Source: Phorcus lineatus
Lineage: Eukaryota > Mollusca > Gastropoda > Trochida > Trochidae
Length of the DNA: 64,000 bases
Assembly (NCBI GenBank): GCA_921293015.1
Contig: OV121092.1
Span: 14,638,001 to 14,702,000 of the forward strand
Direction of reading: 5' to 3'
The position numbers were made by a program, and so were the translations under genes. Shown here piece after piece: positions 1-64,000 of this stretch; position 1 is the stretch's first letter; each line of letters starts with the position of its first letter. Under the pieces are notes generated by a model, which was given only the letters and a program-made list of their open reading frames with translations, was not told the DNA's origin and did not search any database.

Positions 1-2160
1 CTCTGTATCTTAATTAGATTACTTTGTCTTTTTGTTAATTTTTCATAAGTTATATGTCAGAGTTTCTCAAATTCTGGAGTCATCTACTATTCTGGCCTAT
101 AATAGTTAAGATCCTAAATCCTATTATCAAGAAAGTGAAGCTGGTATAACTTTCGAAGACATGCAAAATTAATCTGTGAATCAATTTCACAATTCATCTT
201 CAATCATAGAAAACGAACCTTTGCTTGTGAGGAATTCGCTAATGATGTGCGCGTGATTTCTAAAAAGGGTATTAGATATGCTAAAATAATCGATGACACA
301 AGTTGTGCTGTTTACCCATGGTGGTCAGGACAAATTTTCCCAGGTGCAATATGGCATTAAATGCAAGTTGGCCTCATAGAATCTGTTTACCACAATAACA
401 GGGCATTGCATAGTAAGTATGCATATTTCATACACGTACACATCAACTCAATATTCTGTTGAAACAAAACTTTAATGTACAGGAACCTGATAGCTAAATC
501 TGAGTATCCCTTCCACCTCAGTCATTAATGTATGATTCGGTAAAAAGAGAGTGTATTTGATTTAAACTTTGCGTCATTTAGCTGTGCCAAAAGACTTTCC
601 ATAGTCACTAAAAGGAGGTTTTGGTGGATTAGCATTGTCTTAGCAATAAATACCTTTAGATAATTCAAAGTCTTGGAGCTCAAAGCAGCTCTTTTTGTCA
701 TTCAGTTGAACATATTTAACCATACAGCTGCATATCAAAAGTTTCTTTACATACTACTGCATCTTAGTGCAAGTATCATGTAATTTGGGTTTGCTTTGAA
801 TGTCAACAAAATAACTTCAACAGAACTGACCAAGGATCTCCAATTTTCAATGTGTAAAATAGGCATTTTGTACCTATTGTAGGATTGTCAAGTCTCTCGT
901 GCTAAAACTCAAATTTTGGCATGATAATAAAGACAGAAGGGGGTCACCTTTCGAAATTCCGATTTCCTTAAATTTCAATCAAAATATTCAATGTCGACTC
1001 TCTGAGAAAAGAAATCAGCAAAATCATTTTGACTTGATGCAAACCAACAAACATGAGTTGTTTAAAGGTGTTAATCTTTTATAAGGATTTTGTTTTCGAA
1101 ATCTTTACCACTGGTCACTTCAGTGACCTGCCAAAGTCTAAAACTGTTAACTGTTGGGTATGGCATACGGTTGGATTAAGGTGCAATGGATCCTCACTTC
1201 TGTATTGAAAATTGAAAATTATCCGCTCTTTTTCGCAACGCTTCGATGCCTCAAACATATGCCAAATTACATGATATTTGCACTACTTTACGCAGGTATG
1301 TGAACAAACTTTAGGTATTCAGCTGTATAGCTATGTATATTAAACCTAATGTTTAACTCTAGATGACTTCATACTTGTGGTAAAAGTCAGTTATTTGTTG
1401 ATTGGCTTTATAACAAGCATTAATGTGTCACTATCTATGTATCAGTGGATTTGATGGCGCCATTAATACAGAGATTTATCATTAGTAATGGGACTTGTGT
1501 CGGTTGATAATTGAAGGTATGGGATCTCTGATCATAATCGTCTGAATTGACCAGTGTGTGTTAACCTTTGTTATTCCTCAACACGATTGGGCAGGAAATG
1601 AGAATCACGTCAAAACCTGAATCTCCAAAGTGTCAATTAACTGGAAGGGTAATCCTGATTGATGTATTGCCTTGTGTATGTCATCAGTGGAACGACTGTT
1701 TTAAACTATTTCGTGATGGCCATGTAGGGTTCAAGTCATTAGACTTGTCAAGACTAAAGCATTGTTTCATTTTTCAATTTACTTTCTAGAATACAGAGTC
1801 GTAACTATTTGTTTGAAGTTGAAAGCCTCATCTTTCGCTTTGAATTGAATTATTTTAATTTTATTTTATTCTCTCTAGAACGTTATAAGGACAATGTATC
1901 TAAAAGTTTATAATGTTTTTAATGTATTCTGGACTTGGGTGTCATTTTATGATAAAAAGTTAAGACTCTACTATGCAAGACAAGGTGAACAAGTTGAATA
2001 ATCAAAAGTGCAAAGTAATGAGAGCAACTTTGCTGATTGCAAAATAAAGAATTATCAAAGCTGTATGATTTGAAAAGCTTTTCTATGATGTGTTTGGAGA
2101 AACAGCTATGGTTTTTAAATCAAACCCATATAATTTCGTTTGTAATGCACAGGCATATGA
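1..2160. other. intergenic, no gene seen
   Basis: No ORF here resembles a known protein and no run of plausible exons is visible. The stretch is AT-rich. Its only structure is copy A of a diverged duplication (about 600-1870), listed separately. Confidence 0.6.
600..1870 (+). repeat. diverged duplication, copy A
   Basis: Blocks at about 620-720, 1376-1402 and 1510-1810 match, in the same order and orientation, blocks at about 7219-7310, 7393-7435 and 7555-7850. Shared words include TCTTAGCAATAAAT, GTCAGTTATTTGTTGATT and ACGTCAAAACCTGAATCTCC. Copy A has roughly 570 bp more between the first two blocks. It is either an old direct duplication or two copies of an undescribed dispersed repeat. 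No coding potential is seen. Confidence 0.65.
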
Positions 2161-2164
2161 TAAA

Positions 2165-2335
2165 TATTTGGTTTCACGCTGAAATTCAGTGTAGGATTTC
2201 ACCTAAACCTTACTGTGTAAAACATTTCTATGCAGACAAACTTGCTTACATCCCTGGCGGGATTCGAACCACGGACCTCTGGATGCGAAGCCTACATTTA
2301 CATATAAGCAGATACGCACGGATGATTTTGGACAA
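2165..2335 (-). mobile_element. tRNA-derived SINE, 3'-truncated
   Basis: The minus strand has a tRNA-like B box (GGTTCGAATCCC, complement of about 2260-2272). It is followed by the SINE body word ACACTGAATTTCAGCG, also found in the fuller copy at 44850-45125. The 3' tail is missing. The tRNA-like head is too degenerate to be a working tRNA. Confidence 0.6.
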
Positions 2336-2439
2336 GCAACAATTGTTTTATCACAAGTTGCCATTCTCTGTGAATGAATTGTTTGTGACGTCACTGTAGC
2401 AGATCGTAACGTGGGAAGCAGGTTTTGAATATTTGATTC

Positions 2440-5400
2440 AAATGAAATAGATAAGGGAATTTTGAAAAGATTATATACTCTTTGAAAAAAACATTCTATG
2501 ACACTTTTCTAGGATCAGTCGTTCAATAAGACAAAATGTAACAATGTCTATACGTATTTTTATTGGAACATTGGATATAAAAGTATTTATTTCAATGTAA
2601 GTGATGAAATGTTGCATTAAATATTTGTAAATACGGCAAGGTCATATCACCTGATATTTCACTGAAAAGATAGCTGAAAAGAAAAAACAAATTGCATTTC
2701 ATACTTGTCTCTAGTGAGGATCATCTTATCATCTGTTTAATAAGTTAAAGATTAAGATGAGATCTATAACATCTGCTGAGAACGATCTTTATTCCCTTTC
2801 TGTATCTCAAAATACATAGGTGTACAGTCAAAAAAAACCAAATCCTATTATTCCAGGATCAGTTTTTCCTTTTAGTATGCTGTTTAGTGCTGTTTCTCTA
2901 ATCATTTTACCGCAGACGAAGTATTGTAGTCCACTTTACCATGAAACATAAATCGTCACTGTCAAACACTACCAAGTACACGTTTTGTAGCTTATTTACA
3001 TAACAATATCCTATGTTTTGGAATGCATCTAGAAATATCAAAGTACGCATCTTCGTTGTCCACTTATGTTTTATAGAATATATATCTGTAACATATTGCT
3101 GTGTTATTTGTTTGGACTTTTTCAGGAACGTTCAAAGCAATTGTATTTCACTTTACCGTCCTACAAAACCTTCTCCCATGATCCCTCAGACATAGTTACT
3201 TCCGTCCTTTCAACTTTCATCACGTCGCTGCTTTCTATTCAGTGTCTTTTGCCTAGAGGATGACCAAGTGCTTTGGAGTTAACCACGATGACGAGTCGAG
3301 TGATCTATTAACGGACATCGTTATTACTGGAAGGGTTCCCATATGCCCTACACGTTAACAGTTTTAGTCTAAATGAGAGCCTTGTTGGTACAAAGAGGTT
3401 ATGACTATCAACTTATATTGAACGGTTGTCAGAATGTCCTATCATTCAATTACTCACTGCCATGTTTATATATTAGGGCAACTGTGCATATTCAAGTTCA
3501 AAGTTTCTGTCCTTTGAGTATTAGTGAGAAGTTATTTTTCATGTTTAATTGGCATTAACATTCCAGTATAGAACTACCAAAAAGGTATGCTAGGAACATA
3601 AATAGTAAACTGTTATCTATAATGATGGATGACATGCTCTAATAAAGGTTGACAAATTGTCATCTTTGTTTGAAACAGTTTACTATAGAGGTACTTATCT
3701 AAATAAGAATAGTAGAATATCTTTAGCTAATCTTACGAATATGCAAAAGTTTAAGAACTGTTCATTCTGATCGATTTATACGTAACAAGGTCTAACTGTA
3801 CATGGTATAAATTTTTTAAATTCTGCAGTCATCTTCACGTTTTTAGAACTCTTGTTCTATCTCAATCGCCGAAAAAGTGTAACAAACAGTATATAATCAT
3901 AAAACAATGTAACACAACATTGCTTAATTGGATTTTTTGTGCGGTTTTCTTTTTCTTGACAGTAGTAAACATTACGTTACAAGTCATTAAGCTAAGTAAA
4001 GTCCATATACTGTATCATGTAAATTGACAGTGGTCTATGGTGTCATTTTACACCATTGTTTCAACGAGGTGGAGACGGTGTCACATTATCCTACCAGGAG
4101 ATATCAGGAGATCGACCAATAGGACTAGTCAACAATTATATGTATACAACTTTCACAAACCCAGCATTTGATGCTTCTTGTTTTTAGTTTTTTTTAGACA
4201 AAACACATTCCAAGGTGAAATGAATAGTTACATGTATACAACTTACACAGAGACAACATTTGATGTTTTATTATTTCAAACTTCTTAACATGAATTTTCA
4301 AAAGTTTAAAGAACATAAAACAAATCTTCTTTAATTCGTTGTCATGAAATAATCGTTGCCGGACAAATATGATATGTGCACCGCGGCACAGATGAGAAGT
4401 ATGTCACTCCTTATGTTTAACTGTATGGGTTTTCGATCGTTATAGTTATATATCAACCTCAGATAACAGCGTGATCACTGACATCAATCATTTAGTTCTG
4501 TATACATGACACTTTGTCTTGTTCATCAGAATGATATTAAATCGTCCTCCTCATGCACAAAATGTCAAAGACGACATAAAAGTATTCAAGAAGAAACCTT
4601 TCTGATTAAATCAAATATATCAAGAGAAGATTATAAGACACTCAGGCAGGCCATAGTCTTGCAATCTCTGTAATGCACACTTCTGATATCACTCTTCAGC
4701 TACTAGGGCCATTTTAACTGCTTTTGAACATTTTAACTTTGGTTAATATTTATAATCTTAAACGTATTAACCCTATTTTTATCATGAAAGTGTCTTATTG
4801 CTGTGTTTAGATATCACATTTTGGTTGTGATAGGTAAATTTGAATTATAAAGTGCTGTGTATGCAGTTTGGCTTAAAGTGTTATTCTTTGATCATATTTC
4901 AGGTTGTGTGCGATGCCACTACCAGGTGAAAAAAGTTTATTAATGTAATGACATTGAAGATGAAGTTTTAATTAAAATGTATGTCTAGAGCGATTCAGCA
5001 TAAACGTTAGAGGGTCTCAATGAAATATGAGTTGTTCGCAAGCCGTAACAATGTAATGAAATTAATATCTAAATAATGAATATGAAAATATAAATAAATA
5101 TGAATAAATATTATCAATGTGTATTTGTCATGTTATGCCCTTACATTCAGGAACAGAAAGTAAATAATACTTATCATTCAAAATCTCTTTCTTTAAAATT
5201 AAATGGCACTCTCTTCAACAAACATTATTCCAACTATCAAATACTTGCAGTTTGCTTTAAAACATCATTGATAAGATTGACTCTTTCTTTTCGTAGGAAA
5301 ATATATGTGTAAAGTATCGACAATGTATTAAAGGGGAAGTAGCAAGTTTTTTTAACAAAGTTTTATTCATATTGTCCCACATAAAGATTAGTTTATGTCA

Positions 5401-6530
5401 TATGTATTATCTTCAAAATGTCAAAAAATCTCATTACTCAACCTGATCATCTGTAGTAAGGAAATAATCACCTTTTAATCATTTTACGTAGAGAAATCGA
5501 TTGACATAGCTTCACCGACCATGTAACATCCGTTTTAAAAGCATTGTCTCGCAATTGATAACATTCAATTTCGTTTTTGTGAGATTTACATATAAGAATA
5601 ACTCCGTTCCATTGAACCTTTAAGAACAGAAATCATATCCATCATACGCAATGACTGTATCAATGTTGTATTTATTGGCGGTTATTCTAAACCACACCAT
5701 TGTTACTTAAATATCAACGGATTATTACTCTAAATTTGATTGATCCCTTAGTTTGCAACGCAACGCAAGTTTGTATCGTTTATATATCATACAAGCGTTT
5801 GACAACCTTTACCATGTTTATTAATAAAATAAACAATCAAATTATATTTCAAACTTTCATCAAACCCACATACTTGAATCCTTAATCATAGTTGTGCCCT
5901 GTGATAATGTGTGTATTCCTTGACTTTGACTTAAGTCACCAGGGTGATTACTGTCTAAGCTTTGGGTGACGGGTGATTACATGAGTTCGAAGCAGTGTAC
6001 GTATGAGATGTGTGCTTGTCCCAGATCTAGAACTTGAGAGTCATATAACAAATATCATTACAAGTGACTTATTCATTTCATCTGATACAGCCGCATAAAA
6101 TTTCAATTAGCTTGTAACTTAAAACTGGAGCTTGTGCCATATTTATGAAGTTTGATGTATGAGGAGATAACTCGAATTTTCATTTAAAGATTCTTTTGAA
6201 TGTTTGCTTTGTCTTTTCGTTCCTTTATCAAAAGTGTTGTGTCAGAGAAATAAATTAATCTCTCTGGTTCATGTGGTACTTCTACTGGCTAAATAGATTT
6301 TTGACGTTACCGGTACTACTTTCTTCAGCTATTTCATTCATGATTTCCTTTCATAAGTTTTCGTTCCTAAGCACACAAAAAAGAGAATTTTTATAATATA
6401 ATCGAATAAAATTTTATTTTTATTGTGGTTACATGCAAAGCTTTTCTTTCCTTTAATAACTAAAATGTCCGTAAATAAATAGAAAAACGATACAATATAA
6501 ATAAGTAACAAAATTCGTCTGCTAGGTCTA
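2440..6530. other. intergenic, no gene seen
   Basis: No recognisable gene. Around 5335-5560 there is a faint match to segments near 12955-13200 and 27440-27600, including a motif close to TTTTAAAATTGTTTC, suggesting an old dispersed repeat. Otherwise nothing stands out. Confidence 0.5.
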
Positions 6531-6980
6531 TAGGGACTGATGTAAACAAAGATGGCGTCACCCGTAAAAAGCAATGATTTGGTCAAAATCGATGGAAAAG
6601 TTATTGGACGAGATAGGTTTGAAATCCTCATCATCCGAAGTTGTAGGCAGTGTCTTTTTAGGTCCTATATATGGCGGAGTTTTCAACATTAACATTGATT
6701 CTCGGCCGGGACGAGCCATTGCCACTGTCGACATCCGCCAAGCGTCGCCGTATTGTATGCAGTGACTTGTCCTCTGATGAAGAATAGTTGCAATTGAATG
6801 AAAAGCTTCTTTACCAGTAAACAGTTTTTGAGACATAGATTTCAATGTTATTCCCTTTTGAGGCCAAATGTTACGTGTGCCATTCAAAACGTGTCTTGTT
6901 AATCCGTTGTTTCCGTCCACGTCACGACCCGCCTGGAGTGACGGCCGACTGACGTTGAGCCGAGATTTAGGTCACGTTTA
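6530..6980. other. unresolved promoter-like or coding-like island
   Basis: The 20-mer TGATGTAAACAAAGATGGCG lies at 6538..6557 and is identical to the bases around the PMS1 start codon (40517..40536). From the ATG at 6552 an ORF of about 46 codons begins MASPVKSND. A second short plus-strand ORF, starting in TATATGGCGGAG near 6670, ends in KRRRIVCSDLSSDEE and a stop, resembling a nuclear signal plus acidic tail. The minus strand has a 120-codon ORF (6558..6920) containing SDDEDFKPISS. CRE-like TGACGT and CACGTCACG words lie at 6915-6980. This may be the relic first exon or promoter of a gene, but no family is recognised and no later exons are seen. Confidence 0.25.
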
Positions 6981-7214
6981 TCAGTTCATAATGTTGACAT
7001 TTTTCGCGTGTTTATGCTGAATTACAGATTTGAAGCTGAAACCAAGTCTTTAAATGAAATGAATTAAATGATTTTTGCTTTCAGTTGTAGTTTATTTTCA
7101 CGTGTTTCTTTATCCAATTTAATGAACTACATTACACCAAAGCAGCGTACGTTTTCCGAAGTGAAGGGGCCGACATTCCAATCACCAGTGTAATATATTA
7201 ATCCGTGTTTTGAG

Positions 7215-7960
7215 TTTTGTGGAATAGAATTGTCTTAGCAATAAATCCACTAGCTTTAGATAATCCTAAAGTCTTGGAGCTTAAAGGAGCTCTCTTTGTC
7301 ATTTAGTTCAATGTCTTCAATCATAAAGCTACCTATAATAGTCAACCTTTGATAGATAACTCTAAAACTTCCGTAGCACGGTTTCTTGCCTGTGAAAAAA
7401 GTCAGTTATTTGTTGATTTGCATTAAAACAAAGGACACAGGATCTTTGTTCAAAATACCTTGATAGAGTTTTGCATTATAACAACCAACGGCTTTAAGGT
7501 ATCAATGTCTCATGATCCCTGTAACAGAAGTCGTGCTGGTTAAACTAAACCTGAGATAAATCGTAATGGTGTAAAATCTTTCGGAGTTGACCTGCGTGTG
7601 TCAACCTTTGTTGTTCGCAATTCAATTAGCCAAGAAATGAGAATAACGTCAAAACCTGAATCTCCAAAGTGTCAATTACATGGAAGAGTAATCCTGATTG
7701 ATGTATTGTCTTCTGTATGTGATTAGCGAAAGGCCTGTTTAAACTATCTATGGTTATGTAGGGTTAGAGTCACGAGACATATCAGGACTAAATAATTCCT
7801 TCAAAATGTCTTAGCATTTACTTTCTAGATTACTGAATCGTGACGTCTATTTGCTAATGAAAGCCTCAACTTTCATTTTTGAGATTGACTTAAAATCCTT
7901 TTGAAATACATTTCACTTTTTTTCCATTCTCTAATGAAAGACTGTAAGGTCAAACTTTAA
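7215..7960 (+). repeat. diverged duplication, copy B
   Basis: Partner of the segment at about 600-1870, with the same blocks in the same order and orientation. The best-conserved part is about 7600-7720 (ACGTCAAAACCTGAATCTCC and the following bases). Substitutions and small indels throughout point to an old event. Confidence 0.65.
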
Positions 7961-8596
7961 ATTCTTTATAACTTGAAAATGTGAATGATCACTCACATGA
8001 ACAAAACTGAACTTATGACCCACCTAGGAAAAACCACAGAGGTTTTCTGCATTTGAATGTTGGAAGATACTAACAGATACTGAACATATGATTGGTGCTG
8101 AATATTCAACAAGGACGACAAATAATATGTTGCTCTGGAGATGCAAACTGCATTATTCCTTTTCAAACCACATCCTACCATGAACTTTATAGCATTTTGA
8201 AGAAAACAGTCAAAGCTACATGGTTCATCCTTTACATGAACTTAAATGAATGTTTGGAAAATAACTTTATTAATTTTACCAAAAACTGACAATGTTATTA
8301 AACTTTAGAGCCCAGTAAATTATTTTAAACTATTATGATGTATTGCTCTCATATGGCAAACTGATTACAAAAATGTAAGTAAGAATGTTCCAAAACATAT
8401 CCATTTTTTAATAATTTAATATAAATGTTAAATGAGTTTGTATCCTCACAGGGAACACGTTTCTTTGTTTAACCTGATTGTTTTTATCACAAGAAAATTA
8501 ACTAGTTTATATTTAATAACGAGTAAACACTTAGAAAACCGAAAGTTCCTTTTTACCAAAGCTTTACAACAATCAATTTTAAAATCATTATTACAG

Positions 8597-9310
8597 GGCT
8601 CTGCGTAAATTACTAGAAACCAGAAGTGAATCTCACGAAAACAAAAGTACTCGTTTTTGGTGGCCGACCTGCGAGTAAATCCAAGATGTCATTTGTCTAA
8701 GAAAATCAAAATATTGAAATTGTCGACACATACAATTATCTGTGTATCAAACTTCATAGAAATGGTAGATATGTAACCGCAATCAAAACACTTGTCGAGA
8801 GTGCAACATAAGCCATGGATGCCCTTTTGAAGAGGGCTCGGAATATAACTTTACCATTGGACTGTATTTTAGTAGCTTTTGATACTATGATCGTTCCAAT
8901 CATGATCTATGGATCAGAAATTTGGGGATTTGAAAACTTAATGATTATAGAAAGATTACACCTTAAATTCTTAAAATTCATCTCCTCCTTGAGGAACACC
9001 ACTCCAAACTTCTATCTATGGTGAATTCGGAAGAGAACCAATTTATATCAAAATATATAAGCGACTAAAGCGAGTTATAAGCTACTGGCATAAGATCGCT
9101 ACTAATAACAGTACCTTGAAAACTTCTAGTATCTTGTTCAATTATATCCTTGTTTATGCCGCAGATATGTTAGATAGATTGAAGTGGTTCTCATTTGTTA
9201 AAAATATTCTAATAGATTGTCGGTTCAAAGAAATATACGATAACCCTACTAGTTGCACAACAGCGTGGCTTGCCTCAGCAGTGGAACGGATACTAAAGGA
9301 CCAAAATTGA
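8597..9310 (+). mobile_element. LINE (non-LTR retrotransposon) 3' fragment
   Basis: Broken reading frames encode the C-terminal part of a non-LTR reverse transcriptase. The word KTKVLVFGG is near 8640 and the typical YGSEIWGFENL ... LHLKFLKF segment is at about 8908-8980. It is followed by TPNFYLWGEFGREPIYIKI and a last stretch ending in SAVERILKDQN before TGA at 9308. The catalytic RT domain is absent, so this is a 5'-truncated dead copy with at least two frame changes and an internal stop. The clade (CR1/L2-like or RTE-like) cannot be set by eye. Confidence 0.8.
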
Positions 9311-12300
9311 CAAAATTCGATAGAACAAAGTTCAAAAGGATTTTATTATAAATACTACAAACAAGATTTATCCTTTGAATCATACCTTTTAATGTCAAAG
9401 GCAAAAATTTTATGTCCAAAAATTGCCAAAAATGTTACGATTTTGTCAACATTTATCGTATCTATCAACACACAATTAGATATAATTGCACATAAGTAAT
9501 ATTTGTATGACCAAATACTGACATTATTGTATTATAGCTATATCTGTGTGTATATTATACTGTAAATGTTGTGATCATATCTGCATACCTTAAATGCCAT
9601 CTTGGTGTATGTTTATTCGTATGTGTTTATGTACTCTATACTCATGTTAACCGTTTTAAACCTTTAACCTTGGTAATTCATATATACGCGTTAAAATGAA
9701 ATCAACGAATGACAGATTCGCACAACTTTCCCAGAATACGAATCAAATACTTGTTTACAGGAGTGATCGTGATCGTCCAAAAAAAGTTTCATTTCTGATC
9801 TTTACATCTAGAATAGTAGCTCACTAGATACCAACCTTATCTAAACAAAGAGTACCGAGTGTATATTAGATAAATCACTCGTTTATTACCAGCTTAAAGT
9901 GTGGAAAATATTATCAACAACTCACAGCGAAAAAGATGCTAACACTTTGAATGAGGATCTGAAAACGATGAAACTTGAATTACTCCATTTTTTAGGAGTG
10001 AACCTTGAAATACTCCTAATTTTTATGTTAAGGAGTGAAATACCCCTGAGTCCAAATGATTATCTGGAGCCCTGTTATATATGTGTTTTTGCTTCAATTT
10101 CGGTTACATCAGAAAAACATAGATGTTGACTGTTTTACAAAAAATAAAATAAAGAAACATGACCTGATGTCACAAAATGCCATAACATCCAAGGTTATAT
10201 ATGTATATAACAATCATTTTTATAACAAATTTCATTCAAACAGAATAAATACGACAGCCGGAACTGATAGCCGTAATCATATTTCTCTTGAACTTTTGAT
10301 CTTTTACTGACAATTCATTTCTTTAAAAAGATCTTGTAGCAGGCAGTAAAGCAAATGGGAAGATTTCACATATTGTTTTTTCTAAAAGGTGAAATAATCA
10401 TCACTCAAAAGAATTAATGAAATATTTGTAAGAATGAAATAAAAGAAGTAAGACAGTTTGTAGAGATTGATTTTTTTCTAAAGAAAGTTGACGCAGGCAT
10501 ACCTTTTCATAATATATAAACATTTTGCAGGTTTATGCAGATCTTTTAGGTAGAATAATCCTTAAATTTTGTAAATGTCTAATCTGATATCCCATTTTTT
10601 GTTTTGTTGTTAGCTTTATTTGTGAAAAAAACATGTTTGAAAATATAAATGTGCCCTTATGTGTGTCCTTAAAGCAAATACGTGTCCTTAGAGCAAATAT
10701 GTGTCTTTAAAACAAATGTACGTCCTTAAAGCAAATGTACATGTGTGTCCTTAAAGCAAATGTGTGTCCTAAAGCAAACGTGTGTCCTTGAAAGAATTGA
10801 TCAAATAGAAACTTGTATCTATTAAAATCAAATGAGAATTTAAAGAAAATCTCTTGGTTACGTAAACAGCATATGACAAGACACAAACGATTGTATCTTG
10901 GCCATGCTATTACAAATACTGAAATGAACATTACCGCCATAAATTTACATTTACAACTCTACACGTTTTATGTTGATATAGCTATATGAAATAAACAGTT
11001 CTTATTTTTGGATTCATTGCAGAAAAGACGCCCTTTTCTATGTTTTATTGAATAAGATAAAAAAAAAGTTAAGAATAGTTTAAATAAAACAAAATGACAT
11101 TAATGGTAAGACGGTGGTATTCCTTTTAAATTTGTTTTCCAGAAAGAGTATTCACTCATAATCAATTTTAGATTTTATATAAAGATATGTTAATAATTAT
11201 TAACTGAACGTCACGATAAATGTCATTGCTGTAGGTGCACACTATCGGAACATTGTCTCGAAATTAATTTTGAAAGTTAATTTCAAGAAAGACATTACAT
11301 CCCCCTAAAAAAACGCTTTTAGCAACATTGTTTACATGTTAGAAGTAACATTTTGAGGCATCATTGCTCAAAATCACGAAAGAAGTAACAGTTGATAAGA
11401 AAAAAAAAATAAGAAAAAAAATATATACTTTTATTTGCCTGATTTTTAAACACATTGACTATGTCTGAGAAATACAGAAAGGAAAACCCTGATATAATTG
11501 GAAACTATATCTAGTTTTGACATGGGACTCCACACTGACCTCAAAAGATGAGATAAGGAGAAAATTTACTGGCTGAATAATGATGATCATTAAACTCCCT
11601 AAGCTGAGACAGATATTAATTTCTTTTCTGATAAGATCATTTATCGAACATTACCGTGTCTGATGAAACAAGATAAGCAATTTGTTCGTATTGGTTGTGC
11701 TTTACTGAGTTGGTGATAGAGATTGAGAGTCTGGTATAGATGTGCCTCTTGATAAAATATATAAGTCAAATATCATAAAAATTCAGTTGAGAAGTGTCAG
11801 TGCGTTTCACAGGAACAGGTGTAAATCGAAGGCGTAGCTCTCTAAGGACCGTAAATGTCATTTTGTTAGTGAAAGTATGGAAAATAACCGCCAGTCTTGA
11901 GGCATAAAAATCACAGATGATTTCCAAAGAATAGATATTTGTTTGGACTCCATTGTACTTTAAGCAACATGATACATAGTTGTTTGTTCTAGTGTCATGT
12001 GTAGATGATCAAATCATACTATTACGTAAACCGTTACGAAAAAGTTGAGTTATCAATAGAGATGAGATGAAAAAGGAAATCAATGAAATTTTTATATTCT
12101 TTGTCTCATTGAAGAATAACCGATAATCGCCCATTTAGTTCTTTTATTTGAAACATGTTACCGATCACTGTTTCCGTGCTTGAAAACTGGCATGGAAATT
12201 CACGCTAGATTCAACCTATTTTATGAGTCTGCACGACATAAGAAACTTAAGTTTTATTACATTTAAACTTGAAATTTTCTTCGGTAGCCGTGATGAAATA

Positions 12301-13760
12301 AATGTTTGGTTATTTCAACTTGAAAATATGAGAAACTCAAGTTGAAATGACGTTGTTAAAGCCAAGTTATATAAAATAACATCTGTATACTAAAATAGCT
12401 TGATTATTCCTTTCATGGTCGTTTTTTTCATAAACATAATTGTATTTGGCTTCTAAATGTGAACTAGTCATGTACATTGGCCTAGCGCTTGTAAAGTTAT
12501 TAAATTGCATCTGACAAGCCGCAATATATTGTTTATAATGTTTGTTTTTCTCATGTGGCCTCAAATACTTGGTGTTCATTTTCCTTTTCCTTGAGAAAAA
12601 GTTTTTACAGAGATTTTAATACGATTTGCGTTAAGTTTCGAAAATTGCAGTAAGGGGAATATACAATTTATTCATTTCAAAGGAAGAAGGTAGTTTCAGA
12701 CACACAAAAAATTTCCAACATCGAAAAAAACCCTTTGAATATGATTTTTCTTGATTAAGGTGTTTGAAGATATATTATATAACCAATAGCATTACCATTT
12801 CAAATAAGTAAAAGCTATTTGCCGCGCATATTTTTTTCAAACAATTTCCATATTGCTAGTGAAAACTCTCCTGAAAAACATTTTTAGTGTAGTTGCAATT
12901 TTATGTTACATGTTATATGTTCTTTCATGTTATTTGGGAACTACGCAAGTTTAAAGGTGCGGTAATGTTTCAAAAGTTCACCAATAAGTATTAGTTTGGG
13001 CCAAATGAATTACGTTCAGAGGTTCAAAACATTTCATTACTAAACCTGATTATCCGTTATCCGAGAGAATCAACTGTCAAGCAAAAACCACTGGCAGCCA
13101 TTTTTGTGTGAATGCCTTTAGAGTTAGATGAATGGATACACAGAACCTAAGCTACGTTCGGTTTTAAAATGATTCTTTTGTTTAAAAATTTTTTTCTTCC
13201 ATTTAGAAACATTTATTCTTGTTTTTCGTGAGATCACTTTTCTAAAAATTGAAATTTTATACGTATTCTGTCTGGGACTTTTAAATGGTGATAAATATCA
13301 CCTTCAAAGGTTTCCATAACAGGATTCATAATCTTCATATTAAGTTATAGGGGAAACCTTGTCGTTTTAACACAAAGTCAGAAGCAATTCTGTGACGTCA
13401 GGTTTCCTCTGAAACATTGTAATATAAATTTCGCAATAACTAGTAACGCCAATGGATGGAATAAGAATTTGATTATTTTTTTCATTTTCAAAACTTCGGT
13501 AATAAATGGAACATCATACTTGTGTGCATGACACATGTTGAAATATCGGCAAATTCGCTATCAAGGTAACATCCTCGCAGTATATAACGTATCTCATTGC
13601 ATTGATTCTGTTAGCTTTATATTTTTCTAGCCCATTCATATATATCCTTCAATCCTACCATTTTAAAGTTGAGGCAATCGAAGATTTATATGCAAATGGT
13701 AAATAAGCCGATTTATTACCCATATGGTCAATCATAAGCGATGACATATTTTCAATATGA
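9311..13760. other. intergenic, no gene seen
   Basis: The LINE 3' trailer probably continues to about 9680. Apart from a small tandem repeat at 10659-10795 and a possible old dispersed repeat around 12955-13200, nothing is recognised. Confidence 0.5.
10659..10795 (+). repeat. about 21-bp minisatellite, 6-7 imperfect copies
   Basis: The unit is close to GTGTCCTTAAAGCAAATATG, repeated six to seven times with variation in the linker (TACG, TATG, GTAC). It lies in intergenic DNA. Confidence 0.8.
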
Positions 13761-13844
13761 GCACATGTGCACATATCACTTTTGCCTAGCAACGATTGTT
13801 TTTGCGCGAGTTACCGCATTTTGTCGTCTGTGACGTCATAAAAC

Positions 13845-14085
13845 CATTGTTCGTGACGTCACTGTGGCGGGCCGTCGCAAGGAAAGCAGGCCGATTTCTG
13901 AATATTTCAGTGCATTTTATATTGAATAGAATCGGTAATAAAGAAATTATTACCCTCGGAAGTGTGTCATATGACTTTTACGAAACTCGTGCGAATTTAT
14001 GTATAACCCTCGCTCTCGCTCGGGTAATACAAAAATTCACACTCGTTTCGTAAAAGTCATATGACACAGTTCCTCGGGTAATAAT
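13845..14085. mobile_element. hairpin MITE
   Basis: The segment 13945..14085 is a near-perfect foldback. ATTACCCTCGG and TGTCATATGACTTTTACGAA on the left recur inverted as TTCGTAAAAGTCATATGACA and CCTCGGGTAAT on the right, around a short loop. The preceding 13845-13910 matches 2370-2430, including TTCGTGACGTCACTGT versus TTTGTGACGTCACTGT, so the full element may be longer. No coding capacity. Confidence 0.7.
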
Positions 14086-14089
14086 CTCT

Positions 14090-17000
14090 ATGTAACCATT
14101 CACTTATCATACAGCCGTTTTAATAATGTAAAGTTTTTGCATGTATACTTCTGTCCACTCACAGTGTTGTTACGGAAAAAAGTATGTTTTGTATATTTAA
14201 AACTTTTTTTGGGAACGTTAATAACCGGTTTAGACATACTAACGGTTTGAGTAAGGTTAATAATAGCATGTTTATGTTCTAAATTTTCTTGTAATAAGGT
14301 TAAACATAGTTATTAACAGTTGATGATCAAGATTCTTGACCAAGACAAGTACGTGAACAAAGAGAAGATAGTGATTGTCATAAGAGGTCTATAAGTATAC
14401 ATAAACAAAGTACAAAGTATGAAGAACTCCTTCCAGTCAAATTTGGAAATGACCTTGATCGGAAATACAGTTCCGGTTAAACCTGAGACGACCGGAAACT
14501 AAAAGAGAGATTTCGTAATGGGGCTTCGTATAGTAAAAGTGCACGCCAATATTTCGTAAACACAACGAATGCACAGATACTGCATATCTCTTCATATTAC
14601 TCACTATCCTCACTCAATTAATCTAGCTCGTAAGTTGTTTAATAAATATTTACGTATTCAGGTAGTAAAGTTGATTTTTAAAGGCCGGAAGTTCTTAATT
14701 TTACGTTACATTAAATCCGCATGAATTACGATATCGAAAATATTAAAAATTTGCTCATAACCAGATAAGCGTAAACGGCAGCCGCTATGGTCAATCTAAT
14801 AACAATGCTAATACTGTGTTAGTAAATCGGTTAAGTTACAACATTGCTTTTATAAAACATACTAGTATTTCATGAATTTTTCTCAGTTCAGAGTTTAGGT
14901 AAATTCAATAGCTGCACACAGTACTAGTTCAGCCGTTTCCAAGTGTCAATAATTTATCCGTTTTGTGCACAGCTAACCATTCAGATTTTTTATATGCCCA
15001 AGCCGACAGCGACTGTCTTAACGTTTTCATTGTTGATTGCAGGTAAATTGTAGAGAATGTTAAGTATTTCTTTGCATCGATAGAAAGTTTAAGTGAATGC
15101 ATAAGTACTCGTAAACCTTAAAAGTAACCCAATTTAAACCGTAAAAGCGTGCAGTAGTGCCTGTAAAGTGTATAAATCGCAAAGCATCCCGTTCATTAAG
15201 GAAAATAGGTTTAATGAAGGAAAATGAACACTTCCAAAGGGGAAAAAATCTTTAATGATCTGGGTATGTTAAACAATTATTTATGTACTGTAAGTTTTTG
15301 TAGATGAAAATAGTGAGGAAAGCGTATATAATACATTCAGTTTATAAATATGTTTCAAATTGTGCTAGCAGATTAAATCTCTTACTTTCCAATGCGGAGA
15401 GTTTAATTAACAAATTACTTCAATTTGGGTAAATTTTAGTAATAAGTAACAACATCCTACAGAGGAACTTTTAATATGCAGATAATACTTTCCAGGGAAC
15501 TTCAAATTAATAAAATAATAATCCTCCACAAATTCTGTTAAAGGAATGGAAAGGATTAAGGTAAAGCATTTATGTTTAGGCAAAATCCAAATCTAAACGA
15601 TGGTTTAATCATCCAGAGAATACGACTTCTCTGTTGTTCATGGTAACCTACTTGCTTATTGAGTTTTGTCTTCACAAATGTTCCTTGGTTGATTTATAAT
15701 AATGGCTTCCTTGCAAGAACTTCTCCAGACGAAACGAGCTGAGAATAGACGCTAATTTTGATTCTGACAAGATTATTTATCCATGGGAATTGTGTCTCAT
15801 GATAGAATCGAAGCAATTTGTCCTTATCAGTTATATGTTATTGAATTTGTGATAGAAAGAGATGATGCGGTTGGTAAATAGATGATAACTACGTGACTCA
15901 TGATACAGTTTTCATCAATTCTGCTAATTACATAAACTAAGGGCAAAGAAACGGCATCGTGTTATTTTTGTACAATACAAACATCCCTTATGTATGTTTA
16001 AGATATTTTTTTAAATAGTTAAAACCTTTTACGAGAATTTAGTCATTTCGAACTTGCAAAAAATATTAACAGATACATGTACCTTGTAGCTCGTTGTGAT
16101 TTATATAAACCCGTATTAAATGGTAACCATTTTCCATTTCACAAATAAGAACTTTAAGGGGTTTAGTGGTGCAATGGGTAGTTCTGCCCGTGTTTACGTT
16201 ATTTTCCTTGAGATATTTTGGGATTGCGATGACTTGAACAGTGCACGATTTTATTTTTCTTATCAATTTAGCGGTAGTATATGATATTTGAAAAGCTTCA
16301 AATATTTGTAATGTTTTTCAACGAGTGTTGATATATTTGGAAACAGAAGACAGGAGGGTATAAGTCTTTTTATCGTTTAAAATGAATTTAGTTTTGTTCA
16401 TCAAACATGTACGTCGCTAAAAGCTGCACTAACCTTAAACGCAAAATGCGGTGATGTCACTACCTGGATGAAAAGAATCGTGATGAAATCTTTTTTCAAA
16501 ATCAAATAATTTGATCTACAAAATTCGAGAAGCGATATCTCTTGTGGAACACAGTGTTTGGTAGTTGATCTACATCACACTCTTTTTCAAAACATCCCTA
16601 AATGAATTTCTTTCATTTTCGTTACTAATACTAAGTACAATTCAAGTCTGTACTTTGAAAAACAGTAATAGAAAGTAATTAATTGGCTCTGATAAGAAAT
16701 TGAAACAAAGCAAAAAAATTTTAAAAACAAGAACAACTGGATGACATTCCTTATTCCAGCAAAAGGGACGGGTAAAGACATTAAATCTACTTGGCGAGCT
16801 ATATATTTTCTATTTATTTCATGTTTATTTCACATGAGGAAAATAGTCTGACGCCAAAGTATTCATTTTGGCTTTAAACTCTGGCGTTTTTCCCCTGTCT
16901 TGAGAACATTCTTCAGAAAATCTTTGATAGGTTGAACAAATTTTCTGTTAACTTTCAAAATGTTGGAATTTAAAAGTGCAAGTAAACAAGACCATTTTTT

Positions 17001-20000
17001 GATATAATGAACTTTGAATAATATGTGAGTCACCCACAGTAAATCAAAACCATGAAAGTTGAATGTACTACATACTTCAGCTTGATTACAAAAGTGTCAT
17101 CTCGTCTCTTAGTACAAATATCATGTATTTTGTCAAGTTTCTCATACATCAAAGCATGGGAAAAACGAAACGAAACAAATAAATTTCTGTTGTTACTTGT
17201 TGTAAACTGAAGTAACGAATCTACCATAACACAATCTATTTCCATGAGTAAATGTTAACTGTCACAGTTTGGCTTCTCTTTGAAATGACCAGGAAATGGG
17301 ATATTCTTGAAAGTCTTTATTTTGCTCTGAATCTTCAATAAGTATTAATTAATCTCAAGAGTCATCTTGTTCTTTTGTACCTCTCACCTAAAGTTCAAGT
17401 AGATCCCATTTTTCTCTCAGTGGAGAAGATCGATCAATATGGACTGGTACCTATAGACTCCGAGATGTTTTAAAATACGCCTGAATGTTTTTTTCTTTCG
17501 TCATTTTGTCACATGCCATGAAAAAATAACAGATTGATGCAAGGTCAATCAATCTTGTACGTAATGTCGGTTGAATTTGTCCTTATACAAACTAACTTCT
17601 TTGGATTTTTTCTTTGTACGCTACTTGGAAAGTTTTCCTGTGAACTAGTATAGATATATCAAAAGAAAATCTTTCGAGTTTTTGCAGTGGTATCCAATGT
17701 TGGGTTGTTTAATAGTGCAAGTAAACAAGTCCATATTTGGAAATAAATATGTGTTTATTTATGTTGACGTGATCATCAAGTCTTATGCTACTTCATATAA
17801 AAGTCTTACGAGATGTCATCAAAACGATGAACAATTAATAATTGTCATTCCATTTTATTCCATAGCAGTATGGCTTATAGAAGTGAATGATAACCCTTAT
17901 AGTTCATAGACTTATGCAAACCTGCATATCAAGAAATTCTAAAATCTCACTATTGGCATTAGACGTTGCAGAGAAACAGTTTGCTGAAAGAGACACTCAG
18001 CGAGTTCTGTGACATTCTATTCAGCTTTGATAAATTAAAAAATTCCTTTAATGCTGATGAAAATTGAAAATATTACACTTACCCATCTTCAATATTCGAC
18101 AATAGTTTTAATGAATATCAAAAGACAGCCTTATTAATGTGAGGTAACTTAAAGTAAATTGGAAATATCATAAAATCATCTTCAAACTTCATTAACATTA
18201 CATATGATAGGTTTTAATGAAACACAAAAACCTTATATATGTTCAGAACCTGAATTAATAAGTCCAAATCACATGAATACTAGTAAAATTATCAAATACA
18301 AGTCACTTAAATCTTTGCTGGGTTAGTTTCATCACTAGGTGTGGGTAATTGGTGCTTTCCAGCATCTGTACATTGTCCGGTTTTCAATCAAAACCTACAA
18401 CTTTTACCGTTACGTTAGTCGGTAATTTAAACCGAATAGCTTTCAAATGCTACTTTTCAACAACAGTCAGTCTGTCACAGGACTTCAAGAGCAGCTGTTG
18501 GGGCTCAGATTTACATCCATGTGTGTAACCATGTAACGACATTATTTCATAATACTTATACATCATTCTTAAAGACTCTCAAAAATCAGATGACATCTCA
18601 ATATAACGTCAAACAAATTAGGACGTAACATTGATATGACCTTGACGTTTGATATCAGTGAAGTCTCAATCTTTTCAATTTCAGCTGAAACCTCACGAGG
18701 AATAAGCATGGATGATTTAAAGAATCTCACATTCATGACTGATATATTAAGAAAACCAATCTGTAAAATTTGTACAATTAAAAAACTAACTTAAGTTATT
18801 TCGTTAATTATCAGACGACTTTGGGCTTGTTTGATCAATTTTGTGTTATGTAGATGTTGAACAATTGAATAAAAACACTTCCAACGGTTCCAAAACAAAT
18901 GGATTTATATCCGAAACACTTACATACCAAATGGCTCTCTATCACTCCCACTTGACCTTTCAAGTAAACATACACGTACATAAGAAGTAAAACTCTTGAA
19001 TTTTTTTATCACAAATTTACCAGATTTTATAAGTGCATTTTCTTTTTATTTTAAAAAGTTTGATTGTATACCGTTTTTTATTCTAAATTTACCGAAACAG
19101 GATATAATAGGACAGATACAGATATCAGCCTATGCTGTTATAGATGTATATTGTATTAAAGTCAACAATAGGGATCATGTCATTGCAGTTATAATATGTA
19201 GGATGTAGACAAACAAGATGAAGGTGTGGTCGGGGACAATCAGTAGGTGAAAGTTGTGGGTGAGTCTGTTTGTTTAATATGATTGAGTGATGTCCGTGGG
19301 TTAAAACGATGTTTTGTCTACTGCTCGTATGTTAAAGGTATCATTCCAAGAGAAATCATTTTAAAATGTTCTATGACTAATACAGCATGATAAGTAATGG
19401 AGAAATGAGAGTAGAAAATAAAAAAGTTTTCTGTCTAATGTGTTAGATGTATATATCCTATCGTATAACATCAACGATTTTAATCAATCAATCAATTATA
19501 AAAAAACAATAATTGAAAATATAAAATGAAGATTAAAAGGGAAATTGCACCATTTTTACTTAAATTGATTTTAAGAAAATGAAATTTAAGTTTTCCAAAT
19601 GCAAGATAATAATGTGTAATCAAAAGAAGAAGTTTGGAAACGAACGTAGGGTTATTTAATTACTATCATCTTTCACAAGTAAATCCACGGTCTTCTCAGT
19701 CGTCTTGTGAACGTTTTCGGTGAAAATTTTTTGAAATATTTTATAAGACAAATGATATATTATGGAACCTTTAAACCAATATTTTACAACAAATATTGCT
19801 CAACGACCAATAAGACTAGAATTAAAGATTTTTTAACTTGAAATTTGAATTAATTAAATTGAAACATTTGTTCAACTTCAACTTTAATTATGTATTTTTT
19901 CAATGCTACGGAAACATTATAATCATCATAAATTGTTTCACTTTCTCTAATATTATGCGAATGGTTACTGAATGGTTTCATCATTTTCGACCTATCATAA

Positions 20001-20600
20001 GAGATACAAAATGAATGTCTGGACACATTGATTTTTCATCGACTAAAATCGATGTGTCCTTGATAACAAACCTCATCAAAATCTGAATCAAGCAATCCCT
20101 TTTTATAATTTATTGTGACCTAATGTCACACCATATTTCTATGAATAGATTTCAACTGACATTACTTTAAGGCACACCATTTTACAAGAGGTCAGAGGGA
20201 TAAATTCATGCTAAATTTTACAAATCGTATTCCCAGATGTGTCAGGATGACATCTCTACCAAAGTGCACATTAAACCAGGTGTGTAAAAGTATGTCCTAT
20301 GAATGAGTTCTTGAAGATATAAAAATGAATTTAAAAGTCAACGAAGAGAACATGATTAGGCCGAATACTTCTTGGACCCCTTTCGTATATTGAGATAACC
20401 AGCAATGCCGTCATAATCAAAATACTCGGTAAACATTTTGCTAAGATTATCTAATCTGCAAAGTACACAAACTCTTCAATATCGAATTGCATTTATCGCT
20501 GACATAAACTTCCATGTTTTGCAACACGTATCTTATTACAATCTGCTTTTATCTGTGTTGATCACAGAAAATAGGTCACACAGAAAGGACACCTGTTCAA
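14090..20600. other. intergenic, no gene seen
   Basis: AT-rich sequence with only short, unconvincing ORFs. No splice-bounded coding run, RNA gene or clear mobile element was recognised. Confidence 0.5.
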
Positions 20601-20602
20601 AT

Positions 20603-20666
20603 ATGGATCTTCCTTGTTGTCTTGGAGTTGTTTTGTTCTCTTTAACAGTAGCAACGGGCGTAACAG
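20603..20666 (+). CDS. cysteine-domain gene exon 1 (signal peptide)
   Basis: ATG at 20603. 21 codons plus one base, ending at a GTGTGT donor. It encodes a hydrophobic core (LGVVLFSLTVATGV) typical of a signal peptide. The start is chosen because it is the ATG that gives a complete signal sequence and joins in frame to exon 2. Confidence 0.8.
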
Positions 20667-23600
20667 GTGTGTAGTCTTCTTTGAGGAAGTTTGATTTTGG
20701 TATCTGGCAGGAATAGTTTGTTTTATAAGCATCTATATATGTATATCTGCTTTGCCTGCTGTCGTTGATTTCTTGAAAAGGCGAGGTATTCAAAGAGAAG
20801 GCTCGGTCGTAATATCTTTTGGAGGAAAACTATGTATATGTACATTAATTTCACACGGCAAAAGAAAAATTAGTTTGATAATGTGAAATGCAAAGATCTT
20901 TCTGAATCGACCGTTGACGATAACTGTAAGCAGACTCTATTCATATAAACCCTATTCACGTTCCATACGTGCGAGATACAATGTTCAGATGTAGTATTGA
21001 ATGCATTCATTAGCTATCAGGTGGAAAACAAAGGTTTAGAGAAGCTGTGAAATGATTTATAACATTGCACCAACATCATTTTCTTCTACAAAGATTACTA
21101 TATTATGGATACTGCCATCATGAAAAGATTATATAGAAATCACCACTTAACGAAGAGTTGCTGACTAAACATTTTGCCCATGATCCATATTTAATTTTAC
21201 GGGCAAAGTTGATATCAATTAGAATTTAATATGTTTCAATTTTATTAATTCTGACAATAGGGAGAGACTAATTTTGAATGTAGCTTAACAGCTTGAATGA
21301 CATATCATTAACCTCATATTCTACATATCACGTTGGATAACTTATATCGGATGACTATGTACTTCTGGCGGTTATCAAAAGTTAAGATAACCAGGGCTTT
21401 AATAATAAGAATGTTTGGAATTTTCAGGTGAATCGAGTGGCAATCAAGATCTGAAAGATGTAAGTAGGCGTTTCTGTGTAAAATTTGCAAATCTAGCTTG
21501 ATGTATAAGAAACAATAACAAGTGATGAACTTTATTTCAAATCAATATTCGGATTGAATGTCATGATATTTGGAAATTTAGTGGCGCCAGTCCACGTCAT
21601 TGGACTATAGAAACTAATAATTGTTTTCTTTTATTCACCTTCATAAGCGTTTTATGATACAGCTCCATCTCACTCGATGAATCGGAACGGTAGTGCTTCT
21701 TTGAACTTGTGGCTACAGTTACCTTAAAGATATCACGTTTTTACATCGTAAAGTATTGGTATAATCAATGAAGTTGTCTCTACTTATTCATTAAAATGAA
21801 TTTTAAAAAAAAATGTTTTTAGTACACCCCTGAATCGAATTGTACCTCTGTTAATAGTGACCAAAACTATCCATGTATTATTAACCGATGTACAATTCGA
21901 TTAGGGGGGTTTTCTAAAAAAATATTTAAAAAAAAATTCTGATTAAAAAAAAAATTAATGATCCGATGGCCTGTGCTACTGACACCATTATTTCCTTTAA
22001 AAGGATGTGAAATGCCCCCACTTACCGTGCCCGCTTCCTCCAAACTGCACCCACAAAGCATGGAGCCACTTTTGGTACCATGGGAAACTGTGCAAGGGAT
22101 GTCAATACTGTACCAACGACACCACTGACACTTACGACACTTCTGATTTACAGGTCAGTTCTCATTTTGGTGTAGTTGACAATGACCCCTCTGTCTTTTA
22201 GATATCAAACAAAGAAGACCCTCCTACAAACTTACTACTCCAGAATCACAAATCAGTCTTTCGGTTGTACTTGATAATTTAACAGCTGACAAGAAGACAA
22301 CTGCTTTCAGGGCATTATCACTTTAAGGGGCAGTAGCACCTTTATTAAGATGAATAGAGTACTCTCGTAAAAACGAAAAAATTAACACTTGAAAGACAGT
22401 GTTTTTCAAGAGCATTTTTAAACATCAAACTATGTTCAGCTATGCGAATCCATTTTCCTCAGAAATTTGGTTGAATAGTGTTCACAAAAAATGGCCGCTC
22501 GTGGTTTCTGTTTCATCCCCCCCCCCCCCCCCCCCCCCCAACCCCAATCGAATGGTACCTCGGTTAATAGTATATGGATAGCTTTGGATACTATTAACAG
22601 AGGTACAAGGGTGTTGTTGGGGGTTTTTTGGTGTTTGGAAGATCAAAAACGTTTTGAAAATTGGGTTACTACCATTTTGAGAATTTCGCAACTTTGCATC
22701 AAATTATATTAATCCATTTTTTGTATGTTCCTGTTCATCAGAGTTTTTTCTCAAACAAAAGATTCTGTTTAGAGCTTAAGCTAGACACATTTATATTGTT
22801 GTTGACCTTCAATTTCTAATAAACATTTTTTTCTATTTTTCAAAATAACTAATTTAATTTAAGTAAGACAACGATGATAGAGTTAATTTTACCCTAGTCG
22901 AGTCGTTGTAAGGTGAAATGTAATAGTTAAGTGTAGAATTTGAAATTAAAATATCTTAATAGAATTACTTCACTCACTCAGATGAAATTTATTTAAAATA
23001 AATGTAAACAAGAATCTTAATTTCGATTTTCGATATGTCTCGATGAATGAGTCACCAATGAAATGAGTATTAGTGACAAAATCAGTTGTTACAGGCAATT
23101 ATTATTTACATCAGCAGACACAAGTTGAAGAAATTGTAATGTGAATGAAACTATATCAACATTGTCATTGTATTACTGTTGCAATATCAAATCACCCGAC
23201 ACTTCAATTACAACGGGATCGGAATGATATGAACTTACAACTATCATTTTTAAAATGTACTGTCGTGAAATTAATGAACTAGCCGTTATACTTTTATGTG
23301 CTTTTGGTCCAAATAAATTAGAAAGTTTGTCTAATACACAGAAACAATAAATAACACCCAAAATTGCCACTGCATTTAGCGTTTTTACTCTCGACTGGTC
23401 AAGGAAGCATAATTTTTCCTTTGTCTTCTGAATCTGAGTATTATATTAGATATTAAACTCATGTTCGAATGAAATGGATTTAAGTCTAAATCGGTGCCTA
23501 AACTCATGAAAGTTTTATTCCCACGTCCCAAGGATGTTGCCTTCTGCCTTCTTCTTGATATGATAAAGGAACGGAAACAGCTTTAAGTTTTCTCAACTTT

Positions 23601-26600
23601 TCCCGAAACAGACCGAATGCCGAGTTTGATAACATTCAGGATTACCTTTCGTTTGCATAAGAAAACTGTGTCGTTAGATCAATCTCATTAAAATAAGTTC
23701 ATGATTTTGCTAGATTCGTATCACGGACATTGGCTATCGCAAAGACTCTTACTTGATAATAATCATCATCCCGTAGTGCTTCATAATTATGATCTCATTT
23801 AATGAGATTGCTTTTAAAAGAGAGGACACAATGAAAGATGTGTACTCAAAATAACTTTCTCTTTCCATCCACAACAAACCAAATACAAACAACTAACATC
23901 AAACTGGAAGTCCCCTGCGACACTTGCCGAGGCGTTTATTACAATCTTGCTCATAGCAAATCACACCAATGGTGTTATCCGCGCCTCACTGTCATTATCA
24001 TTAAACATGTTACTCAGAGATATTGCGGGACGATCATTTTTGGCAGCACTCAGATTCCATGTATCCCTCATATCAGTCAATTGGCAATATTCAGCATCAC
24101 CAGATGTTGCTCTAACATCTATTCCAACACTGCAGCAGTGCCTCATGCTTCATTTCAAGCATCACTTGATGTCACTGTAACATCTACTCGCCTACAAGGT
24201 AGGTACTCAACACTGCGAAGCAGCAGTGAACCATGAACCATTCTTTCATGAACCACACACTATCACTTCATGAACCACACACTATCACTTCATAAACCTT
24301 AACTATTAAAAGAATCCCCAATAAATGATCATCATTTCATCAACCAACACTCCATCAAGCACCACACTTTTCACCAAAAAATATTAGACCAGCACCATGA
24401 CATTTACTGGACGCTACTGTAACCTCCACTACCTAAATGTTACATTCCCATTACTGCATATCAGTAACCCATGAAAATCATTTGAACTACAACCTCATGA
24501 CCAATGAAGTATTACTTCATACACAATCACTTCACAAAAGACAAATCAGAGTGAATCACTATCAACCGTCACTGCTTTTACTCTACACCATCACTCCATC
24601 ATAAATCATCATTCCATCATACATCATCACTCCACAATACACCATCACTCCACAATACACTTTCACTCCACAATACACCATCACTCCACAATACACCACT
24701 CCACAATATACCATCACTCCACAATACACCATCACTCCACAATACACCATCACTCCGTAATGTACCATCACTCTGCCATGTACCATCACTCTGCCATGTA
24801 CCATCACTCCGCCATGTACCATCACTTCCCAATGTAACATCACTTCCCAATGTACCAACGCTTCCCAATGTACTTCATACACAACTTCCTAATGTACCAT
24901 CCTTCCACCATATATTATCACTTCCCCATGTACCATCACTTCTTTACACACCATCACACCACCATGAACCATCACTCCACATGTACCATCACTCAACATG
25001 TACCATCACTGAACCATGTACCATCACTGCACCATGTACCACCACTGCACCATGTACCATCACTGCACCATGTTCCATCACTGCATCATGCACCATCATT
25101 GCATCATGTGTCATCGCACCAACCTGTACCATCACTGTACCATGTACCATCACTGCACCATGTACCACCACTGCACCATGTACCACCACTGCACCATGTA
25201 TCATCTCTCCCCCATGGACCATCACTGCACCGTGTCAACACACCACCCTGTACCATCACTGCACCATGTGCCAACACTGCATCATGTACCACCACTGCAC
25301 CATGTACCACCACTGCACCATGTATCATCTCTCCCCCATGTACCATCACTGCACCGTGTCTTTGCACCACCCTGTACCATCACTGCACCATGTACCAACA
25401 CTGCATCATGTACCAACACTGCACCATGTACTATGTACCACCACTGCAACATGTACCATCACTCCATGATGTACCATCACTCCACCATTATTTATCATCA
25501 CTCCACCATTATTTATCATCACTCCACCATTTACCATCAATTCAAGATCCCAGCATAAATGAGCAATCATTTCATGAACCTAAACTCAAAATCACAGCTT
25601 ACCTTAATCCTTATTGCACACCCCATGGTTACATTTGAAAGCTACAAAGACATTAGTCACCTAGGGCAAAGGAATCACTACTTAAAATTCACAAATGTTG
25701 CCTGTATGGCTTTACTGCTGTCAACATAAATTCATCTCAAATATCACATACACACGATCCAACGTAAAATATGACATTTCATCAACTTGATCCGCTAGTT
25801 GTCGCAGCCGAGAATAGACTTCCCGCGCTCTGACATCACATTTATAGACACCTCACAGCGCCCTCTACACAAGCATTACCTCCCTTTTTATTTGGTTTGT
25901 TCCTAAAGAGAAATCAATTTCTCTCTAATTCGCCCAGCTCAAACGATAGAAATTTCATTAAACAGTAAAGAGAAAGAGAAGGCTCCTTTGTAACAGTTGA
26001 AGACCTTTGGGGCCAACAAAGCTTTGTGCAGGAGGTTTCTTTACACTTTAACAAATGACAGCTAAAGATCTCATATTGCTTGTAAATCGTAACATCTATG
26101 ATACATATCAACTAAAATGTTAAAATTAGAAAATTATGAAAGGATTAGGATTCTATTTGGCCCTGGGATAAACCAAATAAGTTCAACCGTCCAATTAGCC
26201 TATGGAAGTCCATTTTAAATGTACCATGGAGGGCCTTCAGAAAATTAGAAATTGTTCTCCGCTCGAAGTCATTTCAGACCTTCAGAGTTAGCTATTAGAA
26301 TTGAATACAAATGTTCATGTTTACATCGTCATTTCAGACGAGTCCACCTTGTCCGCCACCTCTACCCTGTCCACCCCCAGTGCCGGAATGTGCCCGGACC
26401 AAAATGATGTATAAGAAGTACCATGGGCATCTCTGTCCACTCTGTGAGATGTGTATCTACTGGAACATATCGAAACCAGCGAGACAGGTATGTCGCTTAG
26501 AAGATTTACAAATATTGAGGATACATTATGCTGAAGTCGACCAATACCATAAAGGTCATGCTCAAAGTTCGCAAATAAAATATTAGCCTAGAGTAAAGAT

Positions 26601-29600
26601 CAACAAGGTTCTTTTTTCTTTCCCAAGTATGTGACCATCCATCAAATTTGGGCGCTCATCCACTAACGCCATATATATCAATAGTCTTAAATAATAAAAA
26701 TAAAAAACGGTGTTAAGGTGTTGAAATCAACAGTCCTTCTTCGTTGTTTGTATAAGTTTCTAATATTCCGGTCCGTGATGCGAGGAACCTCCCCGAGAGA
26801 ACGAGTTCGTACCCAAAAAGGAGTCGACATTTTGAGACATTTTTCCTCTCCTAACAAGGTCGATTCTATCCAGGCGGGATTCTGCAGACGCGTCAAACAT
26901 TCTATTATGGCTGTTTTAAAAGTACAAAACATAGACAATATTTACATAACATTACATGTAACCCTTTAACTTTAGCATATTCTTTATCCTTTCTATGGAC
27001 TTTTGTTGAAAACCTTTTTTCCACCACACATTTTATTCACACAATTCGCAATGCTGGTGAAAGGGAGCTAACTCTGTTATACAATGTGAAATTATGAAAT
27101 TACTGTTGTGACGAAACTAGGTTCCAACCTATTAACGTTCTATCAACATTGTGAGTTTATATATATGTATATATTTTTGGGGGGTTTTTTTGGAGCAGAT
27201 AATTATTTTCTGGTTTTTTTTTGCATGTTTACATAACACTTATTTTTTAAAAATTATTTTATGTTTATCTTATACATTTTTTTAAAGTTCATACGATTTG
27301 ACAAAGCAGTTCATGATATCAAGATAACATGCTATTCCGTAACGAATAATCTTTAAAAAATTCAGTAAATTTTTATTTGGTGTCTTGAATAATAAGTTCA
27401 ACAACAAAAGGGATGCTGAATCCTTAAATATCATTTACCTAACATGCTGCTCCTTACCTAAGAGTATTTAAGCGAAGTTCAATTTTGAATCAAAATATTC
27501 TTGCCCATTGCCATTTGAGGTAGAGAAATAGATTCGAATAGCTTATCCGAATATGGTACGTTCATTTTAAAATTGTTTCTTTCAATTAAAATACATTTTG
27601 AAATCAGTCATTTCATCTAAAATAACGTCCCATTGTCCGGTAAAGGCACTCTGACGACCAAAATGACTTTGTGTAATGGCCAGCTCGCCATCATATTGAT
27701 TACAGCATGTATGAACCCAACCAATCCTGATCGGAGGAATAAATACAAACTAATACGGGATACGTACTTGTTCGTTTGGAAAGGCTGTGGCAGAGAATTG
27801 ATTTCAAAGAGCGATGGAATGCAGGTTCGAATCCTGGCGTATCAACTATGAAAACAACTTTGAATTAAATTTTGATTTTAATTGTTATGAAAATAGTTCT
27901 GATTTAAATTAGTTTAATGAGTCTTAACAGGTCTTCAAATAAGAAATCGTAATTTGCAACTATTCCGGAATTTACTAGCCACATCCTATAGTTTACAATT
28001 CACAAATCTGGTATAAACGGGTATTTTAAATCAACACCCAATGATATTAGGTAATATAAAGTAATTAATTTACAACTATTATTGTGTTAACTAAGATCAT
28101 TGTTTGCCCCCAGGTGCATGGAGAATGTCCGATGTTTAAGTGCCCCGCCCCCGGTCCGTGCGAGACTGAACTGGCCTACAGTGAGGTACACATCCCCGGG
28201 GTCCCCGCCCACTGTAAGGGCTGTCCCTTCTGTCCTACACTCTCCAACATACTAACCAAGAGGCAACAGGTAGGTATTCAGCTTTTGGCTATGTAGATCA
28301 TTTGACAATGTAGATCATTTGACACTTTCAGCCTTTGACCCTGACATTTAACTCTTGAAAGACGTTACTACAATATATATGAGAAGGGTTAAATATGAAC
28401 CCAGGCTGTAATGCAATATTTGGACATGGGAACAGCCTGACTTTCACTGACCGTCTGAAATTAGATTGAACGTGCTTGCTTGCGTTCCATACGACTTTTC
28501 GACATTTTTTGGATTTACGGATTTATGACTTAAAATGACAAATCTGTTACATAAAAAGATACGATATGCGTTTTAGACTGGGGTCATTATTACCCTAAAC
28601 ATATAAGTGCAATATATTCAATAGTAGGAGGGATTACATTTTCTTATTAAATTCCTATGTTTATATCTATGCATTTTGGCAGAATTATTTATTTTTAAAA
28701 ATGGTTGATTGAGAAATACTAATACATAGTCTAGAGAAAGTATGTTTATAATTTGTTGATTATTTCAATAAATAATTAGCACGTGGGTCCTTTTTGACCA
28801 AAACCTCGCACTAGGGTTGATTTACTTGTTTCGATAAAAAAAGTTTAAATGAATTATGCGCAACTTATATTCTGGTAATCATTATGTATTTATGATTGAT
28901 TTATTTCAACGACTCATTTCCCTGATAGTGACGTTTTTTCTATGATTTTAAACGGAACGGAATTTTCCAAGACAACTACACCCCTACAAAAACTCTAAAC
29001 AGCCAACAACCATTACAACTTTTATTAATAAGATGAGCACTATGCATTACAGGAAACAACGTCTTAGAACTAAGTCGGTAGCTCGATAGTGTTAGAAGTA
29101 TTAGAAATATGTTACATTATCATTCAAGACTGAGATGAAGCTAACCGAAACAGTGGAAACAACAACACTACTCATGATGAGTACATCATTAGTGATGAAC
29201 CTTTTTTTAAATTTTTATTCTGGAAAGAGTTAGGTTTGTCATATTTTTATTTTTAATCTATTCGATTGGTTTCCGATTTTTTAGATAAACACGATCACGA
29301 AAGCCTTACTATATTAAGCAAGCAAGTTAAAGACTTATATTTTAACGAAAGTGACAGTGGCCAGTTCTATCCCATAAGCTACATTGGTTCTTCATGCGAC
29401 TCGCAGAAGTAGTGAAAGGGGATTCTGGCTGACTCTTTCGGAACCTTTTCCTGAGTAGACGTTGTAAGGTCTATTTAATGTCCAAAATGGTCATACACAC
29501 TACTGGTCCAGTTGATTTCGATAATTGTTTGGTCTCCGAGCCCTGGTTCCTTGAACCGTCTGTACCTTTGTATTAACCACATTTGCATGTTTATTCATTG

Positions 29601-30038
29601 ATGGTTATTTTTACCTAATAATAACGTTTATCTGCATATTACCAAACATGTATGTATTGCCACAAAAATATTATTTCTAATTCTAAAAATTCCAATGGTG
29701 GCTAACTTTTATTGCTCAGTTTGTTAAACTAGAGTACGAGAAACACCATTTTAACCAATAAGCATTCAGGATTTAAGAAGGAGCATGCCTTTGGCATTGT
29801 TGACTGTACTCCCCTGAGAAGCCGTTACGGAATATGGTCAATGGATATTCTTTCAGTTATGTAACAATAGCATGACTGCCTCACTGAAGGATCCTGTTGA
29901 CAGATGCTGGTGTGTCCTGACGTGTCCTGTGCTGAGCCTGGCCCCTGTGCTGCCCCGTACAAAGTAGCCACTCTCACTGTCCAGGGGATGGACTGTCCTG
30001 GGTGTCCGTATTGTCCAGTAGCTGCTGGCCATCACTAG
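20603..30038 (+). CDS. secreted protein with four six-cysteine repeat domains
   Basis: The gene model has six exons: 20603..20666, 21428..21459, 22004..22153, 26338..26487, 28114..28269 and 29904..30038. All introns are GT-AG and the frame stays open to a TAG stop, giving about 228 residues. Residues 1-22 (MDLPCCLGVVLFSLTVATGV...) are a signal peptide, and residues 23-32 a short linker. Four domains of 44-52 residues follow. Each matches C-x(4,5)-C-x(5,6)-C-x(14-17)-C-x2-C-x2-C, with many prolines after the first two cysteines. Each domain is one exon flanked by phase-0 introns, as expected from tandem exon duplication. Its 24 domain cysteines point to an extracellular, disulfide-bonded protein. 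The spacing loosely recalls the C-terminal half of VWC or antistasin-like modules but fits neither, so no function is assigned. A polyadenylation signal follows 30 bp after the stop. Confidence 0.85.
21428..21459 (+). CDS. cysteine-domain gene exon 2 (linker)
   Basis: A 32-base micro-exon after TTTTCAG and before GTAAGT. It converts phase 1 to phase 0 and encodes the end of the signal region plus ESSGNQDLKD. Confidence 0.75.
21824..21912. mobile_element. hairpin MITE, copy 1
   Basis: Inverted arms: CCCCTGAATCGAATTGTACC ... TTAATAG on the left and the complement (TTAACCGATGTACAATTCGATTAGGGG) on the right. It lies in intron 2 of the cysteine-domain gene, about 90 bp before exon 3. Confidence 0.75.
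22004..22153 (+). CDS. cysteine-domain gene exon 3 (domain 1)
   Basis: 150 bases, 50 codons, phase 0 on both sides (AAAAG acceptor, GTCAGT donor). Cysteine spacing is C-x4-C-x5-C-x14-C-x2-C-x2-C, followed by a Thr/Asp-rich tail. Two related hairpin MITEs flank this exon in introns 2 and 3. Confidence 0.85.
22517..22625. mobile_element. hairpin MITE, copy 2, with poly-C run
   Basis: Same family as the copy at 21824. Arms AATCGAATGGTACC...GTTAATAGT and ACTATTAACAGAGGTAC fold back. A run of 23 C lies at 22517..22539, probably an expansion of the CCCC terminus. It is in intron 3, about 360 bp after exon 3. Confidence 0.75.
24570..25550 (+). repeat. 18-bp VNTR array in intron 3
   Basis: Roughly 50 units of an 18-bp repeat. 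The left part is close to CACAATACACCATCACTC and drifts to CATGTACCATCACTGCAC on the right. A degenerate precursor, repeating CATGAACCACACACTATCACTT-like words, is visible from about 24245. Because 18 is a multiple of three and the unit lacks stops in several frames, long spurious ORFs run through it on both strands. Confidence 0.9.
26338..26487 (+). CDS. cysteine-domain gene exon 4 (domain 2)
   Basis: 150 bases, exactly the length of exon 3, phase 0 on both sides (TTTCAG acceptor, GTATGT donor). Spacing is C-x5-C-x6-C-x14-C-x2-C-x2-C, with a proline-rich start (PPCPPPLPCPPP). Confidence 0.85.
27758..27844 (+). pseudogene. tRNA-like pseudogene or SINE head
   Basis: An 87-base segment, the length of a Leu/Ser tRNA. 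The acceptor arms GGATACG and CGTATCA pair at six of seven positions. The T arm is CAGG-TTCGAAT-CCTG. The D arm is poor and the anticodon stem does not pair, so a working tRNA is unlikely. It lies in intron 4 of the cysteine-domain gene. Confidence 0.35.
28114..28269 (+). CDS. cysteine-domain gene exon 5 (domain 3)
   Basis: 156 bases, 52 codons, phase 0 on both sides (CCCCCAG acceptor, GTAGGT donor). Spacing is C-x4-C-x5-C-x17-C-x2-C-x2-C. It is clearly more GC-rich than the surrounding intron DNA. Confidence 0.87.
29904..30038 (+). CDS. cysteine-domain gene exon 6 (domain 4 and stop)
   Basis: 44 codons plus TAG. Spacing is C-x4-C-x5-C-x15-C-x2-C-x2-C. The protein ends seven residues after the last cysteine (PVAAGHH). 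Confidence 0.87.
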   Translation: MLVCPDVSCAEPGPCAAPYKVATLTVQGMDCPGCPYCPVAAGHH

Positions 30039-30067
30039 ATGCAAGATTTGGAAAATATCATCTTTAT

Positions 30068-30073
30068 AATAAA
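30068..30073 (+). promoter_or_regulatory. polyadenylation signal AATAAA of the cysteine-domain gene
   Basis: AATAAA begins 30 bases after the TAG stop, which implies a very short 3' UTR. Confidence 0.65.
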
Positions 30074-30236
30074 GCTAGTTAACATCTGTGATCTTCCTTT
30101 ATTCTGTGCAAATAGGATATGCTTAGTATTTGATATTTCTTTGAAATGGCATCTTGCGAATGGCGAATCCCGTGTTATTTAATGCTGGCAAACGCTGTCT
30201 TTCTTTCTTTCATTAAAATGAGATTGAACATTCGTT

Positions 30237-30585
30237 CATCTTGCTTAATCAGCGTATGTGAATCCGCTCTCGTTCCTTCCTAATACCCTGATCTCTTTCA
30301 AGCCAAAAGCCAAAAGCCATAAGCCTCGTATCGTTAGCTATCTAACCAGCCAATGAGAGGACTCGAATTCAGAAATAGCGGCAAAACACGGATGGAAAGT
30401 CTGTTGAGTTCAAGATAGTAGCTTCACGCTCCTTGCATAACGACATTCCATTGGCTGACATAATAACAAGTGAACTAATTCACGAATTTCAAGCCGAACC
30501 AGGCGATCGAGGCATTTGGCCCGAAAGAGATCAGGGTATTTGGAAGGAGCGAGAGCGGACTCATATACGCTGATTTAGCAGGATG
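30237..30585. mobile_element. long-TIR foldback element, copy F1
   Basis: Terminal inverted repeats of roughly 70-100 bp start CATCTTGCTTAATCAGCG and end as the complement of CATCCTGCTAAATCAGCG. The element is flanked by an identical 9-bp direct repeat, ACATTCGTT (30228..30236 and 30586..30594). Long TIRs with 9-bp target duplications suggest a non-autonomous Mutator-like element. No coding capacity. Confidence 0.85.
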
Positions 30586-31405
30586 ACATTCGTTCCTCGC
30601 TGCGTGTCTGATCTGAGTACTGCTCCATAGAGATCATGACAACCATTACTGCAGCAAATCAGTGATGACAGTCCGAGAAATGGTCACTTGATACGACCCC
30701 TGTACTCAGAAGAACTCAGCTTAGAACTACGTTTAATGTGATTCTCTTTGTCATGTCTGCAATTTTAACATTGCTGTTTCTGGACTCTTCTTAAAAACAA
30801 TATTTTGACCTCAACCAAATCTAAACAACTTGAAATCCTCACCTAACTACTTAAAATCTAACCAGTTGTGGCACTTTCTACAAAGCATGATTTGTATACG
30901 TTTTTGTCACTTGAGACTTCATGTATCGATTTTAACGTCTTTCAATGACGTTTTTACGTGCAACTTATTTCAATTTGGTGTCAGCTTTCAACCACCTACG
31001 TTGACGAGTTCTAACTTTAGTCACCCTTCTCCATCACAGTACCAGTATCAGCTTATCTCCTTCAACTCCCTGACTCTGGGTTCGAACTGTAATCTTTTCG
31101 GGGTCTTTCATAACGTGAACCCATCCCTTTTTACGGGCGTTTTTACAACAAAAACATCTACAAATGGATGACGCTTGCTGACTCGCATCAATTTGTAACC
31201 TGTTGCTTTCTTTCATCCGGGCATTGCTTATTTTAGATAATTTCAGTGGCTGTTTATTCATAGACTATACAAGGGAGACAATCTAGGAATTGATGGAACT
31301 TTATGTATTCTTGTTAAAAGGCTAAACGAAAATGAGATACACGTATTGCGTTAAACTTCCATTAAATTCAATGGTGATCCGTTTGTTTCTAAGGCGCTCA
31401 AAAAA

Positions 31406-31737
31406 CATCCCGCTGCATCAGCTTAATTGAATCCGCTGATTGAGCTACTTCCATATACCCTGATCTCTTTCCCGTCAAATCCCTCGTACGGGTGGCGCGG
31501 CTTGATGTTCGTGGGCGTGTTCACCTGTTATCGTTTAAGCCAATGAAAGGCCTTTACTTAGGGAGCTTGAAGCTACTCTTTTGAACTTAACTGAATTTTC
31601 CATCCGGGTTGTACCGCAGTTGCTGGATGCGAGTCGTCTCATTGGCTGGTAAGATAGCTAGCGATATGAGGCTTTTGGCTTTTGGTATATGGAAGGAGCT
31701 CGATCAGCGGATTCAATTACGCTGATGAAGCAGGTTG
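31406..31737. mobile_element. long-TIR foldback element, copy F2
   Basis: Starts CATCCCGCTGCATCAGC and ends as the inverted counterpart (GCTGATGAAGCAGGTTG). The subterminal words ATACCCTGATCTCTTTC and GATGCGAGTCGTCTCATTGG are shared with the other copies. No clear target duplication remains. Confidence 0.8.
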
Positions 31738-31843
31738 CAATGAGCAAAGCAAAGTCAATGCGCTAGCAAAATGATAAGAATGAATATTGTTCTAGTGGTA
31801 CTGAAAAACATATCAATAGCAAAACGAGGCTTTTGGCTTGAAG

Positions 31844-32110
31844 CATCCTGCTCCATCAGCGTTTTTTAATCCGCTGAGCTCCTTATCTCTTTTGGGCCAA
31901 AAGCGTCGTATCGCTATTTATCTAACCAGTCAATGAGACGACTCGCATCCACCAACAGCGGCACAGCCCAGATGAAAAATCCGTTGAGTTAAAGATAGTA
32001 GCTTCAAGCTCCTTGGAATACGACATGTCATTGGCTGAAAAATGACAGGTGAGCAAAGCCAAAATATCAAGTCGCCAGCGATACAAGGGATATGGACCCC
32101 TATCTCTCTG
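31844..32110. mobile_element. long-TIR foldback element, copy F3 (truncated)
   Basis: Starts CATCCTGCTCCATCAGCG. It shares CGTATCGCTATTTATCTAACC and AGATAGTAGCTTCAAGCTCC with F1, but the right end is lost. It lies about 110 bp after F2. Confidence 0.8.
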
Positions 32111-33761
32111 AGTTTCACTGACCATCCTCAGTCACTCTGGGCTTCATGTTCCGATACCCTCAACTGTAGGAAACCTGAACAGAAAAACTAAACACAGAAT
32201 CTAATAGGCAGTGCCTCCCAAATTCTAAACAAAACACCAAAAGATGCAACATCATGTCCAAAGTTTTATTTAGTTTTATATACATCTATATACAAAGACT
32301 TTATTGATGCATATCAGCAATAAACAGTACTTACAGTACCTCTAAAGCTCTATAGGTCCAAAATCAAAAGGACAAAAGAAAACTATCTGTCTGATTTTTG
32401 CAAAGACAAGGACATTTATGGGTGATTAACTTCTTTACTTTCCTAATTGGCGTTTACTGTTTCAATGTTGAGGTTTACATTGTTTTCAAGCATAAGAAAT
32501 TTAATAAGGAACATTTTTAAATACATCTATTTTGTAAAGTAAAGAAGGTAGCCATCAATAAAAAACCTTGATTTTTCTGAACCACTTCTAATATGCCATT
32601 CAGTGTACACTCCATACTTGGATAAGTATCCTATTCATATGCTACAAATATATTTATTAAAAGTCTTCACAATAAGATAATGGATCAAAATGGAAATCCT
32701 TACTCTTACAGTTTCAGCCGTAAAGACTGTGAGAAGGTTTAGTGACATTTCAATAGCAGCCTATGAAACTCTGCAACACTAATGCTATATCAATACTGGG
32801 TTCCATGAGTTACCTCCCTTTTAAACATGCATGGAAGCAGATGCATAAACTGTAAACAAGCATGAAAAATAAAAACATAAAAACTCTCCTGTGGATTGTG
32901 ATGGACTTGAAGCAATAGAAAAGAAGTAATGTTTTGTCACTATGAAAATGCTATCTATAAACATACATATATTAAATCTAACAAGGAAAAGATTTTAATA
33001 ATAATCAACAAATTGATCAGAGATGTTTCTAATAACTCTTAGTAAAAAGTATTATTTTGCAAGAAGTCATGGTGTTAGAGAAAAGTAGATCTGAAAGTAG
33101 AAAAAGATAAGCATCAAAAATGCTTGAAAACATGCAAAATGTCCAAAAACATTAATACAGAGAAAATTAAGAAAATACTCAGATGAAATAGTCTCTAGAA
33201 TTTCACATTTGAAGTTTGTGACCCAAGATAAACTTTTGGTGAATGTTATTCCACAACCAATATTCCCTTGCTAGAATGACAATTTACTTCAGCAATATGT
33301 ACAGCAACTGAAAAGAACTGTTTTTAAAAGAATAAGAAAGAAAACAATAAAACCTGTCCCAGGAAAACTTTAACCAAAATTATAAAATCTGAATATAGGC
33401 ATTTCATGCTACATAATGCACTAGTGATTACATAGATAGGGAAATGTTTTAGTAGACGTGTTTGGGACAAAAGATAATTAAAACTATTGTTATATAAAGT
33501 GAAATTATAGAATTTTTTCTTGGGACTTTTTTATTGTTACAAACATCTGTCTCATAACAATGAAACTAAATGTTTGCTTTTGGATACTCATTTTGCCAGA
33601 TTTGTAATTTGGAGCTATCAGCGGTTTGAACAACTGGCTGTCTGAAATACAACCTTACATTCAAATAAAATTTTATTTTCTGTTACTGATATTTGAATAT
33701 TCAAAACCGAATACAACCTTTTCTCATGAATTTCTTCAAAGGCATTTAGAAGTTGGTTTAA

Positions 33762-33949
33762 TGATACAGACAATATTATGGATGACAACTTCTTTATTTA
33801 TTTTTCACGACGTTTCTGGGCTACTTCTTGCCCCTTCATCAGGTGGATAATGAACAAAAATAATATATATATATATGTATGTATGCAGGAAGCCATTGAT
33901 TTGTGAAAAATAAATAAAGAAGTTGTCATTTATAATATTGTCTGTATCA
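33762..33949. mobile_element. Penelope-like terminal fragment with inverted ends
   Basis: Inverted ends: GATACAGACAATATTATGGA on the left matches the complement of the right end (TATAATATTGTCTGTATC). The words CTTCTTTATTTATTTTTCAC and CGACGTTTC...CTTCATCAGG are typical of Penelope-like element termini. An (AT)n run lies between. No coding part is present. Confidence 0.55.
33809..33843 (-). ncRNA. hammerhead-ribozyme-like motif
   Basis: On the minus strand, CTGATGA (33842..33836) is followed by complementary GGGC and GCCC stem arms (33833..33830 and 33821..33818). GAAAC (33816..33812) and GTC come next. These are the conserved hammerhead core blocks in order, as known in Penelope-like elements. 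One extra base beside stem II departs from the canonical core, so activity is uncertain. Confidence 0.4.
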
Positions 33950-34074
33950 ACCTTTTCTCATGCTTAAATTTAGCAAACCACAACTGTCAACCTTCAAAAT
34001 TTAATACTGTTCACATGGTTCTAGCGCTCACATTAAGTTTTACAAAACTTAGTGCCACAGTTCTCCATCTTAGG

Positions 34075-34200
34075 TCAAAAGGGTTGAATGTTCCGATTCT
34101 CTTTGCTTATCACCCCTGGGACTTTTCATTGGAAAAAAGTCTGAACTGATATTACCTGTCCTGACTTGTATAAGGCTACAAGAAACTGATGGGTCGCTTT
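34075..34200 (-). repeat. dispersed repeat R1, copy 1
   Basis: The minus strand reads GGACAGGTAATATCAGTTCA ... AATGAAAAGTC..AGGGGTGATAA ... ATCGGAACATTCA, matching the copies at 35520-35720 and 50640-50800. Family unknown, possibly a SINE. Confidence 0.5.
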
Positions 34201-35519
34201 GACCAACAAAAAGAATTTTCACAACATGATTTAGTCTAGAGGAATTTGTCAAGCAATATGAGCTGTGAGCCATACTTTTGTGTTTTCATGGAAGGTTCAA
34301 AATTTTACTTCTGACTATGCGCTGATGAATGTTTTAATTCAGCGTTAACCAACACATATAATACCCAATTTTCCGTGATGAATGTTCCCGGGGATGACTT
34401 GGGAAGGATACCGCAATAGTAAAGCCTGGGCAAACGAGGATGCAGTGTGAATGACCATGTCCAAAATAAATTTTCCCATCTGGCAGTTAGAGCTGCTTTC
34501 TTTTTGTTTACATGCATGTTTTTTGGACTTCATAGAAGCAGGTTAATTTTCATTGAACACCATACATAAAATTATCACAAATTGATCTTAAACTCCAAAC
34601 AATGATTGCCTGTTCAAGTATGAGTATATATAACAGTAAATGATCTCAACGACAATGACCAGTCTTCATTATTTGAACTGTATGACACAAACAAATAATT
34701 TTCCTTCAAATTTTTTTAAATATTCCAAATATGATAGCTTTAAATTCTAAAAAAAACCAACTTCTTTTTAGCTTTTGATGAACTTGGGTATGGCTTTACA
34801 AATGGTTTCCAAAAGAATAATTTCTGTTATAACTAAGTAACAATAAATAATTTCTAGCAAAATAATTAATAAAATATTGACAAAATAATATGAATCAGTG
34901 ACTATTCATTGAAAATGGCCGTGTTTTCCCTTAAACAATTAAATAATTCTATTGATAACCAAACATCATAAATCATGTGAAAATGCAATCACTTCGTATA
35001 AATGATCTTATCTGCATGTCTTGGAAATGAAATGATCACAAATTGTAAAACAATTGTTACTTGTTAATTCAATTTGATACACCACAAAGAAACACTCAAG
35101 CAAAATATAATTCAATTCATTAGTATAATCTATTTCTTTTCATTTTAGCACCAACAAAACTCTTTAGGAAGTGATTCAAATATCCTTTTTATTTCATCCG
35201 ATATAAACAAACAGTAAAAAATTTAATATCTTTCCAAAAAAAACCTTTTGCCTCATGCTTTTAATCAAAATATGAAAGTTGAAAACCTTTTGCCAAACAG
35301 ACAATGGAAGAAGTAAATCTATCCGTCTTATATTTGCTACAAGTAAAGATATAGTATTCATTTCCTATGCATAATACCCAATTATCAGAACAAAATATTT
35401 GATATCACTCATGACACAGCCTGACTAAAACCAACCATATCCTGAGGATTATGAGAAATATGCCTCTACCAGGATACAAACCAATCTCGGTCAACCAAGG
35501 TTATGAGTTCAAATACTCA

Positions 35520-35720
35520 ATCACCCCTTGGAAACTTCATCAGGAAGGTAGGTAGGTGGATTTAAGGGCGACGTTGGGCTAAAAATGACCTATATGCCCC
35601 CTTCATCAGGAAAATCTGTACTGTAATTACCCGCCCTTGATCTGGCTTAAGCCAATGAAACTGCTACTGTTGCTCACAGTAGATAACTGATAGATTGAGT
35701 TAGCATTCCCAGAACATGAT
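35520..35720 (-). repeat. dispersed repeat R1, copy 2
   Basis: The minus strand contains GTTTCATTGG and ATCAAGGGCGGGTAATTACA, the same core as the copy in PMS1 intron 7. Neighbouring CCTGATGAAG words suggest it is joined to another repeat. Confidence 0.5.
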
Positions 35721-36407
35721 TGCTTTCAATCAGACTGATCTGGCAAAATAATTCTTCATTTGCAACAAATATGTCAAATTATGAATAGCCTGATTACCCT
35801 GTACCAAGAAAACCAAAACAACATTGAAGTGACCAATATTGTTTTTAAAGCTGTGCAGATTTAAAAATCAATTCTTGAATATATTATTTCTATACAAATA
35901 AGGTTTTGCTTGCCATTTCTACTTTCTTTATTTCGATGTTTCATTATTTGTAATGTCTAATAAGATTTCACACTGACACTTTGATGTTCATATATTTTTG
36001 GAAAAAAATCTGTTCAAAGAATAGAAAATCAACATTCACAGGTTCAACAATAGTGTCTATAAAACAACAAATTTAGAAAAATCATTTTCGGTAACACCAA
36101 CACTTCACTTAAATGAGAGAGGATGTACTTCAAGTTAAGGACATATTAACTGACGTACAATATATCATTAATTCCTTAAAAGTGTTCTTACAAACAACTC
36201 CAAAGCTTTATAGTACAAGTCTGGTCTCAAAGAGATTCAAAATATACACTCACAAAAATTGTTTCTTCAACCAACACATTTAAAACACAATGAATAACCT
36301 GATATAATTGCAATACTGAAATTAAGCTTATATGCATCCTTGGCTGTAAGCCCATACATATTCAGAGGCTTGTTATAGCTTAGTGAAAGGGGTGGAGGGG
36401 GGAGAGG

Positions 36408-36696
36408 CATCCTGCTACATCAGCGTATTTGCTTCCGCCTAGCTCCATCATATACCTTGATGTCCTTCAGCCTTAAACGCTCGTATTGCTTATGGCCGGT
36501 TACTCATATCTGCTCATGGCTATTCACACCCTACATTGACTTTGTTTGCACATTGTCATCCGGTTGTTGCTGATATTGCTGAATGCGAGTCATTTCACTG
36601 GCTTGCTATATTCAGCGATACGAGCGTTTTAGGCCCAAGGATATCAGGGTATATGGTGGAGCTAGGCGGAGACAAATGCGCTGATGTGGCAGGATG
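36408..36696. mobile_element. long-TIR foldback element, copy F4
   Basis: Starts CATCCTGCTACATCAGCG and ends as CGCTGATGTGGCAGGATG. It is flanked by GGGGAGAGG (36399..36407) and GGGAAGAGG (36697..36705), a 9-bp target duplication with one difference. It lies just beyond the 3' end of ORMDL. Confidence 0.85.
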
Positions 36697-36891
36697 GGGA
36701 AGAGGTGGCAGTGATTTAGAATCTGTAATTTGGGAATATAATATACTTTGCATCAAGAGCATGATTGTTATTATGAACAGCAATCCATTATCATAAGCAT
36801 GATCATAAGTTGATGGAACTTAATCAAGTAAGTGCTTATAAGATTGATGACACTAGGAGATGCTCTGCATGCTTGAGTGTGTACTAAGGCC

Positions 36892-36897
36892 TTTATT
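36892..36897 (-). promoter_or_regulatory. candidate ORMDL polyadenylation signal
   Basis: The complement of TTTATT gives AATAAA about 250 bases beyond the ORMDL stop. More distal AATAAA words exist, so the true 3' end is not settled. Confidence 0.4.
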
Positions 36898-37143
36898 TAG
36901 GATAGGGTGCATATATCAAATATAGTGTTAACTTATTCCACTCGATTATTCTGAAAGGTGTCGCTAGATTAATCTACGTGTGCTTAGATGAACAAAGTGA
37001 GTTTGATACAGAAAATAAATATTATAAAAAACACAATGTCAAATTGTTTTTAACTTGGGTGAAAAAATCTATTTGCACTCCAATCTTTAACACAGAACCA
37101 CTGTCAAAATTCTCGACAAGTCATTTTGTATACTTTTCACTCC

Positions 37144-37279
37144 TTAATACTTGTTGATGCCAAACAACCGAACACCATGAAACATTGGCAGTTTGGGGAT
37201 CACACTCAGAGCCAGGAATCCTGCATTGATCAAAAAATGGTACTTGTCGTATCTTGTATAAAAACTTGCCAAGAAAAAT
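37144..37279 (-). CDS. ORMDL: ORMDL coding exon 3
   Basis: 136 bases ending in TAA. It completes a split Leu codon, then encodes [11 protein letters not shown] through the invariant FGINKY terminus. Confidence 0.96.
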
Positions 37280-39104
37280 CTGAAAGATAAAAAGAAAAAA
37301 TAAACAACATGAGATATGGTGCTTTGCAAATGGAACTAGGAAAGGCGAGAGTGTCCAACAGGCGTATTTATCATCCAAAGACGATCAAAAGAGCATTTGC
37401 TTGTGAGAGATCAAGAGATAATTCCTACGACATCTCTTTCATCTGGCCGCAATTAGTCAAAACAACCCTCCATCTGTGCAATGAATACATCATTCATCAA
37501 AGAAAGAGGCGAGTCAAAATGTAAAAAAAATTGGATTATAAGTAAGAACCATGGAATACAACTGCAAGTGTAAAATCAATGTAGCTCTGGCAAATATACT
37601 TACAATACAATGGGAACCATTGTAAGGAATTTTTTAGTGGCTGTAAACTGTTTGCCAAAGTCTATCTGCTCCCACTGGGTCTGGTATCTGGCGTCTCCTT
37701 GATCCGGGGTCTCCCAGGGGGTGCCTTTCGTTATATGCAGGATGCAAAACATTATCTGAAACAGTTGGACATTTTATAAACAGTTGGACATTTCATAAAC
37801 AACTGGACATTTTATAAACAGTTGGACATTTTATAAACAGTTGTATTAGGGAGGAAATGGCTTTAACCTACAGTAGAGACAAAGCAGTATTTTTCTTTGG
37901 GTTCAGTGCACTGTACATCAAAAAGTAATTTCTATTTATCCCATATTAAGTGATCAACATTTATTCATTTTTCTTGATTTTCAGTTCAACATTCTTGAAA
38001 CTTAATTTTCAAGGACAAATGTATACTGATATACTTTTTGTTTGTTCTTGCATTCTAGGTTCTGTAGAGAGCATGATATTTACTTATCTGTGGCTTCTAT
38101 ACCTTAATACATCTCGTACTGAAGCTTAAGTCTACTGTTTCAAAAACAAACAAATGTTATAGTTATTTCTAGGCCTGAGTAATTGTGATTCTTTAGTTTC
38201 GTCAAAAAGATGATCAATTCTAGATAATTCAAAATCCTGACAAGGCAAATCTTGAAGCTTTAATTTGGGTCATTAGCACTATATATTTTACTGAAAAGCA
38301 TTGGGAAATGTCACATATGTATGGATAAGTATAAGACCTCCCTGACAATTCATTCATTTTGTCTGTCCCATTCATGCAGTTTGTCAATGTGTCCCTGCAT
38401 GTAGTGCTGATCATGTCAGGTGTAATTCCATGTGTTTTTAGCAAAATGAGGCATGTTGTAGGAAGAAGGAAAAGTGTACTATTCATTGAAATTCAATATT
38501 GAAAGGCTAGTAGGCATGTAATGTATTGAAAATTATTGAAAATCGTAGACGGAAAATTGTTTAAGTGATGAATTATTTGCCTGCTTCTTTTTGAGGCATT
38601 TAAGAAGTTGGAAAGACAATAATGACAGGGAATTTATGGATAACATCTTCTTTATTCATTATATGCGACGTTTCGAGGTTGGAAAGACAATAATGACAGG
38701 GAACTTATGGATAACATCTTCTTTAATCATTATATGCAACGTTTCGACACAGATTTTTTTTCCTTCTCAAACAAAAGTGAGAACAACACAAGAATCTGCA
38801 TTAAAGCATCGTATACTATGAAAAAAGAAGTTGTTATCCATAAATTCCTTGTCATCATTTGCCTACTTTGCTTACATAATTTGTTTTGCCAAGATAAGAC
38901 TATGCATTAAGGAAGGAAAGTGTCACTCACCACATCATGAAGCACATTGGTGAGAGTCCAGGCGAAGGCAACAGAGAAGAAGGGAATACTGAGAATGAGA
39001 AGATGTGCAGCAAAAATGATGATGACGTATGTGAGCCATATCCCCTTGCTGTTGAGGTACGAGTGGGTGGGATTGCTATCGCTATGAGCAACACCCACGT
39101 TCAT
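37144..39104 (-). CDS. ORMDL: ORMDL family sphingolipid-synthesis regulator
   Basis: ORMDL proteins are ER membrane subunits of the serine palmitoyltransferase complex that restrain sphingoid-base synthesis when ceramide is plentiful. Three coding exons on the minus strand (39104..38931, 37755..37604, 37279..37144) give exactly 153 residues, the usual length. Diagnostic matches are the start MNVGVAHS, the segment [39 protein letters not shown] and the C-terminal [11 protein letters not shown]. Hydrophobic stretches at about residues 23-45, 92-110 and 120-140 fit the known membrane segments. Residue 13 is Thr, where human ORMDLs have Asn. The start is the ATG preceded by GTTGAAG; a TTTTTCAG acceptor 18 bases upstream of it shows that the 5' UTR is spliced. 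PMS1 diverges from the same promoter. Confidence 0.97.
37604..37755 (-). CDS. ORMDL: ORMDL coding exon 2
   Basis: 152 bases encoding [20 protein letters not shown] and onward to VPIV, with a GTAAGT donor. It enters in phase 0 and leaves in phase 2. The acceptor GTTTCAG directly abuts a 19-bp tandem repeat. Confidence 0.95.
37762..37843. repeat. 19-bp tandem repeat at an ORMDL splice acceptor
   Basis: Four and a third copies of CAGTTGGACATTTTATAAA. The array ends a few bases before the exon 2 acceptor (minus-strand ...CAACTGTTTCAG), so the branch point and pyrimidine tract must lie inside or beside repeat units. Confidence 0.9.
38608..38860. mobile_element. Penelope-like terminal fragment with internal 70-bp duplication
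   Basis: Two tandem 70-bp units (38608..38677 and 38678..38747) each contain GGATAACATCTTCTTTA and the word CGACGTTTCG or CAACGTTTCG. The right end (38827..38855) is the inverted counterpart, the complement of AAGGAATTTATGGATAACAA. It shares the CTTCTTTATT...CGACGTTTC layout with the fragment at 33762. It lies in ORMDL intron 1. Confidence 0.55.
38931..39104 (-). CDS. ORMDL: ORMDL coding exon 1
   Basis: 58 codons, phase 0 at the donor (GTG|GTGAGT). It encodes the N-terminal cytosolic tail, which enters the SPT active-site cleft in known structures, and the first membrane segment. The exon continues 18 bases upstream as 5' UTR to an acceptor at about 39123. Confidence 0.95.
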
Positions 39105-40119
39105 CTTCAACTTTTACACAGTCTGAAAAAAAACCCAGAAGATATTTATGTTTTAAGAGGTTCAGTGAATGATCAATATAAATATGATTATAATGCTCTT
39201 TGTTCATACCCTTTTACAAAGAAGTAACAACTGCCACAATCATGTACAAGACAAGTTGACAGCTGGTTTGATCATTATTATATAAAGAGGATTGAAGGGA
39301 AGTGTGTCATATTTCTTTCATGAAATGTGTCTGAAGTTTTATATTACGGAGCAAAAATAAGACTGAAAACATATTTTTTCCCATAAAAGTCAGAGGGCAA
39401 ACTTTCCATCCAGTGTGTTAAACTTTTGAGTTGATGCCAATAAAATTCTATTCTACAAAAAACACCACAGATTTGACAGAACAGTCTTCTTTTCTTGTGA
39501 ACCACATCTATAGTGACGACATGAATAACTAATTTACGATATGACAGGCAATGAGATATGGAAACTCATTCTGACACAATTGTTGAAGACTCCAACTAAG
39601 ACTTGATCCTTGACCCAAAAATAAACACAAGCATTCACATTAAAACTAAGATATATACCAGACAACAATGTTTCAAATTTAATATTCAATTCATAATTGG
39701 TATTTGGGCACAAATCTACAATGGCTGTAGTGTCTTAAGACCAATCAATTCTGGAAGATGTAATGTGTGCACACGAAATATACATTTATAATCAAAAATT
39801 TTCATCTTTGGTAGTTAATTGAAAAGTGAAGAAACTTGAGATATAAAAATAATAATGACTATGTCACTTGATGAACATGGGTTATGTAACATTTGAGTTA
39901 TTTATACACGAAAGAAAATGGTTCATCTAGGCAATCTTCCTGAAGTTGTCATTTCATTGTCCAACACTTTGATTTGTAATGCTTCTTCTGAAACGATAAT
40001 TTGATAATTCAATCTCCAATTCGTAATAGTAACTAAAAGTGTCAGGATTAATTCGCACTGACATGTTCGAATTTGCAAAAAAAATTATATTCGACATATT
40101 TTAAGTCTTTTATCTTTAC

Positions 40120-40305
40120 CTGCTTATCAATGAGATTCAACTCGACCTTCAAACATAGGTAGGTTCTACAATAAGTAAGGTGTCCGTCCTTTGCGCAGAA
40201 AAGATCCTTTTCTAAACAAAAACACTGACTTTCGTCTGGACCACTTTGTTTATTTGCTAGTGACACGAACGACTTGACAAAACGGATATGACTGTTACTC
40301 TTCTT
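40120..40305 (-). other. ORMDL: predicted ORMDL 5' untranslated exon
   Basis: A CAG|GTAAAG donor lies at complement 40120/40119 and the coding exon has a spliced acceptor, so a non-coding first exon should lie near here. The 5' end is a guess, placed just downstream of the NRF-1-like site. Upstream ATGs exist if transcription starts further back. Confidence 0.45.
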
Positions 40306-40530
40306 CATGCGCATGCGTGAACTCATTTACTTCCGCGAGCCAGAAAAAAACAAAGTATCTCTGTTTAGAGCATAGAGTCATACTCCAAAGTCGTTAAGGA
40401 ACAACAGTCACAGTTCCTTTGGTAATGTGAACAAAATAAGACGCTAAACGAGTATGAAAGAGGTCACATTCAGACGGTCTGTTTTCCGGACTTTAACCAA
40501 TACTTATTTCCGGTTGTGATGTAAACAAAG
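40306..40530. promoter_or_regulatory. shared ORMDL/PMS1 bidirectional promoter
   Basis: The interval between the divergent genes holds a near-consensus NRF-1 site (TGCGCATGCGTG, 40308..40319) and an ETS-like core facing ORMDL (complement of ACTTCCGCG near 40329). Two TTCCGG ETS-like cores lie near 40487 and 40507. A YY1-like AAAGATGGCGGGA overlaps the PMS1 start codon. No TATA box is convincing. This motif set is typical of housekeeping bidirectional promoters in animals. Transcription start positions are not known. Confidence 0.7.
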
Positions 40531-40680
40531 ATGGCGGGAACGAGCACATTGAAATCTCTGCCTGCGAATACAATAAGACTTATTGGCAGTACACAAGTGA
40601 TAACATCTGTATTCAGCGTCATAAAGGAACTCATTGAGAATTCCTTAGATGCTGGATCCACTATTATCGACGTTAAGTTG
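40531..40680 (+). CDS. PMS1: PMS1 exon 1
   Basis: 50 codons from ATGGCGGGA to GTTAAGTTG, phase-0 GTATGA donor. It contains the GHKL motif I ENSLDAG. The start matches the family N terminus (human MKQLPA...; here seven extra residues). Confidence 0.96.
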
Positions 40681-43600
40681 GTATGATGTACTCATAATCT
40701 GACAAAAGTAGGCAGTTCGGATCTAAAACTCATAATCAGAGAAAACTACAGTAATTCTTTTAGTACACTTTTACCCATTTCTTATCAGAAAACAACTCGT
40801 CATAAACTGACAAAACAGGCAACGTTTTTTTCAATTTTCTTTTTCGAATTGATCTTTGGCAAAAAAGATATACATGTACTGTTAAAGTTCAAGTTTTATA
40901 ATTTGATCATCGGATAGTGATGAATAGTCTGTGAACATGTTATATAATATATGTTGATAAAAAAAGAACCCACAAAATAGACACATATACCTATAAGAGG
41001 TTTCTTTTTAGTTATATATTAGATATATTAGAATACATATGCAAATTAGATTGACTCTTGTTCCATTAATGATAAAAGACTGAGATATTTCATTGATTCT
41101 ATCTGTTGTAATTGAATAAAAGGAAAAAATGGAAATCACTTCAAGTTATTCCAAGAGAGATCTTCAACTTCATTTATGGGAAATATTTTTTGATTGCTTG
41201 AAGTGATCTGCTTCAAGCCAATATGAACTAAACTGAAGTCAAAGGTGAACCTGACGGCTTGAGAAATAGGGCCTTGTGAGATCTCTGATATATAACTAGT
41301 GTAAGAACATGCAAGCTACAAGGTTGCTTTGAGACTGTTGTTGAGAGAAAAAAAAACTGATAGTGTACGTTCGAATCCCGCTTGAGTCAACATTTAAAAA
41401 CTGTTATTCCTTGGAACATGGTCGATTTTAATCGGACTGAACACCTTATTTCCGTACCTCTGTAGTTTTTCCCTAACTACCATATAAAACATTAAAATGA
41501 ACCATAAGTGTAAAAAGTACAAGAAATTGAAGAATAACAAATATTTATTTTGAAAAAAGTAGAAAGGTCACTTAATGGATATATATTTTAGAATTATTCT
41601 AATTGCAGGAAAATTACGGTTTAGATAGAATTGAAATCAGAGACAATGGCAGTGGCATCAAGGCTGAGGATGTGGACTTTGTTGGTCGGAGTCATTACAC
41701 GTCCAAGATATCTTCTCACTCAGATCTTGAGCGTCTGACCACCTATGGCTTTCGTGGAGAGGCATTGGGTGTGTATGATTACCTACCTTTATATACTTAG
41801 AGAGGCATTAGGCCTGTATGACTACCAACCTTTATATGCTTAGAGAAGCATTAGATCTGTATAGTTGCCTAGCTTTATATTTCTATAGAGGTTTAAGGTC
41901 TGTATAGTTGCCTTGTTTTATATGTCTATAGAGGTGTAGGGTCTGTATTGTTGCCTTGTTTTATATGTCTATAGAGGGGTACGGTCTGTATAGTTACCTT
42001 GATTTATATGTCTATAGAGGTGTAGGGTCTGTATAGTTACCTTGATTTATATGTCTATAGAGGTGTAGGGTCTGTATAGTTACCTTGATTTATATGTCTA
42101 TAGAGGTCTGGGGTCTGTATAGTTGCCTTGATTTATATGTCTATAGAGGTCCAGGGTCTGTATAGTTGCCTTGATTTATATGTCTATAGAGGTGTAGGGT
42201 CTGTATAGTTACCTTGATTTATATGTCTATAGAGGTGTAGGGTCTGTAAAGTTACCTTGATTTATATGTCTATAGAGGTGTTGGTCTGTATAGTTACCTT
42301 GATTTATATATAGAGGTGTAGGGTCTGTATAGTTAGCTTGTTTTATATGTCTATAGAGGTGTAGGGTCTGTATAGTTATCTTGTTTTATATGTCTATAGA
42401 GGTGTAGGGTCTGTATAGTTACGTTGATTTTTATGTCTATAGAGGTGTAGGGTCTGTATAGTTACCTTGATTTATATGTCTATAGAGGTCTAGGGTCTGT
42501 ATAGTTGCCTTGATTTATATGTCTATAGAGGTGTAGGGTCTGTATAGTTACCTTGATTTATATGTCTATAGAGGTGTAGGGTCTGTATAGTTACCTTGAT
42601 TTATATGTCTATAGAGGTGTAGGGTCTGTATAGTTACCTTGTTTTATATGTCTATAGAGGTGTAGGGTCTGTATAGTTACCTTGATTTATATGTCTATAG
42701 AGGTGTAGGGTCTGTATAGTTACCTTGATTTATATGTCTATAGAGGTCTAGGGTCTGTATAGTTGCCTTGATTTATATGTCTATAGAGGTCCAGGGTCTG
42801 TATAGTTGCCTTGATTTATATGTCTATAGAGGTGTAGGGTCTGTATAGTTACCTTGATTTATATGTCTATAGAGGTGTAGGGTCTGTAAAGTTACCTTGA
42901 TTTATATGTCTATAGAGGTGTTGGTCTGTATAGTTACCTTGATTTATATATAGAGGTGTAGGGTCTGTATAGTTAGCTTGTTTTATATGTCTATAGAGGT
43001 GTAGGGTCTGTATAGTTATCTTGTTTTATATGTCTATAGAGGTGTAGGGTCTGTATAGTTACGTTGATTTTTATGTCTATAGAGGTGTAGGGTCTGTATA
43101 GTTACCTTGATTTATATGTCTATAGAGGTCTAGGGTCTGTATAGTTGCCTTGATTTATATGTCTATAGAGGTGTAGGGTCTGTATAGTTACCTTGATTTA
43201 TATGTCTATAGAGGTGTAGGGTCTGTATAGTTACCTTGATTTATATGTCTATAGAGGTGTAGGGTCTGTATAGTTACCTTGTTTTATATGTCTATAGAGG
43301 TGTAGGGTCTGTATAGTTACCTTGATTTATATGTCTATAGAGGTGTAGGGTCTGTATAGTTACCTTGATTTATATGTCTATAGAGGTCTAGGGTCTGTAT
43401 AGTTGCCTTGATTTATATGTCTATAGAGGTGTAGGGTCTGTATAGTTACCTTGATTTATATGTCTATAGAGGTGTAGGGTCTGTAAAGTTACCTTGATTT
43501 ATATGTCTATAGAGGTGTTTTTCTGTATAGTTACCTTGATTTATATATAGAGGTGTAGGGTCTGTATAGTTACCTTGATTTATATGTCTATAGAGGTGTA

Positions 43601-46600
43601 GGGTCTGTATAGTTACCTTGTTTTATATGTCTATAGAGGTGTAGGGTCTGTATAGTTACCTTGATTTATATGTCTATAGAGGTCTAGGGTCTGTATAGTT
43701 GCCTTGATTTATATGTCTATAGATGTGTAGGGTCTGTATAGTTGCCTTGATTTATATGTCTATAGATGTGTAGGGTCTGTATAGTTACCTTGATTTATAT
43801 GTCTATAGAGGTGTAGGGTCTGTATAGTTGCCTTGATTTATATGTCTATAGAGGTGTAGGGTCTGTATAGTTGCCTTGATTTATATGTGTATAGAGGTGT
43901 AGGGTCTATATAGTTGCCTTGATTTATATATCTATAGAGGTGTAGGGTCTGTATAGTTGCCTTGATTTATATTTCTATAGAGGTGTAGGGTCTGTATAGT
44001 AACCTTGATTTATAGGATTAGAGAGGCGTTTGGTTGGTATATTAAATCATTTAATCTTTTTCTCCATATTTTAAAAAGGTAAAAATTTCAGTCATTTTTG
44101 CATCCAACTTATTCAAGACAAATTTCAGATATTCATCATAAAGATTTGTAATGAAAATTGTTAGTCAATATGTACCATTTGTCGCATTTGTGACCTTTTT
44201 AACACTGGGGCCTATTAGACCCCACATGGTGGGGATGCCGGCATGCATATTTGAAGTTATGTACATTTATACATAATGAAGATAAATCAATTTCAATTTT
44301 CTTGTGTAATTGTGCTTGATTTTGGTACACACAAAGCCTGGTTCAATCAGATAACTTTTTTAATGCATTATAGGTAAAAAATCTACAGCTGGGGTCTATT
44401 GACCCCAACAAGTCTTCACCCATTCCACTAGCCTGTCAGTATCTTTCAGAGATAGCTCAAGCCATTTCCTCCTACTCTACCCTCTGATTTAACATAAGCG
44501 TTTTTCGGGATAGAAATGAATATTCCTGATTGGATGATCAACCAATAATTGAAGTGCAATATGTGACGACATTTCAAAAGCAATATTTTTGCAAAACCTC
44601 AGTTAGTACTAAGTTCCGTATGCTGTGGGAAACTAGAATTTCATAGACCATGAACCGCATGGTTATAAATGTAAAGGTGAATGATTCACTGCATCTACCT
44701 CTGACAGTGACAAACAAGCCTTGGATGCAGTAGTGATTTCATTAGTTAAAATTAAGCAGATAGCTTGTGTTGCAATGTTTTTCTGCTAGGAGAATCTGTT
44801 GGAACCTCTTATAAGAACTTAGAATTCTGATTCTTTAAACTTGACTTATACCCTTCAGTCGGATCAGGAGGTCCGTGGTTTGAATCCACCAGGGGCTCGA
44901 CAACTTTGTCTGCAGTAGAGAACTGTTCTACACACAGTCAGGTTTGGGTGCAATGCTACACTGAAATTCAGCGCAGTACCACCCATGGTTCGCTAGTTCC
45001 AGCCACAGCAATGCATAGCCACAATGGTGTTGCTGGCTTTCTCCCTGCAATAATACTAGCAGCCGCGATATAAGTGAAATAATCTTGAAAGCTGCGTTAA
45101 ACACCAACTCACCTCACCTCACCTATACCCATCAGGTTAGGAGGTCATGTTGGTTATTTCTAAACAAAAGTGGACTCATTACATTGTTACTTAAATTCAA
45201 ATAAAAATTTAACGGTAACCTAGCCAAATGACAGGCATATTTCCCTATTAAAGACTTTTGTAAACAACAATGCTAATGTCCTAGCAGTTTATTTGATTGT
45301 TTGTTCAACATTTTTCTAATTGTCGGTTATGAAAATTCCAAATCTTTTTTTTGATTTTCAGCATCTCTGTGTGCTGTGTCGGAGGTGACAGTGACAACAA
45401 AGACAGCAACAGACGATGTCGGCATGACATACTGTCTTACCAACAAGGGGGAGATTTCTAACAAGAAACCATCACATCTTGGTCAAGGTATATCTGTCAA
45501 TGAGACTCACTCAAATACTGTGTAAATAATGGGTTAAGAAAAGAGGAATTCCAGCAAGTGACCTTCAGTGCTGCTTGAAATTTGACATATGATGATGGCA
45601 AAATTGGATGTTAGTTTTAGACACAGAAATTTATTTTGAGCCCTCATCAGTTCAGATTGAATAAAATCTACTATCTTCTTAGGAACATAAATTTCAAATT
45701 ATTTATTCCACCGAGATCAAAGTGGTTCGTTAAGGGGTTTTCTCTCCACACAGTTTCTGGTTTGATATTGAGGTCTTGAACTGATACAGGAATTGGCATG
45801 TAAAACACTATCTACCTAGATTTGATCATTGTTATACAATGAATAAATTTTTCTTCAGGTACAACAGTAACTGCTGCCCACCTGTTCAAGAATCTGCCCG
45901 TCAGGAAGCAGTACCACAACACGGCAAGGAAGAAGAAAGAAGAGTTGAAGAGGATTGAGGATCTCTTGGTAGCGTTCGGGGTGATCCGACCTGAAGTCCG
46001 TGTGTCACTGCGACACAACAAGGAACTTCTTTGGCAGAAGAATGTTCTCCCAGACACAAGGGCCGTTCTTCTTAGTGTTCTTGGCAGGAACACTTTCACA
46101 AACCTTGAGAAAAGAGTCTGCCATCTTGATGAACCAGAGGTGAAATAGAATTTTCTATTAAGACCAATGTTATAAATACATTTGTAGATATCTGTCTTGA
46201 AGCTTTTTCTGCACATGTTTTTCCCACAAGATCAAAATTTTAGCTGATTGCTCAATTCTTTAGTTTTCTACCTGATTATGCTCTATAGAGAATACTAAAC
46301 AAATGGTAATGTGATAACATTTTTATGCAACGAGTGAATGTAATATGGTATCGGACGAACAAAAGTGAGTGATACCTAATTTCATTCACGAGTTGCATGA
46401 AAATGTTATCACAGAATCATGAGTTTAGTATTTTATTTATTACTCAACCCCACGTATCAATATTTTTGATAAATTAATCGTCAAAACAACAGTCAGCTGA
46501 TTGCGAAACCGGCGTAAGAATATCAATCAGTCAAACAAAACACCGAAAAATATAGTTCGCTAATTATTGATTGTCTATATAAGTGACTTTCCTAAAAACA

Positions 46601-49600
46601 TGTAACAAAAATCACATTAGTGAAAAAGTATTTCATTTTTAAGAAATTCAATGATATAACAAATGAAACAAATGCAAAAGCAACGAAAATGTCAAGACAT
46701 TGTACACTCGATACGTTAGTTGTGACGTCATCGGAATGTGACTTCTTTCTAGGTCAGATCAGTCAGTGTTAAAAGTTAGCGGAGCGGTGACAGCAGTTGA
46801 GGAGGATTGGTTGATATCATTGACTTGAATAACATAATTGTTGATAGGACCCGCAAAGATTGAACTTAGGGAACGGGAGTTGCAAGATGTCATGTTCAGA
46901 TTGCGTGCTTGTTGAGGGGGTAGCGACAGGTTGCATGGAACATTTGGTGGAAGGGCCCAGTTGTAAGGCGTGGAATGGCCGGCAAAGAAAGGACTACGTA
47001 ACGAAACTATCGACGGTACAGAAGTTGTGCGATTTATTAAAAGACTGATTAATTTGTGCTGGTTTTAAGAAATATGAGAGTAATTATTGACACTTTGGAT
47101 ATTTTATATTTTTGAATATTCATGTCTCGTTGAGAATGCAAAATTTGAAAGTCGCCATTTTCTAACGTACAGGTCACGCGATTGGATGATGTCATTTGAC
47201 GTTCGAAAATATTTCTGTTTGTTCGCACGAGATGGTATCACACATGTGTGTTACCAACTCTTTGTTATCTAATGAGTGATCTCACCACAGTTGAGTAATA
47301 AATTGCAATATCAGCTATAATTTGTGTTGTTAACCTTGTCAAACTATTGTTGCAGGTAGATGTGGAGATGTTTATCCCTAAGCCAGGTAGTGACCTCCAC
47401 TTGATGAGTCGGACGTCTACTGACCGATGCTTTATGGCGGTCAACTCCAGACCTGTTGATGTTAAGGAAATACATAAGGTGAGAAAAAATGGATTCAAGG
47501 TGAATGTAGATGTTTTTTCTGTTTCTTTTTTAATCAATTGATGAAATTGCAGCTGTTTGAAATTGTTCAAACTGGTGGCAGAGTTTAATGGGATCCCCCT
47601 AATTTTATGATCTTTGTGTTCTCATTGCTACAAAGTATCTTATCGGCAATCACCTTCACATGATAAATGTTACATCATTAAAAAAACTTTTGTAAAAGTT
47701 TTTTAACTATTTTGTCCGAGTTTAAGATATGATACGTTGTTTAGCTCAATGTATATATATATGATATAAGATGACATGACATGACATAGCGTAGCGATGT
47801 TATACAAAATTTGTTGCTGTTATACATCGATAGAGGCACAAAAACTGTAAAACAATCCTTATAATTACAAAATCAACGCTACTTCCAAAGATTTTCTGAA
47901 TAATTTAAACAAATCTTAAATAATTGTTGTGAATTGTTAGTTTGCTACACACGACTGTACATGGTGGAATCAAAATTGAGAATTTCATGTACTAAAACGG
48001 AAGATCATTGAATTTTGTTTTTATCAGCATTGATGCTCATGCAATCAAGGTTAATCTTAACTTGCGTTCACATTTTTTGAATAACCCTTATTAGCATATA
48101 GTGTGACATTCAAATTGGCTAACATTTGTGAAACAATTCGAGCTATCAACCTTCAGTACTCCTATTTTTTAAATCAAGAGTTTTCGGTGAAGGTAATAGT
48201 TTCCCTTCGGGGTCGAAAGTATCATCTGGTCATCAACACAGTTATGAAGATGGTGAGATGCGGACAATTCTTATTTTGCAAAAGAATCAAAATAACGCTC
48301 TGTTAGCCGTTGCCTCAATTTGTTCTGTTAGATTGTGAATCATTAAGAATGAATGCACGATGCATAACTGCAAATTTTTTCTGCATTCATCGAGAAATGG
48401 TTGCATGTTTTTGAGAGCTCTCATCCAATCAAAATCGCCGAAAAACGTGTAACAACGTCATTTTGTAATTATTGATATATAGCAGTTTATTTCATAACTT
48501 GATGTTGTGAAACAATTTTTATTCACTATGAGGACAATTTTCAAACAATAAGCAACTTCTCTCATAACGGAGCTTCCAATTAAGCATTATTTACAATTTC
48601 AGTTGCTGCGACGCTACTACTGCACATGTCACAACATTGAAGGCACTAGGCACCCAATATACTGCGTGTCAATCAGAACACCCCCCAGTGATGTTGATGT
48701 CAACTTGGATCCCAACAAGACAAGAGTTTTGCTCCAGCACATGGTAAATCATTATTTCTTTCCTTCTCCTTAAACTGCTTCTTTGTTGCATTCATCTTTG
48801 CATAATTGTCAATTGCCGCACTGCAGAAAACAAACTATATATTGGCATATATCGTTAACTGTTTCTTAACTGTTTCTTATCTCTCAGTAATCCATTGTTT
48901 TCAAATTTGCTTCATATCAACTTCATGAAATATGCAGACATCAGTTTGGCGACCTTGACATTACTCTCCAGTGTTACATCCATGCCGCAATGTTGCGGGA
49001 TATGTGCTATTTTATATCTCACCCTTGCAACTTACCAATTATATATACCAAAGATATTTAACCGCAACCTACCTTGATGTTTTAATTTCAAACATTTTAC
49101 ATACTGTTATTAGGTAACTTGATATAGTATGACCTGCTCAATAAAACATATGTATTTGAGATAAACCTTAAGTTAATAGCACTTCCAAATGTACTGCATG
49201 CGCAGTATATATTTATGCTAGCTAATTTAAAACAATTGGCCAGCGTCTACTTGTTTTGTACACTTAGTTCTTTGCAAGCAAATGCAGTAAAATTACCTAA
49301 AACAAAGTGCTTACAGGATCTTTTCGTGAATAATTGTGAAGTAATTATAAACATCTACATACAAGTAATGCTTTCATGGAATGATCCGCCACCAATCTTA
49401 TGTCCCAACTTTGAGGGTTGTTTTGTCAATCATGTCATAATTTATTTCTTGAGCATTATGGGGTGACAGCACAAAGTTTCATTGTGATTAATTCTCACTT
49501 AATAAAAGATCTCTTTATGCAATAAAACCCTTCAATTCAAGGAATATTTTCAGGATGCCATAAAGAAATGCGTCGAGACTGAGCTGTTGTATATGTACGG

Positions 49601-52600
49601 CCCATTGGACAATCAACCTTCTTGGAAATATGCAGAAGCCGACAAGAAACAAAACAACGATGAAAATGATTTGGAAGGAAAGGAAAAAGTTGAAAAATAT
49701 ATAAGTAATAAAAAGCAAAAGGAGGATATTGTTGATCTTGATGATGTTTGTAAAGAAAGAAATGATCCGAATAAGATTGACTTGATATCAAGTGACAATA
49801 CTATCAATAAAAATAATGAAGACAATTGGAATAATTCTGATGAAGATTCTGAGCTGCTACAAGTGGATATTAGTACACCAACACTGCCTGAAAGAACAAA
49901 CTCTTTGATATCAGAAAATAATGGAGACCCACCATATCTACAGATTGAAATCTTAAACAAAGACAATTTTGAAAAAGATGCTGATAATACTATCGTTAAT
50001 GGTCCCCAAAATGAATCGCATTCTTCTGAAGATAAAAATTATGACAACAAAAAATCCTCAAATATGGATAAAGGATCTAATGATACAAGCACGTCTACCG
50101 AAACCATTCTCAATCCAACAGCCAGTGAAATATCACCTAAAATGTCTACCCCAGCTGACCATTCAGATCTTGACTTGACTTGTAATCCAAGCTGTTCCCA
50201 AGAAGTGATTAATTTAAGTGTTGGAAGATTTGACATCAGTGAAGACCTGCTAGATGATTCATTTTCACCAACACAGTCCAAGAATGTATCTCTGGAAGGT
50301 ACTGAAACGTTGACGTCTGCCAAAGGTCAAGGTGACACAAGTTCAAGGTCACCTGAAACTGAATCCTGGAGCAGAGGAGTTGGGCTAACTTCTGACAGTG
50401 GGAAATCTGTTCAGGTAGTTATTCAACATCTCTTGAATTACACTTGACACTTTTATATGAAATCTTTTGAAGATTTTATAATTTGTGTCCTTAGAAATTA
50501 CACTAATGTTAAGTAAAAGATATCACATTTTTAAAACACGTAATTGACAAAATGTAACTATACCCAAAAGGTTTTGAAGTAGGCTATCTTTTCTTGGTTT
50601 AAAACTTTTACACCTCTTACTTCCCTTGGTGTATGAAGGGTCTTTTGTATATTTGTAAGTTCCGCTAGGTAGCTGTTTCATTGCTAACTCAAATCAAGGG
50701 CGGGTAATTTCAATACCAATTTTTGTAATGAAAAGTCTGAGGGGTGATAAAATTGAAAGCATCGGAACATTCAGCCATGAGTAATGGAGTATGCTAAGCT
50801 GTATTTTGGATTTTAGCATAAATGTCAGCCAGTTGTGTAGAATGGCACAAGTAATGCTATTTGGGGTGATAAAGCAAATAGTTGGTTCCTAAATTTTACA
50901 ATTTTACTTTTTCCAAAATCTTCATTTCATTTCAGATGTGTATTTGCAGCATTGATTGTATTATGTCAATTGCATACTCTTATCTTACAAGTTTTGTAAA
51001 GAAAGAAGAGTCATCTCCCTTTGATAACAGGATTTCAAGATATATGAAATAAGAAAAGGGCAATATTGGCAGTACAGGAGAACCCTGATAGTTATTTTCA
51101 AGTTATTAACCATTATAAAGTTCCATCACCTAAGTTTGTCTCAGATAGTCCTTCAGGAAATCAGCCGGAATATGCTACTCAACTGCACTTAAACCATGAG
51201 TTTTGGCATAAAACAGCAAGATTTAAGTCAGCCAGTTGTGTGTGGAGATAGGCACAAGTAATAACTTCTTATGAAATTTCACAAACCCATTGATGAGATT
51301 TTAATTTCTTGAATATGATTTTTGTTTCAGCCAGTGACACTGCTGACCCCTACGTCAGGTAAACGTTCATCTTCTCCCACACTGAACAACTCACTGAGGA
51401 GTCTAGCTCCACCTGAGAAGAAACGTGCTGTTGAGAAAGTGAGTACATTTGTCTTATTGGTTTTCTTTTCAAGCTTCTCCTTGAAGGCATAACCCACGAC
51501 TGTTAGAATCTTGTTCATTTATGCATTCAGAAATTAAATTCAGCATGTGCTTTTCTGTCAATTTTGACTAATTATTCTTTTAAAATGGCCCTAATGTCAT
51601 TTCTGTCTTATAATATAAAATTCAATGTTGCTCTTACCATTTTCTTTCAGCCTTTGCTCCAAGGGCAGACAACCCTTTATGACTTGGTGGAGAGCCAAGC
51701 AGTAAGACAGGAATCTGCCTTCGATATCTTTGTGAAGGAAAAAAAGAAACAGGGTAGGACATGGTGTTTGACTTGATGTCACAAGTTATTATATGAGCAG
51801 TGAAAGACCAAATTCCCTTAAAAACATAAAATTTAGAAAATGGTTATCCCTGAAAAAATCTTAAAGCTGTCACTTAAAAAATTTTATAATCACATTTACA
51901 TTAAATGTGTTTTGCTTGATTATTTGAATTTATAAAAGTGGTGTTGAAAGGTTTTTAAAAATTTGATGCCAATAGAACTTTAGTAAAAAAATTTTATAAT
52001 GCACTCTTAGGGATGGTCAAAAGTAATTATTTTCTATATGTTATAAATGCAGGATTATTTATTGTTTTCAGTGCCAATGGTCAAGTCTACAGAAATTCAC
52101 ACTATTTTTCCCTACAAGTTATTGTTCTTTCTAATTACTAACATTTTTTATATTTCTGCATATTTCATCAATACATGTACTGGTGTGGCGTAATATTCCC
52201 TATAGGGCACTTTGCCTACAGTCAATGTCATTGTGACTTTGCAGACTGTGGGGTTGGTAGTTTGACTTTTGTCTGAGGCATGCACCTCTATTACTGGAAT
52301 GGAATAGTCCAGTCTGTGTCTTATAATGTTAATAATGTAGACTTATTGATTTGAAATGATCATCATAGGGTTACTATTTCATTGATTCTTTTTCAGAAGG
52401 GATCCTCCTTGGGGTACTATTGCATAAAATCTGTTTATTTTTGCTATATGACAGGTTGTGACTATTTTTAGAATAAAAAATATACAAAAACCACATTAAA
52501 AACGTGTTTCTCATATATGACCACCCTAACAGGGCCCCAAACCCTAGCGGTTGCCATAGCGCCAAGGGCCGTAACTCTATTCTCACCACTTATCAATCTG

Positions 52601-55600
52601 TCATTGAAGAGAGAAGACGCGTTTTTCGACTTCGAAGTTTGCTAAGTTTTTCACGGTATCTAAGAAAAAACGAGACATGGAGAAAGAAACAAATGTATGG
52701 TAACCTTTATTGCTAAACGTAGTTTAGAATAGGTTCGCATTTTTTCGCATTCCATCGCGTTGTGACTTAGGCTTTTCCCAAGCATTTCGAACCACGTGCT
52801 TCGTGCTTGCGCGGCAAAAGAGACAAACATGGCGGATTCTCGGAGATTGTTTTTCCCGACTAGGTGGAAAATAGATATCTTTCGTATGGAATCAGCTACT
52901 GTTTGGCACTTGATGTTATTCTTATTATGTATTAATAAGCATCTCTTTACGTCGATGGCGATCGTTTTCACCTGGTTGTTAACTTGATGAAAACTTTAGT
53001 TTTTTCGAGGGGCAAGCCATGTTGTTTACATGCTCTTTTTATTTCAGGCTGTGGTTGTAGTGCTTGCTTTATGAGTTGCTTTCCACTATTTATGCCGCGG
53101 CCGTTTATCTTTTAGTATCTATATATCTTAGGATTATATATTTACTTAGATTTACATATGCACTCCCCCACCCCCTCCCTTTGGTAGTTGTCAACTATCT
53201 TTCTGTTTGGCTTACAGCCGTTCAAGAAGTGCGTTGACTGTGGGTCGTCCATCCCACAAACAGATGGACACCCTAGCTGCCTTCCGTGTCTAGTGACGCA
53301 GGGGCACGACGACTCGGACTGTGCTGTTTGCAAGGCCTTTTGCAATAAGACCCGTAAGAGGAGGCAGGCAGACACCATTTTCTACAAAGGGATGCTGGAG
53401 GCGGGCGAGAGTCTGCAGGGAGTGACCCCCCCATCTAAAGCTAAGGGTGGTAAGAAGAAGGCAGTCGTGTCCCCTCCGATCCCCTCTGAAGAGAGCTCGG
53501 ACTCGGAGGTGGGCAGCCGGCTGTTTTCCGCTAGGGCCCTCCCAATCACCCCTACACTTGACACAATTAACTCTCTAATTAAGGGGCAAATGAAGGGCCT
53601 GATGGGGGATCTGATGTCGGAGCTCCGCAAGGAGATCCGGGCGTCAGTTCCCCCGGCGGGTCCGGATGCCAGACCGACCGGGTCCTTCGGGACCGGGGCC
53701 GGTACCGGGGCTGGGGCTAACCTGGGCAGGGGCCCGGGTGATGCCTTGAGCTTGCCGGAGCTGAGGGCCGGTCCTAGCCGGATACCTACCAGCCCCATGA
53801 CACGGGACCCCCCGAATGATCTCGAGACCGTCGAGAGGTCGGGGGGAACCGGCAACCCCAAGAGCGTCCGGGTCCGCGTCTGGACCGGTACTTCCGGGTC
53901 CTTCTCAGGAACGACCGGAGGTCGGCGGGTCTCGGTTCCGGATCCCCTTGCTTCCTTCGTTTGTTCCTCCCAGCAATTCTTCGGAAACCTCGTCCGTGCT
54001 GGACTCGGAGGTGACGGAGGATTGCTCGGAGGAGGAGATGGAGGTCGGTGGGGGTGCGGAATCGGATCCTTCCGACCACCCAATTTCCGAAGCCTTGAGG
54101 GTTGTCCGCGACAAGTTCGCGGTTGCCTTCCCTCAGGTGGTCGTTCAGGAGAAGGAGCCAGATGTGTCTGAGTTCCGTCTACCTGGTGGGGCCTTTGCCA
54201 AGCGCAAGGTCGCACAGACGCGGCTCCGCATTGTGGACAGCCTACGCACTGATGCGATTTCGCCTCTCCTGTAGGGTACCCGTACGAGGTTCGACCTTCC
54301 CGAACTCAATAGGAGGTACCCAATAGGGGAGGTGGGATTTCTGGACGTGCTGGTGGTTGACGACGATGTGCTTTCCTCGGTCAACCCGGACGCCATTGGG
54401 CTTCCGGGTCGGCGGGTGCCCCCCTTTAAATACCAAGACCAGCTGCTGAAGCGTGCGTTCCGCTCCTTCGAGGAGACCTATTAGAATGCGGCGCAACAGC
54501 TGCGGGTCACGGTTCACTCGGCATACCTGGCCTCCTTGCAGGCTCAGGGTATGGTTGAGGCGAAGGGGAAGGAGCAGACCGAAGAGGTTTTGCTCCAGAG
54601 GCAATTGGCCGAGGTATCAAGTTACCTGGCTCGCGACTCTATCAGGAGCGCGTCGAGCCAGGTGATGACCGCAGTGATGGGGATGCGGAGGCTGTGGATG
54701 AGTTGCTCGTCACTCCCACAGCCGACCCAGAATGCACTGATTGCCCTCCCGTATGAACTAGGTCAAACCCTGTTCCCGGGATCGGCAACAGTCATCAAAG
54801 ACTTCGCCGAACGGCTAGAGAGAGCCAAAGCCGCCAAAGGCGGCTCGGGTTCTGCCGGGAAGCGCAAGTCCCCCTTGGAGAATCTCCCGGAAGGTCCGCC
54901 GGCCAAAGTCAAGCACTGGTAGAAAACTTCTCTCTACCAGGGCTCTGGCAAGGGAGGTAATCCAGGGAAGAAGGGCAAAAGCAGGAAGGGCAAGCAGCCT
55001 CAGGGCCAGCAGCCTTTTCGGGGGAAAGGGGGCTCCAACCAGGGCTCCTAATCCCTCACCTGCTCGAGCTGGGGACCTGCCAGGGGGCCGGAGTGCCGCC
55101 GGTAGCAGGAATCCAATGCCCTTGTCCAGAGATGGAGACCTGCCAGGGGGCCGGAGTGCCGCCGGTAGCAGGGATCCAGTGTCTCTGTCCAGAGCTCCCA
55201 GTAGGGGGCAGACTGGTCCACTTCCTGTCGGAATGGGAGAAAGTGACGTCCAACCCCTGGGTCCTGTCCACACTCAGGGAGGGGCATTTGCCTCTTTGGA
55301 AGCTTGGGCCACCTTCTTTTACCGGAGTGAGGCGCACCCCGGTGCCATCCTCCCCGGAGAAGGCAGAAGTCCTCCGTGCCGAGGTCGTAGCACTGCTCGA
55401 CAAGGCGGCTATAGAGGTTGTTCCATTGGGCCAGGAAGAGAACGGGTATTACTCGACTTACTTCCTGGTGACCAAGAAGGACGGAGGTTACAGACCCATT
55501 TTGAATCTGAAATATCTGAACAAAATGTTGGAGGTACCATCGTTCAAGATTGAGACTCTGAGGTCAGTGATAGCATCGGTAGAGACGGGGGATTGGCTGT

Positions 55601-58600
55601 CGTCAATCGACCTCAAGGATGCGTACCTCCATGTCCCAATGCACCCCCAGTTCAAGCAATACCTCAGGTTTGCGTTCGACGGGGTGTGTTACCAGTTTCG
55701 TGTGCTCCCCTTTGGCATCTCCACGGCGCCAAGGGTGTTCACCAAGCTGATGCTAATTCCAGCGCAGGTCGCCAGGTCGCAGGGCAGGTGTTGTCACCCG
55801 TACCTGGACGACTGGTTGATCAGGGCCTTAACGAAGGGGCTGAATCAGGAAGCCACCCAGGGCATTTTGAATATTCTTGTCAGACTGGGCTGGATAATAA
55901 ACTTGAAGAAGTCAGACCTGGACCCCACGCAAGACCTAGTGTTCTTGGGGGCTCGGTTCGACACGGCACGGGGCACGGTTTCGTTGGCCCCAGACCGTGT
56001 GGGCAAGGTGGTTCAGACCACACAGCACTTCCTGCAGTCACCAGACCACTCCGCGCGGACTTGGCTCCGTTTGCTGGGGAATATGGCGGCGACTGTGGAT
56101 GTGGTCTGGAGGGCTCGGCTGAGAATGAGACCAGTCCAACAGGCTTTAGCGGGATTGTGGTCTCATGCCGAGAGCCTGGAGAGATCAGTGTCCATTCCGG
56201 AGTGGCTTACCACCCATCTGGAATGGTGGCTGAGAGAGGACAACCTTTCGAGGGGTCTGCCTCTGGAGGCCCCGTTGCCGACGGTGACAGTTCAGACGGA
56301 CGCTTCCCTCTCAGGTTGGGGGGGGAGTCCTGGGGGACCACTCAGCTTCGGGCCTGTGGTCCCTGGACGAGTCCAGGTTGCACATCAATGTGCTGGAACT
56401 GAGGGCGGTGAGGAATGTTCTCAATCACTTCCTACGCTTGATACAGGGTCAGGCAGTACGTCTAGAAATGGACAATCAGACTGCCATGACGTATATTGCG
56501 AAGCAGGGAGGAATGGTGTCTCCAGCTCTCCTCCAGGAGGCGTGGCAGTTCCTGCTCTGGTGCGATCAGTACAACATACGGGTGATGCCAGTGTACCTTC
56601 CGGGAGTGGACAATGTCCGAGCGGACGCCTTGTCCCGGCGCATCTTGGCACCGTACGAATGGATGCTCCACCGGGAGATATTTGGGCTTATCTCCCAGTT
56701 GTACGGGTCGTTCCAGGTGGATCTGTTTGCGTCCGGAGTGACGAATCAGACACCGGTGTTCTGTTCCAGGATACCAGACCCAAAGGCTCTGGCCTCAGAT
56801 GCCTTCGCAATAGACTGGACCGGCAGGGTGCTGTGGGCGTTTCCGCCTACGCCCCTGATTCCCAGGGTTCTGTTGCAGTTAGGCAGGCAGCCTCCACAGC
56901 TGTTGGTCCTCATGACACCGCTGTGGACGGCCCAGAGTTGGTTTCCGTCGGTTCTCAGATATCTGGTACAGCCTCCTTTACTGTTACCATGTCTGCCAGA
57001 TCTGCTGACGCAGGAGGGGGCGCCACACCCGAATCCCAGGGTTCAGTGGGTGGCTTGGCCTCTGTCCGGAATCGCCTCCAGGAGAGCGGTATTCCTGCAC
57101 GAGTTGCAGACACAATACTGGCTTCGAGGAGGGATTCAACGAACGTTCAGTACGAGGATAGATGGGCCTGCTATGCGCGCTGGTGTGGCAATAGAGGGCT
57201 ATTCGATCCCTTTTCTGCGGGTTTAGTGCCGGTGCTCGAGTTTTTGCAGTCCCGACTGGATGATGGCTTAGCAGCCTCTACAGTCAGGGGGTACTCTACG
57301 GCCATTGCCGCATTCCACATACCGGTGGATGGAGCCCTGTTGGGTAGTCATCTGATGGTCCAGCGTTTTCTAGCAGGTGTGGACAGGATCCGACCGCCTG
57401 TGCGGAGGATCAGCCCGACTTGGGAACTGGCAAAAGTGCTTGAGTGGCTGTCAGGTCCGTCCTTTCGGGACCTTAGTACAGTTTCACTGCAGTTGCTCAC
57501 ATGGAAGACAGCCTTCTTGGTGGCGGTTACGTCAGGCAGGCGGGTAGGGGATATTCATGCGATGTCCTCGGATCCCGAGCTGACTGTCTTTCATAAGGAC
57601 AGAGTCAGCATTAGACTGCCTGACTCGTACCGGCCGAAGGTGGATCATTCCTTCCATGTGTCGGCCCCTATTGAGCTACCGGCGATGCTTCAGCCGGCAG
57701 CGTCAGGGGTGAGGTCGGCGCAGCCCCACATCCTTGATGTGCGTCGCACCCTCAAACAGTATCTTAAGAGAACGAAGGAAATCCGTAAGGATAAGCAATT
57801 GTTCTGCTGCTATGGCTGGAATAAAGCCGGTCTCGCAGCTACGAAACAGACCATCTCCAGATGGATCGTTTTGGCAATTTGTCTGGGCTGAGTCGGCTGA
57901 GTCGGCCTAGCACGTTCATCAGACATTACCAGCTTGACAAGCACTCAAGTGAGCGTGCTCGGTTTGGCAAGGTGGTTCTCTCCAGTTGGCAGAGTCGTAC
58001 ACCCTCTAGCTGATTGAGTTTTTACGGGTTACGATGATCATGTTGGTTGTGGTACTAACGTACTAATTTTAACAACACTGCATTTTTTGGGCTCTGGCGG
58101 AAGACACCCGGTGGGTGATTCTGCGCTGGGGTGAATTACTAGACTTAAAGAATGTCCCTAGTCCCTTCTTTTGAAAGAAAGGGGGGGGGCGGGTATTTGG
58201 CTTAAAGTCTGTGTCTGGGCGTCTTTAGCCCTAATCAGTAGATTCCCAGGTCATCACTGCGCTCTCGAGGACTGCGGTGTGGCAAGTCACGTGATGTGGT
58301 GAGTGTTTCTGGTTCTATTTCTTGTACGATTTATGTTGCAGACAGAATACCACTTCCAGGATATTGATCTCTGGGAGTCTGTTTTATGCAATAGTACCCC
58401 AAGGAGGATCCCTTCTGAAAAAGAATCGAACAAACCTGCAGAGGTTTCAGTGAAGAGGATCCTCCTTGGGGTAGGGCCACCCACCTCCCCTTATTCTGTC
58501 TGGTATGCTAGATTGATAAGTGGTGAGAATAGAGTTACGGCCCTTGGCGCTATGGCAACCGCTAGGGTTTGGGGCCCTGTTAGGGTGGTCATATATGAGA

Positions 58601-61600
58601 AACACGTTTTTAATGTGGTTTTTGTATATTTTTTATTCTAAAAATAGTCACAACCTGTCATATAGCAAAAATAAACAGATTTTATGCAATAGTACCCCAA
58701 GGAGGATCCTCTTCAAAGAATCTGAAACCTCTGCAGGTTTGTTTGAATTTTATTGTTTCAAGTTAATCTTTAGGAAATTGTTAATGTTGAGAGTTCAGGC
58801 AGTGAGTTAGTAACATCGTCTTAACTGCCATTTTGAGATCATGGACACTCCCCATATATTTCATCGATACTTGGTTTTCAACTCAACTACCTTCCTGCAA
58901 AAACCAAAATGGTTCATCCCCTCGATGCCAATAGAACAATCCCTTTTGAGACAGCATGTTTGTTCTAGTTGTTGAGGAGAATCCTGACGCTGATGAGGAG
59001 GAAGTGACGGCCATCTTGGAAGATTTGTGGACTAACATGGAGGAAAGAGACAAACAGAAGTATCGAGAAGCAAGATTGAGCTCGTATGTAGGGCAAAAGT
59101 AGCCTTTGATTTGAATATATTTTATTCAGTTGGAAAATAATTGAGAAAATGTCCAACTTGAAAAACCCTCTCTTTGAAATAGCCTTAGAAGTGATTGGAC
59201 ATAATTGTAAATGCTCATAACTTTAAAATATTTTTCAATGCTCTCCAATAAAGCTGATATTGCTCTTTTCCTATTTCCTATTTTAAAATCCTGTCATCAG
59301 TGAAAGGGAGATAACTCTTTTGACTTTACAACACTTGTAAGATAAGAGTATGCAATTAATATTATACAATTAATGCTGCAAATACATATTTACATATATA
59401 CAGTATTTCTTTACCATTGAACCACAAATGCCTTGTCTAAACCAAAGTCAGTTAAGTAGTCCACGTTCACAACCCCTGGAGTAGATTAGGTTGGTACAAC
59501 TTCCAAAATTTAATCCTGGTGAAAAAAAATTTCACAATGTTTTTGTCAACTAGCTTAGAAATATTTTGAAACATGTGGGTTGAACTGATAAGACTGCCTG
59601 AGCTTGTCAATACTTTAAGTAAGTGATGAAATCTTACATTTAAATACTTTTGATCAAACTCTCTGAAATTGTGCAAGTTAGATTATTAAGATTTTTGAAA
59701 ATTCATTGCTGAGCGTTATTGGTTAATGATTTCACACCATTCACATTTTTTTAATGTATTCTTTTATGTACATAATTAAGAGGATTAAATTTTTACCCAA
59801 GTTGATCAAATTATTTTTCCTCAGCAGCATTATATGATCAGCAATGAAAATTCAGTTTTGAAACTCTTTGTGATTTTATTCAAGGATTCAAATCTAGTTA
59901 GTTAAGGAATCAGTTAAAGTTATTTTGAAGCCACACATGCTGACAACCCTTGACAAAAAATCTTGTTGACTTTTCAGGTATAAAAAAGATTTTAAGCATA
60001 AAGAACTGAAAGTAAAGAAGAAGGTTGACAAGGTCAGTGTCTCGTATCTTGTATTTTGAATTGAGCCAATGCTTTATATCCTGTCTGACATATGCTCAAT
60101 GGTCCTTTGAAAAAGACTGTGTAATTCAACACTTTAGATATTGAATTTTGAAATGTCAAACCATTTGAGTGACCAATTTACAGAAATAACTCTATTGAAA
60201 CTTGTTCTGTGACCTGTGGATTTGTCCGGAGTTATGCCAATGCTTGTCATTCAGACTTTAGCAACAGACATGTTCTTGGTTGGTCACTGTGGTCGGTCTT
60301 CTTTAATGGGAAATATCTTCCGTATATTACAGTGTATAAGTCGACCCTGTGTATAAGTCGACCCCCTTTCTCAGGCCCCCAAATTGCTCAGACCTCAGAA
60401 TTTTTAGGTCTCAAACATAGACCTCGAATATAAGTCGACCCCCCCTTCCTTGACCCCTCAATTTCTGGTATAAAAAACTCGACTTATACACTGTCATATA
60501 CGGTATTATTAGTCTCTAAGTATAGTCATGCTGTGTATGATATTTACAGACTCCCTCATAAAATCTATTTGAATGGCATTTACAAGTAGGAGTGATGTAT
60601 AATGAAAATATTTTTATGGATAAATAATTTCTTTATTATATGATGGGTTCAGCTATGCTAATAGATTTTCTTACCTCAAATGATTAAAAAATGTTCATAC
60701 AAAAATCGCTGCTAGTTGATTTTGCGTGACACTTGATTTCCTTTACAACTACTGATGGTTGACTTGAGTAATGAAATGTGTTGACTCTCTGAACTTACAC
60801 ATATAGCATAAACTAATGTTAATTGGGGAAAGTTTTAAGAAATAAATCTTTCTAAAAACATTTCTGCATTTTTAAGGTGAGGAGTTTGCCTCCTGGTTCC
60901 AAAATGGCAAAATATTTTTCATTGATATGTTATCACAACCTTTGATGACCTTGTCCTGTTATCAATCTGATACTGCAAATCAAATCTTTTGGAATATCAG
61001 CTGATACAAGTTAATTGTTTGTATCAAAGTGGGTCACAATAATCTAGCACATTGAATTAGTAGATTGCAATTGACTGTCGCTGTCCTATTGTTCCAGTGA
61101 GAATCAGTAGTCACCCCTACTTGTTTCAAGCAATCACCAACTAAAAATACTTGCCATATTAAATATGGATATATAGCAAACCATCTTGCGACCTAGGTAT
61201 TTTCAGCAAGGTGCTTAGCTTAAATGTTTTTTGATCATATAATAAAAGTTGTTTGAATGTCACATGATAATGTTTAAATTGTGACCTCATACCACATTTA
61301 AGTGATGTGACATAATTATTCCTATTACTCAACCGTGGTGAGATCAGTCATCAGATAACAATTAGTTGGTTCCGTGCGAATCATCGGAAGTATTTTCGAA
61401 CGTCACATGACATCGACCAATCACATGACTAGCAAGTTAGAAAATGACAACCGTAAAATTTTGAATTATCAACGAGACGTGAATTTACGTGAAAGAACTT
61501 TATCTGTTTTTTCCTCTCCATAGCATAAAATCCTGCCTCATTTTTCAATGTTTAATGCTGCGTAGACAAATCAATCAGTTACTTAATCACTTGCCCAACT

Positions 61601-63586
61601 TCTGTGTCGTTGCAAGTTGCGTTACGTCCGCGCTCTGCCGGCGGTTCCACGCCATACAACTTGGCCCTTCCATCATATATTCCACCCCACCTGTCGCTTC
61701 CCCCTCAACAAGCACACAATCTGAACATGACATCTTGCAACTCCCGTTCCCTTAGTTCAATCTTTGCAGGTCCTATCAATAATTCTGTTATTCATGTCAA
61801 TGTTATCAACAAATCCTCCTGAACTGTTGACACTGTTCCATCAACTTTTTAAACTGACTGACCTGAACTGACCTGACGTCATGAATTGTGTGCACAATGG
61901 GTTGACATTTTTCGTTGCTTGTGAGCGTTTGTTAAATCAATGAATTTCTTAAAAATGAAATACTTTTTCACCAAAATTATTATTATGTTATTTGTTTTTG
62001 GTGAGTCACTTATATATATAGACACCCAACAATTAGCGAACTATTTTGTACAGTGTTTTGTTTGACTGATTGATATTCATACGCCAGTACCCAATCAGCT
62101 TAATGTTGTTTTGACGATAGATTTATTAAAAAAATATTGATACGTCAGGTTGAGTAATAAATAAAATACTAAACTCATGATAGTGTGATAACATTTTCAT
62201 GCAACTCATGAATAGAATTAGGTATCAGACTCACTTTCATTCACTCGTTGCATAAAAATGTTATCACATTACAATTCGTTTAGTATTCTCTATTTCCACA
62301 ATTGATATTGTACCTTTTACTAAATAATGTCTTTAGTGCAATGCAACATTTTTGTCTGTTGTTTATTTCAGGGTCGTACATCTGTGAGAGACCATCTTGT
62401 TTCCTCATCAAAGAAATCTTCATCTGTGCATTCTGGGAAATTATCCAGAGACGTCAAGTTCAGTCTGGATGGTCTCAAACATAAATACACCAAGGAATTC
62501 AGAAATAGGTAATACATGTCTTTGAGTGAAGAAGAATATTATTTTTATCAACCCAGTCTGATGAAAATCTAAATTGTCTAAAAATGTTCAAAATGTTCCT
62601 TTAACCAGGATATGATTTCATTCTATCAGGGGTTTTTCTCACAATAGTCTGTGTTCTTTTTCTCAAATATATCGAACAAAGTAATGAAATGTACATATAT
62701 CTGCATCTTTTCAATTATAATCTTAATTCTATTAACAACTGCAAATATGTTAAAAACAGAAAACAAAAGGTTGAGATTTCATTCCCCATTTGTTTCAATG
62801 AAAATTTGAATTGTGAATCTGCCACTTGTCATGCTATCAGGCCATAACAATGTTATATCATCAAGTCAATGTTGACATCATATTGTGATGAGGTTTTTGA
62901 CATTGTAGCATTGTGAAAGGTAAGTCCTGTGCAGGTTGATATGTATTCCTTGACTGAAGTGGTCAGTTTGCAAATGAAAATGCTAACTTTTTTCTACATA
63001 CAAGTTGTAGAGAACAGGGCCTGCTTTCACAAAGCTACCTTACCTAAGGTTAACCTTAACTCCCATACTAGAACATTGCACTGAGGTTACCTTAAGGACT
63101 TACCATCACCTTAGAGCTTTGTGAAAGGAGGCCCTGTTGTATATGCAGTAAGGTTTGGGTGCAATGCAGTACCACCAATGGTTTGCAAGTTCCAGCCGAT
63201 GCTTGCAGGTTTTACTGCTATGTATAGCCACAATGGTGTTGCAGGCTTTCTCCCTGCAATATTGCTAGCAGCCATGATATATATAAGTGAAATACTCTTG
63301 AAAGCGGCATTAAACCGCAACTCACCTAATCTCTACATTCAGGTCATTTCTACGCTTTATGATTAAAACATCATTCATGTTACAGCCAAAGTCAGTTTTC
63401 TATACTGCCAAACTACACCCTGATTGGACAACTCAAGTCATGTGGTTCCTGGGTGTGTTGCTATGGTAACAAGATTCTCCTGACAAACCCTCATCGATTG
63501 GCTGAAACAATTCTGTACCACAAGTTATTGAGTCAACACAGAGTCACTTCCAAACCTCTGCCCAAACCGGTTGCTCTCACACCAAG
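40531..63586 (+). CDS. PMS1: PMS1 DNA mismatch repair protein (MutL family), 3' end beyond window
   Basis: PMS1 partners MLH1 in the nucleus. It belongs to the MutL/GHKL ATPase family but lacks the PMS2-type endonuclease. Thirteen GT-AG exons are visible, encoding about 854 residues; the last one shown ends in phase 2, so more follows (human PMS1 has 932). GHKL motifs are [12 protein letters not shown] (residues about 31-42, catalytic Glu33 and Mg-binding Asn37), RDNGSGIK and [34 protein letters not shown] and the S5-fold motif [15 protein letters not shown] follow. A long acidic, Ser/Thr-rich linker comes next. An HMG box specific to PMS1 is split over exons 9-11. The C-terminal dimerization region begins in exons 12-13. 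Introns host a large minisatellite, SINEs, inverted 1-kb elements and a DIRS element. Confidence 0.97.
41609..41768 (+). CDS. PMS1: PMS1 exon 2
   Basis: 160 bases after AATTGCAG. It encodes RDNGSGIK (motif II) and [10 protein letters not shown] (motif III). The last 12 coding bases and the GTGTGT donor form part of the first unit of the adjacent 43-bp minisatellite. Confidence 0.97.
41757..44043 (+). repeat. 43-bp minisatellite (about 52 units) founded on the exon 2 border
   Basis: The consensus unit contains GGTCTGTATAGTTACCTTG and TTTATATGTCTATAGAGG. The first units read GAGAGGCATTGGGTGTGTAT..., GAGAGGCATTAGGCCTGTAT... and GAGAAGCATTAGATCTGTAT..., so unit 1 starts inside exon 2 (12 coding bases) and includes the splice donor. 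Central units are nearly identical; the edge units are the most diverged. The final partial unit (GAGAGGCGTTTGG, 44021-) again resembles the founder. Confidence 0.95.
44199..44420. mobile_element. possible piggyBac-like MITE
   Basis: TTAA at 44199..44202 is followed by CACTGGGGCCTATTAGACCCC. An inverted-like counterpart, GGGGTCTATTGACCCCAAC, is near 44391. piggyBac elements target TTAA and often carry such GGG..CCC termini. The right TTAA is not clear. Confidence 0.35.
44850..45125 (+). mobile_element. tRNA-derived SINE, near full length
   Basis: B-box-like GGTCCGTGGTTTGAATCC (44871..44888), the body word ACACTGAAATTCAGCG, then GCCACAATGGTGTTGCTGGC. It ends with the tail GCGTTAAACACCAACTCACC and (CTCAC)n. 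In PMS1 intron 2. Confidence 0.8.
45362..45487 (+). CDS. PMS1: PMS1 exon 3
   Basis: 126 bases after GATTTTCAG, phase 1 in and out. It encodes [11 protein letters not shown] and ends at KPSHLGQ(G), the end of the ATP-lid region. Confidence 0.97.
45859..46139 (+). CDS. PMS1: PMS1 exon 4
   Basis: 281 bases after TTCTTCAG, phase 1 to phase 0. It begins [19 protein letters not shown], joining the ATPase domain to the transducer domain. Confidence 0.97.
46291..47304 (+). mobile_element. 1-kb composite TIR element, copy 1
   Basis: It opens with a 142-bp hairpin (46291..46432; arms AATACTAAAC ... GTTTAGTATT and GTGATAACATTTTTATGCAA with its complement). A body follows, bounded by inverted ATTTATTACTCAAC ends (about 46434 and 47303). 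Inside, one frame reads [17 protein letters not shown] before a stop. In PMS1 intron 4. The superfamily is not recognised. Confidence 0.8.
47356..47478 (+). CDS. PMS1: PMS1 exon 5
   Basis: 41 codons, phase 0. It encodes the transducer segment with [17 protein letters not shown]. Its acceptor lies only about 50 bp after the end of a 1-kb mobile element. Confidence 0.96.
48603..48743 (+). CDS. PMS1: PMS1 exon 6
   Basis: 47 codons, phase 0. It ends the N-terminal domain with [18 protein letters not shown], the PMS1 form of the MutL NVHPxKxEV motif. Confidence 0.96.
49554..50414 (+). CDS. PMS1: PMS1 exon 7 (large linker exon)
   Basis: 287 codons, phase 0. It opens with the end of the transducer domain ([20 protein letters not shown]), then a disordered Asp/Asn/Ser-rich linker, as in other PMS1 proteins. 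Near its end ESWSRGVGL resembles the human DEWSRGN segment. Confidence 0.95.
50640..50800 (+). repeat. dispersed repeat R1, copy 3
   Basis: In PMS1 intron 7: GTTTCATTGCTAACTCAAAT, CAAGGGCGGGTAATTTCA, GAGGGGTGATAA and ATCGGAACATTCAGCC. It is the plus-strand counterpart of the minus-strand copies near 34.1 and 35.6 kb. Confidence 0.5.
51331..51438 (+). CDS. PMS1: PMS1 exon 8
   Basis: 36 codons, phase 0, after GTTTCAG and before GTGAGT. A basic, Ser-rich linker with [10 protein letters not shown]. Confidence 0.85.
51651..51753 (+). CDS. PMS1: PMS1 exon 9 (start of HMG box)
   Basis: 103 bases ending in phase 1. [11 protein letters not shown] aligns with human TAYDLLSNRVI, and [13 protein letters not shown] is the first HMG-box helix. 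The following 7.2-kb intron carries the DIRS element. Confidence 0.95.
52400..52599 (+). repeat. DIRS left inverted terminal repeat
   Basis: 200 bp from GGATCCTCCTTGGGG to TATCAATCT. It appears identical, base for base by eye, to the complement of 58510..58709. Confidence 0.93.
53188..54922 (+). mobile_element. DIRS gag-like region
   Basis: Much more GC-rich than the host intron. The N-terminal part has a CxxC...HxxCxxC zinc-binding-like cluster, followed by a long proline/glycine/serine-rich segment. Treated as a fossil part of the element. Confidence 0.7.
55200..56660 (+). mobile_element. DIRS reverse transcriptase and RNase H region
   Basis: Reverse transcriptase blocks include the [14 protein letters not shown] segment and the YLDDW polymerase box (about 55800). 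An RNase H region with the ELRAV and MDNQTA segments follows (about 56390-56640). The match is to the DIRS group of retroelements. Confidence 0.9.
57060..57891 (+). mobile_element. DIRS tyrosine recombinase region
   Basis: Similar to the phage-integrase-like recombinase that DIRS elements use in place of a DDE integrase. There is an N-terminal SAM-like segment ([11 protein letters not shown] ... [10 protein letters not shown]) and a catalytic-domain start ([12 protein letters not shown]). Confidence 0.88.
58381..58474. repeat. DIRS internal complementary region
   Basis: This segment contains the complements of both extreme ends of the element back to back: CCCCAAGGAGGATCCCTTCT (left end) and AACCTGCAGAGGTTTCAGTG followed by GGATCCTCCTTGGGG (right end). 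In DIRS elements such a segment templates circular-junction formation during replication. Confidence 0.88.
58510..58709 (-). repeat. DIRS right inverted terminal repeat
   Basis: Complement of the left repeat at 52400..52599. A short unique right extension (to about 58745) follows. Confidence 0.93.
58969..59083 (+). CDS. PMS1: PMS1 exon 10 (HMG box core)
   Basis: 115 bases after GTTCTAG, phase 1 to phase 2. [20 protein letters not shown] matches the human [20 protein letters not shown] segment and keeps the conserved Trp and KYREA. Confidence 0.95.
59978..60032 (+). CDS. PMS1: PMS1 exon 11
   Basis: 55 bases, phase 2 to phase 0. A Lys-rich tail of the HMG box ([15 protein letters not shown]). 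Confidence 0.85.
60319..60505. mobile_element. MITE with TATAAGTCGACC termini
   Basis: Inverted ends CCGTATATTACAGTGTATAA and the complement of TTATACACTGTCATATACGG, with TATAAGTCGACC repeated inside on both arms. It is a non-autonomous DNA transposon, possibly pogo-like. In PMS1 intron 11. Confidence 0.7.
61318..62287 (-). mobile_element. 1-kb composite TIR element, copy 2 (inverted)
   Basis: Minus-strand copy of the element at 46291, with the same hairpin (62165..62287), TATTACTCAACC ends and the same [15 protein letters not shown]-encoding segment near 61740. In PMS1 intron 11. Substitutions and small indels separate the copies. Confidence 0.8.
62372..62508 (+). CDS. PMS1: PMS1 exon 12
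   Basis: 137 bases, phase 0 to phase 2. [19 protein letters not shown] aligns with human IPFSMKNLKINFKKQNK at the start of the C-terminal domain. Confidence 0.9.
63135..63340 (+). mobile_element. tRNA-derived SINE, 5'-truncated
   Basis: Same family as the copy at 44850: GGTTTGGGTGCAATGC, GCCACAATGGTGTTGCAGGC and the tail GCATTAAACCGCAACTCACC. The tRNA head is missing. In PMS1 intron 12, ending about 45 bp before exon 13. Confidence 0.8.
63386..63586 (+). CDS. PMS1: PMS1 exon 13
   Basis: 201 bases after TGTTACAG, phase 2 in and out. [21 protein letters not shown] matches human [20 protein letters not shown] of the MLH1-dimerization domain. The remaining exons lie beyond the window. Confidence 0.95.
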
Positions 63587-64000
63587 GTAATGACTTTGAA
63601 CTTGAATTAGCATAAAATGGTCAATATTGATAGAAGAGTTGCAATTAAGTTGTGACAATGCAGTAATTTCATGATATATCAGAAGGGCAGGTCCAATTTT
63701 ATCAATTACTTCAAAATGAAATTGTGAGGAAAATTTAGATATGACCATATTCCACCCATTTCTGACTCACTTCTTATGGCTTCAGTAATGAACTCTAGTC
63801 TTGGTTGTACTTATGTGAACAGACAAAATGCTCAGTTTGAACACTGCTGAACACTGCTGAACACATCTCCCTTATTGCATAACTTAAGCCAATCCCAATA
63901 ACTGACTAATTCAAGTCTTGGAGCAATTTCCAAATTTTTCTGTGCTTCCTCTTGAGAAAGCTGCAAAGGATCTTGATAGTGTAATGAGAAATGGAGTATG

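Follow-up and report, generated by a model that had tools for sequence, protein, structure and literature searches.

Four one-exon six-cysteine modules in a predicted secreted protein of Phorcus lineatus, with a weak likeness to the C-terminal half of VWC

Which kind of protein is encoded at positions 20603-30038, on the forward strand, of the 64,000-nucleotide stretch of Phorcus lineatus DNA analysed in this study (the window), and are its four cysteine-rich modules related to any named domain? The features on which the answer is built are the following.

20603..20666 (+): exon 1, carrying the start codon and the predicted signal peptide (MDLPCCLGVVLFSLTVATGVTG), as read from the translation
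21428..21459 (+): exon 2, opening the mature chain with ESSGNQDLKD; entered in phase 1 and left in phase 0
22004..22153 (+): exon 3 (150 bp), coding for module 1, with the sequons NCT at residue 46 and NDT at residue 70
24587-25539: 18-base tandem repeat in intron 3
26338..26487 (+): exon 4 (150 bp), coding for module 2, with the sequon NIS at residue 125
28114..28269 (+): exon 5, module 3, 156 bp; dibasic KR in the linker, residues 181-182
29904..30038 (+): exon 6 (135 bp), coding for module 4 and ending in the stop codon
30068..30073 (+): AATAAA, putative polyadenylation signal, beginning 30 bases after the stop

The six exons (64, 32, 150, 150, 156 and 135 bases in order) join in frame to a 687-base open frame of 228 residues plus a stop codon, with no stop or frameshift inside it, and all five introns are GT..AG, with phases 1, 0, 0, 0 and 0. 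Splice sites were ranked against the GT and AG sites of the region by simple consensus scores; four of the five donors lay within the top 1.2% of GT sites and the remaining one within the top 3.8%. Among AG sites, four of the five acceptors lay within the top 1.2–8.5%, and that of exon 6 (29904), the last, was mediocre, 27.8% of AG sites scoring equally well. The ATG of exon 1 stands in a good start context (A at −3, G at +4) with an in-frame TAA upstream at 20414, and it opens a hydrophobic leader whose 11-residue Kyte-Doolittle means reach 2.49. The GC content is 53% in the coding sequence vs. 31–38% across the five introns, and the GC-rich peaks coincide with the four module exons. The six-exon model is a complete, real gene. 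Its protein is predicted to be secreted, with signal-peptide cleavage presumably after VTG, so the mature product most likely has about 206 residues and a mass of 22.6 kDa without sugars.

Elsewhere in the window, a MutL-family mismatch-repair gene is found some 12 kb further downstream in the same orientation, and a 43-base satellite interrupts it. A retroelement with a reverse transcriptase lies at 53-58 kb. Nothing in these neighbouring features bears on the function of the protein.

Each of the last four exons carries one module of the pattern C-x(4,5)-C-x(5,6)-C-x(14-17)-C-x2-C-x2-C. The first three spacings are 4/5/14, 5/6/14, 4/5/17 and 4/5/15 in modules 1 to 4, followed by x2 and x2 in each, and the linkers between modules are 15–25 residues long. 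The loop reads C-P-x-[LVF]-x-C-x-x-P and the end G-x-x-C-x2-C-x2-C, with one additional proline in module 2. The strict motif was matched four times in the six frames of the window, every time in these exons, and not once in 100 first-order Markov resamples of the window; a looser motif gave a single extra match, at 25161-25280, within the tandem repeat of intron 3. No fifth copy was found in the window by profile search, the next-best match having E = 0.067, and the 10 phase-0 AG..GT open stretches with at least five cysteines listed for 20500-30100 were all variants of the modules. These results bear out what a sequence-only reading had proposed, namely six exons joined in frame at consensus splice sites, a signal peptide followed by four six-cysteine repeats, and domain exons bounded by phase-0 introns, the first two of exactly 150 bp. 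Only two dibasic sites were noted, KR at 181-182 in the linker between modules 3 and 4, which is followed by QQ, and KK at 108-109 inside module 2. The sequon at residue 46 overlaps a cysteine and may go unused.

The relatedness of the modules was then assayed. In tblastn against the window, modules 1 and 2 matched each other with E = 7e-5, and modules 3 and 4 with E of about 7e-6 to 9.5e-6. When every cysteine was held, shuffles reached the pair score in 0/1000 cases for both 1-2 and 3-4, in 6/1000 for 1-3 and in 11/1000 for 1-4, and the cross-pairs 2-3 (121/1000) and 2-4 (48/1000) were weak. With prolines held as well, the counts per 1000 were 4 for 1-2, 22 for 3-4, 31 for 1-3, 24 for 1-4, 227 for 2-3 and 329 for 2-4; the likeness is therefore owed in part to where the prolines stand. 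Among 210 codon pairs from the six module pairs, aligned at the protein level (a procedure biased towards positions 1 and 2), identity at codon positions 1, 2 and 3 was 0.50, 0.55 and 0.30, or 0.41, 0.47 and 0.24 when shared cysteines were left out, and pair 2-4 showed no contrast (0.46, 0.49 and 0.46). Since identity at position 3 is at chance and that at positions 1 and 2 is above it, the module duplications look old and the protein looks to have been kept by selection. Tandem duplication, also put forward in the sequence-only reading, stands on the likeness of pairs 1-2 and 3-4 beyond the cysteines and on this codon-position signature, and the descent of the four modules from one duplicated one-exon, phase-0 unit is supported by these comparisons. 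The order could have been one ancestral doubling followed by a doubling of each half.

Profile searches with the protein and the four modules against Pfam, up to E = 10 and with the HMMER filters applied, gave nothing above cut-off, in keeping with the earlier view of the domain as unrecognised. The sole match, DUF7567 (PF24451), was rejected, as it reached 15.7 bits (E = 0.015) on module 1 only, below the 27-bit gathering cut-off; it reached 16.7 bits (E = 0.0073) on module 1 with flanking residues, spanned 22-23 residues and was not returned for modules 2-4. Pfam gave no EGF, WAP, antistasin or VWC match, PF00093 being absent up to E = 10 for both protein and modules, and no Kazal, Kunitz, pacifastin, TIL, TNFR or defensin-type match. 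As a positive control, the COL2A1 VWC half-domain alone was found by Pfam at E = 8.5e-6. In NCBIfam, eight families matched below cut-off, on one module each (best E = 0.042). The PDB matches were rejected as well: phmmer gave four chains up to E = 10, the best (E = 0.0081) through proline-rich sequence in a GLDH chain, and a profile search gave three chains (best E = 1.4) through zinc-finger and copper-site CxxC stretches.

AlphaFold2, run on an alignment of the four modules only, placed a two-stranded hairpin in modules 3 and 1 with modest confidence (mean pLDDT of 72.7 and 76.4, respectively), and the remaining four models of module 3 were poor (mean pLDDT 38.6–52.7). Foldseek returned 202 matches at E <= 10 for module 1, with a best E of 1.9 among the 50 listed, and four for module 3, the best at E = 8.4; none of either had E <= 0.001. 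The libraries searched were Pfam, NCBIfam, PDB and Foldseek, of which PDB is the only collection with eukaryotic sequences; the statement that the module has no named relative holds for these libraries, and the product may already stand in an animal protein database as an uncharacterised protein. Two further collections are not intended for animal genomes, so their results say little on homologues. Among viral contigs, module 3 matched one locus at 15/51 residues, lacking C-x2-C-x2-C and lying in a phage-like region, which was judged chance; in bacterial and archaeal genomes, none of the 593 stretches with the pattern of module 2 was confirmed. In the literature searched, six heptapeptide strings of the modules (five module types and one variant mix) were not found, nor was any account of such a protein, and these searches serve as context only.

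Among the domain kinds compared, the C-terminal half of VWC (the C-leaf) appears closest. VWC had been picked for the likeness of its motif, so the comparison was not blind. In PDB rows, the VWC end reads C-x4-C-x4/5-C-x(8-12)-C-C-x2-C, frequently with the loop C-P-x-[LVP]-x-C-x-x-P. With five of the six cysteine columns fixed, MAFFT having offset the third, a first hhalign comparison with seven VWC half-domains aligned 12 columns at a score of 18.2, reached by 0/200 permutations, and a comparison with 13 VWC rows scored 20.2 (probability 27%), a score attained in 0, 1 and 1 of the 150 permutations run for each of three controls. When all six cysteine columns were aligned by hand and fixed, the score was 18.7 (probability 20%), reached by none of 150 permutations in each control. 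The controls permuted the module columns with cysteines fixed, the module columns with cysteines and prolines fixed, and the VWC columns. A further comparison of a module profile with a VWC profile gave a probability of 30%; overall, probabilities were 20–33% over an alignable core of 11-26 columns, much of it the C-P-x-[LVF]-x-C-x-x-P loop. Two registers compete, in which module cysteines 1-2 fall on VWC cysteines 6-7 (the 20.2 run) or 1-3 on 5-7 (the 18.7 run).

As single sequences, 10 of the 13 VWC rows outscored every one of the nine control domains, the tenth with a margin of just 0.01, and three did not, each control domain being a single sequence. Those of EGF, WAP, Kazal and Kunitz were at background level in hhalign, as were two TNFR1 repeats (10.7 and 10.5). 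Against shuffles of themselves that held every cysteine, the score of a VWC HMM on module 1 was reached by 2/500 and that on module 4, a weak case, by 28/500, and modules 2 and 3 were no better than their shuffles (241/500 and 300/500). The CC-x2-C of the C-leaf end is absent, all four modules ending in C-x2-C-x2-C, and C-x2-C-x-C of the VWC N-terminal half does not occur in the three forward frames of 19000-31000. A full VWC is excluded, as its ten cysteines in two subdomains are absent, each module holding six, and Pfam gave no match. These comparisons suggest a weak but specific likeness to VWC, not membership. The spacing had earlier been taken to fit none of VWC, antistasin, EGF and WAP; this agrees with the Pfam result and with the background scores of EGF and WAP, and was too firm for VWC, whose C-leaf is the closest domain compared.

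The reading preferred here, to which we give a probability of about 0.5, is that the product is a secreted chain of C-leaf-derived modules, a relative of VWC, acting as a spacer or binding scaffold. After a short acidic-polar start, four disulfide-locked modules would follow on linkers. Each would form an N-terminal loop with three cysteines and at least two prolines, then a beta-hairpin whose second strand bears C-x2-C-x2-C, and three disulfides would clasp loop to hairpin. The module would be a free-standing, much diverged relative of VWC subdomain 2, a half-VWC copied as a one-exon, phase-0 cassette, in which a third internal disulfide may replace the lost bond between the halves. The C-leaf-like row and the sequons at residues 46, 70 and 125 fit an extended, flexible, N-glycosylated extracellular spacer or scaffold, with the variable hairpins as putative contact faces. 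A bolder form of this reading, that a C-leaf freed from its N-terminal half gained a third disulfide, settled in a single phase-0 exon and was amplified in tandem into a new extracellular domain, is possible and still rather doubtful, and the protein is probably not an extraordinary extracellular one. If the half-VWC origin is true, a subdomain of a very common extracellular domain has become an independent, exon-sized building block, and a profile seeded on the modules can be used to look for further ones that escape current Pfam models; if it is false, this is one more of the many unnamed cysteine-rich secreted proteins of invertebrates. Either way, the module merits a profile entry once homologues are gathered.

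The strongest competitor, a tentative one that we rank behind the C-leaf reading, holds that the module is an unrelated, lineage-restricted cysteine-rich unit which arrived at C-P-x-L-x-C by convergence, without VWC ancestry, in a protein that is still secreted and multi-module. It would account for the missing Pfam and fold matches, the low hhalign probability and the failure of modules 2 and 3 with the VWC HMM, and such proteins are common where sought, almost 85% of an abalone mantle secretome being reported as novel (PMC1676022). However, the VWC score was reached by at most 1/150 permutations per control, and VWC comes out ahead of the nine other small disulfide domains compared.

The functional alternatives fare worse, and the matrix, defence or shell-associated roles floated in the sequence-only reading draw no support from these results. 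A multi-headed protease inhibitor, in which every hairpin or loop between cysteines would serve as a substrate-like reactive loop, is improbable: inhibitors are typically built of small six-cysteine domains in tandem, with variable loops, whereas Pfam gave no Kazal, Kunitz, WAP, antistasin, pacifastin or TIL match, and BPTI, PSTI and elafin were at hhalign background. Slightly less probable again is a precursor that yields secreted peptides for defence or signalling. The KR before QQ could be cleavable, and a cut there would free module 4, but it is the single dibasic between modules, the other (KK) lies inside module 2, and Pfam showed no defensin-type match. A shell, byssus or other skeletal matrix protein deserves the same small weight: mantle secretomes commonly contain secreted repeat proteins (PMC4897951), yet this protein has a neutral pI of 6.86 and is without a low-complexity acidic or Gly/Ser-rich stretch. 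That the locus is no gene, or a pseudogene, and the open exons a chance run is very improbable; the mediocre last acceptor favours it, against the motif count, the codon-position signature, the intact frame, the GC contrast and the polyadenylation signal.

Compared with known systems, the modules share with the C-terminal half of VWC (collagen II, chordin, NELL2) the C-P-x-[LVF]-x-C-x-x-P loop, G..C-x2-C-[PQ] after it and, as predicted, a hairpin following the loop. They differ in standing without the N-terminal half, in C-x2-C-x2-C in place of CC-x2-C, in a loop of 14-17 residues vs. about 8-12 in the VWC rows of the PDB, and in holding six cysteines in one exon without a Pfam match. Arthropod SVWC proteins have eight cysteines, in contrast to the six per module here, which have no Pfam match. 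They are small secreted one-module VWC-like proteins (PMC13115929), and in this they resemble the modules. In procollagen II, the BMP-2 epitope draws on both VWC subdomains (PMC10326224).

The protein also resembles lineage-restricted multi-module cysteine-rich secreted proteins in its signal peptide, its tandem one-exon modules and its lack of a database family, and the module itself is the sole feature that sets it apart. In the mollusc mantles studied, unnamed secreted proteins are the rule (PMC1676022 and PMC4897951), and with many lineage-specific genes the apparent restriction stems from a failure to detect their homologues (PMC7660931). A further parallel is VWC' of VWF and the gel-forming mucins, described in PMC10082768 as truncated to the C-leaf, with two disulfides, and as sitting in a stalk with evenly spaced N-glycans. 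VWC' has two disulfides and a giant host protein, whereas three disulfides are expected in each module here, and the two are likened by description, not by sequence; what they would share is a free C-leaf without the N-leaf, a row of modules and a glycosylated stalk.

Introns 2 and 3 of the six-exon gene, which encodes a predicted secreted protein with four six-cysteine modules, and the region downstream of this gene carried the following features.

about 21839-21902, intron 2: short AT-rich stretch, spotted by eye
about 22550-22615, intron 3: short AT-rich stretch, spotted by eye
24587-25539, intron 3: long 18-base tandem repeat
41856-44014, inside the MutL-like gene region: satellite with a 43-base unit
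45843-46145 (+): ORF of a MutL-family mismatch-repair gene
52660-52992 (-): weak match to MoaE (molybdopterin synthase), 18.6 bits
53151-58360: retroelement, GC-rich at 55-60%, carrying a reverse transcriptase match

The intron 3 tandem repeat comprised 52 copies of its unit (consensus ACCATCACTCCACCATGT) at 77% match, and was crossed by several open frames, the longest of 304 codons, whose openness is due to composition only. The two AT-rich stretches possibly represent a small inverted-repeat element. Inspected by eye, the ends of both were near-palindromic, like ...CGAATxGTACCTC(T/G)GTTAATAG....

Downstream, the reverse transcriptase match of the retroelement (RVT_1, E = 4.6e-19) sat in a 976-codon ORF that continued beyond it, and the element was judged DIRS-like by impression only. 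The MoaE match (E = 0.0022) scored below the cut-off of 23.4, and a PDB sequence search with this stretch returned no match up to E = 1; the stretch may be an exon that has decayed or diverged.

The satellite was composed of ~50 copies at 94% match. Further exons of the MutL-family gene likely lie near 41641-41830 and 49506-50447, and the exon near 41.7 kb presumably resembles the MutL ATPase domain. When compared with known structures, the ORF matched MutL and PMS2 (best E = 3.7e-6), and we take PMS1 to be a candidate name for the gene.
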